A stretch of DNA of 64,000 nt from positions 496,001 to 560,000 of the forward strand of contig NZ_CP062948.1 in assembly GCF_014898175.1 (NCBI RefSeq), written 5' to 3'. Shown piece after piece: positions 1 through 64,000 of this stretch (positions within the stretch are counted from its first letter, which is position 1; the number at the start of each line of letters is the position of its first letter). The notes beneath the pieces are model-generated. The model saw nothing but the letters and a program-made list of their open reading frames with translations. It was not told the origin of the DNA and ran no database searches. Position numbers and translations under genes: made by a program. The DNA comes from Bifidobacterium lemurum (lineage in GTDB: Bacteria; Actinomycetota; Actinomycetes; Actinomycetales; Bifidobacteriaceae).

Positions 1-615
1 ATCGTGTTCTCCTTAGTCGGATATTGTTATTCTATATATATAGGACATATCTTGCCTTGGGCGATAGAAACGGCCGCTTCAGGATTACTGTTCTTCATTG
101 CCGGTAAAGCAATGAGGTCGATTGGTAAAGATATTGAAAAGCGTCTCTCAGTTCTTCCACTAATTTTATTCTGTGGCGTTGTAACTGAGTTGTCTGTATT
201 GTTGAATCGATATGTAACGGGTGAACATGTGGATATATACCTTAATGAATATGGGAGTTATCCATTTTATATCTTGGGAGCTTTTGCTGGTATTGCATTT
301 TCAATAGGATTGATGATACGTCTTGAGTCTTCTTCAAGCCTGATGCCATTGTCGACGATAATGACGTATATAGGCTCGAATTCATTGATATATTACAGTT
401 TTAATAATGTTCTCTTGTTGGTTTGCGAAGAGTTACTGGGATTATTTATAGATATGGATAGTTCGATGATGGGTTTCGAACAAACTATTTTGGGTCTATT
501 TATAGTGATTAGCGCGTGTTTGCTTTGTGTACCTATTGTTACAGTTATAAATCATTTTTTCCCAGAAATTCTTGGAAAGCGAGGTATTGATAGAGGAATT
601 GGCTATGGTAAATAG
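1..615 (+). CDS. acyltransferase-like membrane protein, 3' part
   Basis: The reading frame is open from the left edge, so the start lies outside the window and only about 205 C-terminal residues are visible. They form at least five hydrophobic segments joined by short polar loops, ending in a basic tail. The overall look is that of the C-terminal half of acyltransferase-3 proteins that O-acetylate exopolysaccharides or sugars. This part holds no catalytic motif, so the family call is inference from topology and from its place at the end of an EPS cluster. It is markedly AT-rich compared with the galactan genes, which suggests import with other EPS genes. It could instead be the end of a polymerase or flippase. 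Confidence 0.5.
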   Translation: MVFSLVGYCYSIYIGHILPWAIETAASGLLFFIAGKAMRSIGKDIEKRLSVLPLILFCGVVTELSVLLNRYVTGEHVDIYLNEYGSYPFYILGAFAGIAFSIGLMIRLESSSSLMPLSTIMTYIGSNSLIYYSFNNVLLLVCEELLGLFIDMDSSMMGFEQTILGLFIVISACLLCVPIVTVINHFFPEILGKRGIDRGIGYGK

Positions 616-638
616 TCCTGTTCTCCGTATTATTATTA

Positions 639-807
639 ACAGGAATCTTTCGCCAACCACCGTTCCAAGCACAGCCTGGTCGGATACCCCAAATCTGCGC
701 GTCGGTCATGGGCATGATGAAATACAATTCCACCGCCCTCGTGCGCTCCTCTAGACCGGACAATCCAAACTCCTTTTCATCCAGTCTCCGAGAAAACGTC
801 CGCCCCT
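639..807 (+). pseudogene. unidentified gene 3' part, left of IS nest
   Basis: If the IS nest (808-7793) and one copy of its 6-bp target duplication are removed, a plus-strand frame runs from here directly into 7800-7867. There it ends in STRRYLDMSRFDGNLQATN and a stop. A second, closely similar C-terminus (STRRYLDMSRLDGNLQAAN) is on the minus strand at 9106-9216. The element therefore landed inside a coding sequence or an already decayed remnant. The family was not recognised. The upstream half has no convincing start codon, so how much was ever a gene is unclear. Confidence 0.4.
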
Positions 808-904
808 TGTTTATGTTCAATGTTCTTTAGGCGGGAGTGTCATGGTGTTTTCCGCTTGAGGGGGTGGTGCTGTTTTGTTGGATTTCTTTGTTCCTGTTCC
901 TTGA

Positions 905-1948
905 TTATGCCACGAGTCCGAGCTCGCGTCTGCGTGCCATGATGCTCATGCCGTATTCGGTCTTGATCCTCGTGTCGCGGTACCAGACCATGTACTCGTC
1001 GAGCATGCTGATGAACTCGTCCATGCCCACATTGGCGAAGCCGCGCTTGTGGAAGAACTCCTGCTTGAGACGCCCGAAGAACCCCTCCGCGGCCGCGTTG
1101 TCCGGGCTGCAGCCCTTCGCGCCCGTCGAACGGACCAGCCCGCGGCTTTCGCAGATCGCGATCCAGCCCGGCCACCGGTAGTGGCAGCCCCGGTCCGAGT
1201 GGACCACCGGACGCTCCCCGTCCTTGAGGGTGGTGCACGCGTCGTCGAGCATGCCGTTGGCGAGCTCCGCGTTGGGGCTGTCGCCGAGTCCACGCGACGG
1301 GAAGCCCGCCGTGAGCGGTCGACCGCCGGCGAGAGGTACGCCTTGCCGGCCGGGATGGAGAACTCGGTCAGGTCCCGCGGCCCACAGCATGTTGGGGGCC
1401 TCGGCGTGGAAGTCCCGGTTCACCAGGTTGTCCGGGGCCTTGCCGACCTCGCCCTTGTACGAGCCGTAGCGTTTCGCGCTCTTGAACACGGGTTTGAGGC
1501 CGTTGGCGGCCATCACGCGCATGACGCGTTTGGCCGACACTCGTATCCCGGCGCTCTTGAGGTCCAGGTGGACGCGCCGGTACCCGTAGCGGCGCATGCT
1601 GCTCTCGAACGACTCCTCCACCAGGGGCGGCAGCCACGCGTCCTTGCCTGGCTTCTTCATGGCGTCGGGCTGGTAGTGGTAGGTGCTGCGGGCGATGCCG
1701 ATCCGGGCGAACAGGCTCTTCGCGGTCGCTCCGGTCTCACCGGTGACCGCCCTGAGCAGGACCGCCTTCTCCCGGTTCGTCAGGTTGTCCGGGTCTGCGC
1801 CCCGCTCTTTTCCCAACAATTCCAGCGTGCCCCGGCGGATCGCGATCTCGACGTCCAGATCCGCCCGCTCGGCGCGCATCCGCTCCACGTCGCCCGCCAG
1901 CGACTCCATCCGCCCCCGCAACTCGGCCAACCGGGCCTCCAGCTCCTC
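905..1948 (-). pseudogene. IS3-family transposase, C-terminal catalytic part
   Basis: This piece covers the coiled-coil linker, the HTH_21-like region (around IARSTYHYQ) and the rve integrase core. The second catalytic Asp is in VHSDRGCHY and the Glu is in FFGRLKQEFF. The first Asp, normally in a W-x-x-D-L-T motif, is missing: after NMLW the frame reads AAGPDRVLHPG. The +1 frame gives DLTEFSIPAGKAYLSPAVD, so one base was gained near 1380 and one lost near 1320. The two indels compensate and the ORF stays open while the first catalytic Asp is lost. Upstream the frame is continuous with the 4516-5031 piece once the IS21 insert is removed, so orfA and orfB appear to form one frame. Confidence 0.85.
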
Positions 1949-2069
1949 TGTGTTTTGTCAAGTTCTCGTCGGCTGGATAGTCGTGTTGTTTTCCGCAGGA
2001 TGTGCAGCGGGTTTCCCGCGGGATGATCGTTCCGTGGGGCCGCCCGCTGCCTTGGTCTGGTTTGTTTGG

Positions 2070-2855
2070 TTATTTGGTCATGAGGGCGTTGCGGCTGCGG
2101 TAGCTCTCGCCCTTGAACCGGATGAGCCTGCCGTGGTGGACGGTGCGGTCGACGACCGCGGCGGCCATGTTCGGGTCGCCGAACACCCTGGCCCATCCGG
2201 AGAATTCGATGTTGGTGGTGTAGACGACGCTCCTTGTCTCGTAGGAGTCGGAGATAATCTGGAACAGGAGGCGGCTGCCCTCCTCGTCGATGGGGATGTA
2301 TCCGAGCTCGTCGATGACCAGGAGGCGTGCCTGGCCGATGGCGGCGAGCTCCTTGTCGAGCCGGTTGTCCTGTTTCGCGCGCCTCAGGCGCATGACCAGG
2401 CTTGAGGCGGTGAAGAACCTCACCGGTATCCCGGCCCGGCACGCGGCCCGTCCCAGCGCGATTGCGAGGTAGCTCTTGCCGGTGCCGACCGGCCCGTAGA
2501 GCACGAGGTCCTCGGCTTTCCCGACGAATTCGAGGCCCTCGAGCTGGCTCCGGCCCCAGCCGGAGGGCATGTCTAGGTTGGTCCAGTCGTATCCGTCGAG
2601 CTCCTTGTCGGACGGGAAACCCGCCGTCTTCATCAGCCGGGCGCGTTTGGCCCGGTCGCGTGATTCGAGCTCTGCCTCGAACCAGCGTTCGATGAAGTCG
2701 AGCTGGGCGGGCGTGGCCTCGGCCAGCGTGTTGGCGAGCACGCTTCTGGTCAGGGTGAGCTGTTTGCTCATCTCCATGATGCGCTGGCTTTTGGCGATGG
2801 TGTCGGCCCTGCGACGACGTGTTTCCGGGATCGCCGGTTCGGGTCTGCTGCTCAT
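2070..2855 (-). CDS. istB: IS21-family helper ATPase IstB, copy 1
   Basis: A 261-aa AAA+ ATPase that acts with IstA in target selection during IS21 transposition. Walker A is GPVGTGKS and Walker B is LLVIDELGYIP; the IstB signature end, VVDRTVHHGRLIRFKGESYR, is complete. The start at 2855 gives a 4-nt ATGA overlap with the istA stop, the usual coupling of the pair. The length is near the typical 250-260 residues, so the gene appears functional. Confidence 0.93.
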   Translation of the reverse strand: MSSRPEPAIPETRRRRADTIAKSQRIMEMSKQLTLTRSVLANTLAEATPAQLDFIERWFEAELESRDRAKRARLMKTAGFPSDKELDGYDWTNLDMPSGWGRSQLEGLEFVGKAEDLVLYGPVGTGKSYLAIALGRAACRAGIPVRFFTASSLVMRLRRAKQDNRLDKELAAIGQARLLVIDELGYIPIDEEGSRLLFQIISDSYETRSVVYTTNIEFSGWARVFGDPNMAAAVVDRTVHHGRLIRFKGESYRSRNALMTK

Positions 2856-4309
2856 GCGTTGTCCTTTCCGGGGTGGTTGAACCGGTCGTACGCGTCGAGG
2901 TCGGGCAGGTCGCCGCCGTAGTCGACGTCGCCTTCCGCGATGCGTCTGGCCAGGATCGTCATGTCGGCCTCGGAGAAGCCCCATCCGTGTTGGATGAAGT
3001 GGCGGGCGGCTCGCATCGCGGGTTCGAAGCCCGCGGCCTCGCACGCCCTCGCGATGGCCTTGAGACTGGCCTTGAGGGTCTTGTCGTCGGCTTGGTCGAG
3101 CCGTTCCCTCACGTCGTCGGGCACGTCGGGTCGGATCGAGCAGTCGCGCCATGCGCCGGGCTTGACGGCCAACAATGGGAACACCTTGGCGGGGTCCTGG
3201 ATCGTGCGCGCCGACCTGCCGTAGACGCGCGCGAGTTCGGCGAGCGTATGGCCGGCCTCGTCCCTGATGGTGATCGTGGCGGCCCGGATGGCGGCTTCCA
3301 CGCGCCTGCCGCGCATGTTCGGGCCGATCTGATACCGGTTGGAGTCGATCTCGACGCACCCGTACTTGTCGGCCCTCCTCGTCTCCCACCTCACCGCGTC
3401 GAAACGGCATGACGGCAAGGGGCGCAACGCCTTGAGGTCGTCGGCGAACAGGTCGTCGACCGGCACGAGCGCGCGGTAGTGGACGCTCTCGCCCAGCCCG
3501 TCGCACTTGGCCAGCATCAGCCTGGTGAGCTGCTCGTGGGTCTCTGCCGCCATGGGCGGGACCATGAGGTTGCGCCTCAGAAAACCGACCGCGTTCTCCA
3601 CGCTGCCCTTCTCGTTGCCCGAATACGGATTGCAGAAGCGCACGTCGAGCCGGTGGTGGCTGGCGAACGCCTCGAACACGCGCGACAAGGTCACGTTCCC
3701 CTTGGAATCCCGGTGGCCCGCGCCGGACGCGTTGTCGATCACGAGCGTGTGCGGGACGCCGCCGATATGCTCGAATATCGCAGTCAGGCCCTCGCAGATG
3801 CATTCCGCGTTCTCCGCGGGCAGGCTCGCCGCGTACCGTTTGTTCGAATGCGGGAACGTGACGACCAGGCAATGGTCGTCGACCCACTCGCCAGCCAGAC
3901 GCGCCTTGGCCATGCCGAAGTCCATCTGCATGCTCCCCGGCGTCCACTCCAGTTCCACGTAGCCGTCGGACGGTTCGCGGTTCGCCGCGCGCCACTCGTC
4001 CACGTAGCGCAACACGGTGGAGTACGAGCCCGTGAATCCGTGCTCGTCCCTGAGCCGGTCGTGCACGCGTCTGGCGGTGTGGCGCTGCTTGCGGGGCATG
4101 AGACGGTCGGCCTCCAGCCAGCCGTCGACGATGGGCTTGTACTCGTCGAGCATCGATCCCGACCTGCGCCTGGCGGGCGGTTTGGGAGAGCAGTCCTCCA
4201 TGCTCGCCCACTTCGCGACCGTGCCCCGGTCGATTCCGAGCCTCCTGGCGATCTGCGCGTGCGGCAGGCCCTTCGCGTCGAGCCTCCTGATATCTTGCTG
4301 TTTGGACAT
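2852..4309 (-). CDS. istA: IS21-family transposase IstA, copy 1
   Basis: A DDE transposase of 485 aa from the ATG at 4309. The N-terminus is a helix-turn-helix (about residues 1-45, with AQIARRLGIDRGTVAKW) that would bind the element ends. The rve catalytic core follows, with Asp in MQMDFGMAK, Asp in LVIDNASGAG and Glu in GSVENAVGFLRRN, so the DDE triad is complete. The C-terminal part matches the Mu-type transposase beta-barrel region. A GTG at 4321 directly after AAGGAAAGGAC is an alternative start. It overlaps istB and has no frameshift. Confidence 0.92.
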   Translation of the reverse strand: MSKQQDIRRLDAKGLPHAQIARRLGIDRGTVAKWASMEDCSPKPPARRRSGSMLDEYKPIVDGWLEADRLMPRKQRHTARRVHDRLRDEHGFTGSYSTVLRYVDEWRAANREPSDGYVELEWTPGSMQMDFGMAKARLAGEWVDDHCLVVTFPHSNKRYAASLPAENAECICEGLTAIFEHIGGVPHTLVIDNASGAGHRDSKGNVTLSRVFEAFASHHRLDVRFCNPYSGNEKGSVENAVGFLRRNLMVPPMAAETHEQLTRLMLAKCDGLGESVHYRALVPVDDLFADDLKALRPLPSCRFDAVRWETRRADKYGCVEIDSNRYQIGPNMRGRRVEAAIRAATITIRDEAGHTLAELARVYGRSARTIQDPAKVFPLLAVKPGAWRDCSIRPDVPDDVRERLDQADDKTLKASLKAIARACEAAGFEPAMRAARHFIQHGWGFSEADMTILARRIAEGDVDYGGDLPDLDAYDRFNHPGKDNA

Positions 4310-4515
4310 GGGTATCGTCACTGTCCTTTCCTTCCCCGGGCCGGCGGCAACCGGCCCTTGGCTGCTTATTGGTTTGCAACCCGGGAATCTAACAGGCAGG
4401 GGCGAACCCATGGCCGCCCACGCCACCACGGGGATGACGATACTGCGGAAAAACAGCTGCACATCAAGCGGAAAACACCATGCCACTCCTGCCTAAAGAA
4501 CATTGAACATAAACA

Positions 4516-5031
4516 CTCCTCCACCGACGCGACGCCGACGCCGCCGGTCTGCGCGGTCTTCCGGCCGTCTGACGGCTGCGCGGCCCGGTCCGGTCCGTGT
4601 TCCATGGGTTTTTCCATCGCATGCTCCTTGGGTTCGTCGAGCATCCGCCGTTTCCAGTTTCCCGACGACCGACGCCTCCACGCCCAGCCGTTCGGCCGCC
4701 CCGCGCGACGTCAACCGTCCGGACGCCACCGCGACCACCGCCTCGCGCTTCAATTCCTCGGGACCGGGCCGCGCCTGAGCAGGCGTTCGCCCGGGGCGAG
4801 CTCGTCGATCCACCGGACCAACAGATCCCTGCTCTTCGGATAGCCCAGCATCCGCATGGTGCGGCTCGCCCGCCTGCCGTGCCCGAGGTAATGGTCCACG
4901 GCCGCGCGTTTCTGCTCGTCCGTGCAGCGGGCGTAACGCTCCCCGCGCGTCGATGGTATGCCGGTGCGCTCCTCCTCGAGCCGGTCCCGGTACCACACCG
5001 GCAAGGCCTCCCTGCTGGGATACCCAGTTCC
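4516..5031 (-). pseudogene. IS3-family transposase, middle piece of orfA
   Basis: This is the central part of the IS3 transposase between the two IS21 insertions. It shows two HTH-like stretches: one around RAAVDHYLGHGRRASRTMR and a second around SRGAAERLGVEASVVG. The frame is broken at least twice. One break is near 4775, between LAPGERLLRR and PEELKREAV. The other is near 4660, where an extra A turns VGNWKRRML into VGKLETADA. At the 5' edge the reconstructed junction is also one base short. The decay shows this IS3 copy is long inactive. Confidence 0.8.
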
Positions 5032-5136
5032 TGAGTATTTGTAGTGTTTGAGGCCGTTGGTTATTGTGTTTGGAGGCCGGGGTTATGGCGGGGTGAGGCC
5101 GGTGACGGACTGGTTGGGCGCCACCGGCCTGTTCGG

Positions 5137-5889
5137 TTAGTTGTCGAGCATGGTTTGCCCGTGTCGTTGTCTCATGTTGTATTCGCCGGTGTCGATCCAT
5201 ATCGTGTTGTGCACGATGCGGTCGAGGATCGCGTCGGCGATGGTGTCGCCTCCGAGTTGGCGGTGCCATTCCTTGGTCGCCAATTGGGTGGCGAACGCGG
5301 TGCTGGCGGTGTCGTAGCGCAGTTCCATGAGTTCGAGGAGGAAGCGTTTGAATGGTTCGTCGGGTTTGTCGACGAGCCATTCGTCGATCGCGAGCAGGTT
5401 GTAGGTGGCGTATTTGCGCACGAGCTTGGGCACGCCGCCCGGCTTGCCGGCGGCCACCGTCACCTGCTCGGCCAGGTCGGGCATGCGGATGTAGATGGCG
5501 CGGTACCGCGCCCGGCAGGCGGATTTCGCCAGCGCGCACAACAGGTGCGATTTGCCCGAGCCGGTGGCTCCCTGGAACACGGTGTTGAGCCGTTGCTCCA
5601 GATAGTTTCCGGTGTCGAGGCCGGCGAGCACGCTCCTGTCGAGCCCGCGTTCCTCCACGAGGTCGATGGTTCTCAGGTCGGCCTGGGGGTAGCGTAGCCC
5701 GGCGCGTTTGACCAGGCGTTGGATCTTGGCGTCCATGTGGACGGAGTGGGCGTTGTCGACCGCGAGCCTGACCGTCTCCGCATGGCTCAGGGGCACGATG
5801 ATTCGCTCGTCCAGGCGTTCGAACGCGTCGAGCAGGTCCTGGGCGCTCATCTCGCGCAGCTTGCGCTTGGTCTCGGTGTCGATGATCAT
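5137..5889 (-). CDS. istB: IS21-family helper ATPase IstB, copy 2
   Basis: A 250-aa AAA+ ATPase that partners the adjacent transposase. Walker A is GATGSGKSHLL and Walker B is LLAIDEWLVD; the C-terminal IstB signature ADAILDRIVHNTIWIDTGEYNMR is recognisable. The start at 5889 lies 7 nt after the istA stop and excludes the out-of-frame extension. It is only distantly similar to copy 1 (2070-2855). The frame is complete. Confidence 0.92.
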   Translation of the reverse strand: MIIDTETKRKLREMSAQDLLDAFERLDERIIVPLSHAETVRLAVDNAHSVHMDAKIQRLVKRAGLRYPQADLRTIDLVEERGLDRSVLAGLDTGNYLEQRLNTVFQGATGSGKSHLLCALAKSACRARYRAIYIRMPDLAEQVTVAAGKPGGVPKLVRKYATYNLLAIDEWLVDKPDEPFKRFLLELMELRYDTASTAFATQLATKEWHRQLGGDTIADAILDRIVHNTIWIDTGEYNMRQRHGQTMLDN

Positions 5890-5896
5890 CTGCCCG

Positions 5897-7468
5897 TCAC
5901 CTTCCCATGCTCGCGTAGTAGCCGCCGCCGCGCACCCAGCCACCGGCGCCGAGACCATCGCCGATGCCGCCGCCATCGTCGTCGGGGATTTCGTCGGTCC
6001 GGTCCTGCCCGGATTCGAGGATCGGCCGGATATGCGAATAGCGTGGCGAGGCGACCGACCGCAACGCCAACGCACACGCGTTCTCCAGGCGTTGCGCGGA
6101 ATAGCGTTTCGAAAGCCTCAGCACCGCCAGCGCGGGATCCACGCCCTGCTCGTCGAGTCGTTCCGCGGCGAACAGCCTGCCGATCACGGCGGCGCAGCCG
6201 GGGCCTATTCGCCGGGCCCATTGCTCGCAGCGTTTCCTGTCCCACGGCTTCCATGTGGCTTTATCGGGAAGGTCGGCCTCGTTCGTCGAATACCTGTTGG
6301 CGACGGTGGCGGGCAGGAGCCTGTGCGTGCAGAGCCTGGTGTTTTTGCGCCAGACCTCGAGCGCGCTCGCCCCGATCCGCAAATCCACGGCGGAGCCGAC
6401 GTACGCGTGCGGGACGGAATACCAGTTGCGCGCCCACGCGACGTGGCCGTTGGCCTGGACCCTCCTGCCGTAGACCCAGTCCGCCACCTCGTACGGCAAC
6501 GGGGGCAGTGCGATGAGCAGTGGCCTCTCCTCGCTTTCGAACACGGAAAGCCTGGATCCGTCGCGCTTCTGGAACGGGCGGGAATTGTATTCCATGAGCC
6601 ATGCGCGTATCGCCGCGCGCAGCTCGTCGAGCGAGCCGAATTCACGGTCGCGCATCGCTCCGGCCAACGCCATCGTGGCATGCCACACGGTGTTCTCCAC
6701 CGAGGGCTTGTCCTTCGGCCTCCTCACCCGTCCGGGCAGCACGGCCGCCGAATAGTGCTCGGCCAGCCCCCGGTACGCGTCGTTCAACACGACCTCGCCC
6801 TCACGTGGATGCTTGACCACGCCGGTCTTGAGGTTGTCGCACACCAGGCGCGGCGTGGAACCGCCGAACCACTCGAACATCGCCACATGACAGCGCAGCC
6901 ACGAGTTCTGCCCCATATCCAGGGCGGGCTCCACGAACGCGTACCGACTGAACGGCAACACGGCCACGAACAGGTGCACCCTCGACGAATCCCCGGTGAC
7001 CGGATCGACGATCCGCATGGTCTTGCCCGCCCAGTCGACCTCGATCGTCCGGCCGGCCTTGTGCTCCACGCGCGAGGCCACCCCGAGTCCCGCCACATAC
7101 GCCGCGTACAGCTTGCAGAACCTGTCGTACCCCATATAGGGCTTCCCGGTCTGCCGGCATCCGTCCATGTACTCGCCTTGCAGGATCCTCAACGTCACGC
7201 CCACACGCGCCAGCTCACGATGCACCTTCGCCCAGTCCGGCCGTTCGTACGCGCTCTCACGATCACCACGCCCCGGGAACAACAGGGCGTACACCTCGTC
7301 ATCGGTCTTGCCCGCGACGTCGGCCCAGCCGACACCGGCCGACGTCGCGGCATCGAGCGTTTCCGCGACGCTTCGGCGCGCGATCCCCTGGGATTTCGCG
7401 ATCGCGCGGCCCGACAGACCCTGCTCGCTCAGGCGCAGGATCGTCTTTGCCTTGATTTTCCGTACCAT
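5897..7468 (-). CDS. istA: IS21-family transposase IstA, copy 2
   Basis: A DDE transposase of 523 aa. The start ATG at 7468 follows an AAAGGAG ribosome site. An N-terminal HTH (about residues 10-40, LSGRAIAKSQGIARRSV) leads to the rve core: Asp in IEVDWAGK, Asp in LVCDNLKTGV and Glu in KPSVENTVWHA, so the triad is complete. The C-terminal region includes HVAWARNWYSVPH, typical of this IS21 subgroup. The glycine-rich tail is low complexity. No frameshift was seen, so the element may still be mobile. Confidence 0.92.
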   Translation of the reverse strand: MVRKIKAKTILRLSEQGLSGRAIAKSQGIARRSVAETLDAATSAGVGWADVAGKTDDEVYALLFPGRGDRESAYERPDWAKVHRELARVGVTLRILQGEYMDGCRQTGKPYMGYDRFCKLYAAYVAGLGVASRVEHKAGRTIEVDWAGKTMRIVDPVTGDSSRVHLFVAVLPFSRYAFVEPALDMGQNSWLRCHVAMFEWFGGSTPRLVCDNLKTGVVKHPREGEVVLNDAYRGLAEHYSAAVLPGRVRRPKDKPSVENTVWHATMALAGAMRDREFGSLDELRAAIRAWLMEYNSRPFQKRDGSRLSVFESEERPLLIALPPLPYEVADWVYGRRVQANGHVAWARNWYSVPHAYVGSAVDLRIGASALEVWRKNTRLCTHRLLPATVANRYSTNEADLPDKATWKPWDRKRCEQWARRIGPGCAAVIGRLFAAERLDEQGVDPALAVLRLSKRYSAQRLENACALALRSVASPRYSHIRPILESGQDRTDEIPDDDGGGIGDGLGAGGWVRGGGYYASMGR

Positions 7469-7630
7469 TAAAGGCAACTCCTTTCACCACACGTCCCTCG
7501 CATGGTGAAAGGAGCCTAACCAACCATGGTCTCCGACCGCAATAACCCCGGCCTCGAAACAAAATGACCCACAAAACCCACAACGGCCCCCAACCGCAAT
7601 AACCACGGACCTCAACAAATCAAATAATCA

Positions 7631-7715
7631 GTTCCCGCACCACATCCGCGGCGCAACACCCGTACTTGACGTACAGGCCCGCCGCCCGATCCCGCTGCTC
7701 CCTCGTATACCTCAC
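7631..7715 (-). pseudogene. IS3-family transposase, N-terminal piece
   Basis: The first codons of the IS3 transposase, from a GTG start at 7715 preceded by GGAAAGGACG. It reads RYTREQRDRAAGLYVKYG and stops where the second IS21 element inserted after VREL. The continuation (YPSREALPVWYRDR) is at the 5031 end of the middle piece, though one base is missing at the join. Confidence 0.8.
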
Positions 7716-7799
7716 GATGACGTCCTTTCCGACTCAACGAGTCCAAGAAAACGTCACCACCTCGTCCAGCCGACACGAACTTGACAAAACACAGCCCCT

Positions 7800-7867
7800 C
7801 CTACGGATCCACACGCCGCTACCTCGACATGTCCCGGTTCGATGGCAACCTACAAGCAACGAACTGA
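7800..7867 (+). pseudogene. unidentified gene 3' end, right of IS nest
   Basis: The last 22 codons of the frame interrupted by the IS3 nest, ending in GNLQATN and TGA. They lie within one arm of the inverted repeat that brackets the GT32 gene. See 639-807 for the other half. Confidence 0.4.
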
Positions 7868-7920
7868 ACACCACACCAGGAACAGGCGGAACCAAAAGTG
7901 TGCGAACCTTCGGGCACTAT
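7808..7920 (+). repeat. inverted repeat arm A (pairs with 9051-9166)
   Basis: About 113 bp that matches the reverse complement of 9051-9166 at roughly 80-85% by eye. The shared block covers the C-terminal codons STRRYLDMSR and a non-coding tail with CTTCGGGC. The two arms face each other across the frameshifted GT32 gene. Confidence 0.8.
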
Positions 7921-7997
7921 CAGAAAGTTCGCAGCCCCTATCAACATGATTCTTAATTAAGCGATGATTGTTCGCGCATCTTTGCAAACCAATCTCC

Positions 7998-8998
7998 TTA
8001 ATAGCGTGCCACAATCCTTGCAACCATCTCATCAAAAGATAAAAGATTGTAGCAGTATTTTTTTATCAATGAGATTGATAAGTCGTCATAATACGCTTTT
8101 CTTGCTAACTTATGGATATAAGTGAATTCATCAAGTTGCTTTCCGTTAGAGACAAAATCTTTTGATAACATATGCTGAAGAATCTCGCAGCCAGTATTAT
8201 TATTAGGTATTAAAATATTCTCCTGTTGAAATAATTCTATATATGACAAACCTACAATCGCCATATCATTGAAAATTAAGTATTCAATACAGAAATCATT
8301 TCTGCACCAATATTCTAAAAGAACTTCGTATAAGTATTGCAAGAATAAAGATCCTTTTTGACAGGCAAGGAAATAGGTAGCAAATTTAGATGTCTGAGGC
8401 ATTGTTGACATATCTTTTTTAGCTAAACGAACGCCTTTCGCATAATAGAACGGATGGGAAAGGATCTCCAAAGGAATGCTTTTGCTCAAAAGAACCGTTG
8501 AATCCAACCAGATTCCACCATTCTGATGCAGAGTAGCACATCTTAGAATATCGGAGAAAAAGGCAGGTTCTATTATTCCAGCATTAAACCTATCAATTAT
8601 TTTTCCCGGAAGAGACACATACTGATCGTAATTATCCAAAGTAAGTATTCTATAATCAAATTGCCCCCCTCCAAAACACTCTTTTGATTATGAACAACAG
8701 CACGAATCAACTCGGGAGCACTGTTGATTCCCGTTAACCAACAGGTCCATACAGGCACCCTATCCGTCTTGAGAAAAGGAATTGCGGTTTCCGTACGTTT
8801 ATTATAATCACGGAAAAGAAAATCATATTCTTTTCGGATATATTTTTGAGTTTCTTTTGAAAAGAAAGAATAAACCTGGTCTATTCTTTTCTTTGAAATC
8901 AAAAACTGACAATTCTCCATTTTCCTTATCAGCAAAGGAATGAACATACTCGTAAGATATGGCTTATTGGTTAACCGAAAATCATTTATCATTAGCAT
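7998..8998 (-). pseudogene. GT32-like capsular glycosyltransferase, frameshifted
   Basis: Two overlapping minus-strand frames make one sugar transferase. The first starts at 8998, directly after a GGGAG, and reads through VPVWTCWLTGINSAPELI to VLEGG. The second continues QFDYRILTLDNYDQY and holds the nucleotide-sugar DXD region NGGIWLDSTVLL. The frame changes in a run of six G (C at 8664-8669 on the plus strand); seven would restore the match. This layout fits the Gly_transf_sug (GT32, capsular polysaccharide synthesis) family, about 330 aa when repaired. The gene is AT-rich and bracketed by inverted repeats. The frameshift could be phase variation, decay or a sequencing error. Confidence 0.75.
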
Positions 8999-9050
8999 CT
9001 CCCAAAAAGGTAGCGTCTGAGATTTACCCTCCCCGGACTCTGTCCGGTGT

Positions 9051-9166
9051 GGGTAGCGCCCGAAGGTCTGCGTACTTTGGTCATTGCCCGCCTGTGGCGC
9101 GATGTTCAGTTCGCTGCTTGTAGGTTGCCATCGAGTCGGGACATATCGAGGTAGCGGCGTGTGGAC
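9051..9166 (-). repeat. inverted repeat arm B (pairs with 7808-7920)
   Basis: The partner of arm A. It includes a 46-bp block (9056-9101) repeated directly at 9205-9250, so short repeats are layered around this breakpoint. Confidence 0.8.
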
Positions 9167-9216
9167 CATTCGGTGGGGACGATGCGGCGGATTTTGTCGC
9201 GGTAGTGCCCGAAGGC
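9106..9216 (-). pseudogene. C-terminal remnant, same family as 7800-7867
   Basis: An open minus-strand stretch reading YRDKIRRIVPTEWSTRRYLD and continuing to NLQAAN and TGA. It closely matches the C-terminus at 7800-7867. Upstream the frame is lost at the adjacent hairpin. The protein family is not recognised. Confidence 0.4.
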
Positions 9217-9279
9217 TTGCGCACTTTGGTCATTGCCCGTCCGTGGTGCGTTGACCAAAGTGCGCAAGATCTCGGGCGC
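9205..9279. repeat. 28-bp-arm hairpin downstream of HtrL gene
   Basis: The arms 9205-9232 and 9252-9279 are complementary at about 24 of 28 positions, with a 19-nt loop; the core is CTTGCGCACTTTGGTCA. It lies just past the end of the HtrL-like gene (9313) and could end transcription, but no T run follows. The left arm is part of a 46-bp direct repeat (9056-9101). Confidence 0.7.
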
Positions 9280-9312
9280 TAGGGGCTGCGGACGTTTTCT
9301 TGGAGATGTTTC

Positions 9313-10231
9313 CTATGCGAGAGTGATTGTTCGCATCATGTGTCGGAATTGGCGGATGCTGTGCTTCAGGCAAAGTTTGGCCCAATGGTATCGTTGCCTC
9401 GCGGAGATGGTTTTCTCGTCGTCGCCGTATGGCACGGCCTGCGTGCGGGACGCCTCGCCAGTGTAGTCGCGTAGCGGGGAGAACCAGCTGCTGGGTAGTA
9501 TGGCGTAGTGCTCCGGGTTCCATCGCGCGCACATCTGCAGCACGATTTGGTCGTCGTCGATCATGCCGCAGCATAACAGGTGGAGGTATTGCTCGCGCAC
9601 GTCGTCGTAGATACGGCGCGCGTATCCGGTTTTAACGACCAAGCAATCACCTTGGATGAACGTGTCGGTGCGTCGCACGATGTCGAACACGGGGGCGTCG
9701 TCCGGTCGTTTGACCGCGAAGATCGTCACGTCTTTCTCGAAGCCCCCCCCCCCCCCACCGCATGTCGAAGAACTCAGGGTCTGGATAGAGCGTGCCGCCG
9801 TGGTCGAACCCAAAATCGATCCATGCCAGATGCTCCGTATGCGCGGTCGCGGCAGCTTGCTGCATGCACCAGTATTTGAGCGCCATCACGTAGTCGTATT
9901 CGGCTTTTGCCACTTCAGGCTTGTCCGGGAAGAGGCTGTAGGGAGGGTACGTTCTCGCCGTCGAGCGCATGAGGGCCAGCAGCTGCGGGTCGATCGTGGC
10001 GTGGTCGTCGATCATGACGACCGTGGTGTTGGCGCGACCGAAATCCGAGCGGATTCGTTCGACTTTCGGCGCTATTTCGGGGGTGGTGTACACGATGAGA
10101 TCGTTGCGCATGCGCGCCCAATGGGCGAAGTAGTCCAGATATTTCTGGTCGCTGCGGGTGGAGTCGGACCAGTCCCCACGTCCGATGGGGAAGAACGCCG
10201 TAACCAAGGTGATCGATGTGTCGTCAGCCAT
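9313..10231 (-). CDS. HtrL/YibB-type glycosyltransferase, phase-variable (OFF)
   Basis: The first frame starts at 10231 behind GAGAGGATAAATCAGC. It reads ITLVTAFFPIGRGDWSDS, typical of HtrL_YibB/WlaTC-type glycosyltransferases, and reaches LAWIDFGFDHGG and FFDMRW. It then enters a run of 14 G (minus strand) and goes out of frame, ending after about 30 more codons. The correct continuation, FEKDVTIFAVKRPDDAPVFD to the stop at 9313, is in another frame. Tracts of 13 or 16 G would join the halves into a protein of about 305 aa. It lies 26 bp after the flippase gene in the same operon. As printed it is in the OFF state. The reaction and sugar are unknown. Confidence 0.82.
9743..9756. repeat. C14 homopolymer inside HtrL-like gene
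   Basis: Fourteen consecutive C on the plus strand (G on the coding strand), between codons for the MRW of FFDMRW and FEKD. It is the longest homopolymer noticed in the window. Slipped-strand changes here would switch the gene between frames. Confidence 0.97.
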
Positions 10232-10257
10232 GCTGATTTATCCTCTCTCTTACTTTC

Positions 10258-11778
10258 TTACTTCCGAACGATTTTGCGGATGATGACAGAGCGTTCACGT
10301 CGCCCTAGCAGCACAAGCGTGTCCACCGCGCAGGTAACGAAGGCCGTGAGAGCGCATCCGGCAAGCAACCCAGGCCAGCCATCGTGCTGCACGGGTATCG
10401 CCTCACCTGCCCAGTAGCCCAAGGTCGCGGCCAGCACGGTGGCAGTTATGTACTGCATGTAGATTAGATAGAACATACGCCGCCGAATGTGTAGGCATCT
10501 CGCGGCGTAGATAGGCACGAAGGTGAGGTTCGCGACGATGCTGACCAGCTGAGACACGGCACCGACCGCGTAGATGCCCCAATCCGTCAGTTCGACGCAC
10601 GCCAGCGTCAGGGCCAGCGAGGCCACGCCGCATCCGAGCCATGCCAGGGAGTAGTTGCGCAGCCGGTTGACCAGCAGCGGCACATTCTGCAGGGTGATGG
10701 CCACACCTGAAAGGAAGAACCCGCCCATGGTGAACACCATCAGCACGTAAATCATGTGCGCGTCCTGCCCGGGCTGCCACAATGTGATGAATGCCTCGCC
10801 ATTGACCAGAAGGGTCACGAACACGATGTTGGTGAAGAACCCGGTGATACGCATGCTAGACGCGAGCTCACGAAACAGTTCGTCAGGTCTGCCCTGCGCG
10901 AACAGTCGGGTCTGCTCGGGCGAGAACAACCCCGATATGGTGCCCATCAGGCCGGAGATCGCGTTGGGTACGACCTGCGCAATGGAGAGGTAACCCATGT
11001 GAAGGGGGCTAATCGCAAGATTCGCAATCAGCAGGCTCAGCCCGTCCTGCAGGATCTGCTGCAGCTTGATCACGGTGTTCCAGACGCCGCTGGACAGCAT
11101 CTCCCACGTGGTCCTCCACGACACCGCCGATTTACGGAACCGCAACTCGGGCGTCAGACGCCGCGTATACGCGAAGTTCATGCCGGCCATCACCAACGTG
11201 CCCAAGCAGGTGGCCATGCCCACGAACAACACATACGTGGGGAACAAGGCGAAGCACGCAACCATCACTACGACGCGCGTCAATGAGTACGCTATATTCG
11301 CCAGGCTAGACAGATACAGCTTGTTCCTGACGAACGTCGCCACGTTCAGCACCGTGCTCAATGCGGACACCACGAAATTCAGATACACGAAGAAGAACAG
11401 GCACTTGACGTCGGTCACCAGATGAGGCGAGATGTTGATGACATGCTCCAGTCCTAGGATCAACGGGACCGCGACCGCGCTCAGCATGAGGGCCAGCAGC
11501 ACGTTGGCCGCGAGCGTGGACGAGAAATACCCATCCGCCTTGCGTTTGTCCCCGTGATGCCAGGCCACGGTGATGAACCTGCCAGCCACGGAATTCAACG
11601 CGATTGTGAACAGAGTCGCGTATCCCACCATATTATTCGCCAACCCCACGAAACCATACGCTTCCGCGCCCACACGCCCCACGATGAACGGAGTGACCGC
11701 GAAACCGATCCCAAGATTCACCGCGAAATTCACCAGACTCGCGGCAAGATTGATCACAAACTGCTTCTTATTGCCCAT
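10258..11778 (-). CDS. Wzx-like polysaccharide flippase
   Basis: A membrane protein of about 506 aa with some 12-14 hydrophobic segments, laid out like the MOP superfamily of polysaccharide exporters. The N-terminus (VNLGIGFAVTPFIVGRVGAEAYGF, shortened here to IGFAVTPFIVGRVGAEAYGF) matches the Wzx/RfbX first-helix region. It would flip the lipid-linked repeat unit across the cytoplasmic membrane for Wzy to polymerise. The ATG at 11778 follows AAAGAGGTGGT very closely; an ATG at 11799, eight codons upstream, is an alternative start. It is followed 26 bp later by the HtrL-like gene and preceded by the short ORF that ends at 11836. Confidence 0.85.
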   Translation of the reverse strand: MGNKKQFVINLAASLVNFAVNLGIGFAVTPFIVGRVGAEAYGFVGLANNMVGYATLFTIALNSVAGRFITVAWHHGDKRKADGYFSSTLAANVLLALMLSAVAVPLILGLEHVINISPHLVTDVKCLFFFVYLNFVVSALSTVLNVATFVRNKLYLSSLANIAYSLTRVVVMVACFALFPTYVLFVGMATCLGTLVMAGMNFAYTRRLTPELRFRKSAVSWRTTWEMLSSGVWNTVIKLQQILQDGLSLLIANLAISPLHMGYLSIAQVVPNAISGLMGTISGLFSPEQTRLFAQGRPDELFRELASSMRITGFFTNIVFVTLLVNGEAFITLWQPGQDAHMIYVLMVFTMGGFFLSGVAITLQNVPLLVNRLRNYSLAWLGCGVASLALTLACVELTDWGIYAVGAVSQLVSIVANLTFVPIYAARCLHIRRRMFYLIYMQYITATVLAATLGYWAGEAIPVQHDGWPGLLAGCALTAFVTCAVDTLVLLGRRERSVIIRKIVRK

Positions 11779-11835
11779 ACCACCTCTTTCTTCCAGCATA
11801 TTCAAGATAGGATTGCTGCATCTGGGTAGCTTCGT

Positions 11836-11961
11836 TCATGTCATATATCCTGCTTGACGCACAGCTTCGACTCCAGCGGACCAATCTGAGCCATGAGATG
11901 CGCGTAATACGCCTTCGATACCCCATTGCCAAATCGAATCGACGTGGTGTTTTGCGATCAT
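11836..11961 (-). CDS. 41-aa ORF coupled to GT2 gene, possibly frameshifted
   Basis: The start ATG at 11961 overlaps the GT2 stop as TAATG and has GGAGG six bases upstream, so it should be translated well. It encodes 41 residues (beginning MIAKHHVDSIWQW) and stops with TGA. Just beyond, another frame stays open to the flippase start and reads NEATQMQQSYLEYAGRKRW. This suggests one protein of about 65 aa broken by a frameshift. No family was recognised. The GT2-like gene, this ORF and the flippase are contiguous in the operon. Confidence 0.45.
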   Translation of the reverse strand: MIAKHHVDSIWQWGIEGVLRASHGSDWSAGVEAVRQAGYMT

Positions 11962-13001
11962 TATCTTCCTCCACGTATCCGTTTCACAAATGCGACAGCC
12001 CATCCATATGCAGACAGTATTAACGGATTATTCGTATCCAGAACTCTCTTGGTAATCTCATTGCGCAAGCCGGCAGTCTGTATTTCGCGGCATACCTGTT
12101 TCACCAGTTCGTCGTCTGCGATGGTTTGGATCATCGCTCGACGAAGGCGTTTCGTCTCCTTAGAACAATCCTCATAAAGAAAACTCAGAATCACACCTGT
12201 CTGAAATACAAACTCATTAGCGAACAAATTCAGCGCTTGGTCGCTCCAATCACGGAGCAAAACCCTTTCATGCGCATAGAGCTTGCGGCGATCAATGAAC
12301 CAACGAGGATTAAACCGATTGCATAGGCTGCCAGACCGCGATATATAGTGGTAGGCTGCATCCGGAATGCAGACAAGCCTGTCAAGATTCGTATACAAGG
12401 ATACGTTGAACAATGAGTCCTCGCCTACATTCACAGTCTCGTCAAAACGCGCTTTACATTCATCAAGGAACGCTTTCCAGTACAGCTTGTTCCACGCGGG
12501 AATACAGTAGCTCGACTGCATCAGTGTCGGTATCAGCGACTTAACTTCATCATTACACTCAGTCGCCGCGAACGTCATGGTGTTTGTCCCCAGCAGAGAG
12601 TACTTACCACAGTCATAACGTTCATTGATAGTGCCGCAAATCACCATCTGCGCTTGGTGAGACAATGCTTGTCTTGTCATTGTTTCAATCATGTCGGGCT
12701 CGATATAGTCATCGCTGTCAATGAAACACACATATGTTCCGTACGCGATATCCAGGCCAGCATTTCTTGCAGAGCCCAAGCCACCGTTAACCTTGTGGAC
12801 TACTCGAATACGATTATCACGTTCTGCCCATGCATCGCACAGCGCCGGACAGTTATCCGGTGATCCATCATCCACCAGAACAATGTCCAACGCCTGATAC
12901 GTCTGATCGACGATACTCGATACGGATTTCTCCAAATATTGTTCAACACCATACACAGGTACGATAACCGACACTACAGGCTTCTCACCCTGTTGTTCCA
13001 T
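11961..13001 (-). CDS. GT2-family glycosyltransferase
   Basis: A 346-aa GT-A fold enzyme that would add one sugar to the lipid-linked EPS repeat unit at the inner membrane face. The N-terminal domain shows VSVIVPVYGVEQYLEKSV, then the nucleotide-binding DDGSPDN and the DXD-type metal site FIDSDDYIEPD. The start at 13001 is supported by AAGGAG nine bases upstream and is preferred over an ATG at 13049. It begins six bases after the preceding gene ends. The donor sugar cannot be read from the sequence. Confidence 0.88.
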   Translation of the reverse strand: MEQQGEKPVVSVIVPVYGVEQYLEKSVSSIVDQTYQALDIVLVDDGSPDNCPALCDAWAERDNRIRVVHKVNGGLGSARNAGLDIAYGTYVCFIDSDDYIEPDMIETMTRQALSHQAQMVICGTINERYDCGKYSLLGTNTMTFAATECNDEVKSLIPTLMQSSYCIPAWNKLYWKAFLDECKARFDETVNVGEDSLFNVSLYTNLDRLVCIPDAAYHYISRSGSLCNRFNPRWFIDRRKLYAHERVLLRDWSDQALNLFANEFVFQTGVILSFLYEDCSKETKRLRRAMIQTIADDELVKQVCREIQTAGLRNEITKRVLDTNNPLILSAYGWAVAFVKRIRGGR

Positions 13002-13006
13002 GCTCG

Positions 13007-14107
13007 TCAACTCCTTTTCCTTACCACACTCTCCAACAGCTGCCTCCACTGCGTTTGTATCGACCTCAGTTCGAATGTTTCAACATCATCCTGCGCATGC
13101 TGCGACATGTCCCGACGTAGCGAGGCATCGTTCATCAGCGCAGCAATGGATTCGCTCAAAGAAGGAACGTCGAAGCATGGCGCAAGTCTGCCGTTCACAT
13201 TGTCCATCATCACTTCGTTCGGCCCGGTCGGACAATCGAAGCTCACTATCGGCAACTTGTACGCTTTAGCCTCCAACAACACCATAGGTAATCCCTCAAA
13301 TCGTGAGGTCATCACGAACATGGCGGCTTTCCGGTACCATGTGTCCATATCACTCACACGTCCCTCAAGCGTGAGCTGGTCACCGATGCCGGCCTCTTGT
13401 ATTTTCCGCTCCAACATCGGTCGATCCTCGCCTTCTCCAAGAATGGACCAGTGCCAATCAGGATGGGCAGGCAATACCTGCGAGGCCACATCTACCAGCA
13501 TGTCAAAACCCTTCTGGTAGGTCAGGCGTCCGGAGCTGAGGATGAGTTTGGATTCCTGGTCGTACACCGGTTCCGGATCTGGTTTCGTCATCGGATTTGG
13601 AATGGCAGCTACAGGGCACTTCAGTTTGAGGTGCTGTTCGTACAATGCTTTGTCCGCTTTGGTCAACGTGACAATGGCGTCTGCGGAACGCGCAGCCCAA
13701 CGACGGGTAAGCTTGCGGTACGGCACTCCGGGATTCTGTAAATAGTTGAAGTGCTCCCAAGAGATGACCTTCACGCCGGTCAACTTCTTTACGAACAATG
13801 AATACATGTCGAGAATGCCATCGATATCCACCAGAACATCAATATGCTGTTCCAAAACAATGCGTTTCAACCTCAAGCAGGTATCGAAGTAATGCTGGAT
13901 GCCATGTGTGGGCTCGGCGTATATCGTGAACCGATTGATATGCCGGTCGATGGCGAAGAACGGTTGATCCGATTCCTCGAACAGACTGATGAAAGAAATC
14001 CGGTAATCTTCAATGTCTGCAAGGGCATTGGCAATCATAATGCCGACGTTTTCCGTTCCACCGGAACGGCTGATGTCACCGGAAAAGAAACCGATATGGA
14101 CACTCAT
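13007..14107 (-). CDS. GT4-family glycosyltransferase
   Basis: A 366-aa GT-B enzyme. The N-terminal acceptor domain has the loop FFSGDISRSGGTENVG. The C-terminal donor domain has ILSSGRLTYQKGFDMLVDVA, with the GRL-x-x-x-KG signature, and the E-x7-E-like region SRFEGLPMVLLEAKAYKLP, both typical of GT4. It would act in repeat-unit assembly. The start overlaps the preceding stop by 4 nt. The PTGPNE motif after the EX7E region is common in EPS GT4 proteins that use UDP-sugars. Confidence 0.88.
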   Translation of the reverse strand: MSVHIGFFSGDISRSGGTENVGIMIANALADIEDYRISFISLFEESDQPFFAIDRHINRFTIYAEPTHGIQHYFDTCLRLKRIVLEQHIDVLVDIDGILDMYSLFVKKLTGVKVISWEHFNYLQNPGVPYRKLTRRWAARSADAIVTLTKADKALYEQHLKLKCPVAAIPNPMTKPDPEPVYDQESKLILSSGRLTYQKGFDMLVDVASQVLPAHPDWHWSILGEGEDRPMLERKIQEAGIGDQLTLEGRVSDMDTWYRKAAMFVMTSRFEGLPMVLLEAKAYKLPIVSFDCPTGPNEVMMDNVNGRLAPCFDVPSLSESIAALMNDASLRRDMSQHAQDDVETFELRSIQTQWRQLLESVVRKRS

Positions 14108-14703
14108 CTGCGCCCCCCAACAGCAACAGAATAATCCTCATCCGGCACAAGGTTCTCGACCAGATTGTGGCAGTATCCTGCTGTGGCATTGTCACGATGA
14201 ATTATCCGCGCGGGGTTGCCTATTACAATGCTGTGATCAGGCACGTCGAAATTCACATACGCGTTAGGGGCGATCAGAACATCATTCCCAATACGAATGC
14301 CACCGACGAGCACCGCGTTCGATCCAATCCAGACACGATTGCCAAGATGAGGAACGCCCACATTGCTTCCCCGGTTCTCCTGCCCGATCACCACGCCGGG
14401 GCTGAGGTTGACGTTGCTTCCGAGGCGAGCTTCGCCATTCACAATTACAGTGCCTCGATGCCCGATAAATAGGCCAGCGCCAATAGTCGCGCCATACCCA
14501 ATTTGGAAGCCTGTCTTTATCGACAAGCGTAAAAGTCGGAAACGATACCAGTAATGCAGCACACCTCGCGGACAAGCTTGTGCCTTACGTAGCACGGACG
14601 TGTAGCGGAATCCTTGCTGCTCCAAACGCAATTTCAGATGACTACCGTCACGTCCCAAGTATTGTCTGCAATCAGTAGCAATCAGTGTGTTCGCACGGGT
14701 CAT
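14104..14703 (-). CDS. LbH (hexapeptide) O-acetyltransferase, EPS-associated
   Basis: A 199-aa protein. Its middle is a left-handed beta-helix of hexapeptide turns (IGYGATIGAGLFIGHRGTVI, then LSPGVVIGQ, IGSNAVLVGGIRIGNDVLIA), ending in the usual VIGNPARII. This is the architecture of serine O-acetyltransferase-like enzymes that acetylate EPS sugars from acetyl-CoA; His in IGHRG is a likely catalytic residue. It overlaps the downstream GT4 start and begins 3 bases after the Wzy-like gene. An EPS role is inferred from this context; the serine acetyltransferase family is the nearest known relative. Confidence 0.82.
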   Translation of the reverse strand: MTRANTLIATDCRQYLGRDGSHLKLRLEQQGFRYTSVLRKAQACPRGVLHYWYRFRLLRLSIKTGFQIGYGATIGAGLFIGHRGTVIVNGEARLGSNVNLSPGVVIGQENRGSNVGVPHLGNRVWIGSNAVLVGGIRIGNDVLIAPNAYVNFDVPDHSIVIGNPARIIHRDNATAGYCHNLVENLVPDEDYSVAVGGRR

Positions 14704-14706
14704 AGC

Positions 14707-15912
14707 TTATTCCTTTGCAAACTCATGTTCTCGCGAAGTCAGGGGAACCCGCTGATAACGATTTAGCACCAGTAACAAGAGCACTGGGAAGGTAGCTGCC
14801 TCGTGTCTGGTCCACGAGCCAAAGTCTGGCTCGAAAATAAAAGACGCAAGTACATAACCCAAAAACACACACAAGGCCAGAAACAGCACAGGATCTTTGA
14901 TTCGATTAATCTGTCGAAGCAGATTCACTAAATAAAACGTTACCAACGTCTGAAACACGAAAAAAGGTAGATAATAAGCACCACGCATGGCAAGTTCAAT
15001 AGGAATCATCATTCGGAACGCATTGATCACGTAATTCACCATGAATATAGGAAGACCTTCTCCTGCAACCCAATTCTGGATGAATGTGGATGAGTCCGTG
15101 TTACCGTCAAACGCCTCATCGTATCCTGCGCGCAGACTGAGCACTTGATCATATTCGTCAGGCATAATACGGCTAGCTACTGCCAGCATTATATAAATCA
15201 AGCCTAATAAGATAACAACAATCAATAATACAGAGCCCACATGCAACTCACTGCGACAGCGAAAAAACTGCAACACTGCATATACCGCCAGAACAAGTGC
15301 GGCAATCAGAATGTAATACTCGCGAAAGAACGTACTTTCGTAATACAGCACGCCTGCGCTCAACAGTATTTTCAATGTCGAACTGTTGATTGGCAGTATC
15401 AGCACCAAATACACGCCAAAGAAGAATGCAAACTGGATAACATCCTTGCCGATGGTGAAGATATAGATGTTCAGCAATCCCACAGTGGCGAGAATGAATA
15501 ACGACTGTAAGAGATCCGGCGCATCCGCGTGCATGATTAGCACTGCGGCAAGCGCGGTGAGAAGCACTCCCAAGCACAGCGACCAGTCGAGCATAGTGCT
15601 CAACCGAGGAAAGTTCAATGAGGCAAACAGATCCGATGCAACGCGATAGCTGCCTTCCCACTCCTGCATGCCACTACTATCTTGCAAGCCCAGTGTGGCA
15701 TTTACCATGCCAAGGATGCGGTTGTTGTCGTAGAAATACTTATCCGGCAAGAAGAACGCCACCATGCATTTGGCGATGATCATCACCGGCAGAATGCAGG
15801 CAAGCAGCGCGTTCTTGTTGCGCGTTTCCCATCGGGTTCTGAGCACACGCAATTGTCGCCGGTCTAACGGCTGTCCATGCATGTGGCGTGCGCGAACGTC
15901 ACTCATCGGCAT
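14707..15912 (-). CDS. EpsG/Wzy-like polysaccharide polymerase
   Basis: A 401-aa integral membrane protein with about 10 hydrophobic helices and a large polar loop between about residues 215 and 275. That is the layout of EpsG-type Wzy polymerases, which join lipid-linked repeat units outside the membrane. No sequence motif is decisive, so the call rests on topology and on being the only such gene between the chain-length protein and the flippase. The start overlaps the upstream gene by 10 nt and follows its coding sequence without a gap. Confidence 0.75.
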   Translation of the reverse strand: MPMSDVRARHMHGQPLDRRQLRVLRTRWETRNKNALLACILPVMIIAKCMVAFFLPDKYFYDNNRILGMVNATLGLQDSSGMQEWEGSYRVASDLFASLNFPRLSTMLDWSLCLGVLLTALAAVLIMHADAPDLLQSLFILATVGLLNIYIFTIGKDVIQFAFFFGVYLVLILPINSSTLKILLSAGVLYYESTFFREYYILIAALVLAVYAVLQFFRCRSELHVGSVLLIVVILLGLIYIMLAVASRIMPDEYDQVLSLRAGYDEAFDGNTDSSTFIQNWVAGEGLPIFMVNYVINAFRMMIPIELAMRGAYYLPFFVFQTLVTFYLVNLLRQINRIKDPVLFLALCVFLGYVLASFIFEPDFGSWTRHEAATFPVLLLLVLNRYQRVPLTSREHEFAKE

Positions 15913-17639
15913 ACCTCTTGGTCTGCATGCTCTGCTTTGTTCAGCTCAGCGCAGTAGAAATCCTGCAGCCATACGGCATTCTGCACGATATCAAAACCGG
16001 CATTGGCAACAAGGTCCGCGCCTTGTGCACGGTCAGCAACGTTAGGATTGTTGCGCTGTGCCAGAATTCCCTTCGCCCATTCATCCGGCGTGGCGTCCAA
16101 CGGCACAATTTGTGTATTGGCGATGATGTCGCATTGGGCGGGAACCCGGTCGGAGATGGTGCACGGCAGTCCGGACGCCTGCGCCTCGATCATGGTGACG
16201 GGCAATCCTTCAAACAGGCTGGGGAGTACAAAGGCGTCCATACCTTGCATAATGCGGTTCACGTCCTCGCGCACGCCAAGGAATCGCACAGCGTTATGCA
16301 ACCCCAGTTGATCCACCTTGGAGCGGATCTGGTTCTTGAGCTCGTCGTTCAGTTCGCCTCCACCCACCAGCCAAAGCACGGAATCTGGGTTCTGGTCATG
16401 AACGGCCTTGAAGATGTCGATCAGGAAGGTGTGGTTCTTCTGGGGGAAGAACCGGCCCACGTGCCCCATCACGAACGTGCTGTCGCTGGTGACGCCGAAT
16501 TCCTCACGCACCACACGAGCCACATCCGCATCATAGCGGTAGAGGCTGGTATCGATCGCGTTGCGCTGCTGGACCACCTTGTCTCGGTTCTTCTCACCGA
16601 ACAGCCAATCACCGGCTTCCTGCCCACAGGCGAACATGTGGGTCGTCACGGACGGCAGGCGCAAACGGAAGTATTCGCGGAAAATCGATTTGAGGTCGAA
16701 TCCCACAGGGCGGTTGTGCGCGTGCGCGATACGCACCGGCACGTCGAGCTTTTTGGCCTCCTTCAGGCCGAAGTAGCTGCGCTCCTCGAGGTTGGAGTGG
16801 ATGATGCGGTATTCCGGATGAGCCCTGAGGAATGCGCGAATCTGCTGCTTGTACTTGCCGAAGTACTGCGGATACATCGGGCACATGCGGTAGATGCGTC
16901 CGCCGAGTTGCTTGATCTCCGGCTCATAGGCGGCCTCGTATTCACGGTTGACGAGGAAGTCGTAGGTCACTTTACTGCGGTCGAAGTGGCGCAGATAGTT
17001 CATCATCATCGTTTCGGCACCACCGCGGTCCATCACGGTGTCAAGCACAAGCACTCGCATCGGCTTATCTCCCTCGTGGGATTCCCCGCTTGCCGAATCA
17101 CCGTCTGTATTGTGCTCCTGCACGTTGCTGCCCGGTGCCGAAACCACATTCTCCCGGCGGATGGCGCTGACGGACAGTTCCTGATCGAGCTTCACCACGG
17201 AATCGGCGGGCACATCGCCGCTGATCACGCAGCCGGCGCCGATCACGGTGTTGTCGCCGATGGTCGAGCCTTTGAGGATGGTCACATTGCTGCCGATCCA
17301 ACAATGCCGTCCGATGGTCACCGGCGCCTCGGCATAGCCTTGGTCTTTGATGGCGAGCGAGGGGTCCGCGAAACGGTGATTGTGATCATAGATGTGCACA
17401 TTCTCGCCGAAAATCGTCTCCGAACCGATGGTGATGCCCGCACGCGCATGCAGACCGCAGCCGTTGTTGAAGAACACATTGTCGCCAAGCTGAATCCGCG
17501 CGCCGTTCTCCACCGTAGCTTGGAAGCCCTTGCGCATGTGGAAGCCGCTTCCCCAGGTGAAGTGGTGCCCGTACACAAGTTTGTAGAACAGCTTGAGCAT
17601 CAGTCCGGTGATGCGGTACCAAAGTTTGATGACGATCAT
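15903..17639 (-). CDS. fused LbH acetyltransferase and GT4 glycosyltransferase
   Basis: A 578-aa protein with two enzyme modules. Residues about 45-160 are a hexapeptide beta-helix (IGRHCWIGSNVTILKGSTIG, DNTVIGAGCVISGDVP) of the maltose/galactoside acetyltransferase kind, with the HNHRF motif near residue 87. A polar linker of about 35 residues follows. From MRVLVLDTVMDRGGAETMMM (residue 194) it is a GT4 enzyme: VMGHVGRFFPQKNHTFLIDI and the EX7E region SLFEGLPVTMIEAQASGLP. An internal ATG at 17060 follows GAGGGAG, so a free GT4 could also be made from the same message. It overlaps the upstream gene by 4 nt. Confidence 0.87.
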   Translation of the reverse strand: MIVIKLWYRITGLMLKLFYKLVYGHHFTWGSGFHMRKGFQATVENGARIQLGDNVFFNNGCGLHARAGITIGSETIFGENVHIYDHNHRFADPSLAIKDQGYAEAPVTIGRHCWIGSNVTILKGSTIGDNTVIGAGCVISGDVPADSVVKLDQELSVSAIRRENVVSAPGSNVQEHNTDGDSASGESHEGDKPMRVLVLDTVMDRGGAETMMMNYLRHFDRSKVTYDFLVNREYEAAYEPEIKQLGGRIYRMCPMYPQYFGKYKQQIRAFLRAHPEYRIIHSNLEERSYFGLKEAKKLDVPVRIAHAHNRPVGFDLKSIFREYFRLRLPSVTTHMFACGQEAGDWLFGEKNRDKVVQQRNAIDTSLYRYDADVARVVREEFGVTSDSTFVMGHVGRFFPQKNHTFLIDIFKAVHDQNPDSVLWLVGGGELNDELKNQIRSKVDQLGLHNAVRFLGVREDVNRIMQGMDAFVLPSLFEGLPVTMIEAQASGLPCTISDRVPAQCDIIANTQIVPLDATPDEWAKGILAQRNNPNVADRAQGADLVANAGFDIVQNAVWLQDFYCAELNKAEHADQEVCR

Positions 17640-18772
17640 CGCAGATATGCCTCCGTGATCCTACGTAACATACGTTCCAACGTGAATCGGTCGAGATAGG
17701 TCTGGCGCACTTGTTCAGACGGAATTCGACGGTCCAACAGCTCCAACACGGCGTCCGCGCCGGCTTCAGCGTCTCCTATGGGGAACAGCAAGCCGTTATG
17801 ATGAGGCTCCACCACCTCGTCGTTGCCGGTCACATCGGTCGCGGCGATCGGAACACCGGCGCGCAACGCCTCCACCAGCGAATACGGCATGCCCTCATAC
17901 AGGGATGTGAGCAGGTACACGTCGAATGCGCCGACGATACGTTCGGCATCCGGCCTATAACCAAGCAGGTGCACATTGGCCTCAACGCCATGCTCGGCGG
18001 CGAAACCGCGCATTCGTTCCTCATAGGGGCCGTCCCCCACGTAGATGACGTGCGTGTCCGGCCGACGTTCAATCACTTTCGCGGCCACGGCAATGGAAGT
18101 CATCGGATCCTTCTGCTCCACCAGTCTGGCGGTCACTCCCACCACGGGAGCATCCGCCGGAATGGTTTGGCCAAGCCCCAACACATCCAGCGCCTCCGCA
18201 CGGGACGGCATGACGATATCACGGACGCCGTTGTACACGGTTTCGAACTTGCTCGGATTATCCAGCCGCTCGGCCAGCGCGGCCCGCCGTTCGCCCTCGC
18301 TCACATTGAAGGTCAGCGTGGTGGCGTGGCGGGAGAACCATCGTTCCAACCCGACAAACACCATGCGTTTCTTCCCTGAGAATTCAGGAGCTTGGAAGGA
18401 ATAGGCGTGCGGCGTGTAGAACACCTTACGCACTCCGCACTGTTTGGCGGTGAGACGACCGATAATACCCGCTTTGGAACTGTGGCAATGCACGATGCCC
18501 GGCTTGAACTCTCGGATTACGCGCTTGACGAATCTTAGGGCACGAAGCTCGTGTTGGGGACTGATCGGGCGCACCAAATCGTCACAGGGAATCAGCCTCG
18601 CCCGCTTAGCCATGCCAGGTAGGGCAGCAGCGAAATACTCATCCACACGCGATGTGCCATACACCAACGCGATATCAAACAGTTCCGGGTCGAGTCCATT
18701 CACCAAATCAACCACATGACGGCTGGAGCCGCCCATCGATTCAATGATGAGCAACAGGCGGTGTTTGTTCAC
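17636..18772 (-). CDS. GT4-family glycosyltransferase
   Basis: A 378-aa GT-B enzyme. The N-terminus has LLIIESMGGSSRHVVDLV, with a GG-x-x-x-H acceptor loop, and the region VHCHSSKAGIIGRL. The donor domain has VTARLVEQKDPMTSIAVAA and SLYEGMPYSLVEALRAGVP, the GT4 signature. This resembles EPS glycosyltransferases of the EpsD/WcaA type that extend the repeat unit early. It overlaps its neighbours by 4 nt on both sides. Substrate unknown. Confidence 0.88.
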   Translation of the reverse strand: MNKHRLLLIIESMGGSSRHVVDLVNGLDPELFDIALVYGTSRVDEYFAAALPGMAKRARLIPCDDLVRPISPQHELRALRFVKRVIREFKPGIVHCHSSKAGIIGRLTAKQCGVRKVFYTPHAYSFQAPEFSGKKRMVFVGLERWFSRHATTLTFNVSEGERRAALAERLDNPSKFETVYNGVRDIVMPSRAEALDVLGLGQTIPADAPVVGVTARLVEQKDPMTSIAVAAKVIERRPDTHVIYVGDGPYEERMRGFAAEHGVEANVHLLGYRPDAERIVGAFDVYLLTSLYEGMPYSLVEALRAGVPIAATDVTGNDEVVEPHHNGLLFPIGDAEAGADAVLELLDRRIPSEQVRQTYLDRFTLERMLRRITEAYLR

Positions 18773-20169
18773 TGCTCGGCCTTCTCGGTCGGCTCATGTG
18801 ACTTCTCGGACGTTCCCTGCGAGGAATGCTTTGCCGCCTTGTCTGAGTAATAGTAGTCCCCTTTTCCGCGCTGTTCCTTGACCATATCGACCACAGCGCC
18901 GGCAGGCTTCACTCCGACCAGTTCGAACTCTTCGGCAGAGGCCTTCAAGGTCTTTTTCTGAGCCACGCCTTGGCCCACCACCATCAGCAACGTTCCGCCT
19001 TCCTTGGCGAATACGGCAGAATCATTGGCCACACTCATCGGAGTGGAATCCACAATAACGTTGTCGTACTGCTTGGCGGCCGCGTGCAAAAGCATATTCA
19101 TGGCCTTGGAATTGATCAGAATAGAGGGATTGGCTTGCTGCTCCCCTGCGGGCATGACATGAAAAGTAGGTTTCCAATACTGCTGAATGGCCTCATCGAG
19201 TTTAGCCTGCCTGGCAAGCACATGGGCAAGCCCCACCTTGCCGTTAATCCCCAATACCCCGGCCATGGAAGGCTTGCGCAGGTCCGTGTCGATCAGCAAA
19301 ACAGTACGGCCTCTTTCCGCAATGGCGGCAGCCAAATTCACAGCGATCGTGGTCTTACCCTCAGACGCGTCAGAAGACGCCACAACAATCACATTCGACA
19401 TATCCGTTTTGTCCGGAACGATGAAATCGAGGTTCAAGGCCAAGCGACGAATGTCTTCGGCGGCCTTGCTGGAGGGATCGGAGATAACCGCTGGCGCCGT
19501 TCCCCTGAACGTATCCGACTTCGGCACCGAGCTGATGACGGGGGAATACAGAATCCGCTGTATATCAGCGGTATCTCGCACACGTTTGTCGGATACGTCA
19601 ATGACGACGATCACCACCAAGGCCAGCACCAGACCAGCCAAGGTTCCCATGAATATCAGACGGGGCTTGTTCGGAGATACCGGAGAGCTCGGAGCCACGG
19701 CCCGCTCGATGACGGAGAACTGCAGACCATTGAACAATCCCGTCTCATTGCTGGCGAAGCTGTCGTCCTCGATTTGCTGCACGAGACTGTCATAAACGGC
19801 ATTGGCGATATCCGCGGCTTGCTGCGAATCAGAACTGGTCGCGGTGACGGTCATCAGGCCGCTGGCATCCACTGAGGCGCTTACCGATGAGGCCATAGCA
19901 TCAACCGACGTGTCAAGGTCCAGCTCATCGATCACCGGCTCCAGCACAGCCGAGGAAGTGGCCACACGCGAGACGACTCCCATACGTGAATCACTCGTCG
20001 AGCCGTCAGCAGCCGCGGACTGCGCATTGGTGACGGCCGTCACGGACGCACTGTATTCGGGCACCGTGGTCTGTACCACACACACAGTGACGGCAAGCGA
20101 GACCACCAATACAGCCAAGCCCACAATCCAATGCTTTTTGATCATCTGCAAAATATCGGCGATACTCAA
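18769..20169 (-). CDS. Wzz-like chain-length protein fused to BY-kinase
   Basis: About 466 aa, using a TTG start at 20169 that has GGGAGG eight bases upstream; the longer frame to 20211 has no ribosome site. Residues 1-190 are a Wzz domain: two membrane helices around an outer loop, with PSSPVSPNKPR before the second helix. The rest is a bacterial tyrosine kinase: Walker A SSDASEGKTT, Walker A' LLIDTDLRKP and Walker B VIVDSTP. A small C-terminal tyrosine cluster (GDYYYSD) would be phosphorylated. Together they would set EPS chain length and export. It heads the minus-strand operon. Confidence 0.9.
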   Translation of the reverse strand: MSIADILQMIKKHWIVGLAVLVVSLAVTVCVVQTTVPEYSASVTAVTNAQSAAADGSTSDSRMGVVSRVATSSAVLEPVIDELDLDTSVDAMASSVSASVDASGLMTVTATSSDSQQAADIANAVYDSLVQQIEDDSFASNETGLFNGLQFSVIERAVAPSSPVSPNKPRLIFMGTLAGLVLALVVIVVIDVSDKRVRDTADIQRILYSPVISSVPKSDTFRGTAPAVISDPSSKAAEDIRRLALNLDFIVPDKTDMSNVIVVASSDASEGKTTIAVNLAAAIAERGRTVLLIDTDLRKPSMAGVLGINGKVGLAHVLARQAKLDEAIQQYWKPTFHVMPAGEQQANPSILINSKAMNMLLHAAAKQYDNVIVDSTPMSVANDSAVFAKEGGTLLMVVGQGVAQKKTLKASAEEFELVGVKPAGAVVDMVKEQRGKGDYYYSDKAAKHSSQGTSEKSHEPTEKAEQ

Positions 20170-20204
20170 CTGGCTATCCTCCCTTGACTCTGACTGCCGC
20201 GCAG

Positions 20205-20244
20205 AGCACACGTCTCATATCTAAGCACGAGGGGGGTACCCCAT
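20205..20244 (-). promoter_or_regulatory. EPS operon promoter region with GGGGTACCCC dyad
   Basis: A perfect 10-bp palindrome GGGGTACCCC at 20233-20242 lies about 64 bp upstream of the BY-kinase start. On the minus strand it is followed by TTAGATAT, a possible -10 region. Similar dyads occur upstream of the priming transferase (24182-24192) and, as halves, at 25671-25680 and 31976-31986. A transcription start was not determined. Confidence 0.45.
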
Positions 20245-20779
20245 CATAATCGGAAAGCACATCATCAATATATGCTTACAATCCCATGCCTTCGCAGGGA
20301 GGGTATCAACGCCTCGACGACGAGTCACGCGCCACAGTCGGCCCCAGGTTCATCGACCCGACCGGCATGAACGGATCGAACAACTCATCGCGTTCGCGCG
20401 GGACTCCGCCGTGCCCATCCGACGCATCCATAACATCATTGAAAAGGGTATTGCGGCATGTTTTCCGCGTTACAACAGCACCCCTTCATTGATAACGACC
20501 TCTTTCCGTGAGGACGCGAAAGCGGGGACAGTCACGGCATAGTCACGTCGCCAGCCCAGTCTTTCTAGCCAAATCTAAAGCAATCTAGACCATGGACTGC
20601 ATACATCTGGAGACTGCCCGTCACTCCCCTACCGCTCATCCTCAAACGGTTGGGAATCAGGCGGCCGCTGACGTAGCGTTCCTCGATGTCGCGGTCATCA
20701 CCAGTGTAGAACGAAGCCGCTGAAGTGCGAAAATGCAGGAAAAGACGATTGCACAAAGTGCGGAAATGGGAATGCCATC
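20245..20779 (+). other. gene-free gap with decayed coding traces
   Basis: No intact gene. A plus-strand stretch near 20356-20490 reads HERIEQLIAFARDSAVPIRR, and a minus-strand stretch near 20640-20735 reads DDRDIEERYVSGRLIPNRLR. Both look protein-like but lack starts and break off, so they may be remnants. The families were not recognised. Confidence 0.4.
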
Positions 20780-22108
20780 ATGTTCTCAAGAAAGATATAC
20801 AACGTATTGCTTGATTGGAAAACCCAATCCAACGGCAGGACTGCGCTGCTCATCGAAGGCGCACGGCGCGTCGGCAAATCGACCGTTGCGGAAGAATTCG
20901 CCCAAAAAGAGTACCGCAGCCATATCCTCATCGATTTCGCAGAAGTACCGCGTGATGTCCGCGCGCTTTTCGATGACATCTCCGACCTCAACTATCTTTT
21001 CCTACAACTGCAGCTCCGCTACGCGACCAAGCTTTTCGAGAGAGATTCGCTCATCATCTTCGACGAGGTGCAGCTGTGCCCGCCGGCTCGGCAAGCGATT
21101 AAGAAACTCGTCAAAGATGGCCGATATGACTACATCGAAACCGGCTCACTCATCTCGATTCGCAAAAACACCCGGAACATCCTGATTCCCAGCGAAGAAC
21201 AGCGAGTGCAGATGCGCCCTATGGATTACGAGGAATTCACTTGGGCTCGCGGAGACACGAGCACGATTCCGTTATTGCACGAAGCGTTTAATTCTCGAAC
21301 ACCATCAGGAGATCAGCTTAACCGCAAGCTCATGCGCGATTTTCGCCTATATATGCTTGTCGGAGGAATGCCTCAAGCCGTCGACGCGTATCTGCAGACC
21401 AATAACCTGATGGATGTTGATACGGTCAAGCGCACAATCATCGATTTGTACGAAAAGGACCTCCACAAGATCAGTCCTTCGGGCACATTATCCATGCTTT
21501 TCGATGCCATACCCGCGCAGCTCGCTAAGAAATCATCACGCTATCAGGTGTCGACAGTCCTTGCGAATCATCGAGCCAAAGACATCCTCGAAGAAATCGC
21601 GCAGCTTCGCGATTCAAAAACGGTGCTTGCCGCCTATCACGCAGACGATCCGAACGTGGGACTGTCATCAAACATCGGCTTGGAGAAGTTCAAACTGTAT
21701 CTGGCGGACACGGGCTTGTTCGTAACGCTCGCGTTCAAAGACGCAGCCTTCACCGACAACACCATTTATACAAAGCTTTTATCCGACCAATTATCCGCGA
21801 ATTTGGGAATGCTCTACGAAAATATCGTCGCGCAGGAACTCACTTCTCGTGGCAAACGGCTTTTCTACCACACCTGGCCCAAGGATGGAGCGAACCGCAA
21901 TTACGAAATCGACTTCATCGTGTCTGACGGGAAGAAAATCTGCCCCGTCGAGGTCAAGTCATCAAACTACCGGACGCACGCTTCGCTGGATGCTTTCGCC
22001 GCCAAGTTCCATTCACGCATCGACAAGCAATATCTCGTGCATGCCAAGGACCTTCGCAAAGACGGAGCCATCACCTGTGTTCCCGCCTATATGGCAAGTT
22101 TCCTGTAA
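20780..22108 (+). CDS. AAA ATPase with DUF4143-type C-terminus
   Basis: A 442-aa protein. The N-terminal AAA domain has Walker A EGARRVGKST and Walker B DSLIIFDEVQLCP, then YIETGSLISI as sensor 1. The C-terminal half ends with a PD-(D/E)XK-like motif: NYEIDFIVSDGKKICPVEVKSS. This is the AAA_14/DUF4143 architecture, whose role is not established. It stands alone on the plus strand between the EPS operon and the first priming transferase. A second ATPase with a related layout is at 27568-28974. Confidence 0.85.
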   Translation: MFSRKIYNVLLDWKTQSNGRTALLIEGARRVGKSTVAEEFAQKEYRSHILIDFAEVPRDVRALFDDISDLNYLFLQLQLRYATKLFERDSLIIFDEVQLCPPARQAIKKLVKDGRYDYIETGSLISIRKNTRNILIPSEEQRVQMRPMDYEEFTWARGDTSTIPLLHEAFNSRTPSGDQLNRKLMRDFRLYMLVGGMPQAVDAYLQTNNLMDVDTVKRTIIDLYEKDLHKISPSGTLSMLFDAIPAQLAKKSSRYQVSTVLANHRAKDILEEIAQLRDSKTVLAAYHADDPNVGLSSNIGLEKFKLYLADTGLFVTLAFKDAAFTDNTIYTKLLSDQLSANLGMLYENIVAQELTSRGKRLFYHTWPKDGANRNYEIDFIVSDGKKICPVEVKSSNYRTHASLDAFAAKFHSRIDKQYLVHAKDLRKDGAITCVPAYMASFL

Positions 22109-22410
22109 TCGCTCACAGCCTATGTCAGACAGCGTCGAGGAGACAAGGCTCCTCGCATTGGGGTGTGTAAGCGCCTCGAAAGACTCCATTGCCCTCCCAA
22201 GCATCATAAAATCGGCATTGCTCGCATCGCCTATTGTGGGGCGTTGTCATCGTCTACGTTCCTGCCATCGCGCTCGATGCCAGTCGGAAACCCAAGTGTG
22301 TTCCAACTGGGTACAGGTAGTCGAACAAACCCACCTTATCGGACGACCTCCGGCAGAATCACGTCATACCACATCACCGGCGACGCAAATCGCAGAGGAA
22401 CTCCCGCCTC
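22109..22410. other. gene-free gap
   Basis: About 300 bp between convergent genes. No gene, repeat or strong hairpin was seen. Confidence 0.5.
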
Positions 22411-23991
22411 TTAGTACGCGCCCTTATGCCCCAGAACCGCACCGACCGTGCGCAGCATGAGCACGATGTCGCCCAGCACGCTCCAGTTCTGCACATAGCT
22501 CACATCCAGCGACTCACTTTCCTCAGCGGAAAGGTCGGAGCGGCCGGAAACCTGCCATGGGCCGGTGATGCCCGGCTTGACGAGCATACGGGTGGCGTAC
22601 AGGCGATTGTAGCGGGCGTATTCCTCAGGCAGCGGCGGGCGGGGCCCCACCACAGACATATCCCCCTTGAACACGTTGAGGAACTGCGGCAACTCGTCAA
22701 TCGAGAAGCGGCGAATGAATTTGCCTACCTTGGTGATGCGCGGGTCATCCTTCATCTTGAAAATGAAGCGATCCTCCTGCCCGGTCTCCTCGGCGAGCTT
22801 CGCCTTCAGCTCGTCCGCATTGGTCACCATGGAGCGGAACTTGATCATCTGGAAAGGCTTGCCGCGCAGGCCGATACGCGTCTGCGTGTAAAACACGGGA
22901 CCGCCGTCCGTCAGCTTGATGGCGATCGCCACAGGTACGGTGACAATCAGCGAACAGACAATCGCCAAAGAGCTCACCACCAGATCAAACACACGCTTGA
23001 CGATGCGGTTCGCGGGCGAATACTGAGCCAGTCGCTGCGTGATGATCGTGGTGCCTTGAATCGAACGAATCGTGATCTCATGGCCGCTGGTGTCGGCGAC
23101 GGAAGCCACCATCGCCACCTCAAGGCCAAGCGACTCCATACGCACGGAGAAGATGTTGTAGTTGTCGGAGTATCGCTTGAACACGTCGGAGATCATCACC
23201 GTCTGCGCATGCATGTCCACCATGCGCTCGGCCAGATGATAATCATCGTATTCCAGCACCGGTAACGCGGAACCCCAGTTGGCCGCCATCTCATCATTCA
23301 GGGTGTCGAGATTCGTCTCGCGCTCGATCCGCCCCTCTGCCTTGTTAAAACGAATCGGGCATACGGCCACCGGACGATAGTTCAGCTGCTGGCGGCGTGC
23401 CAGAAATTTCAACGTACGCCCGATGCCCTCAGGGGAACCGACCACCACGGTTCCATACGCATACTCGCCTTTGCGGCGCCCACGGGTGATGAACACACGG
23501 GAGACGGCACGAGAGAGCACGGTCAGCAGCCAAGCGGCGGCGAGCATGTAGGTCAGCGTGCTCAACCACAAGTCCAAGTTCAGCGCAAAATTCAAGGCGC
23601 ACAACAGCACCCAGCACTCCACCGCGCCTTTGAACAGCAGTGTGTTGATCTGGTAGCCATCACCCATCACATGGCGGTGATAAATGCCTGACTTCTGCAG
23701 GCATAGCACGTACAACGCCGCGGCGATGCACATATACACAGTCACATTCACACGGAAGCCGAACTGGTACGACATAAAAGAATTGGGCTGCCCCAACACA
23801 AGCAGCACGGTGGCACCAGCGATGATGAACATGGCCGCGTCGACCAGCATAAGCGCCAGATTCACATAAAAACGCCAGTACAGCACATGAGACAGCTGCT
23901 GTTGCCGGATGTCGATCAGCTGTTCGACCGATCGGGGAGAATCGACACGATCATCCGCAGCCTTCCGTGTCCACTCAGCATTCACACCCAT
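22411..23991 (-). CDS. undecaprenyl-phosphate sugar phosphotransferase (priming GT) 1
   Basis: About 526 aa. This enzyme starts EPS synthesis by moving a sugar-1-phosphate (often galactose or glucose) to undecaprenyl phosphate. N-terminal membrane helices (about residues 35-180) and a CoA-binding-like domain (VVVGSPEGIGRTLKFLARR) precede the catalytic bacterial-sugar-transferase domain. That domain shows KRVFDLVVSSLAIV, the FRSMVTNAD motif, RRFSIDELPQFLNVFKGDMS, VGPRPPLPEE and KPGITGPWQVSGRS. The start at 23991 has GGAGG 11 bases and GAGGAG 2 bases upstream; an ATG at 24048 is the longer option. It is paralogous to 25734-27395. Confidence 0.93.
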   Translation of the reverse strand: MGVNAEWTRKAADDRVDSPRSVEQLIDIRQQQLSHVLYWRFYVNLALMLVDAAMFIIAGATVLLVLGQPNSFMSYQFGFRVNVTVYMCIAAALYVLCLQKSGIYHRHVMGDGYQINTLLFKGAVECWVLLCALNFALNLDLWLSTLTYMLAAAWLLTVLSRAVSRVFITRGRRKGEYAYGTVVVGSPEGIGRTLKFLARRQQLNYRPVAVCPIRFNKAEGRIERETNLDTLNDEMAANWGSALPVLEYDDYHLAERMVDMHAQTVMISDVFKRYSDNYNIFSVRMESLGLEVAMVASVADTSGHEITIRSIQGTTIITQRLAQYSPANRIVKRVFDLVVSSLAIVCSLIVTVPVAIAIKLTDGGPVFYTQTRIGLRGKPFQMIKFRSMVTNADELKAKLAEETGQEDRFIFKMKDDPRITKVGKFIRRFSIDELPQFLNVFKGDMSVVGPRPPLPEEYARYNRLYATRMLVKPGITGPWQVSGRSDLSAEESESLDVSYVQNWSVLGDIVLMLRTVGAVLGHKGAY

Positions 23992-24164
23992 GTCTCCTCT
24001 TTTCCTCCGAGCCGCCGCCGCTTCTCCCATGCATTCGCACTTAAGCACTGCTCACATGCTTCTTTTCGAGATACAATCCCGGGATGCCTCCTCCAAGCAA
24101 TTCCTTGCGCGGCATCTTCAAACGCCACCCAAAGACCTACCCCAAAAGGGGACATCACATCGGT

Positions 24165-24195
24165 TCAACACTATAGCCGATGGGGTTACCCCTTG
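24165..24195 (-). promoter_or_regulatory. promoter of priming GT 1 with GGGGTTACCCC dyad
   Basis: The palindrome GGGGTTACCCC (24182-24192) lies 6 bp upstream of a minus-strand TATAGT (24170-24175), a good -10 match, so the dyad covers the spacer or -35 area. This fits a repressor or activator site. It matches the dyad upstream of the BY-kinase gene. Confidence 0.45.
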
Positions 24196-24598
24196 TGTTA
24201 ATCATCCCACCCTCACTCATCACCGCATGAATCAATGAATCACTGCGAAACCGGGGATGCATCAACGATGCGATCAGCCATCCGCGCCGCCGCATCCAAT
24301 AACCCCTTCGTAAACGTGGCCCTAATTTGAGTCGACTCACTATTCGAGTTCATTCGGGAGAGACACAATGCCGCAACGATCGTTGGAACACTCACACTGA
24401 GACTTTCCGCCACCCGATTTTTTATCCAAACGGAACACACGGCGACGACAAGACATTAGCCACAGGTTTGCAAGTATTAATCTCAGTCTTTTACTCAATA
24501 GGATGTCTCTGATTCAATAAGGAAAAGACAACACATTAAATCAAATTATTGCCTTAGGTTATTATGTTGTAGACGCCGATAAATATGGAGGTATTTAT
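24196..24598. other. AT-rich intergenic region
   Basis: No gene seen. A plus-strand TTGCCT (near 24550) and TATGTT lead into the start of 24599-25033, a plausible promoter. The AT content is much higher than that of the flanking genes. Confidence 0.35.
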
Positions 24599-25033
24599 AT
24601 GAAAGCATTGCAGGGATTTAAAGCCGTGGAGCTCGTGGTTCCCACCGGAAAGTCGACGATGACCATCACGGATTCCGTGATCCGTTTCAACAAGGCCACC
24701 GCCGTCGAGCTCGGATATCCCGCGTATGTGAGGGTGCTGGTCAACGAGAAGGACCAGCAGATCGCCATCCAGGCGTGCACTGCCAAGGACGCGAACGCCA
24801 TCAAGTTCAGCAAGAGCGACGGCAAGCAGACCGGCTCCGTGAGTATCAAGACGCCCGCCGTGCTCGAAGCGGTCGCCAAGTTCTTCACGCTGAGCAACCC
24901 CAGCGAGAATGAAATCGACCAGCGCGTGATCAACGGCGTGAACATGCCCGACAGCAAAGCCATCGTCTTCAACGTCGCAGATGCCGAAGCCAGCGTCACC
25001 AAACGTCGCGGCCGCCGCAAAGTCAGCGAATAA
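24599..25033 (+). CDS. hypothetical protein between the priming transferases
   Basis: A 144-aa soluble protein with GGAGG eight bases before the ATG. No signal peptide, membrane segment or known motif was seen. It alternates strands and short helices, and ends in a very basic tail (TKRRGRRKVSE) that could bind nucleic acid. It sits alone between the divergent priming transferases, with good codon use. Its function is not known to me; a DNA-binding or EPS-regulatory role is speculation. Confidence 0.75.
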   Translation: MKALQGFKAVELVVPTGKSTMTITDSVIRFNKATAVELGYPAYVRVLVNEKDQQIAIQACTAKDANAIKFSKSDGKQTGSVSIKTPAVLEAVAKFFTLSNPSENEIDQRVINGVNMPDSKAIVFNVADAEASVTKRRGRRKVSE

Positions 25034-25733
25034 TTACTTCAGCGGCACCAGCCTCAGGCGACTCTCGCGTCCAACCAGTTGCCGCGCAGTCCCTAACGAT
25101 CGAAGCGGCCCTATTCATCGACGGGACCGCTTCGATCTACAAGCGCCTAATTCGCTCCCCAAACAGCATAAGGCGCAATGATAATTGATTCACCCTCGGC
25201 AACGAGGAAGAACACAAACCCTCAAAGCATCTCAGCGTCTTTTCCTTCAAGTATTGCAACACTGACCGCTATCAGCATCATGGCTGATGAATCAGGTGAA
25301 CAAGCAGATTCTCCACGCTCGCCCGGCATCAGGCTCTCCACCCAATCCTGGGCGAAATCCATGGAAAGGATGGTCCGACACGCATCGCCCATGACAATCG
25401 CGCCTATGCGGACGACGGTCACAACAGCACCAAGCGGACCCCACCATATTCCGTGTTCCAGAGATCAGCTCCCCTTTCCGCAAAGATGCGGTTGGCAGCC
25501 ACCCCTTGTGGGCGCGTCGGAATCAAAATCCGCACCCCCTTCCATAACAGAAAGAACGGGTGGTGTCAAATATCCCCAGCGGCAGCTGCAAAGATGACCA
25601 AAAACCCATGTATTAAGCGAAAAACGTCCACATTATTATTCGCGCGTCTAACATGGCTTAGTCACACTAAGGGGGTATACTCTGTATCTTGAACATAGGG
25701 AACTAGGCAAAACGAAGGAACTCTCAGACACCG
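25034..25733. other. gene-free gap upstream of priming GT 2
   Basis: About 700 bp. Short open frames on both strands have no ribosome sites and no recognised similarity. Near the right end, GGGGGTATAC (25671-25680) resembles half of the dyads at 20233 and 24182, and TATACT/GTATCT could serve as a -10 for the gene at 25734. Confidence 0.4.
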
Positions 25734-27395
25734 ATGACGCAGTCAGAGTATGGGGTGGGCCGTAGTGCGGCGTCACGCAGGCGAACCGGGGGAACAATCA
25801 ACTCGCGCGAACCGGCGCCTGCCACGTTCTTCGATGGCTCGTATTTTTCGGTCAACACTAAAGGGATTCCACAACCGAACGACGAAGGCAAAGAAAGCCG
25901 CATCAAAGGTTATTCCGTGCCGCAATGGCGATACGTCTACACCGCCACGCTGGCGGTGCTCGACGCAATCATGCCGCTGCTCGCATCGGCCATGATGTTC
26001 CTGCTCAACCGGGAGACCTACGACTATCTTCTGCACAGCCACAACTATCCGATCAGCAACCTGATGGTGTTCCTGGTGCTGACGTGCCTCTCCTGGCTCG
26101 CGAGTCTCGCCGCGATGCACTGCTACGAGCGGCATCTCATGGGCGAGGGATACACGCTCTACAGCAAAATCATCAGCGCGGGATTCGCATACTTCATCAT
26201 CCTGTGCACGGCGGCATACCTGTTCAAACTCGACCTTCCGCGGTCTCTGAACGTGTTCGTGCCCATACTGGCCACGTTGTTCACTCTGGTGGAACGCTGG
26301 TGCATGCGGATGGCGCTGCACCGCAACCGCAAACAAGGCGAATACAACTATCCCACCATCCTTATCGGGTCTCCCGAGGGAATCCATACCACAATCACGC
26401 GCCTACGCAAAAGCACCGGCATCGGATACAAGCCCATCGCGGTATGCCCGGTCGCTCTGGACAGCGTCGACGACGGCGGCCCAACGGCAGCACAGCATCT
26501 CGTATCGGTGCCTTTCACACCGCGGGACGAGGAAGAGGCGCGGCTGCGCGTGCTCGCCCTCAACTCGCATCTGCCGCAGACGGCGAAGCAGCTTGGCGCT
26601 TCGTCGGTGCTCATCGCCGACGTGCTGACGCGCGAGTCGGAGACCATGCGCACGCTCTCACTCGCAGTGGAATCCATGGGCATCGAACTGGCGTTCACCA
26701 CCTCGGTCGCGGACCTAGGCGGATCCCTGCTGCATCTGCGCAACGACCCGACCATGCCGGTGCTCACCGCCCGGCTGCCGCAGTATTCGCAGACGACCCG
26801 CATCATCAAACGTCTGTTCGACATCGTGCTGTCGTCCTTCGCGCTGATCATCAGCTCGCCGATCATGCTGTGGGTGGCGTTCAAAGTGAAGCAGGAAGAC
26901 GGCGGCCCCGTGTTCTACTCGCAGCAGCGCATTGGTATCTACGGAAAACCGTTCACCATGTACAAGTTCCGTTCCATGCGCACCGACGCGGACGAGATCA
27001 AAGCGCGGCTCGCCAAGGAGAACGGCATGGAGGACCGCTTCATCTTCAAGCTCAAGGACGATCCGCGAGTCACGAAGATCGGCAAGTTCATTCGCAAAAC
27101 ATCGCTGGACGAGTTCCCGCAGTTCTTCAACGTGTTCAAAGGCGATATGAGCCTGGTCGGACCACGCCCGCCGCTGCCCGAGGAAGTCGCCCGCTACGGG
27201 ACGCTCTACTCCACCCGACTGCTCGTCAAACCGGGCATCACCGGCCCATGGCAGGTCTCCGGGCGAAGCGACCTCACGAAGGAGCAATCCGAATTCGCAG
27301 ACGTCTCCTACATCCAGACGTGGTCCATCACCGGCGACATCGCCCTGCTGTGCAAGACGGTGATGGCGGTGCTCAGAGGCACCGGATCATACTGA
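25734..27395 (+). CDS. undecaprenyl-phosphate sugar phosphotransferase (priming GT) 2
   Basis: A 553-aa paralogue of 22411-23991 with the same plan: membrane helices about 60-210, a CoA-binding-like domain (TILIGSPEGIHTTITRLRKS), then the catalytic domain with KRLFDIVLSSFALI, FRSMRTDADEIK, KTSLDEFPQFFNVFKGDMSL, VGPRPPLPEE and KPGITGPWQVSGRSD. It would start EPS repeat units on undecaprenyl phosphate. No clear Shine-Dalgarno is close to the ATG; GGAACTCT lies about 12 bases upstream. It is transcribed away from the first copy. Having two such genes in one cluster is known in bifidobacteria, and which one is used cannot be read here. Confidence 0.92.
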   Translation: MTQSEYGVGRSAASRRRTGGTINSREPAPATFFDGSYFSVNTKGIPQPNDEGKESRIKGYSVPQWRYVYTATLAVLDAIMPLLASAMMFLLNRETYDYLLHSHNYPISNLMVFLVLTCLSWLASLAAMHCYERHLMGEGYTLYSKIISAGFAYFIILCTAAYLFKLDLPRSLNVFVPILATLFTLVERWCMRMALHRNRKQGEYNYPTILIGSPEGIHTTITRLRKSTGIGYKPIAVCPVALDSVDDGGPTAAQHLVSVPFTPRDEEEARLRVLALNSHLPQTAKQLGASSVLIADVLTRESETMRTLSLAVESMGIELAFTTSVADLGGSLLHLRNDPTMPVLTARLPQYSQTTRIIKRLFDIVLSSFALIISSPIMLWVAFKVKQEDGGPVFYSQQRIGIYGKPFTMYKFRSMRTDADEIKARLAKENGMEDRFIFKLKDDPRVTKIGKFIRKTSLDEFPQFFNVFKGDMSLVGPRPPLPEEVARYGTLYSTRLLVKPGITGPWQVSGRSDLTKEQSEFADVSYIQTWSITGDIALLCKTVMAVLRGTGSY

Positions 27396-27462
27396 TCGCG
27401 GGCGGAGCGGCTATTGGCGTTTCGAAGCTTCGACGCTTTCTCGTTCGTTCATTTCAGCTTTC

Positions 27463-27492
27463 GGTCGGGAATCAATCCCGGCCTTTTCTTTT
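27463..27492 (+). terminator. intrinsic terminator after priming GT 2
   Basis: The stem GGTCGGGA/TCCCGGCC (27463-27470 and 27476-27483) is followed by TTTTCTTTT, 68 bp after the stop codon. Confidence 0.75.
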
Positions 27493-27504
27493 GCATACCT
27501 CATT

Positions 27505-27552
27505 AGACCTGTGTGCGTATGATACTCGTGAGTATCGTACGCACACAGGTCT
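27505..27552. repeat. 48-bp near-perfect palindrome
   Basis: Arms of 23 bp with one mismatch around a central GT, containing GATACTCGTGAGTATC. It lies between the convergent priming GT and ATPase genes and could end transcription of the ATPase gene. The centre resembles the ATACTTATAAGTAT sites upstream of the same ATPase gene. Confidence 0.9.
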
Positions 27553-27567
27553 AGACAGATGTGATGG

Positions 27568-28974
27568 CTAGCGGTAAAGGTCTTGGACTGAAAGGAACTC
27601 GACCTTGCCCGCGTATTTGCTGCGCGTCGCTTCGGAGACTTCAACCTTGCTGAAGAACATGAAATACGTGGTGTCGTAGCCGGAGATAAGTCCTTCCCGT
27701 GCCAGTAATGACTCAACGGCTTCGGTTTCGTTGAAGGTGTTTCGCCATTTGCATTCGCCCAGCAAAATCTCTTTCGATTGTCGATTCGCAAGCACCACAT
27801 CAATATCCGTCTGCTCACGTTTACGCGGATCATTACCCCACCATTTGCCGAATCGAGTAGCGAGGAAAGGCATCCGCTCTCCTTCCACATTCACACGAAC
27901 GAGCCACTGCATGCACAGCGTCTCAAACTGCTGCCCCACATACGTGGAAAACGCATCACCGAACGCAAGCTGACGAATCACACGCTCACCAGCCTTGTTG
28001 TCAATCGCGTCAAGCGCGGGACTCACGAACCGGTACCAGTACGCGAAAAACGGATCTTTGATGGAATACAAACCTCTGCGAGACTTCTCCGGACTCTCGC
28101 CGAACGGCACTTTGCGCTCCACCAGGCCTAGGCTCTCAAGAGTTTTCAGATACTTGCCAATCCCATGCTCTCCCACCCCGGAATGTTCTGCAATAATCTT
28201 CGGCGTAGTGCTTCCGCCCGCAATCGCCTGAAGCACGGAATAATACAAAGCCGGCTCACGCAACTCCTCACGCAACAGCATGGACGGCTCCTCACGCAGC
28301 AAGCCAAGCTGGTTGAAACATAGATTGAGCACGTTGCTCTCAAAATCAGCCTGCGGATCCAGCTGCGCCAAATAGTATGGCGTTCCGCCAAACGCAGCGT
28401 ACGTATTCACCAATTCTTCCGGGGCGGCATCGGGAAGGAATTCAGCGGCGGTACGGTAATCCAATGGCTGCAACTGAATCTGGGCTGTGCGTCTGCCGTA
28501 CAGCGGACTCTTGTAGCCCAACACCTCGCTTTCCATGAAGCCTTCGTTGCTGCCGGAGAGAATCATCATGATATTGGAGTCTTTGAATCCATGATCGATG
28601 GCGATCTGCAATTCTGACGGAAGATTATCATCCATCATCGCAGCGTAGGGGAACTCGTCAAACACAAAAACGAAACGATCCTCCATGTCTTGGGACTGCC
28701 GAACCACAAACGACAACGCTGCGGACCAATCCTCGAACGGAGGTAATGATTCATAGTTGAAAAACCCGGCCACAACTGTGGTGAACCGACGAAGGTTCAC
28801 GATATTACTGCGTTGCAGAGCGGTGAAATACAACACTCTTTTGTCTTTGACGAATTCATCAATCAGAGCGGTCTTGCCAATACGACGACGTCCGTAAATC
28901 ACCGCCATTTCGAATCGATTTCGCTTGAACATGGAGTTCAATGCATTCAATTCATCAGTGCGTCCGACAAACAT
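27568..28974 (-). CDS. AAA ATPase with DUF234-type C-terminus
   Basis: A 468-aa ATPase. It begins FVGRTDELNALNSMF, with Walker A YGRRRIGKTAL and Walker B VFVFDEFPYAA; sensor 1 is MILSGSNEGFM. A winged-helix-like middle part (TTPKIIAEHSGVGEHGIGKY) leads to a C-terminal PD-(D/E)XK-like motif, TDIDVVLANRQSKEILLGECKW. This is the ATPase_2/DUF234 architecture, first noted in archaea, with no settled role. The start at 28974 is chosen for GAAGGAAGG nine bases upstream. Related palindromes lie both before and after it. Confidence 0.87.
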   Translation of the reverse strand: MFVGRTDELNALNSMFKRNRFEMAVIYGRRRIGKTALIDEFVKDKRVLYFTALQRSNIVNLRRFTTVVAGFFNYESLPPFEDWSAALSFVVRQSQDMEDRFVFVFDEFPYAAMMDDNLPSELQIAIDHGFKDSNIMMILSGSNEGFMESEVLGYKSPLYGRRTAQIQLQPLDYRTAAEFLPDAAPEELVNTYAAFGGTPYYLAQLDPQADFESNVLNLCFNQLGLLREEPSMLLREELREPALYYSVLQAIAGGSTTPKIIAEHSGVGEHGIGKYLKTLESLGLVERKVPFGESPEKSRRGLYSIKDPFFAYWYRFVSPALDAIDNKAGERVIRQLAFGDAFSTYVGQQFETLCMQWLVRVNVEGERMPFLATRFGKWWGNDPRKREQTDIDVVLANRQSKEILLGECKWRNTFNETEAVESLLAREGLISGYDTTYFMFFSKVEVSEATRSKYAGKVEFLSVQDLYR

Positions 28975-28998
28975 GCAAGACCTTCCTTCAATCAATCA

Positions 28999-29073
28999 TG
29001 CAAATAGCATACTTATAAGTATCCTACTCGTAAGTATGTTATTTGCATACTTACGAGTCTCTTGTATGCAAAT
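28999..29073 (-). promoter_or_regulatory. palindrome cluster upstream of DUF234-type ATPase
   Basis: Arms 28999-29015 and 29031-29047 (TGCAAATAGCATACTTA and its near complement) form a 17-bp stem. Inside is ATACTTATAAGTAT (29009-29022), a perfect palindrome. ATTTGCATAC (29041-29050) pairs again with GTATGCAAAT (29064-29073). The cluster lies 25-100 bp upstream of the start, so an operator is likely. Confidence 0.6.
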
Positions 29074-29764
29074 GATCGATGCGCAGGAGTGACAGGCCAT
29101 CCAAACTCCGCGAGCGCGTTATCCCGCGCGCTGTAGTCGGGAAAAATCGCACGGTGTCCAAATACGGTATGGGCTGCAACTTGCAGCATTCCGGTCGCGC
29201 GGCCATATAAAGGTGACTTCGGCCACGCAACCTATGAATGACATGTATCAAATCACAATTTGTCAAATCACGATTTGTCAAATTACGATTTGATAAATTC
29301 TCAAGTGAAACTGGACCAGCCATTACGGCCAATCCCTCCCTGCATAACGGTGCGGCACGACAGCCTATCCATCGCAACAATGCCTTTCCAGAAGCAGCGC
29401 ACGAGACACGGTAGTCGGATATACACTTGAAAAGGACGAGACTGGAGCCATTGTGAGCAGACCGTTGCACGGATTAGAACTGTTGGCGTTTGCATATCCC
29501 TCAGCGTGGATGATCTGACATCAACTATCGGAACATCCATTCCAAGAACAACAAACCAGGCAACAATCCACGCAAACATCGGCCCGCACGATGGATGGGG
29601 CGAAGTCAAACGAAATCATCGGGCGAGACTAAACGGAACCGGACCGAAACCCTCGAACGGAATCGGACGGAAACCGGACGGATGGGCACAGGTGGGCGTA
29701 AAGTGTTCGCGTCGCCGCAAGCCTAGACGGGGCGCGCCGACGGCAGGAAGAAGATGCAGAACGA
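29074..29764. other. gene-free gap with three 15-bp-phased dyads
   Basis: No convincing gene in about 690 bp. Three copies of CAAAT-N4-ATTTG stand at 29249-29262, 29264-29277 and 29279-29292 with an exact 15-bp period. The minus-strand frame running through them has no start or similarity that I recognise. Confidence 0.6.
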
Positions 29765-31423
29765 ATGGCCGGAGCCATAAGCACAACACGCAGCAACACC
29801 GTGCTGACCCAAGAGGATTCGTATAGGAACGGACACCTTACGAAGGCCGCCTTCATCTCCATCGCCATACTTACATTCATCACCTTCGTCGGCAACTTCA
29901 CGCAATTGCAGTTGAGCGCCGCCCTGCCGACCATCGTCTCCGAATTCGGCATCTCCGTGACCACCGGGCAGTGGCTCACCTCCATCTTCCAGCTCGTGAT
30001 GGGCGTGATGGTGCCGCTGACCGCGTTTCTCACCCGGCGGTTCTCCACCCGCCAGATCGTCATCGCGTCCATGGCGGTGTTCACCATCGGCTCGCTGCTG
30101 GCGTGGCTTGGATCCTCCTTCGCGCTCGTGCTGTTCGGGCGACTGCTCGAAGCGGTCGGCACCGGCGTGATGTGGCCGGTCCTGCAGATCACCGTCTTCT
30201 CCATCTATCCGCTGTCGCGGCGCGGCATGGCCATGGGCACGGTCGGCATGGCCATGAGCGTGGCCCCCGCCATCGGACCGACCATCGGCGGGTGGCAGAC
30301 CGATATGAACGGCTGGCGCTCCATCTTCCTGACGCTCACCATCATCGGCGGCGTCTCGCTGATCGTGGCCACGCTGTGGCTGCGCAACTTCGGCGCGAAC
30401 GACAAGAACGCCAAAGCGGACTTCTTCTCCGTGGGACTGTCGATCTTCGGATTCGGCGGGCTGATGTTCGGATTCACGAACATCGAATCCTACGACGTCG
30501 CGCATCCGATGGTGTGGGCGCCCATGATCATCGGATTGGGTGGCATCGTATGGTTCGTACTGCGGCAGGTGCGTGGGGCGCGGCGCTTCAACGAGGCGGC
30601 GCGGTTCGTGGCGCGCGCCAAAATGGGCGTCGCAGTCGATGACGGCACAGGCACGGCTCCAAGCGCCGAAGCCATCGCACGGGCCAAAGCCACCCAGCCT
30701 CCCCTGCTGGATTTGGGCGTGCTGAGGAACCGGTCGTTCACCATCGGCACGCTGTGCGCGTCGCTGTCGTTCTTCGCGTTCAGCTCGATCATGGTGATCA
30801 TGCCGTTGTACATTCAAGACGACCGCGGGTATTCGGCCACCATGAGCGGCCTCATCATGCTGCCCGGCGCACTCGGACAGGCCATCTCGCAGTTTCTCGG
30901 CGGCAAAACGCTCGACCGGCTCGGCGCGCGGCCGGTGGCGCTCATCGGATCGATCACCCTGCTGTTCGGAACCGCCATGATGAGCACCGTCAGCGCGGAT
31001 TCGTGGATCTGGTGGGTGTCGATCTGGCAGTTCGTGCGGCAGATCGGCATGGGCTTCGTGCTGATGCCCATCACCACATGGTCGTTGAACTGCCTGGAGC
31101 CTTCGGAGGTGTCGGCCGGGTCGGCCGTGACCAATACGGCGAGGCAGATCGCGGGTGCCGTGGGCGCGCCCGTGCTGGTGATTCTTATGGAGACGTTCAC
31201 CGACATGCGCCACGCGGCGTTGGGCGGCGGCGCGGAAACCTATGCGGCCGCGAACATCTTCGGCGTGCAGTGGGCGCTGCGCATCAGCGCCTTCCTGGTG
31301 TTGTGCATGGTGGTGCTCGTGCTGTTCGGAGTCAAGGGCGACGGCGCCGGTTCGACGAGAGACCTGACCCATCGCGCCTTGGCCCGCGCCCGAGCCCAAC
31401 ACGAAGCGCACCGCGGCAAATAA
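29765..31423 (+). CDS. DHA2-family (EmrB/QacA) drug exporter
   Basis: A 552-aa MFS transporter with about 14 membrane helices. QWLTSIFQLVMGVMVPLTAF and FLTRRFSTRQ match DHA2 motif A, and LGRLLEAVGTGVMWPVLQ-type motif B follows (RLLEAVGTGVMWPVL). The C-half has GGKTLDRLGARP. It would export toxic compounds using proton flow. The first ATG has only weak AGGAAGA nearby. It stands alone, and a hairpin repeat begins 41 bp after the stop (31464). Confidence 0.88.
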   Translation: MAGAISTTRSNTVLTQEDSYRNGHLTKAAFISIAILTFITFVGNFTQLQLSAALPTIVSEFGISVTTGQWLTSIFQLVMGVMVPLTAFLTRRFSTRQIVIASMAVFTIGSLLAWLGSSFALVLFGRLLEAVGTGVMWPVLQITVFSIYPLSRRGMAMGTVGMAMSVAPAIGPTIGGWQTDMNGWRSIFLTLTIIGGVSLIVATLWLRNFGANDKNAKADFFSVGLSIFGFGGLMFGFTNIESYDVAHPMVWAPMIIGLGGIVWFVLRQVRGARRFNEAARFVARAKMGVAVDDGTGTAPSAEAIARAKATQPPLLDLGVLRNRSFTIGTLCASLSFFAFSSIMVIMPLYIQDDRGYSATMSGLIMLPGALGQAISQFLGGKTLDRLGARPVALIGSITLLFGTAMMSTVSADSWIWWVSIWQFVRQIGMGFVLMPITTWSLNCLEPSEVSAGSAVTNTARQIAGAVGAPVLVILMETFTDMRHAALGGGAETYAAANIFGVQWALRISAFLVLCMVVLVLFGVKGDGAGSTRDLTHRALARARAQHEAHRGK

Positions 31424-31463
31424 CCCACGCCCCGCTCTCCTCGCTCTCCGACAGGGCGGAATT

Positions 31464-31570
31464 CGAGTTTGGTGTGTCCGGATTGGGAGAGAAGGCGTTT
31501 TCCCCACACCAAACTCGAGAATCAAACGTTTTACCCAAACACCTCTCCGAAGCTGGACACACCAAACTCG
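31464..31570. repeat. 107-bp hairpin repeat, copy 1
   Basis: It begins CGAGTTTGGTGTGTCC and ends GGACACACCAAACTCG, with a third CCACACCAAACTCGAGAA in the middle. The outer arms and the inner pair can form alternative hairpins. The copies at 32930-33036 and 34013-34119 have the same length and nearly the same sequence. Confidence 0.95.
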
Positions 31571-32001
31571 ATATCGCCCCGCATTCGATGTCCAGAAGAC
31601 CACAATGAACGGGATAAGACAAGACGAACCACGACGGATAGGTAAGCCGGAACGGCCTAGCAGCCCACGTTTTGAATGAACCGGCGTGGGGCAAATCTCA
31701 ACAAGGCAACCAGATCAGACGAACGGACCGGAGAATCGAAGGAAACTGAAACGATCCCGGAACAACAAGGGTGGGAAACATCTTCGTTTCTCATGTCGAG
31801 TCGGTATGAGTCAACCACGACCAAACGGTCGATCAAACCGGAGCAAGCGATGAAACCGATTGGAACGCTCGACGAAACAACGCCTCTGAAGTTATCCACA
31901 TTGAGCTGAATTGATGTGAATAAACGAAAGTTATTCCACTTATCCACCATTTCCAACAAGCGGGTTGCGATGAGCGGGTACACCCCTCTAGCGTAAGGCG
32001 C
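31571..32001. other. gene-free stretch between repeat 1 and nuclease gene
   Basis: About 430 bp with no convincing gene. GGGTACACCCC at 31976-31986 resembles the EPS promoter dyads and lies 16 bp before the next start. Confidence 0.4.
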
Positions 32002-32916
32002 ATGAACAATACGACTATGAGCGAGGGTAGCGAAGCCTTCGTGGAACGAGTGCATAACGACATCGCATACGGCGCGCTTCAAGAGGAATCACGACGTATG
32101 CAGGAGCGATGCAACCAAGCCAATCAGGAGAGGGAGAAGCCTCTCATCTACAGCCACATCACCGCTTTGGCGTTGCTTGGCGCGGAATTGCCAAAGCAGA
32201 CTCGTCTCTCAACGAACGCGCTTCACGTGGCGGTAAGGAACAACAACGCCCGCTACCAGCAACAAGGCATCAAACGTCTGCGGTGGAGCAACGGCGCAGG
32301 ACTTGACCAGCCTTATATCGTGGGAGATGTGCAATGCGTACCACCAGCGGTGGCGTGGGCGCAGATGGCGCAGTATCTGACGCTCAGCGAGCTTGTCGTG
32401 CTCGCGGATTCGTTGACGCGGCGGGACAAGCGTATGAAGTTGTGTGAGAGAAACGATTTTGTCATACTTTTGGCGGAATCCGGCCTGTTCTGGGGAAAGC
32501 AGAAATGCAAGAAGGCGTTGCGGCTCATGAAGGAGGATACCGACTCCTCGCAGGAGACACGGACTCGTTTGGTGTTAAGACAGCATGGACTGCCAGACAT
32601 GGAGGTGAACCACGCCGTCTACGACGACGCCGGTGACCATATCTGGCTGCTGGATATGGCGTTTCCCGATCAGAAGGTTTGCATTGAATATCAGGGCGAC
32701 CAACATCGCACCGACAAACACCAATATCGACAAGACAACATTAAGCAAAGGCATCTAAGAGACATGGGATGGGCCGTGATCTGCGCCACCGCAAAGGATC
32801 TGAGCAGCGCTGAGGCGAAACTTGATCTGGCACGCAGCGTCGCCAAGGCATTGCACATGCGGCTACCACCGAAATTAACCGGAGTTTGCCGATACTTGCT
32901 CGAGGAAATTATCTGA
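32002..32916 (+). CDS. DUF559-like (PD-(D/E)XK) endonuclease-domain protein
   Basis: A 304-aa protein with a weak TAAGG ribosome site. The C-terminal 100 residues hold a restriction-endonuclease-like motif: LLDMAFPDQKVCIEYQGDQH, with D, then E-x-Q, then RHLRDMGWAVICATAKDL. This is the DUF559/Vsr-like fold. The N-terminal 190 residues resemble AbiEi-like proteins common in actinobacteria (WAQMAQYLTLSELVVLADSL). Such proteins are often linked to toxin-antitoxin or mobile regions, but their role is unproven. It lies between hairpin repeats 1 and 2. Confidence 0.8.
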   Translation: MNNTTMSEGSEAFVERVHNDIAYGALQEESRRMQERCNQANQEREKPLIYSHITALALLGAELPKQTRLSTNALHVAVRNNNARYQQQGIKRLRWSNGAGLDQPYIVGDVQCVPPAVAWAQMAQYLTLSELVVLADSLTRRDKRMKLCERNDFVILLAESGLFWGKQKCKKALRLMKEDTDSSQETRTRLVLRQHGLPDMEVNHAVYDDAGDHIWLLDMAFPDQKVCIEYQGDQHRTDKHQYRQDNIKQRHLRDMGWAVICATAKDLSSAEAKLDLARSVAKALHMRLPPKLTGVCRYLLEEII

Positions 32917-32929
32917 CAGAGGCGGGGTT

Positions 32930-33036
32930 CGAGTTTGGTGTGTCCGGATTGGGAGAGAAGGCGTTTTCCCCACACCGAACTCGAGAATCAAACGTTTTAC
33001 CCAGACGCCCCTTCGAAGCCGGCCACACCAAACTCG
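32930..33036. repeat. 107-bp hairpin repeat, copy 2
   Basis: The same hairpin as at 31464-31570 with a few changes (ACCGAACTCGAGAA; GGCCACACCAAACTCG). It begins 13 bp after the nuclease gene stop. Confidence 0.95.
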
Positions 33037-33226
33037 ACATCAGCTCTTTCGGCGTCCGAAGAGACAAAAACCAGGAGAGGAAATGGAGACCGAAAACGGT
33101 TGGAAGACCGGAATGAGCAAAGCTCGGATTCTCCAACCTGAGACATCCTCAATCGACCAGAATAAGGCAATCAAGCCGGTTGCCACACCCAATAATTGTC
33201 AATACTTCTGTAAGGCGGTAGTATTA

Positions 33227-33505
33227 ATGCGGTTCGCAGATAAACGACTGGAACGATTTTGGGAATCGGGAATCATCCCATCCCAATATCCGCAAGGCGT
33301 GGCACGAACGCTGATGAGAAAACTGCAGATGCTTGACGCTGCTGAGTACCCCCAAGCGTTACGGACCCCGCCTGGCAACCGTTTCGAGGAGTTATCCGGA
33401 GACCTGGCCAGCCATTACAGCGTCCGCGTCAATAGGCAATGGCGGCTGGTGTTTCGATGGGACAGGAAGGAGGCCACCGATGTTCGATTCGTCGACTACC
33501 ACTGA
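33227..33505 (+). CDS. higB: HigB/RelE-family toxin
   Basis: A 92-aa protein, the usual HigB size, starting at the ATG at 33227. It shows RFADKRLERFWESG at the start and PPGNRFEELSGDLASHYSVR then RQWRLVFRW, the RelE/HigB mRNA-interferase fold. It would cut mRNA on the ribosome unless bound by the antitoxin. The ATG has AAGGCGG nearby; an upstream in-frame start at 33083 would add 48 unconserved residues. It overlaps higA by 26 nt. Confidence 0.9.
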   Translation: MRFADKRLERFWESGIIPSQYPQGVARTLMRKLQMLDAAEYPQALRTPPGNRFEELSGDLASHYSVRVNRQWRLVFRWDRKEATDVRFVDYH

Positions 33506-33884
33506 CGAGACAACGAGCGTTGTCAGTGACAACACCAAGAGCATGAGCCCCGCACATGACTCGCCGGCAAGCGCCAACGAAACAGCTGGCGTCGCCATGA
33601 CGGACTTGCTCTCCACCCCGGGAGAGATTCTCGAAGAGGAGTTTCTTTCGCCACTGGGCATCTCTCATTACCGATTAGCCAAATCCATCGGCGTATCGCA
33701 GTCCGCGATCAGCGACATCATTCATGGGCGTCGCGCGATCACCGCACGCATGTCGCTGCTGCTGGGCATGGCATTGGGAACCGGACCTCATTTCTGGATG
33801 AATCTGCAATCCACGTATGACTTGAAAAAGGCCGAAGCCGAAGGCATTCCAACCATCGAACCCCTGATACGTAAAAACGCCTGA
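33480..33884 (+). CDS. higA: HigA-family antitoxin
   Basis: A 134-aa protein. The start at 33480 has GGAAGGAGG just upstream. After a polar, Ser/Thr-rich extension of about 40 residues comes the HigA domain: TPGEILEEEFLSPLGISHYR, then the helix-turn-helix AKSIGVSQSAISDIIHGRRA and the tail TGPHFWMNLQSTYDL. It would neutralise HigB and repress the shared promoter. The N-terminal extension is longer than in ordinary HigA. It ends 128 bp before repeat 3. Confidence 0.9.
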   Translation: MFDSSTTTDETTSVVSDNTKSMSPAHDSPASANETAGVAMTDLLSTPGEILEEEFLSPLGISHYRLAKSIGVSQSAISDIIHGRRAITARMSLLLGMALGTGPHFWMNLQSTYDLKKAEAEGIPTIEPLIRKNA

Positions 33885-34012
33885 CTTCGACGCAAGCCGC
33901 ACCGGGGCAGACAGCCCCGATCACCCGCCCTCGGACAGGACGGGTGATCGCTGTGGCGTTGCGGAACGACTGCGAACACAACCCACTTCCCACCTCTGAC
34001 AGAGGCGGGGTT

Positions 34013-34119
34013 CGAGTTTGGTGTGTCCGGATTGGGAGAGAAGGCGTTTTCCCCACACCAAACTCGAGAATCAAACGTTTTACCCACGCGCCTCTTCGAA
34101 GTCGGACACACCAAACTCG
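34013..34119. repeat. 107-bp hairpin repeat, copy 3
   Basis: The third copy, closest to copy 1 in the central part and to copy 2 at the left edge (GACAGAGGCGGGGTT just upstream in both). It follows the higBA genes. Confidence 0.95.
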
Positions 34120-34439
34120 ATATCACTGCGTGCGCAACGCCAAAAGGGTGAAGCTGACGAATAGGGACCGAACCTCACAGACGAGATCCGAACTCCATAG
34201 GCAGGATTCAGAGAACGGCGTTCGCAAGATTTGGAAAAATACGAGTTATGAGAGTTTGAGGAATAGCGGTTACGAGCACAACCGAAATTTACGAAACGGC
34301 GCGGGTGGGCGGCTCTGACGAGTTATTCTCCGCATGGAAAACGCGCGGATAGAAATGAGCAAGACAGAGCCAAACGGACACCCCTCCGGACATCGAACCG
34401 CTGGCGGACAAAGCGCTGGCTCCAATATGAGACAGCGCT
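34120..34439. other. gene-free gap
   Basis: About 320 bp; no gene, repeat or clear hairpin was found. Confidence 0.45.
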
Positions 34440-35180
34440 TCAGGATTCGGGAACGGGCTGGCCGGGGCAGGAGTGGAGCACGGTGAGCATGGCGTCCTTC
34501 TCCTTGGAGGTCACGGTGAGCTGGTATTTGGCTTTCACGCCGATTTGGCGGGCCACGTATGAGCAGCGGTAGTCGCCGTTCGTGGGCAGCCAGTAGGCGG
34601 CGGACGCGGAGCCTTTGTCCTGGTTGGCGGTGCCGTCCACCGGCAGCAGGTTGTACGAATCGTTGCCGAAACGATACCGTTCGGCGGTGGTCCAATCGCG
34701 GGCTCCGGACTGCCACGCGTTCGCCAACGCCACCACGTGGTCGATCTGCACCAGCGCGCTCGTGTCCACACCGCGTACGAACTGGATCGTTTCGCCGGTG
34801 TAGGGGTCGTCAAGCGTGCCGGATTGCACTTTGCAACTGCCCGGATATTTATAGACCACGTCGGTCAGGTCGCGCGCCAGCACGTCCTCGCGCACGTCGC
34901 AGCCGTTGCCGTCGTCGTCGGTCTCACGGAATCCGAACAGGTCGCGGTCGTAGCCGGACGAGTCGGGTTGGTCGTCCACAACGAGTGTGGCGAGCGTGTC
35001 GGCGGCGTCTCCGGTGGCCGTGTATCCGCCGGTGATTTTGGACACGGTGGGGCTGAACATCGGCAGTCCCAGGCCGATGCCGACGCCCACCATCGCGGCG
35101 ATCACCAGCAGGATCAGCACGCGCTCCAAAGGGTTCGACGCGTTGAATCGTCGCTTCCTGAAATGCGTTCTACGCGCCAT
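34440..35180 (-). CDS. membrane-anchored or secreted HNH (DUF1524) nuclease
   Basis: About 246 aa. A basic N-terminus and one hydrophobic helix (LERVLILLVIAAMVGVGIG) act as a signal or anchor. The C-terminal half is the DUF1524/GmrSD-type HNH nuclease: VQIDHVVALANAWQSGARDW, with the catalytic His, then NDSYNLLPVDGTANQDKG and YRCSYVARQIGVKAKY. It would be exposed outside the cell, perhaps taking up or degrading DNA. The start at 35180 has GGAGG upstream; ATG at 35183 is adjacent. It follows the reductase gene by 35 bp. Confidence 0.87.
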   Translation of the reverse strand: MARRTHFRKRRFNASNPLERVLILLVIAAMVGVGIGLGLPMFSPTVSKITGGYTATGDAADTLATLVVDDQPDSSGYDRDLFGFRETDDDGNGCDVREDVLARDLTDVVYKYPGSCKVQSGTLDDPYTGETIQFVRGVDTSALVQIDHVVALANAWQSGARDWTTAERYRFGNDSYNLLPVDGTANQDKGSASAAYWLPTNGDYRCSYVARQIGVKAKYQLTVTSKEKDAMLTVLHSCPGQPVPES

Positions 35181-35215
35181 CATGCCTCCACGCCCACCGC
35201 ATGGCGTATCCGCCG

Positions 35216-36091
35216 TCACGCATAGGTGAAGGTGAGCGGGTCATGGCCGGCGCGGGTGGGTCCGTCGAGCGCGTCGATCGCGGCATGCTCGTCGGCGGTG
35301 AGCGCGAAGGAGAACAGGTCGAGGTTCTCGCGCTGGCGTTCGGCGTGCACGGACTTGGGGATGATAATCGTGCCGTTCTCCACATGCCAGCGCAGAATCA
35401 CCTGCGCCGGGGAGACGCCGTGCGCTTCGGCGATGCGCTCGATCGCGCCGTCGCCGGCCGCCAGATCCGCGCCGCGCGCCATCGGGGAATACGCCTCCAC
35501 CGCGATGCCATGCTCTTTGCAGAAGGCGGCCACGTCGCGCTGCTGCCATGTGGGGTGCAGTTCGATCTGGTTCACGGCGGGCCATTCGCCGGTCTCATCG
35601 TGCAGACGCTCAAGATGTTCGGGCAGGAAGTTGCATACGCCGAGCGTGCGCACGCGGCCTTCCTCACGCAGGCGCGCGAAGGCCTTCCACGTTTCGCCGC
35701 TGCGCCAGTCGAAGGGGGTGGGCCAATGCAGCATGTACATGTCCACGTAGTCGAGCCGCAGCAGGCTCAGGGAGTCGTCGAAGGCTTTAAGAGCCGAATC
35801 GTAGCCCTGCTGCGAGTCGCGCAGTTTGGTGGTGACCCATAGGCTCCGGCGGGCTTCGCCGGCGTTGTAGCCGGTGGCGGCGAGCGCGCGGCCCACGCCG
35901 GCTTCGTTGTTGTATCCGGCGGCGCCGTCGATATGCCGGTAGCCGGCTTCCAGCGCGGTTTCGATCACGGGCGCCACGCCTTCGTCGTCGATGCGCAGCA
36001 CGCCGAGGCCGATCTGCGGGATCCGGTTGCCGTCGGAGAGCGCGATGGACGGGATGGCGGGGGTGGTCGCTGCGGTCTGGTCGTCGGTCAT
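35216..36091 (-). CDS. aldo/keto reductase (2,5-diketo-D-gluconate reductase type)
   Basis: A 291-aa AKR, the usual size. GYRHIDGAAGYNNEAGVG holds the catalytic Asp and Tyr, TKLRDSQQGYDSAL the Lys, and YMLHWPTPFDW the His. NQIELHPTWQQ and IIPKSVHAERQRENLDLFSF bind NADPH. It would reduce small carbonyl compounds in the cytoplasm; the true substrate is unknown. It lies just upstream of the HNH nuclease gene and diverges from the sugar porter gene. Confidence 0.93.
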   Translation of the reverse strand: MTDDQTAATTPAIPSIALSDGNRIPQIGLGVLRIDDEGVAPVIETALEAGYRHIDGAAGYNNEAGVGRALAATGYNAGEARRSLWVTTKLRDSQQGYDSALKAFDDSLSLLRLDYVDMYMLHWPTPFDWRSGETWKAFARLREEGRVRTLGVCNFLPEHLERLHDETGEWPAVNQIELHPTWQQRDVAAFCKEHGIAVEAYSPMARGADLAAGDGAIERIAEAHGVSPAQVILRWHVENGTIIIPKSVHAERQRENLDLFSFALTADEHAAIDALDGPTRAGHDPLTFTYA

Positions 36092-36306
36092 GGTTCCTCC
36101 TTCGATGCTGTGTTCAGAGTACGTCCCGCACGCGATATACGCGGCTCACATGCGACCGTCGTCCGTCCGCCGTCCGCCCGCCGTCCGGCCGTTTGCCGTC
36201 CGCTTGCCGAAAAATAAGGCAACATACGATAAGACGCCGCGTGACGAACCCGCCCGAAGCGGCTAGGATGGTCATGTTCCCCGTTGAGCGTTTGAGAGGA
36301 AGAGCG

Positions 36307-38268
36307 ATGGCGGGAAGGTTTCAGGCGGTTTCGAAACACAGCAACCCGTTAGGCAATCGCGTGCAGCCGCGTGGCACCGGACGGTACACGTTCGGCCTGG
36401 CGCTCAGCGCCGGTCTGGCGGGCCTTCTTTATGGCTATGACACCGTGTCGATCTCCGGCGCGATCGATTTTCTGCAGCACCGCTACCATCTGTCCACCAT
36501 GCTGCAAGGACTGGTGATCTCGTCGATTATGATCGGCGGCGTGGTCGGCGCGGCGATGGCGGGATTCCTGTCCGACAGGTTCGGCCGCCGCCGCATCCTG
36601 CTGGCCGGCGCGGCCTTCTTCTTCGTGGCGGCGTTGTGGAGCGCGTTCACGTTCTCGCCGTTCGACCTCATCATCGCGCGCATCGTCGGCGGCGTGGGCA
36701 TCGGTCTGGCGACCGCGTTGGCCGTGACCTACATCACGGAGTCGGCCCCCACCAGCATCCGCGGAACATTGGCGTTCTCGTTCCAGCTGTTGGCCATTTG
36801 CGGCATCTTCCTGACGAATGTGATCAACTATTTCATCGCCGAGAACGGCTCCCTGTTTTGGAATGTGGAGTGGGGCTGGCGTTGGATGCTGGGCCTCGGC
36901 GCGGTGCCGGCGGCCGTGTTCTTCATCGCGATGCTGGTCGTGCCGGAATCCCCGCGTTTCCTGATCCAGCAGGGCCGCGAGGATGAGGGTTTCCAGGTGC
37001 TGGAGCATATTCTCGGCACCACGCGCGCCCGCGAGCAGGTGGAGGTCATCCACGAGTCGGTGGTGCGCGAACGCGAGCTCAACGCCTCCTTCCTCGACCT
37101 GTTCCGCCCCGGCCTGCGCAAGGCGTTGGGAATCGGCATCTTCCTGGCGATCGGCAACCAGCTCGTCGGCATGAACGCGATCTCCTACTACGGTCCGACG
37201 ATGTTCAAACATCTGGGCTTCGGCGACAACACCGAGTTTTTGGCGGCCTCCTGCGTGGGCGGCGTGGAGCTGGTGTTCACCGTGATCGGCATGTATCTGA
37301 TCGACGCGGTGGGGCGCAAACGCCTGATGGCGATCGGTTCGGCATTGATGGCCGTATTCGCGCTGCTGATCAGCTACGCGTATCTGATCGGCGACCAGAC
37401 GCTCACGCTGGTGGCGGTGATGCTGTTCACCGCGTCGTTCGCGTTCTCGATGGGGCCGATTCCGTGGATCATGATTCCCGAATTATTCCCCACATTCCTG
37501 CGTGGACGCGCCACCGGCATCTGCACGGCGTTCCTGCTGGCCACGAATTGGGCCATCGGCCAGTTCACGCCGCTGATGTTCGAACGCTGGGGAGGCAGGG
37601 GCACGTTCTTCCTGTTCGCCATCTGCAACCTGATCTGCCTGATCGGCGTGATCACGTTGGTTCCGGAAACGATGGACCGCATGCTGGAGGATATCGAATA
37701 CGATTGGCAGCCGCGCACGCCCATGGCTTCGGCCCGCATGGCGCTGGCGTCCGCCGGCGCGCAGATCCGTTGGGCGGAGATCACGCTGGCGCGTGTGGAG
37801 AACGAACGCATGCAGGCGATGGGTGTGATCGAGCAGGCCGAACGCGAGCGCGTCCGCGCGCATAAGCAGCTGTTCGAGTTGGAGAATCAGGCGGCCGCGT
37901 TGGCCAACGCCCAGGAGACCGCGCGATTGGCCGAAGAGGAGCGCTGGCACGCCGAACGTGTGGCGCATACGGTGAACGCGTCGATCGTCGAACCGAAACT
38001 GCATCACACGACCCGGCGGTCCGATGACGATTCCTCCACCATGGAGGTGGATGAGAACATGGTGGACGCCGCCACGATTTCGATCGATGTGGAACGTTTG
38101 GCCGAAGCCGAAGCGGCCTTGGAGATCCTCCGCAAGGCCAAGGAGTCGTCCATCTCGCAGGAGGCCGACGAACCGGAGCAGAGCGCGGAGGACCGCGCCC
38201 GCGAAGACCAGGCCATCGACACCGTGCTCGACTTCCTCGACAAGCTCATCGTCAATAAGAAGCAGTAG
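36307..38268 (+). CDS. MFS sugar porter with long coiled-coil tail
   Basis: A 653-aa transporter. The first 440 residues are a 12-helix sugar porter: GYDTVSISGAIDFL, DRFGRRRILL, VVPESPRFLI, DAVGRKRLM, IPELFPTFLRGRATGI and VPETMDRMLEDIE all fit the family. A cytoplasmic tail of about 200 residues follows that is rich in Ala, Glu and Arg and looks like a coiled coil, ending in an acidic stretch (DEPEQSAEDRAREDQ). Sugar porters normally end within 20-50 residues of the last helix. The start at 36307 has GAGAGGAAG upstream. The sugar is not known. Confidence 0.9.
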   Translation: MAGRFQAVSKHSNPLGNRVQPRGTGRYTFGLALSAGLAGLLYGYDTVSISGAIDFLQHRYHLSTMLQGLVISSIMIGGVVGAAMAGFLSDRFGRRRILLAGAAFFFVAALWSAFTFSPFDLIIARIVGGVGIGLATALAVTYITESAPTSIRGTLAFSFQLLAICGIFLTNVINYFIAENGSLFWNVEWGWRWMLGLGAVPAAVFFIAMLVVPESPRFLIQQGREDEGFQVLEHILGTTRAREQVEVIHESVVRERELNASFLDLFRPGLRKALGIGIFLAIGNQLVGMNAISYYGPTMFKHLGFGDNTEFLAASCVGGVELVFTVIGMYLIDAVGRKRLMAIGSALMAVFALLISYAYLIGDQTLTLVAVMLFTASFAFSMGPIPWIMIPELFPTFLRGRATGICTAFLLATNWAIGQFTPLMFERWGGRGTFFLFAICNLICLIGVITLVPETMDRMLEDIEYDWQPRTPMASARMALASAGAQIRWAEITLARVENERMQAMGVIEQAERERVRAHKQLFELENQAAALANAQETARLAEEERWHAERVAHTVNASIVEPKLHHTTRRSDDDSSTMEVDENMVDAATISIDVERLAEAEAALEILRKAKESSISQEADEPEQSAEDRAREDQAIDTVLDFLDKLIVNKKQ

Positions 38269-38335
38269 GGGTTCGCGCCATCCTGAGCGGAGGCACTTTG
38301 CTGCCTTAAGCGGCAAGGCGCAGGCCTCTGCGCCT

Positions 38336-38425
38336 CGTCATCCCGAGCGGAGGGCGTAGCCCGGAGTCGAAGGATCTCTGCCACTAAGAGATGCTTCGAC
38401 TCCGCTACGCTCCGCTCAGCATGAC
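38336..38425. repeat. GTCATCC...GCATGAC hairpin repeat
   Basis: CGTCATCCCGAGCGGAGG and GGAGTCGAAGGATCTC on the left pair with GAGATGCTTCGACTCCGC and GCTCCGCTCAGCATGACG on the right. The family recurs near 51107-51262 and 56348-56580. It lies between the convergent sugar porter and galA genes. Confidence 0.85.
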
Positions 38426-38476
38426 GGGCGTTTGGCAATCCGCTTGGCCCAACAGGTTGGGCCGTTCGACATGACG

Positions 38477-38512
38477 ATGGGGCCGCGGGTTTCGTAGCTC
38501 CCGCAGCCCCAT
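38477..38512. terminator. bidirectional terminator hairpin, sugar porter/galA
   Basis: ATGGGGCCGCGGG (38477-38489) pairs with CCCGCAGCCCCAT (38500-38512) with one mismatch, between convergent genes. Confidence 0.6.
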
Positions 38513-38598
38513 GTCATATCGGACTATCCGAAATCAGGCACGGCTCGTTGTCTAGGTCGCGCACGCCCCGCTGCCGTGCCGTGTCGAACTATTCGAGA

Positions 38599-41500
38599 TC
38601 AGGCACGGCGCCGCACGACGAACGCGACCACGGCACCGACGGCGCACAACATCACCACGGCCGCGAGCGCGGCCACGCCCGCACCGGTGACGGCGACGGA
38701 CGGACCATCCGAACCACCGTCCTGCGAAGGCTCGCCGTCAGAACCCGCACCCGATTCCGACCCGTCACCATCACCAGGGCCGGGAGTCGGATCCGGCTCG
38801 GGTTCGGGCTCAGGGTCCGGAGACGGATCCGGCTCAGGTTCAGGAGCCGGATCGGGGTCTGGGCTCGGCTCGGGGTCGGGATCCGTCGTGGCCTCTTTCA
38901 CGACGACCGTGTAGCTTTCCGTGATGCTGGTGTCGGCCTTGAGCGTCACCGTAACCGTAGCCGCATCCGAGGGCTTGGAGAAGTCGTACGACAGCGTGTA
39001 GTCGTCGGCCGTCAGCTCCACCGTGCCCGCGCCCGCGGCGTACACGCCGGTAACGTCAAGATCGTCGACCGCGATCTCGTCGCCCACCTGATATTCGGTT
39101 TTATGCGGGTCGACCGTGATATTGGCCAGCCGCTCGCCGGACAGGCCCGCGATGGCATCGTCGATCAGCTTCGCAACATCCGCGATGTCCTGTTCGGTGT
39201 AGGTGCTGCCGGCAAGCAGCACCTTGGCTGCCATCACCGCCTGGTCGAGCAGCGACAGGGACTCGCTGGTGTAGGCGTCGCGATCCACGTCTTGGGCGCG
39301 TTTGACGGCTTCGTCCAATGTGGTCGAGTCGGGTTTGGTGTGGCTTTCGGTTTTCTTGACCAGAGAGACCTCATCGATCGAACCCCAATCGCCGGCTCCG
39401 AACGATCCGCCGATGGAGATCTCCACGCTGCCTTCCTCTCCCACGGTGACGGTCGCCGAAGCGGAATGCCAATCGTTCCATGCGGTCAGGCCCAGTGTCG
39501 CCGTGACGGCGGCCTCGTCGGCGTCGCCTTTGCCGGAGAGCGTCAACGGATTGCTTTCGGCGTTGCCTCCGACGTACGCGCCCTCGCTTTTGGCGGTCAG
39601 CGTGTATTCGCCGGGTTCCAAACCGGAGATGGTGCGTGAGGCGGAGAACTCGAAGGCCGAACCGTACCAGAAGCACAACGCACGCTGTCCGTCGGAGGGG
39701 TTCTGCGCTTTGATGGATGCGGCGCCGGAGGTGCCGGTGATGGCCCACGCGCCATCGTTCGCCGAATCCTCGAAACTGCCGTCCGTCACACGGTTCATGG
39801 TTGCGGTGTCGACCACGGTGATGGTGGCGGTGGCCTCATGGCCGGCGGTTGTGGTGCCGGTGATGGCATAGGTCCCGGCGCCCCGGATCCAGTCGAGCGC
39901 ATCGGACTGCCAGGTGACGGATTCGGTTTCATCCACCCCATCCGTATACTCGGCGGTCACCTCGGCGGGAAGCATCGCCTTGATGGCTTCGATGGAGTCC
40001 GTGTCCGCGGCGGAGATCTCCACCGGCGTGATCGAGGAGAACACGTGCTCGGTGGCAGCTCCCGTATGCAGGTAGGAGAAGATGTTCAACGAAGGCAGCG
40101 CCTTGCCGTCGAAATCGAACAGCGCCTGGTTGTCGACGCCCGTACCGCCCCAATACTTGCCGGCGTCGGCCGGATCGTATTCGCCTGCGGCTTCGGTTGC
40201 CCAGCCTGCGCCATAGGCGTTCCACAGCTCCACAAGTTCCGCGTTGCCCTTGCCTCCGGTACCGACCGGCAGCCAAGCGGGCTCCCAGTAGAACACGCCC
40301 AGACCGTCGTTTTCGCCGTCGCCGTCGTTGTCACCGACGTTGTTGACGGCTTCCGCGACGTCATGGATGGCGTCGGCCTGACCTTGCGGGCTGATGTCGT
40401 ATTTCTTCAGCTCCGTGGCCGAAACCTTCTTGGGAACCGTGTTGCTGTCGTCATCACCGTCCTCCAACGTGTAGGCCCACGACGTTTCCACGACCATCAC
40501 GTCCTTCTTATAGGTGGAGGCCACCTGCTTGAGCACGTTGGTCAGATTCTCGGTCGTGCCATGCCAGAACGGATAGTACGAGCTGGCGAACACGTCGTAG
40601 TCCACTTGGTTGTCGTTGAGCCACTTGGCGAAGTTGGCATAGCTGCCCACACGATCCGGATTGGTGAAATGCAGCACCACCTTGGCATCCGGAAGCGTTT
40701 CACGAACGGCGCGGGAGCCCGCGTTGAACACCTTCGACATACCGGCCCATCCCGTGACGCCCGCGATCTTCGCCGTGGTCTCGTTGCCGATCTGCACCAT
40801 GCCGACGTCCACGCCGGCTTCCTTGAACTTGTTCAGGCTTTCCACCGTGTACTCGTACACGGCGTCGGCGGTCTTATCGGCGTCGCCCTCGAAGGATTCC
40901 CAGGCTTTCGGCGCCTGCTGTTTGCTGGGATCCGCCCAGAAGTCGGAGTAGTGGAAATCGACCAGCACTTTCAGCCCGGCTTCGGTGGCGCGCTTGCCCA
41001 TGGTGATGGCGCGGTCCACGTCCACGTTGCCGCCGCCGTAGCCCTGCCCGTCCGCGGTGTAGGGATCGTTCCACACACGCAGACGCACGTAGTTCATGCC
41101 GCCGGCTTTCATCAGCGCGAACAGGTCTCCGGCGTTGCCGTCGGCGTCTTTGAACACGACTCCGCTTTCCTCCAGCGACAGCATCGACGAGATGTCTCCG
41201 CCGCCGATGAAGTCGTCGGAGAGGCCTTCGATTCTTTGTACGTTGATATCCGCCCGCACCGGTTCCGGATCGACCGGATCAGGATCCGGATCCGGATCGA
41301 CGACCGGAGGCTGCCCGTTCTGCCGCACGGCGATCACGTAGGAGCGCTGGGCCAGACGGTTCTCCGAGGTGACGTCCACACGCAATGTTCCCGTGGTCGC
41401 GTCATAGTCGACTTCGGCGGATTGTTGCGGCTGGGAGGTGCGGACCACCACATCGGCGCCCGCGTCGAAGCTCACGTCCTGCGCGAGTTCGACGGTCGCA

Positions 41501-43731
41501 CCACCCTCTTCCGCGGCGGCGTTCATATCCACGGCCGCGCCGGCAACGGTGATCGACTGAAGCGTCGTGCTGGATTCCGAACCGACGTATGCCGCCATAA
41601 TGCGCGTGTATTCGCTTTGGGTGATCGGCAGAATCGAGCCATGCCTCTTCTTCAACGAGCCGAAATCAATATTCGCGCCCTTCGACCAAGCGGCACCGGT
41701 TCCGTCCGATAGATCGGTGGTCACGTACGGCACGTAACCCTGCTTGTTGGCGAAACGGTCGGCCATCACGCCATAGGTCGGCACGCTCTCGCCGTCGCCG
41801 CCGGCCGCCCAATCGCTCTCGTTGTACAGGAACAGCTCGCCGCCTTCCAAGCCAATGGTGGTATTGAGCATCGTCTGCGCGCCGGAACCGGCAGTGTTCT
41901 GATAGTTGTTCAACCAACCGACGAATTCCCATCCGCCTTCCGCATTGAGGTTCTCGGTCGGGCTGTCGCCTTTGGCCACGGCGTACAGGTCCTTGCTGCG
42001 TTCCATGAAAATGGTGCCGGATCCCGTTGCCCGATACCACCAGTCACCCACCTTGAGCACGGAGGAATCCAGCATGGGATTGGTGTAGTCGATCCACTTC
42101 ACCGGCTTGGACGCCGTTTTGAAATCCGTTGTGGTCACGTAATACACGTTCTGGGATCGCGAGGTGATATTGCCTTCGGCGTCTTTAACCACGCCGAATT
42201 CGTCGCCGGGATCGTCGCCGACCGCGAAGAACACCACATACTGTTGGTTCTCCTCATCCCATACGGCTTCCGGTGCCCACGCGTCGCCGCCTGCCTCCGT
42301 CGCTCCGGTGGCGATATTGGTGATGTCGCTGGCCACATCCAGCGTCCACGGCTCGCTCCAGTGCACCAGATCGTCGGATTGCCAGACGATGAGTTGGGTG
42401 CTGGCGTCGTCCACGGTCCCGGACCAATTGCCGTCTCGTTCGTAGATGCTCAGATCGGTGGCCAGTAGGGTGAACGTGCCGTCGTGTCCGCGCAGAATGT
42501 AGGGGTCGCGCACGCCTTGTTCGCCGAGGTCGCTCATCAGCGCGGGATAGCCGTCTTTTTTGGTGTCGGTCCATGAGACGCCGTCCTCGCTGACCGCGAA
42601 GTAGATCTGTTCGTCGGTGGATTTCAACTCGTCGCCGGTGAAATGCGCAAACAGATACGCGCTGGTGGGTTCCTCCTCGCCCTGCGCCTTGACGGTGACG
42701 ATGAACTCCTTATTCGAGGAGACCTCGCCGCTGGCGATGGTGGCGGTCAGCGTCACCGTCACATCGGCATCCTGGCGCGACACCACGGCCTTCGCCACTC
42801 CCCCATCCGTCGTCAGGGACAGCGCTTCGGAGGGCTCGACGCTCCATGTGATGGACGATCCGTTGTTGCCCGTCGAGGGAAGTTCCATATCCTCGTACAG
42901 TGCGTCAGCCACCGTCAACGCCTCTTTGTCGGCGGCGACCTTCTCCTCGTCGCTCAGCTGTGATTCGGCGAACACTTCCACGGCGTCCGCCTGCGCGACC
43001 GCGCGCACCTCATCCGCGCTGAGCGCCCTGTCGTAGATTCGCATATTGCTGACGTCACCGGTGAACAGCTTGTCGTTTTTATACGCGGATTTGGCGATGT
43101 AGTTGCTGGTGTGCGCCTTCAGGTCGGCGATGCCCACCGTGGATTCGACCGAGGCTCCCACCTGCTCACCGTCGACGTAGGCCGTCAGCGTCGAAGCGCC
43201 CTCGCTCTCGCTTGGTTCGATGGTGACGGTCACCTGCTTCCAAACGTCGGCGGTAAGCCCCAGACCGTCCACTGCCTGCTCGTCGCTCCAGTTGGTGGAG
43301 GAGATCACGGCTCTGTCTCCGTTGGCACTGACGAAGAACTGCCCTGTGGAGGCGTCGCCGTCTCCTCCCAGATTCCACAGGAAGTTGTTTCGCGATTTGG
43401 CCGTCGCGTCCGGTTTCGCCATGATGCTCACCGTCGCCGCGGTCTTCCCTTCCAACAAGCCATCCGGCAGTTTGACGTAATTGCCGCCGTCGAAGGATAG
43501 AATGCCGCGCCCCCAGATCGGGGAGCCCTCCACCGTTCCGTCGTTGCCATGGCCACTGATGTCTTTCAGCGACTGTCCTTCGCCATCGGCGAAGTCGTAT
43601 GCGGCGATAAGCCCGTCCGTCGCGACCGCCGTTTCGACAGCCGCATCCTCCGCCATGGCCGGGGCAACACCCAAGCCCAGCGTCGTGACGGCAGCCGTCA
43701 GCGCCGCGAGTAGTCGTCGAGACTGAATCAT
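38599..43731 (-). CDS. galA: cell-surface LamG-GH43-GH53-CBM endogalactanase
   Basis: A 1710-aa exported enzyme with a signal peptide (RRLLAALTAAVTTLGLGVAP). Domains in order: LamG about 35-260, GH43 about 357-710 (VRDPYILRG, WAPEAVWD), GH53 endo-beta-1,4-galactanase about 827-1220 (acid/base in VQIGNETT, nucleophile in VVETSW), Ig-like 1225-1310, CBM61-like 1310-1460, a FIVAR-like helix repeat 1470-1535, an Ig-like domain, a Pro/Asp/Glu-rich wall spacer and a C-terminal membrane helix with RRR. In place of LPXTG it has AVTGAG. It would cut plant galactan outside the cell. The start at 43731 has GGAGAG seven bases upstream. The GH43 specificity is unknown. Confidence 0.93.
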   Translation of the reverse strand: MIQSRRLLAALTAAVTTLGLGVAPAMAEDAAVETAVATDGLIAAYDFADGEGQSLKDISGHGNDGTVEGSPIWGRGILSFDGGNYVKLPDGLLEGKTAATVSIMAKPDATAKSRNNFLWNLGGDGDASTGQFFVSANGDRAVISSTNWSDEQAVDGLGLTADVWKQVTVTIEPSESEGASTLTAYVDGEQVGASVESTVGIADLKAHTSNYIAKSAYKNDKLFTGDVSNMRIYDRALSADEVRAVAQADAVEVFAESQLSDEEKVAADKEALTVADALYEDMELPSTGNNGSSITWSVEPSEALSLTTDGGVAKAVVSRQDADVTVTLTATIASGEVSSNKEFIVTVKAQGEEEPTSAYLFAHFTGDELKSTDEQIYFAVSEDGVSWTDTKKDGYPALMSDLGEQGVRDPYILRGHDGTFTLLATDLSIYERDGNWSGTVDDASTQLIVWQSDDLVHWSEPWTLDVASDITNIATGATEAGGDAWAPEAVWDEENQQYVVFFAVGDDPGDEFGVVKDAEGNITSRSQNVYYVTTTDFKTASKPVKWIDYTNPMLDSSVLKVGDWWYRATGSGTIFMERSKDLYAVAKGDSPTENLNAEGGWEFVGWLNNYQNTAGSGAQTMLNTTIGLEGGELFLYNESDWAAGGDGESVPTYGVMADRFANKQGYVPYVTTDLSDGTGAAWSKGANIDFGSLKKRHGSILPITQSEYTRIMAAYVGSESSTTLQSITVAGAAVDMNAAAEEGGATVELAQDVSFDAGADVVVRTSQPQQSAEVDYDATTGTLRVDVTSENRLAQRSYVIAVRQNGQPPVVDPDPDPDPVDPEPVRADINVQRIEGLSDDFIGGGDISSMLSLEESGVVFKDADGNAGDLFALMKAGGMNYVRLRVWNDPYTADGQGYGGGNVDVDRAITMGKRATEAGLKVLVDFHYSDFWADPSKQQAPKAWESFEGDADKTADAVYEYTVESLNKFKEAGVDVGMVQIGNETTAKIAGVTGWAGMSKVFNAGSRAVRETLPDAKVVLHFTNPDRVGSYANFAKWLNDNQVDYDVFASSYYPFWHGTTENLTNVLKQVASTYKKDVMVVETSWAYTLEDGDDDSNTVPKKVSATELKKYDISPQGQADAIHDVAEAVNNVGDNDGDGENDGLGVFYWEPAWLPVGTGGKGNAELVELWNAYGAGWATEAAGEYDPADAGKYWGGTGVDNQALFDFDGKALPSLNIFSYLHTGAATEHVFSSITPVEISAADTDSIEAIKAMLPAEVTAEYTDGVDETESVTWQSDALDWIRGAGTYAITGTTTAGHEATATITVVDTATMNRVTDGSFEDSANDGAWAITGTSGAASIKAQNPSDGQRALCFWYGSAFEFSASRTISGLEPGEYTLTAKSEGAYVGGNAESNPLTLSGKGDADEAAVTATLGLTAWNDWHSASATVTVGEEGSVEISIGGSFGAGDWGSIDEVSLVKKTESHTKPDSTTLDEAVKRAQDVDRDAYTSESLSLLDQAVMAAKVLLAGSTYTEQDIADVAKLIDDAIAGLSGERLANITVDPHKTEYQVGDEIAVDDLDVTGVYAAGAGTVELTADDYTLSYDFSKPSDAATVTVTLKADTSITESYTVVVKEATTDPDPEPSPDPDPAPEPEPDPSPDPEPEPEPDPTPGPGDGDGSESGAGSDGEPSQDGGSDGPSVAVTGAGVAALAAVVMLCAVGAVVAFVVRRRA

Positions 43732-43850
43732 TATGCTCTCCGAATCATCTGTGATTTGCGATTCTCTGGATTTGGATTCAAGGTGAGTGGACCACCCGCT
43801 CATCCAATCACAGCACCGATCATTGTGCTGAAAAATCCAGTAATTACAGT

Positions 43851-43915
43851 TGGTACACCTGTATACCAACACCGTAAGCATATCACGGAAATTATTTTGG
43901 TGCAACTGTGTACCA
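43851..43915 (-). promoter_or_regulatory. galA promoter with two GalR-type operators
   Basis: Operator 1 is TGGTACACCTGTATACCA (43851-43868) and operator 2 is TGGTGCAACTGTGTACCA (43898-43915). Both match the operators in the galC promoter. On the minus strand TTGCAC, a 17-bp spacer and TATGCT form a promoter between them, so a bound repressor would block it. Confidence 0.75.
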
Positions 43916-43963
43916 CAGTTACGTCAAACAGAGCGGATGCGCCAAACGACAATGAGGCAAACG

Positions 43964-45019
43964 CTATCGGGTGGTGCTGCGTTCGATCACGCGTGAGGGG
44001 GTAGTGAGGCGTTCGGCGGACAACTCCTCGCCGCCGATGCGCGCGAGGATGCGCTCCACCGCGGTGGGCGCGGTCCAGTCGAGCCGCGAATCCATCGTGG
44101 TCAGAGGAATCTGCAGGTACGCCGCCTCTTCGATGTTGTCGAAACCGATCACCTGCACCTGTTCGGGAATCTCCACGCCATTGGCCTTCAATGCGGAAAC
44201 CGCACCGATCGCCAGCTGGTCGTTGAACGCGACGATGCCATCGAAGGGCACTCCCGAGTCGATCAGCCGCTGCGTCACCTTCGCCCCCGAACCGATGGTC
44301 CAATCCTGCCCGGTGTTGCCCACCAGACGAGAATCCAGCGAACACCCCTCACGCAGGCACTCCTCCACCACGCCGCGCAGACGCAGCTGCGCGTTGCCTT
44401 CGATGGCCCGCAGCGCCTCGGCCTCGTCGTAATCCTCTCGCGCGCCCACCACGGCCAGCGAGCGCACGCCATGCGAGAACAGATAGCGGGTCGCCTCGCT
44501 TGCGGCCTGCACGTCGTCGGGCGTCACGTGGTCGGCCCGCCCCCATGTGGTGCGCGCGCCGACCACCACCAAGGGAAAGTTCACATCCAAATCTTCGGGA
44601 TCGAGTTTTTCGACCTCGCTCATGGAGAGGATCATGCCGTCGGAGACGGTGTTGTTGAAGGATTCCAGCAGCGCGCGGGCGCCTTTCGCCGATCCTTCGG
44701 CGTAGGTGGTGACGTAGACGGAATAGTCGCGCTTGCGGGCCTCGTCGATCACCCGGTTGGCCAGTTCGGCCAGGTACGGCGGGGTGAGGCTGGGCACGGC
44801 GAGGGTGATGAAGCCGGTGTGGTCGCGGCTGAGGTTGCGGGCGGCGACATTGACCTGGTATCCCAGTTCGTCGATCACCTGCTGCACACGAAGGCGGGTT
44901 TTCTCCGCCATACGCCCGGAGCCGTTGATCACATTGGACGCGGTTTTCAACGAGACGCCGGCCTCGCGCGCCACGTCGCGAAGCGTCACGCGCCTGCCGT
45001 TGCCTCCCTGCGCTGTCAT
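43964..45019 (-). CDS. galR: LacI-family regulator of the galactan regulon
   Basis: A 351-aa LacI/GalR repressor. The N-terminal helix-turn-helix has VTLRDVAREAGVSLKTASNV and the hinge (RLRVQQVIDELGYQVN); the sugar-binding core covers about residues 60-350 (HTGFITLAVP, FDGIVAFNDQLAIGA, IGFDNIEEAAYLQIPLTTM). The start at 45019 follows GGAGGTGAGGG. It lies between galG and galA, matching B. breve galR, which represses the galactan genes until galactobiose is present. Four TGGTACA-type palindromes in the cluster are its likely sites. Confidence 0.9.
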   Translation of the reverse strand: MTAQGGNGRRVTLRDVAREAGVSLKTASNVINGSGRMAEKTRLRVQQVIDELGYQVNVAARNLSRDHTGFITLAVPSLTPPYLAELANRVIDEARKRDYSVYVTTYAEGSAKGARALLESFNNTVSDGMILSMSEVEKLDPEDLDVNFPLVVVGARTTWGRADHVTPDDVQAASEATRYLFSHGVRSLAVVGAREDYDEAEALRAIEGNAQLRLRGVVEECLREGCSLDSRLVGNTGQDWTIGSGAKVTQRLIDSGVPFDGIVAFNDQLAIGAVSALKANGVEIPEQVQVIGFDNIEEAAYLQIPLTTMDSRLDWTAPTAVERILARIGGEELSAERLTTPSRVIERSTTR

Positions 45020-45052
45020 ACCCTCACCTCCGGCCGCTTGATGCACTCCTTG

Positions 45053-47167
45053 TTAGTCTAGCCGCTGACGTGTGATCAGCACACCATTGCGCTGAAGCAC
45101 ACGGCCATGCGCGACGCCGGCAACCGGCGCGCAGCGGTGTTCGACCAGCGGAACGCCTGTGAATTCCGGCACGTTCACCGGCTTCTTCGGTCCGCGGTTG
45201 AGGTAGAAATCGAAGGCCACCCTGTTTCCGTTTTCGTCGACGCCGATACGTCTGGTGTGCATCAGGCGGCTGTCTGCCCGAATCGAGGCATCGCCGAACT
45301 CGGCTTCGACGAAGCGGGCGATATCCTCACGCCGCAGGTCGCAACCGACGTAATAGCCCACGCCGGCACCGTACGCATGGCGGGTGAGCGCCGGCATGCC
45401 GCCCAACTCCCAATCCTCGGCCCCCTCACCCTCATAGGTGGCGAGCACCGCGACATCGTCGGCCTCCCCATCAGCGACCGTGGCGACGCTCTGCCACAGT
45501 CGGCTGCACGCGCCGTTGGACAATCCCACCGCGGAAGCCTCGCCTTGCGCCTCATCGCCCACGATATTGAACTCCTCCGTGCGCACGCCGAGCACGTCGC
45601 GCAGCAGGCCGCCGCCCGCGCCCGGATATCCGCCCAATCCGACGCGGAAGGATTCGTCGACCAGACCGGTGGCGTATCCGACCACCACCGTGCCTCCGGA
45701 TGCGGCGAACTCGGCGATGCGGCGCGCATCCGCGTCCGAAAGCACCAGCACGGTGGGCAGCACGATGATGTCGTATCCGCTCCAATCGTCGCGCAGGGGC
45801 GTCACGTCGGCGCGCAGGCCCGCATCGAGGAACGCGCGGTACCAGTCGCGCACGTCATGCCAGTGGTTGAGCTTCATCGTCGGCAGGGTCTCGCTGCGCG
45901 TGGCCCATTCGGAATCGGCGTGGAAGAGGATGGCCGCGCGCGAACGCTCCATCTCGCTCCCCTGTATTCCCGCATCGGACAGCGCCTGCAGACTCTCCCC
46001 CAGCTCGCACACCTCGCGAAACAGCGCGCTGTCGGCGCCCGCATGCGGCACCATCGCGGAATGGAAGGCCTCCGCGCCGGAACGCGACTGCCGCCATTGG
46101 AAGAAATTGATCGCATCCGCGCCGAACGCCACATGAGCCAGCGCGTCACGCACCAGCTCGCCGTGGCGCTTTCGGGCGTTCAGCGGCTTCCATTGCACAC
46201 CGGAGGTGGAATGCTCCATCACATACCATGGCTTGCCTTGGGCGAGACCTCCCATCAACGCGTCCGAACAGGCGAGCTCGTCGAGATGGGACTCGCCCTC
46301 GTGGAAGTAATGGTCGTTGGAGACGAAATCCACCTCGTCGCTCCATTGCGCGTAATCCATGACGCACTGGTCGGTGGATACCATGAAATTCGTGGTGAAC
46401 GGCTTGTCTGGGCAGATCGCCTCGATGGCGTCGCGTTCGGCCTTGTAGAAGTCGAGCAGCATATCGTTGCCGAAGCGCTCGAAATCGAGCTGTTGGGCGG
46501 GGTTGACCATGGAGTCGCCGCCCATGTGGCGCGGAATCAGCACTTCGCTGAAGGAGTTCACATGCTGCGACCAGAAGGCGGTGCCCCACGCGTCGTTCAG
46601 TGCCTCGACGGAACCGTAGCGGCGCTCGCACCAGTCGCGGAAGGCGGCCTGCGCGCTGTCGGAATAGTCGTGACGGTTGTTCCAGCCGTACTCGTTGCCG
46701 ATATGCCAGGCGGTGACGGTGGGATTATCCCCATAGCGCTCGGCGAGCCGGCGGCACATGGCCAGCGCGTACTCTTTGAACACCGGGCTGGTGGGGCTCC
46801 ACGACTGACGCGAGCCGGGATTGACCACATGGCCGAATCTGTCGCGCGGCAGCACCTCGGGATGCCGTTCGTACAGCCACATCGGCGCGCTGGCCGTGGC
46901 GGAGGCGAGGTCGACGGCGATGCCGGCCTCGCCGAGCTTGGCGATGATGCGGTCGAGCCAGTCGAAATCCCACTCGTCCTCGCGCGGCTGGATGCGGCTC
47001 CAGCTGAAGATGGCGAGCGCCACGGTGTTCACGTGGGCGCGACGCATCAGTTCGATGTCCTCATTCCACACGGATTCCGGCCATTGGTCGGGGTTGTAGT
47101 CCCCACCGTAGGCGATGCCGCCGCCGTTCGGCGTGAGCAGTCGCGGCCAACGAAATTCTCGACGCAT
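45053..47167 (-). CDS. galG: GH42 beta-galactosidase
   Basis: A 704-aa intracellular enzyme with no signal peptide. The GH42 N-terminal barrel has GGDYNPDQWPESVW and the acid/base Glu in WHIGNEYGWNN; the nucleophile Glu is in YVMEHSTSGVQWKP. The trimerisation domain (IIVLPTVLVLSDADARRIAE) and a beta C-terminal domain complete it. It would hydrolyse galacto-oligosaccharides taken up by GalCDE to galactose. The start at 47167 follows GGACGGGA. It is 35 bp after galE and 33 bp before galR. Confidence 0.95.
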   Translation of the reverse strand: MRREFRWPRLLTPNGGGIAYGGDYNPDQWPESVWNEDIELMRRAHVNTVALAIFSWSRIQPREDEWDFDWLDRIIAKLGEAGIAVDLASATASAPMWLYERHPEVLPRDRFGHVVNPGSRQSWSPTSPVFKEYALAMCRRLAERYGDNPTVTAWHIGNEYGWNNRHDYSDSAQAAFRDWCERRYGSVEALNDAWGTAFWSQHVNSFSEVLIPRHMGGDSMVNPAQQLDFERFGNDMLLDFYKAERDAIEAICPDKPFTTNFMVSTDQCVMDYAQWSDEVDFVSNDHYFHEGESHLDELACSDALMGGLAQGKPWYVMEHSTSGVQWKPLNARKRHGELVRDALAHVAFGADAINFFQWRQSRSGAEAFHSAMVPHAGADSALFREVCELGESLQALSDAGIQGSEMERSRAAILFHADSEWATRSETLPTMKLNHWHDVRDWYRAFLDAGLRADVTPLRDDWSGYDIIVLPTVLVLSDADARRIAEFAASGGTVVVGYATGLVDESFRVGLGGYPGAGGGLLRDVLGVRTEEFNIVGDEAQGEASAVGLSNGACSRLWQSVATVADGEADDVAVLATYEGEGAEDWELGGMPALTRHAYGAGVGYYVGCDLRREDIARFVEAEFGDASIRADSRLMHTRRIGVDENGNRVAFDFYLNRGPKKPVNVPEFTGVPLVEHRCAPVAGVAHGRVLQRNGVLITRQRLD

Positions 47168-47202
47168 AAGTCCCGTCCTTTGTTTGTCTCCCCTACGGAG
47201 CC

Positions 47203-48171
47203 TTACTCCTTGACCGCGCCGGCGGCGAGGCCGGACTGCCAGTACTTCTGCAGCATGAGGAACGCGATGACCAGAGGAATGATGGTGATCAGCGAGCCGG
47301 TGATCACCAGGTTCTGGATCGCCTGACCGCCGGCGGTCGAGGCCTGGTCCTTCCACTGGTTCAGACCGATCGTCAGCGGATACCAGTCGGAATCCTTAAG
47401 CATGATCAACGGCAGGAAGTAGTTGTTCCACGTGGCCACGATGGCGAACAAAGCGGTGGTGACGATGCCGGGCGCGAGCAGGGGCAGGCTGATCTGCCAG
47501 AAGGTGCGCCATTCGCCGGCGCCGTCCACACGGGCGGCCTCAAGCAGTTCGTCCGGCACGGCCTGGTCGGAGAAGATCCACATGAGGTACAGGCCGAAGG
47601 TGGAGACGAGGCTGGGGATGATCATCGAAGCGGGGGTGTTGGTGAGCCCGAGCTTGGCGAACAGGAGGAACTGCGGGACCGCCAGTGCGATGCCGGGCAC
47701 GCTGATCGCGCCGATGATGATCACGAAGCAGGCCTTGCGGCCGGGGAAGCGGAATTTGGCCAGCGCGTAGCCGCCCATGATGGCCAGCAGGGTCGCGCCG
47801 CCCGCGCCCAACACCACATAGAGGATCGTGTTCAAAAACCAGCGGGCGAAGATGCCGTCCTGGTAGGTGAACACCGTGGCGATGTTGTCCCACAGGGCGA
47901 AGGTTCTGCCGAATCCGAGGCCGAAGGTGGAGGTGAAGTCCGCCTGCGTCTTGGTGGCGTTGATCATGAGGTACACGAAGGGGAAGAGGCAGTACACGGC
48001 GAAGATCGCGCACACCGCGGTCAGCGCGACGGAGCGGGTAGGATTCGCCGGATTGGAGAATCCGTTCTTCGCGAAACGCTTGCGCTCGGCCTTCTCGTCT
48101 TGGGCGATGCGCTTTTGACGCGCCTTCTCGGCCTTTTTCGCGGCCTTTTCCTGTGCTTTGAGGTCGGTCAT
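47203..48171 (-). CDS. galE: ABC sugar permease (MalG-type), galactan oligosaccharides
   Basis: A 322-aa permease of the carbohydrate CUT1 family. After a long basic cytoplasmic N-terminus (residues 1-45) come six membrane helices, with the EAA loop at DELLEAARVDGAGEWRTFWQ, then ISLPLLAPGIVTTALF. With GalD it forms the channel fed by GalC. The ATPase is not encoded here and is presumably the shared MsiK-like protein. The start overlaps the galD stop by 4 nt. Confidence 0.9.
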   Translation of the reverse strand: MTDLKAQEKAAKKAEKARQKRIAQDEKAERKRFAKNGFSNPANPTRSVALTAVCAIFAVYCLFPFVYLMINATKTQADFTSTFGLGFGRTFALWDNIATVFTYQDGIFARWFLNTILYVVLGAGGATLLAIMGGYALAKFRFPGRKACFVIIIGAISVPGIALAVPQFLLFAKLGLTNTPASMIIPSLVSTFGLYLMWIFSDQAVPDELLEAARVDGAGEWRTFWQISLPLLAPGIVTTALFAIVATWNNYFLPLIMLKDSDWYPLTIGLNQWKDQASTAGGQAIQNLVITGSLITIIPLVIAFLMLQKYWQSGLAAGAVKE

Positions 48172-49085
48172 TTCATCTGCTCCTTCATGCTCTTGAGCTG
48201 CACGACATAGGCGATGGCCATGGTGATCACCGCCATGGTGATGGCCAGCGCGGCGGCGTAATTCGACTGGTTGCCGCTGAAGCTCAGGTTGTAGGCGTAC
48301 ATGTTCGGCGTGTAGTACGTGGTGATCGCGTTGCCCGGAACCATGTTCTGCAGAACGCTCGGTTCGTTGAATAGCTGGAACGAGCCGATGATCGAGAAGA
48401 TCACCGTGATCGCCAGCGAACCCTTGAGCTCGGGCAGCTTGATCTTGCGCACGATCTGCCATTCGCTCGCGCCGTCGATGCTGGCGGCCTCATAGAGGCT
48501 GTGCGGAATGGTGGAGAGCGACGAGTAGAAGATCAGCATGTTGTAGCCGGTGAATTCCCATGTGTTGATGTTCACGATGGCGGCGAGCAGCACATCGGGG
48601 CTGAGCACGTCGATATTGGTACCGAGCAGGTCGTTGAGAGAGCCGACCAGACCGTATTTCGCGCCGTACACGAAACCCCAGACCATCGTCGAGACCACGG
48701 CCGGCACCGCGTAGGGCAGGAAGGTCGAGATGCGGAAGAACTTCGTGCCGTGCAGTTTCATCGAGTCGAGGGCGAGCGCCATCGCGGCGGCCAGGAACAG
48801 CATGATCGGCACCTGCACCACCGTGAACAGGGCCACACGGCCGACCGAACTCCAGAACTGCGAGTCGACGAACAGACGCGCATAGTTCTCGATGCCGACG
48901 AATTTGGTGCCGCCGACCATCTGCCGCTTGAAGAAGCTGATGTAGATGGCGTAGACGATCGGGATGATGAACACGAATACGAACACCACGGCGAACGGTC
49001 CCATGAACTTCCAGCCGCGCCAGTCGCGCTTGTGCTTGTTGACGGGGATTTCCGGCGCCGTCGCCGCCGAGGTCTGTGCGGTCAT
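48168..49085 (-). CDS. galD: ABC sugar permease (MalF-type), galactan oligosaccharides
   Basis: A 305-aa CUT1 permease with six helices. The EAA-type motif is SLYEAASIDGASEWQIVRKI, followed by KLPELKGSLAITVIF. An N-terminal basic segment (KHKRDWRGWKFMG) precedes the first helix. It pairs with GalE, with which its gene overlaps by 4 nt. A hairpin precedes the gene and would dampen its transcription relative to galC. Confidence 0.9.
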   Translation of the reverse strand: MTAQTSAATAPEIPVNKHKRDWRGWKFMGPFAVVFVFVFIIPIVYAIYISFFKRQMVGGTKFVGIENYARLFVDSQFWSSVGRVALFTVVQVPIMLFLAAAMALALDSMKLHGTKFFRISTFLPYAVPAVVSTMVWGFVYGAKYGLVGSLNDLLGTNIDVLSPDVLLAAIVNINTWEFTGYNMLIFYSSLSTIPHSLYEAASIDGASEWQIVRKIKLPELKGSLAITVIFSIIGSFQLFNEPSVLQNMVPGNAITTYYTPNMYAYNLSFSGNQSNYAAALAITMAVITMAIAYVVQLKSMKEQMK

Positions 49086-49134
49086 GACTTGTCTCTTTCG
49101 GATGAGGTGTGGGGGTGGAGCTGCGAGGCATGAC

Positions 49135-49170
49135 GAAGGCGGGTCCCACGCGGGGTGGAAACCCGCCTTC
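49135..49170 (-). terminator. attenuating hairpin between galC and galD
   Basis: GAAGGCGGGT (49135-49144) and ACCCGCCTTC (49161-49170) are perfect arms with a 16-nt loop. It lies 51 bp after galC and 50 bp before galD. There is no T run. This can give more binding protein than permease, as in many sugar ABC operons. Confidence 0.7.
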
Positions 49171-49221
49171 CGCTGCTACGCGTTATGAGAAATCGGTTGA
49201 TCTCGATGGGCCGTCGACGTA

Positions 49222-50574
49222 TCAGCCCTTGAGGGTGACGGTGTAGCCCTGCTGTTCGCCGTTGTCCGCGAGAGCTTTGGCATAGTTGGCGAAGGCCTCT
49301 TCGAGAGTGATCTCCTTGTTGTAGGCCCTGGAGATCTGATCGCCGAAGGTGGACTGCGCGTACGGGTTGTACGGCAGATACTGGAATTCGGTGACATCGG
49401 CCTGGGCCGCTTCGGCGAGGATCTCGTTCACATTCTGCCCGCCGAAGTAGTCGTTGGTCTCCTTATTGGAGTCCGCATCGGTGAATTCGTCGGAGTTCAG
49501 GATGGACTTCAGGCAAGACAGCGTACCGGTCTGGGAGTTGAGCACGGCACCGTTGCCATGGGTGATGTACTCGACCCACCTATAGGCGGCTTCCTGCTTG
49601 TCGGACTGCGTGGTGATGGCCCATGCGGAGCCACCGTCCTCGGCGCCGATCGACTGGCCTTCCTCCCACTGCGGCATGGTGGTCACACGCCAGTTGCCGG
49701 CCTGGTCGGGAGCACCGTTGATCAGGTTGATGGGCATCCAGCCACCGATGGTGAGCGAGGCGAGGGTGCCGTCGTTGAGCTCGCGGTTCCAGTCGTCGGA
49801 CCAGTTCTGGGTCTTCGTGTCGATGAGGTCCTCATCGATGAGTTTCTGCTGGAACTCGATGTAACGCTGCATTCCCTCGTCTTCGGTCATATCGATGGTG
49901 ATGTTCTCCCCATCGACCTTCCAAGGCTGCGCGCCGGCCTGCCACACCTGCGCGGTGAAGGGCTGGTATTCCATGGAGCTGCCCGCGTTGTTGGTGATGT
50001 AGGAGCCGATGGCGCGAATCTTCTTGGCGGCCTCGTAATAGTCGTCCCACGTCTTGATGTCTTCGGCGTTCACGCCGGCCTCGTCGAACACGGCCTTGTT
50101 GTAGAAGAACATTTCAGGACCGCAGTCAATCGGCAGAGCATAGGGCTTGCCGTCGTACTGCACCTTGTTCCACGGACCGGCGGTGAAGTCGTCCGCGTAC
50201 TCGTCGGCGCCGAACTGGCTCAGATCCACCAGGTCGCCGGTCACCGCGAACTGGGTGACGGTGGGATCCTCAAGCATCACGGCGTCGGGAGCGCCGTTGC
50301 CGGCCTGCACGGCGTTGCTCAAAGCGGTCTGGGTGTCGGCCGCGGTGCCGGTGTTGTTGAATTTGACGGTGATATCGGGGTTCTCCTCTTCGAAGGCCTC
50401 AATCACGTCGTTGATGACGTTGCCGGAATCCCAGCCCCAGATGACGATTTCAGTGGCGGCATCGCCATTCGAGGCGTCGGCATCCCCCGCTCCGTTGCTG
50501 GAACCGCAGGCGGCCATACCCACAAGGGTCGCCGCGGCGGCCGTTGCGGCGACGATCTTCTTACCGTTGCGCAT
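49222..50574 (-). CDS. galC: ABC solute-binding lipoprotein, galactan oligosaccharides
   Basis: A 450-aa extracytoplasmic binding protein. The lipobox VGMAACGSSNG marks a lipid-anchored Cys at residue 23. The mature part is a CUT1 MalE-type protein (EIVIWGWDSGNVINDVIEAF; WRVTTMPQWEEGQ). It would capture galacto-oligosaccharides released by GalA and deliver them to GalDE. The start at 50574 follows GAAGGAGAG. It is the first gene of the operon. Confidence 0.92.
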   Translation of the reverse strand: MRNGKKIVAATAAAATLVGMAACGSSNGAGDADASNGDAATEIVIWGWDSGNVINDVIEAFEEENPDITVKFNNTGTAADTQTALSNAVQAGNGAPDAVMLEDPTVTQFAVTGDLVDLSQFGADEYADDFTAGPWNKVQYDGKPYALPIDCGPEMFFYNKAVFDEAGVNAEDIKTWDDYYEAAKKIRAIGSYITNNAGSSMEYQPFTAQVWQAGAQPWKVDGENITIDMTEDEGMQRYIEFQQKLIDEDLIDTKTQNWSDDWNRELNDGTLASLTIGGWMPINLINGAPDQAGNWRVTTMPQWEEGQSIGAEDGGSAWAITTQSDKQEAAYRWVEYITHGNGAVLNSQTGTLSCLKSILNSDEFTDADSNKETNDYFGGQNVNEILAEAAQADVTEFQYLPYNPYAQSTFGDQISRAYNKEITLEEAFANYAKALADNGEQQGYTVTLKG

Positions 50575-50676
50575 GTTGCTCTCCTTCACTTGCGCCGCCC
50601 GACCGGCCTTGCGACGGCTTCCGTTGCCACCGCGTCCAGTAAGCGATGCTGTTTGGTTATTGGGGCCTTTCCCCGT

Positions 50677-50731
50677 TGGTACATCCGTGTACCATTGCTC
50701 TCTATGATACACCCGTGTACCAATCTGTCAA
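50677..50731 (-). promoter_or_regulatory. galC promoter with two GalR-type operators
   Basis: On the minus strand TTGACA (50726-50731), a 16-bp spacer and TATCAT (50704-50709) form a promoter. One operator, TGATACACCCGTGTACCA (50705-50722), fills the spacer; the other, TGGTACATCCGTGTACCA (50677-50694), lies just downstream. Repressor binding there would block initiation. Confidence 0.85.
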
Positions 50732-50897
50732 ACACTCCTCGACACGCCTGAGTTTCCAAAGAAAAACAGCCTCCCGCACCCCGCAATTCGCAGCCCACAG
50801 GAACCAATCATGACCTCGTAAAAGTCCTTGCGATCTTGCCGGCACTCGACACTTCCAGTCCACAAGAACCTATCTGATTCGCGGCCCGCAAGAACCT

Positions 50898-51089
50898 ATC
50901 TGCGTTACGGGTAGTGGATTTGGAGGTCTGCGGAGGTCGATCTGCGTTACGGGTGGTGCCATATCGGCCATATCGCTTCTAACAGGCCCGGTATTCCGCG
51001 GATCATATACGGCCTCAGCGCGTATGGGCACTACCAGTAACGCAGATCAACCTATGCAAAGCCCCTTGAACACTGCCCGTAACGCAGAT
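50898..51089. repeat. four 19-bp repeats, two direct and two inverted
   Basis: ATCTGCGTTACGGGTAGTG (50898) and ATCTGCGTTACGGGTGGTG (50940) on the plus strand are mirrored by the complements at 51029-51047 and 51071-51089. The pairs are each 42 bp apart. The span between the pairs is also partly mirrored, making a large imperfect palindrome. No gene is present. Confidence 0.9.
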
Positions 51090-51106
51090 ATACCAGTATC
51101 GGACGT

Positions 51107-51262
51107 ATGAGATGCTTCGACTCCGCTACGCTCCGCTCAGCATGACAAATAACCATTATCAACGTCATCCTAGAGCGAAGGGCTTCAGCCCGCAGTCGAA
51201 AGATCTCCGTCGCCATTCACGAGAGATGCTTCGACTCCGCTGCGCTCCGCTCAGCATGACAA
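51107..51262. repeat. GTCATCC...GCATGAC hairpin repeats, 2 copies
   Basis: A half copy at 51107-51146 (GAGATGCTTCGACTCCGCTA) and a near-complete, diverged hairpin at 51166-51262, same family as 38336-38425. They lie between the galC promoter and the ABC exporter gene (stop at 51372). Confidence 0.8.
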
Positions 51263-51371
51263 AAGAGGGAAACGTTCTGCCCGGGATGACGAGTAGACGG
51301 ATTGTTCCGCCAACACAGTGTTGGCAGAGCACGGGATTACATCGACAGCACGGTGTCGGTGATGCGTGGGA

Positions 51372-55511
<4,140 letters not shown>

Positions 55512-55675
55512 GCGAACCTCTCAGCGAACCGTCGGCGCGCCTGTTCGCGCCTAGCCACCTGTCACCTTAGCGGCCCGCGCATACCCGTGGCAAGGGATTC
55601 GTTCGACTTTTCGCATGCGGCGTCGTCGCCTTGCGAGTTCCGTGGCCGGATTGACCTTCGAGCTCGCGCGCTTTT

Positions 55676-56296
55676 CTACAGGCTGAGGAAGAGCTCGTGG
55701 ATGCGGGTGTCGTCGGTGAGTTCGGGGTGGAAGGCGGTGGCGAGGATATTACCCTGTTTGAGGCCCACCACATTGCCGTTCACCTCGGTCATGACCTGGG
55801 CGCGTGGGCCGACCGAGACGACGTAGGGGCCGCGGATGAACACGAGCGGGAAGTCCCGCACCTCGCCGAAGTCGGCGGTGGCGGCGAAGGAGCCGAGCTG
55901 ACGGCCGTAGGCGTTGCGGCGCACGGTGGCGTCGAGCGCGGCGAAATACACGTTGTCGTCGTTCTCCAGGCGGTCGGCGAGCAGGATCATGCCGGCGCAG
56001 GTGCCGAACACGGGCTTGCCGGCGGCGATATGCGCGGCCACTTTCTCGAACAGGCCGGTCGAACGCAGCAGCTTGCCCTGCGTGGTGCTTTCGCCGCCGG
56101 GCAGGATCACCCGATCGATGGAGCCGTCGAAGTCGTCGGCGGCGCGCAGCAGCTTCCACGGCGCGCCGAGCCTGTCGAGCATGGCGGCGTGTTCGGCGAA
56201 CGCGCCCTGCACGGCGAGGATGCCGGTCACGCCGTGGGTGGCGTTTTCGACGTCGTCGGACGCCTCTTTACTGATGTATTCGACTGCTACGACCAT
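55676..56296 (-). CDS. pdxT: pyridoxal 5'-phosphate synthase glutaminase subunit
   Basis: A 206-aa class I glutamine amidotransferase. GILAVQGAFAEH starts the domain, ILPGGESTTQGKLLRS is the PdxT loop, VFGTCAGMILLADRL holds the nucleophile Cys, and ATAFHPELTDDTRIH the catalytic His and Glu. It releases ammonia for PdxS to make pyridoxal phosphate. The start at 56296 is uncertain (56311 is also possible); ribosome sites are weak. It follows pdxS on the same strand after about 440 bp of repeats and a terminator. Confidence 0.93.
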   Translation of the reverse strand: MVVAVEYISKEASDDVENATHGVTGILAVQGAFAEHAAMLDRLGAPWKLLRAADDFDGSIDRVILPGGESTTQGKLLRSTGLFEKVAAHIAAGKPVFGTCAGMILLADRLENDDNVYFAALDATVRRNAYGRQLGSFAATADFGEVRDFPLVFIRGPYVVSVGPRAQVMTEVNGNVVGLKQGNILATAFHPELTDDTRIHELFLSL

Positions 56297-56347
56297 GTGT
56301 GCTTCTCTCATTCCCTTCTTTGGAAGACTTACTCCCGCCTTCGGTGT

Positions 56348-56580
56348 GAGATGCTTCGACTCCGCTACGCTCCGCTCAGCATGACGAGGAAGAGGGCCTG
56401 CCATCCCGAGCAAGCACGTCTCTCCGCAGCCTAGGCAAGTCCATCTCGTCATCCTGAGCGGAGGCCGTCAGGCCGGAGTCGAAGGATCTCATCATGCTGC
56501 CCACCTCGCGCGATGCGGATACGGACTCTCTTCGTCATCCTGAGTGGAGGCCGTCAGGCCGGAGTCGAGGGATCTCATCT
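56348..56580. repeat. GTCATCC...GCATGAC hairpin repeats, several copies
   Basis: Copies at 56348-56385, 56448-56490 and 56535-56580 (GGAGGCCGTCAGGCCGGAGT in the last two). They belong to the same family as 38336-38425. They separate pdxS from pdxT, so the two genes may not share one message. Confidence 0.85.
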
Positions 56581-56689
56581 CATGTCGTCGCGGAACGGAA
56601 ATCTACGATTCGTACGGAGTGGGTTTTGTTATAAGGATGGCTCCGGCGGCACGGAAGCCCACTGGGCTTCCTCTTCGGCCGCCTCGCGC

Positions 56690-56726
56690 GGTGACCTGCC
56701 AAGCGGGTCACCGCAAGCAGGTCACC
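56690..56726 (-). terminator. hairpin after pdxS
   Basis: GGTGACCTGC (56690-56699) and GCAGGTCACC (56717-56726) are perfect arms 11 bp past the pdxS stop, with a GC-rich loop. Confidence 0.65.
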
Positions 56727-56736
56727 GCTCAGCGGC

Positions 56737-57612
56737 TCATTCGCCACGCGCCGCCATGATGGTTTCGATTTCGTCTTCGTTGATGCCGACCATCGCCTCG
56801 CCGAGGTTTTCGCTCAGGCGGGCGAGCAGGTCCGCGTCCTGCCAGTTGGCGGTGGCCTGCACGATGGCGGCCGCGCGCTTGGCCGGGTCGCCGGATTTGA
56901 AGATGCCGGATCCGACGAACACACCTTCGGCGCCGAGCTCCATCATCAGGGCCGCGTCGGCCGGAGTGGCGACGCCGCCGGCGGCGAAGTTGACGACCGG
57001 CAGACGGCCGTTGTCGTGCACATAGCGGGCGAGTTCCACCGGCACGGCCAGCTGTTTGGCGGCCTCGAACAGTTCGTCGTCGCGAAGCCCCACGAGTTCG
57101 CGGATCTGCTTGTTCATGGTGCGCATGTGGCGCACGGCCTGGATCACGTCGCCGGTGCCGGGCTCGCCCTTGGTGCGGATCATGGACGCGCCTTCGGCCA
57201 CACGGCGCAGCGCCTCGCCGAGGTTCTTCGCGCCGCACACGAACGGCACGTCGAACTGGGTTTTGTCGATGTGGTAGACGTCGTCGGCCGGGGAGAGCAC
57301 TTCGGACTCGTCGATGTAGTCGATTTCGATGGCCTGCAGGATGCGCGCCTCGGCGACGTGCCCGATGCGAACCTTCGCCATCACCGGAATGGACACGGTC
57401 TCCTGGATGCCTTTGATCATGGCGGGATCGCTCATGCGGCTCACGCCTCCCGCGGCGCGGATGTCGGCCGGAATACGTTCCAGCGCCATCACCGCGCATG
57501 CGCCGGCGTCCTCGGCGATGCGCGCCTGTTCGGGTGTGGTCACATCCATGATCACACCGCCTTTGAGCATCTGAGCGAGGTTCTTGTTGAGTTCGTTGCG
57601 GTTCTCGGCCAT
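56737..57612 (-). CDS. pdxS: pyridoxal 5'-phosphate synthase subunit PdxS
   Basis: A 291-aa (beta/alpha)8 enzyme, standard length. Landmarks are [50 protein letters not shown] with the ribose phosphate-binding Lys, and [20 protein letters not shown]. It makes pyridoxal phosphate from ribose 5-phosphate, glyceraldehyde 3-phosphate and ammonia. The start at 57612 has GGAAGGGAAG upstream. Confidence 0.97.
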
Positions 57613-58121
57613 GTTCTCTTCCCTTCCATGACGTGCCGTAAGTGCCGCGGGCGCACAGTGCCGCGCCTCGGCATCGCATACGACGCCGGCGTCGTGCCCT
57701 CCACGCGCCGACCGTCCTCCCACATGCTAAAGCGCGCCCGTATCATGACACGCGGCGCGCCCATATTCCGGCAATAAGCAAAACCTATAGCGTCTTATCG
57801 AAGACCGCGCTCCCACCGACAAGTCCCGCGCCCAAGCCTCAGCCTCAGCCAGCCTCATCCTCAAACAAATCCATCCACACGCCCCACCACCCGCTGCCAC
57901 AATTCCACCCAACCACGCCGCTCCCGCATCCCACGCATCGCCAAGCGCAGGCTTCGCCGGCACCCAGCACAGGTCATCCCACGTTTGTATCGGCGGACAA
58001 AAGGAGCGGGGCCTTTTTGATGGAGGCCACAAAGCCGCGCACGGCTACGGCCGCGTAACCTAAGCGATAGTGTGGCCGCAAACCCATGAAGGCCACGTTC
58101 GCAGAACGGATATGTGCACGA
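57613..58121. other. divergent intergenic region, pdxS / acyl-CoA ligase
   Basis: About 510 bp with no intact gene. The plus-strand frame from 57642 to 58058 is proline-rich and lacks a ribosome site. Promoters must lie here, but no strong box or hairpin stood out. Confidence 0.45.
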
Positions 58122-59942
58122 ATGCTGACCGAATACACCACTCCCGGCACCATCGAGGTGCGTGACGACGAAACGCTGTACTCCCTGCTCACCGAACGCA
58201 TCGCCCGCACCGGCGAAGACACGGTGATCGCCTCGAAGAAGCTGGGACCGGGCCGCTGGCAGGACGTGACCACCGGCGAATTCTCCCGTCTGGTGCGTGC
58301 CGCGGCGAAGGGCTTCATCGCCTTCGGCATCGAAAAGGGCGATGCGGTGACCCTGTTCTCGTCCACCCGCTTCGAATGGGGCGTGCTCGACTTCGCGCTG
58401 GCCGCCGTGGGCGCGGTGAACGTGCCGATCTACGACACCGATTCCGCCGCGCAGGCGGAGCGCATCCTCAACGACTCCACGGTCCGTCTCGCGATCGCCG
58501 ACGACCGCGAGCGCTTCGACCGCCTCGACTCCGTACGCGACCGTTGCCCCGCGCTGCGCCAGATCCTCATGATGGACGGCAACGCGCTCGGCGCGCTGGA
58601 AGGCATGGGCGTGTCCGTCTCCGACGAGGAGCTCGAGGAGCGCATCGCCTCGGTGCATGCCGACGACCTCGCCACCATCGTCTACACCTCCGGTTCCACG
58701 GGCGCGCCGAAGGGAGCCGAGCTCACCCACCGCAACTTCCTGTCCATCGTGCGCGCCGGCTATGAGTGCCTGCCTGAGATGATCTGCGAGGGGCTCCCGC
58801 GTCTGCTGCTGTTCCTGCCGCTCGCCCACTGCTTCGCCCGTTATATCCAGTATTGTTCGATCGGCTCCGATACGGGTGTGGTGGGCTATCTGCCCGACAC
58901 CCGCTCGCTGCTGCCCGACCTGCGCTCCTTCCGCCCGACCTATCTGCTCGGCGTGCCGCGCGTGTTCGAGAAGGTGTACAACGCCGCCACGCACAAGGCC
59001 GGCATGGGCATGAAAGGCCGTCTGTTCGCCAAGGCCGTGGCGGCCGCGCGCGCGTGGAGCCGCAAGGAGCAGAACGGCGAGGCGCACACCGCCCGCGAGA
59101 TCGCCGAACGCGCGACCTACGAGACGCTGGTCTACCGCACGGTGCGCGGCGCGTTGGGCCCGAACATCAAGTTCGTGGCGTGCGGCGGCGCGCCGCTCGA
59201 CCCGGATCTGGCGCATTTCTACGCCGGCATCGGACTGCCGATGATCCAGGGCTATGGCATGACCGAAACCGCCGCCCCGTTCACCGTGACCCGCGCGTCC
59301 GACAACAAAATCGGCACCGTGGGCCAGCCCGCGCCCGGCTCGTCGGTGCGCATCAGCGAGGACGGCGAAGTGCAGGTCAAGGGCGCGAACGTGTTCGTCG
59401 GATACCATAATCTGCCCGAGAAGACGGCCGAGACCTTCACTGAGGACGGCTGGCTGAAAACCGGCGATCTGGGGTCGCTGGACGACGAGGGCCGTCTCGC
59501 CATCACGGGCCGTAAGAAGGACATCATCATCACGGCCGGCGGCAAGAACGTCTCCCCCATCCCGCTGGAGGAGGAGATCGTCAAATGCCCGATCGTGGAG
59601 CATTGCGTGGTGGTGGGCGACGCGCGTCCGTTCATCGGCGCGCTGGTCACGCTCGACCCGGAGAGCCTGCCGATGTGGCTGGCCGCGCACGGCCTGTCCG
59701 TGGATACGCCGGTGGACCGTCTGGCGACGAACGCGGCGGTGCACGAGGAGATCCAGACCTATGTGGACCGCGCCAACGCGGCCGTTTCGCGCGCCGAATC
59801 CGTGCGCAAGTTCGTGGTGCTGGGCACGCAGTTCACCAATGAGAACAAGTGCCTGACGCCTTCGCTGAAGGTGGTGCGTCCCGCCGTGAACCGCGTCTTC
59901 GCCGAAACGATCGCCACCCAGATCTACGGCGACAAGCGCTGA
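58122..59942 (+). CDS. long-chain acyl-CoA ligase (AMP-forming)
   Basis: About 606 aa. Adenylate-forming motifs are complete: YTSGSTGAPKGAELTHRN, QGYGMTETAAPFTV, TGDLGSLDDEGRLAITGRKK and KDIIITAGGKNVSP. The first residues (TEYTTPGTIEV) fit the start at 58122; ATG at 58086 would add 12 residues and neither has a clear ribosome site. It would activate fatty acids to acyl-CoA for phospholipids. It diverges from pdxS. Confidence 0.93.
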   Translation: MLTEYTTPGTIEVRDDETLYSLLTERIARTGEDTVIASKKLGPGRWQDVTTGEFSRLVRAAAKGFIAFGIEKGDAVTLFSSTRFEWGVLDFALAAVGAVNVPIYDTDSAAQAERILNDSTVRLAIADDRERFDRLDSVRDRCPALRQILMMDGNALGALEGMGVSVSDEELEERIASVHADDLATIVYTSGSTGAPKGAELTHRNFLSIVRAGYECLPEMICEGLPRLLLFLPLAHCFARYIQYCSIGSDTGVVGYLPDTRSLLPDLRSFRPTYLLGVPRVFEKVYNAATHKAGMGMKGRLFAKAVAAARAWSRKEQNGEAHTAREIAERATYETLVYRTVRGALGPNIKFVACGGAPLDPDLAHFYAGIGLPMIQGYGMTETAAPFTVTRASDNKIGTVGQPAPGSSVRISEDGEVQVKGANVFVGYHNLPEKTAETFTEDGWLKTGDLGSLDDEGRLAITGRKKDIIITAGGKNVSPIPLEEEIVKCPIVEHCVVVGDARPFIGALVTLDPESLPMWLAAHGLSVDTPVDRLATNAAVHEEIQTYVDRANAAVSRAESVRKFVVLGTQFTNENKCLTPSLKVVRPAVNRVFAETIATQIYGDKR

Positions 59943-59986
59943 CGAACGCGCTCGGGCGGCGACCGGACGGAGACGCCGCATAACGC

Positions 59987-60038
59987 AAGGCGGGCCGGCC
60001 GATCGTCATCATCTCGATGCGATCGACCGGCCCGCCTT
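59987..60038. terminator. bidirectional terminator hairpin
   Basis: AAGGCGGGCCGGCCGATCG (59987-60005) pairs with CGATCGACCGGCCCGCCTT (60020-60038) with one mismatch, between convergent genes ending at 59942 and 60051. Confidence 0.88.
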
Positions 60039-60050
60039 ATCGTCCGGCGC

Positions 60051-61481
60051 CTACGCCACGTCGGACTCCGGTTTGGGAATCAGGAAGGAGCTGAGCAGCG
60101 CGAGGAGCAGAATCACGGCGCCGCCGATCATACTGGCCGTGTATCCGGCGGTCGCGCCCGAGGATTCAGTGAACGCATCCATAATGCCGTACAGAATCGT
60201 ATAGCTGATGCCCGCTCCCAGATTGAACGCCCCGGCGTTGAAGCCCGGCAGGTAGCCCGGATTGTCTTTGGGCGAAAGCACTATGCCCAGACCGTTGAGC
60301 ATGATGTTGGCGGTGCCGGCGTAGCCCACGCCCATGGCCAGCGACATGGCCAGCAGTCCGACAGCGCTGGGCGAGTGTGCGACGAACACGCCGAACACCG
60401 CGGCCGCCACGCTCACGACGAGACCGCAGCGCAGCACCTTGCGATACCCGAATTTGGTGGCGAGCACTCCGGAGATCGGACCGAACACCAAGCCGATGAT
60501 GGCGTACGGAGTGAGCGTCACGAACGAGGACACGCTTGCCGAGATGCCCGCGCCAGCCTCGGCGTCCTGCGCGATGGCGGGCACCACGCCGTTCATAATC
60601 GCGAACACGCCAGTGAGGGTCAGCAGGGCGGTGAGCAGCAGCCCCCATGTGCGGCGCTGTTTGATGTAATGGATCGGCGACATCGGATGGCTGCTGCGCT
60701 TCTCGATGTTCCAGAACACGACGAACGCCACGGCCGCGACCGCCAGCAGCACGCCGATCAGCAGCCAGTTCGCCTCGGTGATGCGCTGCATCGAATTCAC
60801 GGCGGTAAGGGCCGTGCCCACCGCGAGCACCAGGAACAGCACGCCCGGCCAATCCATACGCTCGTTCGACTCCTCGGCTTTGCTCTCATCGGCGACGATG
60901 GCGACCAGAATCGTGGACAACAGTCCGATGCCCGCCATAACCCAGAAGATCGGACGGTATCCCCACGTGCCGGCGATCCATCCGCCCGCGATGGCGTCGA
61001 CGCCGGCGATGCCGCCGTTGACGGATGTGATGATGGCCATAAGCTTGGTGTATTGCTTTTCGTCGGGGACCCTCACATGCAGCATGATCATGCACAGGGT
61101 CACGATCGGCCCGGCCGTGCCTTGGAGCAACCGGCCGAGCAGCAGAACCGGCACGTTGGGCGCCAGCGCGGCGACGCTGCATCCGCAGACCGTGGCCAGC
61201 AGCATGCCCAGCAGCACCTTCTTGCGTCCGACGAGATCGGCCAGGCGGGGAAGGAACAACGAGAACAGCGCCGACGAGGTGAAGAACACCGTCTGGGAAA
61301 GGCCTATCTGAGTGGCGCTGGTGTTCAGCTCCTCCTGCATCGTCACCAACGCGGGCGACAGCATGGAGGCGTTGAGTTGGAACGCGAACGTGGCGGTCAG
61401 GAACGCGACCATAAGGAAGGCGACGGATTTGCCGCCTCCGTTCCGCCGCACGGACGACGAGGATCGGACGGTGTCGTTCAT
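60051..61481 (-). CDS. MFS transporter (DHA-type), minus-strand paralogue
   Basis: A 476-aa MFS protein with about 14 helices. ALVTMQEELNTSATQIGLSQ and LADLVGRKKVLLGM (motif A) precede LLGRLLQGTAGPIVTLCMIM, then GIAGVDAIAGGWIAGTWGYR (motif C-like). The protein at 61885-63315 shares most of these motifs. They are divergent neighbours. It would export or import a small molecule; the substrate is unknown. The start at 61481 has GGAGAAC upstream. Confidence 0.87.
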   Translation of the reverse strand: MNDTVRSSSSVRRNGGGKSVAFLMVAFLTATFAFQLNASMLSPALVTMQEELNTSATQIGLSQTVFFTSSALFSLFLPRLADLVGRKKVLLGMLLATVCGCSVAALAPNVPVLLLGRLLQGTAGPIVTLCMIMLHVRVPDEKQYTKLMAIITSVNGGIAGVDAIAGGWIAGTWGYRPIFWVMAGIGLLSTILVAIVADESKAEESNERMDWPGVLFLVLAVGTALTAVNSMQRITEANWLLIGVLLAVAAVAFVVFWNIEKRSSHPMSPIHYIKQRRTWGLLLTALLTLTGVFAIMNGVVPAIAQDAEAGAGISASVSSFVTLTPYAIIGLVFGPISGVLATKFGYRKVLRCGLVVSVAAAVFGVFVAHSPSAVGLLAMSLAMGVGYAGTANIMLNGLGIVLSPKDNPGYLPGFNAGAFNLGAGISYTILYGIMDAFTESSGATAGYTASMIGGAVILLLALLSSFLIPKPESDVA

Positions 61482-61597
61482 CGCGGTTCTCCGATCGTGT
61501 ATGTCGACTTCGACATGGATAAACTCCTTCGTTTTCTTCAGCGGATAACGCGATGTCACAGGCCCCGCTTCGCGGCCTTCGTACCGTGACAGAAAAT

Positions 61598-61630
61598 AAG
61601 ATAAATCGTTTTGGCATTAATGTCAAAACG
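61598..61630 (-). promoter_or_regulatory. promoter-operator of the minus-strand MFS gene
   Basis: On the minus strand TTGACA (61621-61626), a 17-bp spacer and TATCTT (61598-61603) form a strong promoter. Spanning the -35 and spacer is CGTTTTGGCATTAATGTCAAAACG (61607-61630; shown here in parts as CGTTTTGG/CATTAATG/TCAAAACG), a 24-bp near-perfect palindrome typical of LacI-family operators. Confidence 0.85.
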
Positions 61631-61758
61631 TAGGTTTTTGGAAAAACCGCCCACCGATGGGTGCAGGAGCCCTGTTTTTAGGCCAATATGCGCCAATCCG
61701 CGGAAATCGCATGCTCGCGACACGCCGACCCAGATCACAAAATGCCCCATAAGAATCT

Positions 61759-61787
61759 TTGACATCAATGATGAAACGTTTTATCTT
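61759..61787 (+). promoter_or_regulatory. promoter-operator of the plus-strand MFS gene
   Basis: TTGACA (61759-61764), a 17-bp spacer and TATCTT (61782-61787). The sequence TTTGACATCAATGATGAAAC matches the operator at 61607-61630 in inverted orientation. The two promoters are therefore mirrored copies and probably share one regulator, likely that at 63366. Confidence 0.85.
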
Positions 61788-61884
61788 GAGTTCAGCCAAA
61801 GTCTTCCCACTTCACGACCCGGCCACCGACAACCATGGCCGCGACTACTCCGGCCAGCCACACCCATCCCGAAGGATCCCACCC

Positions 61885-63315
61885 ATGCCCCACACAGCGC
61901 ACCCCTCGCCGCGACGCGATCGCGGATTCCGTCCCGACCCCGCCCTTATCGGGCTGATGGCCTCGCTGTTCCTCGCCATCTTCTCGTACCAATTCAACGC
62001 GTCCATGGTCTCCCCCGCCCTGCCGACGATGAGCGCCGAACTCGGCATCACCGCCGCGCAGGCGGCGGACACGCAAACCGTCTTCTTCACCTCCTCCGCC
62101 ATCTTCTCACTGTTCCTCCCCCGATTAGGAGACATCGTCGGACGCAAACGCACCACCATCGGCATGCTGGCCGTCGCGACCATAGGCAGCGCCATCGCCG
62201 CCGCCGCGCCGAATCTCACCCTGCTCACGCTGGGACGCGTGCTGCAGGGCGTGACCGGCCCGATCATCTCCCTATGCCTGCTGATGCTGCGCGAGCGCGT
62301 CACGGACGACCGCACCTACGCCGTTCTTCTGGCGGCGGTGACATGCACCAACGGAGGCATCGCCGGCCTCGATGCCATCGCGGGCGGATGGCTCGCCTCC
62401 GAATTCGGGTACCGCGCCGTATTCTGGACTTTGGCGGGCACCGGAATCTGCGGCATCGTGGCCATTGCGACCACCGCGGACGAAAGCCGGATCCCCGCCG
62501 CGACGACCATGGACTGGCCGGGAGTGGCCTGCCTCGCCCTGGCGGTCGGCACGCTGCTTTGCGCCATCTCGGCCCTACGTTCAGGCAGTCTGCCCACATC
62601 GACCGCGATCGCGCTGATGCTCGTGGCCGCATGCGCGTTCGCCGCCTTCTGGCGAATCGAACGCCGCGCGGCATCGCCGCTCGCACCAACCAGCTATCTG
62701 ACCCAGCGAAGCACCTGGGGCTTTCTCCTCACCGTCTTCATCGCCCTCATCGGCGTATTCGCCCTGATGAACGGACTGATACCGGCGATCGCGCAGGACG
62801 CGCAGGCCGGCCTCGCGCTCAGCGCCGGCGATTCCACCATCGTGACGCTGGTGCCATACGCGCTGGCGGGCATGCCCATGGCCATCCTCTCCGGCGTGCT
62901 CGCCGCGCGAAACGGATATCTTGCGGTGTTCCGCGCCGGACTTGCGCTCACATCACTGGCCGCGTGCTTCGGCGTGTTCGCCGCCCTGCACCCAAGCCGA
63001 CCCTCAATCGCGGCGCTGTCCGCGATGCTCGGCCTGGGGTATGTGGGCATCGTCAACATCATGATCAACGCGCTGGCGGTCGAACTCTCCCCGAGCGACA
63101 GCCCCGGCACCCTACCCGGACTGACGGCGGGCACGTTCAATCTCGCCTCCGGCATCAGCTACCTGCTGCTGTACGGCGCGCAGGCGGGCGTCGCGGACAG
63201 GATGGGAGCCCAAACCGGATACGCCGCGGCCCTGGCGGTCAGCGCCGCGACCATGGCGCTCGCCTGGGCCTGCTCCCTGCTCATCCCACGGACCACCCCG
63301 CGGCTCATCCCCTGA
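61885..63315 (+). CDS. MFS transporter (DHA-type), plus-strand paralogue
   Basis: A 476-aa MFS protein. NASMVSPALPTMSAELGI, RLGDIVGRKRTTIGM and VLQGVTGPIISLCLLMLRE parallel the minus-strand protein, as do GGIAGLDAIAGGWLASEFGYR and LPGLTAGTFNLASGISYLL. This is a duplication rather than two unrelated transporters. The start at 61885 follows GAAGGAT; upstream in-frame starts fall in the promoter. The substrate is unknown. Confidence 0.87.
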   Translation: MPHTAHPSPRRDRGFRPDPALIGLMASLFLAIFSYQFNASMVSPALPTMSAELGITAAQAADTQTVFFTSSAIFSLFLPRLGDIVGRKRTTIGMLAVATIGSAIAAAAPNLTLLTLGRVLQGVTGPIISLCLLMLRERVTDDRTYAVLLAAVTCTNGGIAGLDAIAGGWLASEFGYRAVFWTLAGTGICGIVAIATTADESRIPAATTMDWPGVACLALAVGTLLCAISALRSGSLPTSTAIALMLVAACAFAAFWRIERRAASPLAPTSYLTQRSTWGFLLTVFIALIGVFALMNGLIPAIAQDAQAGLALSAGDSTIVTLVPYALAGMPMAILSGVLAARNGYLAVFRAGLALTSLAACFGVFAALHPSRPSIAALSAMLGLGYVGIVNIMINALAVELSPSDSPGTLPGLTAGTFNLASGISYLLLYGAQAGVADRMGAQTGYAAALAVSAATMALAWACSLLIPRTTPRLIP

Positions 63316-63365
63316 GCGGACGAGCCGCGGGACGCAAGGCGTAGGCCCCGCGCGGAGCAAGGCCC

Positions 63366-64000
63366 CTACCGGCAGGGCGCCGTGCTGTCCCGCACCACCA
63401 GCTGCGGCGTGTACATGGTGACCACACGCTCGCGGTCAGGATGGCGCACCCGCTCCATCAGCATACGGGCCGCGTCCATGCCCATCCGTTCGTTGGGCTG
63501 GTGCATGGTCGTCAGCCCCGGAGTCATCAGTCCGGCGAACAGCACGTCGTCATAGCCGATGACGGATCGGTCGGCGGGGATGGAATACCCCATCTCCGCG
63601 GCGACCTTGCACACGGCGAGAGCGGTCAGATCATTGCAGGCGACAACCGCCGTGAACGCCTCCCAATCCATCATGCGGGCCAGCTGCAGGGCGGTTTCGT
63701 AGGTGTAGTCCCCCTCGTACACCAAGGATTCGTCATACTCCACCCCTTTGGCGGACAACGCCTCCCGATACCCCTCGTAACGGCTGCGCGCGCCCTCCAA
63801 ATGCATGGGGCCCGTGATGCAGGCGATACGGCGATGGCCGAGCCTGAGCAAGTAATCCGTCGCCGTCCGGCCGCCGACATGGTGGTCCCCCGCCACGGCG
63901 TCGCTTTGGTCCGTGCCGGAAAGGTCCATCAGCACATGGGGAATGCCCCGGGAGACAAGCGTCCGCAGACTCGCCGAGGTCTTCCGTTCGTCGCCCGCGG
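63366..64000 (-). CDS. LacI-family regulator, 5' end beyond window
   Basis: The last 210 residues of a LacI/GalR regulator; the DNA-binding domain is outside the window. The visible part is the sugar-binding core: GDHHVGGRTATDYLLRLGHR, RIACITGPMHLEGARSRYEG, VACNDLTALAVCKVA, RSVIGYDDVLFAGLMTPGLT and the C-terminal VVRDSTAPCR. It reads through the right edge without a break. It probably controls the two MFS genes beside it, whose promoters carry LacI-type palindromes. Confidence 0.9.
   Translation of the reverse strand, partial: AGDERKTSASLRTLVSRGIPHVLMDLSGTDQSDAVAGDHHVGGRTATDYLLRLGHRRIACITGPMHLEGARSRYEGYREALSAKGVEYDESLVYEGDYTYETALQLARMMDWEAFTAVVACNDLTALAVCKVAAEMGYSIPADRSVIGYDDVLFAGLMTPGLTTMHQPNERMGMDAARMLMERVRHPDRERVVTMYTPQLVVRDSTAPCR

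Follow-up and report, generated by a model that had tools for sequence, protein, structure and literature searches.

Poly-G tracts make glycosyltransferase genes phase-variable in Campylobacter and Helicobacter, in which switching has been demonstrated. The locus described here, in an exopolysaccharide (EPS) cluster of Bifidobacterium lemurum, resembles these in having a homopolymer placed to switch the frame of a surface-glycan transferase, but it is known from the layout of one genome alone. Within the genus itself, G tracts of the pilus genes of Bifidobacterium breve UCC2003 occur in culture as mixtures of lengths that also shift in mice (Penno et al. 2022, PMC9187656). In the accessible text of that paper, one pilus locus is given as approximately 37% G11 and 60% G12, database lengths of such tracts are said to be potentially misleading, and poly-G end artefacts are described for Illumina reads. 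These sortase-pilus switches share with our locus the genus, an intragenic G tract of roughly 10 to 14 and a dependence on tract length for joining two open reading frames (ORFs). They differ in that their tracts lie in the first gene of pilus clusters and their length mixtures have been measured (PMC9187656, in the text accessible), whereas the B. lemurum tract lies in the middle of an EPS transferase gene of the HtrL/YibB type, outside any leading gene of a sortase-dependent pilus cluster, has replaced conserved codons and is known from one assembly.

A second parallel comes from Akkermansia muciniphila, in which Amuc_1413, an EPS biosynthesis/export gene, carries a G9 tract; a change of frame truncates the protein, and length changes occur in evolved strains and across published genomes (PMC13055324, as far as its accessible text goes). 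Like B. lemurum, this is a gut commensal with a G tract in an EPS gene and a protein truncated by frame change; unlike it, A. muciniphila belongs to another phylum, the gene is of the export type and its reference form, with G9, is in frame. Among the literature matches listed, a set mostly without subscription journals, none described a poly-G switch in an EPS glycosyltransferase of bifidobacteria, and the word exopolysaccharide does not occur in the accessible text of Penno et al. 2022 (PMC9187656). From the literature searched, this type of locus seems unreported for Bifidobacterium; G tracts that switch length are already known there from pili, and the EPS transferase location seems to be the new part.

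Here we analyse the window, a 64-kb stretch of the B. lemurum genome, for the tract, its gene and their relatives. On our best reading the tract is real, young and prone to slippage, the gene is OFF in the assembly, and reversible EPS switching is plausible; we put the probability of this reading at roughly 0.45.

A G14 tract and the reading-frame break

An HtrL/YibB-type gene (10231..9313, minus strand) stands at the end of an EPS cluster comprising a priming sugar transferase, a kinase-like chain-length protein, GT2 and GT4 enzymes and two membrane proteins. Comparisons below are with Bifidobacterium eulemuris, which we take to be the sister species of B. lemurum. The relevant features, in window coordinates, are these:

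7998..8687, minus strand: second part of a Caps_synth gene, in another frame (the ORF with a start codon spans 7998-8639 and is open back to 8687); PF05704, profile positions 87-276
8597..9169, minus strand: ORF with the first part of the Caps_synth gene; PF05704, profile positions 5-82; residues 104-156 match a 352-aa frame in another genome (G037)
8664..8669, minus strand: G6 run at or beside the Caps_synth frame change, from frames and sequence
9313..9741, minus strand: second half of the predicted HtrL/YibB-type glycosyltransferase gene, in another frame, 142 codons and a TAG stop; PF09612
9743..9756, minus strand: G14 tract
9755..10231, minus strand: first half of the same gene, from ATG to the Trp codon at the tract, 159 codons; PF09612
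10258..11805, minus strand: upstream membrane protein with 9 hydrophobic segments in a simple scan, beside the transferase gene in the sister too
11961..20211, minus strand: remaining EPS genes, from Pfam and hydrophobic segments (GT2, three GT4-type enzymes, one with a hexapeptide domain, a hexapeptide acyltransferase, a membrane protein and a chain-length/kinase-like protein)
22411..24048, minus strand: priming sugar transferase (Bac_transf); PF02397, E 3e-67

The G14 (C14 on the plus strand) is flanked by T at 9757 and C at 9742, and on the minus strand the order runs from the ATG at 10231 through the Trp codon (9757-9755) and the tract (9756-9743) to C and TTC GAG AAA. The frame opened by the ATG passes through the tract, remains open for 35 codons beyond it and stops after 194 codons; the remainder, 9741 to 9313, is open in another frame as far as its TAG, and we found no further stop or frameshift in the gene. 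Sequence and frames thus confirm what the earlier note had claimed, that the tract splits the gene and leaves it in an OFF frame, and its arithmetic is correct: lengths three apart, for example 13 or 16, bring the two halves into a common frame. A search of 8900-10400 gave no promoter-like site.

The window is 29% G and 31% C and contains 28,666 G or C runs (single bases counted), the longest of which, the G14 apart, is 6. A chance homopolymer is ruled out by this maximum and by dinucleotide shuffles of the window, none of 100 of which produced a G14. A G8 pattern is a weaker test, with 7 overlapping matches in the window and 6 of 100 shuffles reaching that number. The tract is accordingly a long homopolymer in a coding region, beyond chance, at which a change of length switches the frame of an otherwise intact gene, as is characteristic of slipped-strand loci.

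The upstream membrane protein has no Pfam or NCBIfam match and is probably a polysaccharide flippase. Two PF02397 priming sugar transferases occur near the one EPS cluster, on opposite strands (22411-24048, minus; 25734-27395, plus).

Gene family and the intact orthologue

Both halves match Pfam PF09612 (HtrL_YibB), the first at profile positions 2-153 (E 6e-21, 75.6 bits) and the second at 188-264 (E 9e-6, 26.0 bits), each above the curated cut-off of 24.1 bits; they are, as had been proposed, parts of one family member. The narrower NCBIfam YibB equivalog cut-offs are reached neither by this gene nor by the intact sister protein. Pfam still labels PF09612 as of 'unknown function', and the prediction that the product is an HtrL/YibB-type glycosyltransferase takes its name from NCBI, where the sister protein (P0003) is called a WlaTC/HtrL family glycosyltransferase. 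Solved structures, searched with a profile, yielded no significant match that would assign a structural role to the Trp-x-Tyr-x-Phe segment at the tract, and among the literature matches listed for wlaTC or HtrL/YibB with phase variation there was no phase-variable member. With the 194-aa ORF as protein query, the matches listed held no in-frame or shortened near-identical copy, the closest being the sister cluster at 89% (cluster level). Broken copies of the family exist elsewhere: the metagenomic members P0044 and P0057 resemble a frame-shifted P0012, with the shift away from any glycine run.

Across 112 genomes (E 0.001) the first half had 3 matches and the second 6, the B. lemurum genome itself included. 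The B. eulemuris orthologue is intact at 304 aa and has no G tract; identity to it is 89% over the first half and 91% over the second, and the DNA from 9310 to 11781 is 90.3% identical. Of the EPS genes compared with 40 kb of B. eulemuris, just two are shared at about 90%, those for the membrane protein and the transferase; the others tested against the same 40 kb gave weak matches or none. A transposon-like stretch at 5031-7535, with an rve / Mu-transpos_C_2 ORF at 5897-7477 (minus strand), is 98-99% identical to B. eulemuris, where the DNA flanking it is about 90% identical.

The tract is not a simple insertion. Where B. lemurum has TGG-G12-C-TTC, B. eulemuris has TGG-GAATATCCC-TTC, encoding Trp-Glu-Tyr-Pro-Phe, such that the Glu-Tyr-Pro codons have been replaced with a net gain of 4 nt; the B. 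eulemuris stretch at this site, GGGAATATCCC, is nearly self-complementary. In an alignment of 55 of 58 relatives (P0044, P0055 and P0057 were excluded as truncated or frame-shifted), the Trp column is Trp in 53 and the Tyr column is aromatic in 51. A glycine run at the tract position occurs in none of 66 retrieved family proteins, 4 of which contain Gly-Gly-Gly, never at that position, and in five relatives checked across the gene span no G or C run exceeds 5. With no tract in B. eulemuris and such short runs in these relatives, a conserved contingency locus is ruled out, and the lack of a glycine run at the site in the retrieved family proteins likewise indicates that any switch has not been long kept. 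Every in-frame tract length would insert glycines into a conserved segment and lose the conserved aromatic residue. Because the tract overwrites conserved residues, re-framing may not restore function, and loss of the Glu-Tyr-Pro segment is, judged from the alignment, the main doubt about a working ON state.

Selective constraint on the two halves

Pairwise dN/dS against B. eulemuris, which averages both lineages of the two genomes, is 0.22 before the tract (159 codons) and 0.19 after it (142 codons), compared with 0.16 for the upstream membrane protein (507 codons). The two halves are similarly constrained. When amino-acid differences were polarised with four relatives, the 18 before the tract comprised 4 derived in B. 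lemurum, 9 derived in the sister and 5 unclear, and the 13 after it comprised 5, 3 and 5 respectively. On these small numbers the second half appears free of visible decay, from which it follows that the break would be recent or often undone. An old pseudogene is unlikely, since both halves are similarly constrained and the gene has no second lesion.

Long G tracts elsewhere in the genome, sister and genus

The B. lemurum genome is closed, in one contig of 2,965,103 bp, with a completeness of 99.95. It contains 13 G runs of at least 10, the G14 being the longest, and B. eulemuris contains 20; extrapolating the decay of run lengths in the window predicts 0.008 to 0.7 per genome, depending on the base run length. 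A G12 is present in 57 of 112 genomes of the genus. Some drafts carry G runs at contig ends or runs of 38-47 G, which look like artefacts.

Comparison of tracts between B. lemurum and B. eulemuris was tried at five loci. Three could be aligned through the tract, each with unequal lengths: G14 against none, G13 against G15 and G9 against G17. The G13 (L120:5677-5689) and its G15 counterpart (L121:6109-6123) have flanks 78% identical and sit in a small ORF approximately 500 nt beyond the end of a pilin ORF; a place inside the pilin gene is thereby ruled out, and this is a tract beside pilus genes. No clear gene surrounds the G9 (L137:1549-1557) and its G17 counterpart (L092:1498-1514), where the piece matched through the tract is 94% identical; tract length thus also varies where no coding role is obvious. 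The other two loci matched on one side only, the sister match ending before the G10 of an LPxTG gene and before a G12; B. eulemuris has G10 and G13 runs near its counterpart of the former, and the stretch retrieved for the latter has no G run of at least 8. When the 13 tract loci were compared with 13 sister stretches chosen by collinearity, only a 129-nt piece of one matched besides the G14 locus.

Pfam scans covered at least one neighbouring ORF for all 13 B. lemurum tracts and for 10 of the 20 in B. eulemuris. Matches include an LPxTG pilin (G10 close to its start), substrate-binding proteins, melibiase and 4-alpha-glucanotransferase, and in B. eulemuris a GH101-type enzyme, a beta-helix protein and a YDG/MBG protein; several ORFs have no Pfam match, and no glycosyltransferase family was found among those scanned besides the HtrL/YibB-type gene. 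Ten ORFs near G12 tracts in other genomes gave equally mixed matches, pyruvate kinase included, and a G tract alone is consequently no sign of a surface gene. The LPxTG protein has SpaA/FctA domains (L126:3783-7814, plus strand) and is open in the assembly; its G10 (G000:C1:1519840-1519849) fits the published pilus-type tract of bifidobacteria. B. eulemuris has three tracts (10, 11 and 10) within 850 bp (L085:1501-2349; G031:C1:839616-840464). A dispersed repeat of about 105 nt has some thirty matches in the B. lemurum genome and many in B. eulemuris.

The neighbouring Caps_synth gene

A Caps_synth (PF05704) transferase gene adjoins the HtrL/YibB-type gene, within 9169..7998 on the minus strand, and it too is split over two frames. 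Intact relatives match its parts, among them the 352-aa frame in G037 (41% identity to the second part over 209 residues), and the real start of the gene lies probably inside the ORF 8597..9169. With 33% G+C in its second part the gene is A+T-rich, and inverted repeats of 125 nt (7795-7919 and 9054-9178; 78% complementary) flank it. Three readings are possible: G runs have turned off two EPS genes, this end of the cluster is decaying, or G runs are miscalled here.

Discussion

On the reading that we prefer, a G tract would have arisen in the B. lemurum lineage inside a glycosyltransferase gene of the EPS cluster and put it out of frame. Polymerase slippage would then change the tract length frequently, and a population would mix out-of-frame cells, making a truncated product of 194 aa, with in-frame cells, whose full-length transferase would carry a run of glycines behind the conserved Trp; cells would consequently differ in the sugar or linkage added to EPS by the enzyme. 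All length data for B. lemurum at this locus come from one assembly. By analogy with other bifidobacterial tracts, slippage of a G14 is to be expected and length switching here is likely; since runs of this kind readily lengthen or shorten in these bacteria, the gene may alternate between ON and OFF. We infer slippage at the tract, an active enzyme in the ON state and an effect on EPS alike.

The proposal of phase variation in the earlier note stands in part: the OFF frame, the abundance of G tracts in genome and genus and the sister length differences at two tracts speak for it, the tractless sister and the replaced codons against it. Its further argument, that phase variation is likelier than decay since the two halves fit a single family member, is not supported in view of the tractless sister, the lost conserved residues and the broken Caps_synth gene. 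Partial support for the preferred reading comes from a non-random tract, a G-tract-rich genome, lengths that differ at all three aligned loci, similar dN/dS of the halves and the precedent in B. breve; against it stand the tractless sister, the overwritten Glu-Tyr-Pro and the Caps_synth break.

These last points are what one would see after a recent loss of the gene, in which a rearrangement swapped three codons for a G tract, the enzyme is dead and the tract slips without consequence. We consider this quite possible, though on the whole doubtful. The conserved Tyr segment would be missing from in-frame lengths, a transposase gene and inverted repeats are nearby, and the G9/G17 tract varies in a stretch without a clear gene; yet the second half is not visibly relaxed, with a dN/dS of 0.19 and own-lineage changes in 5 of 13 differences against 4 of 18 in the first half. 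The numbers are small and a very recent loss would look alike. Both readings take the tract to be real. It is unlikely that the true sequence has no run, or one of other length, and that the Caps_synth break at G6 is a miscalled homopolymer, even if two breaks at G runs in adjacent genes, the nearly self-complementary GGGAATATCCC of B. eulemuris, the poly-G end artefacts described for Illumina reads (PMC9187656, accessible text) and the runs at contig ends or of 38-47 G in drafts of the genus all point that way. The genome is closed and 99.95 complete, the other EPS-cluster genes scanned are full-length ORFs, and long tracts of different length recur at orthologous places in the separate B. 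eulemuris assembly.

That full-length enzyme arises from the G14 gene without any change in DNA is very improbable. Long G runs are in principle slippery, and transcriptional or ribosomal slippage on the G14 could give some full-length enzyme; since the first frame is open for 35 codons past the tract, slipped products could form. A programmed event of this kind would be expected to have a tract conserved in relatives, however, and B. eulemuris and the five relatives checked have none.

We return to reversible switching of a real, young tract as the preferred reading. More tentatively still, this may be an EPS phase switch seen soon after it arose, in which a G tract overwrote three codons of a glycosyltransferase gene that had been constant until then; surface polysaccharide, and not pili alone, would thereby come under slippage control in a Bifidobacterium, possibly together with the Caps_synth gene broken at its G6. 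As B. eulemuris keeps the gene without a tract, the birth of a tract can be studied here. Should slippage occur at the tract in the population, a gut symbiont would vary its surface polysaccharide by the mechanism known from bifidobacterial pili, and this, if true, would matter for its sensitivity to phages, its recognition by the host and the stability of strains.
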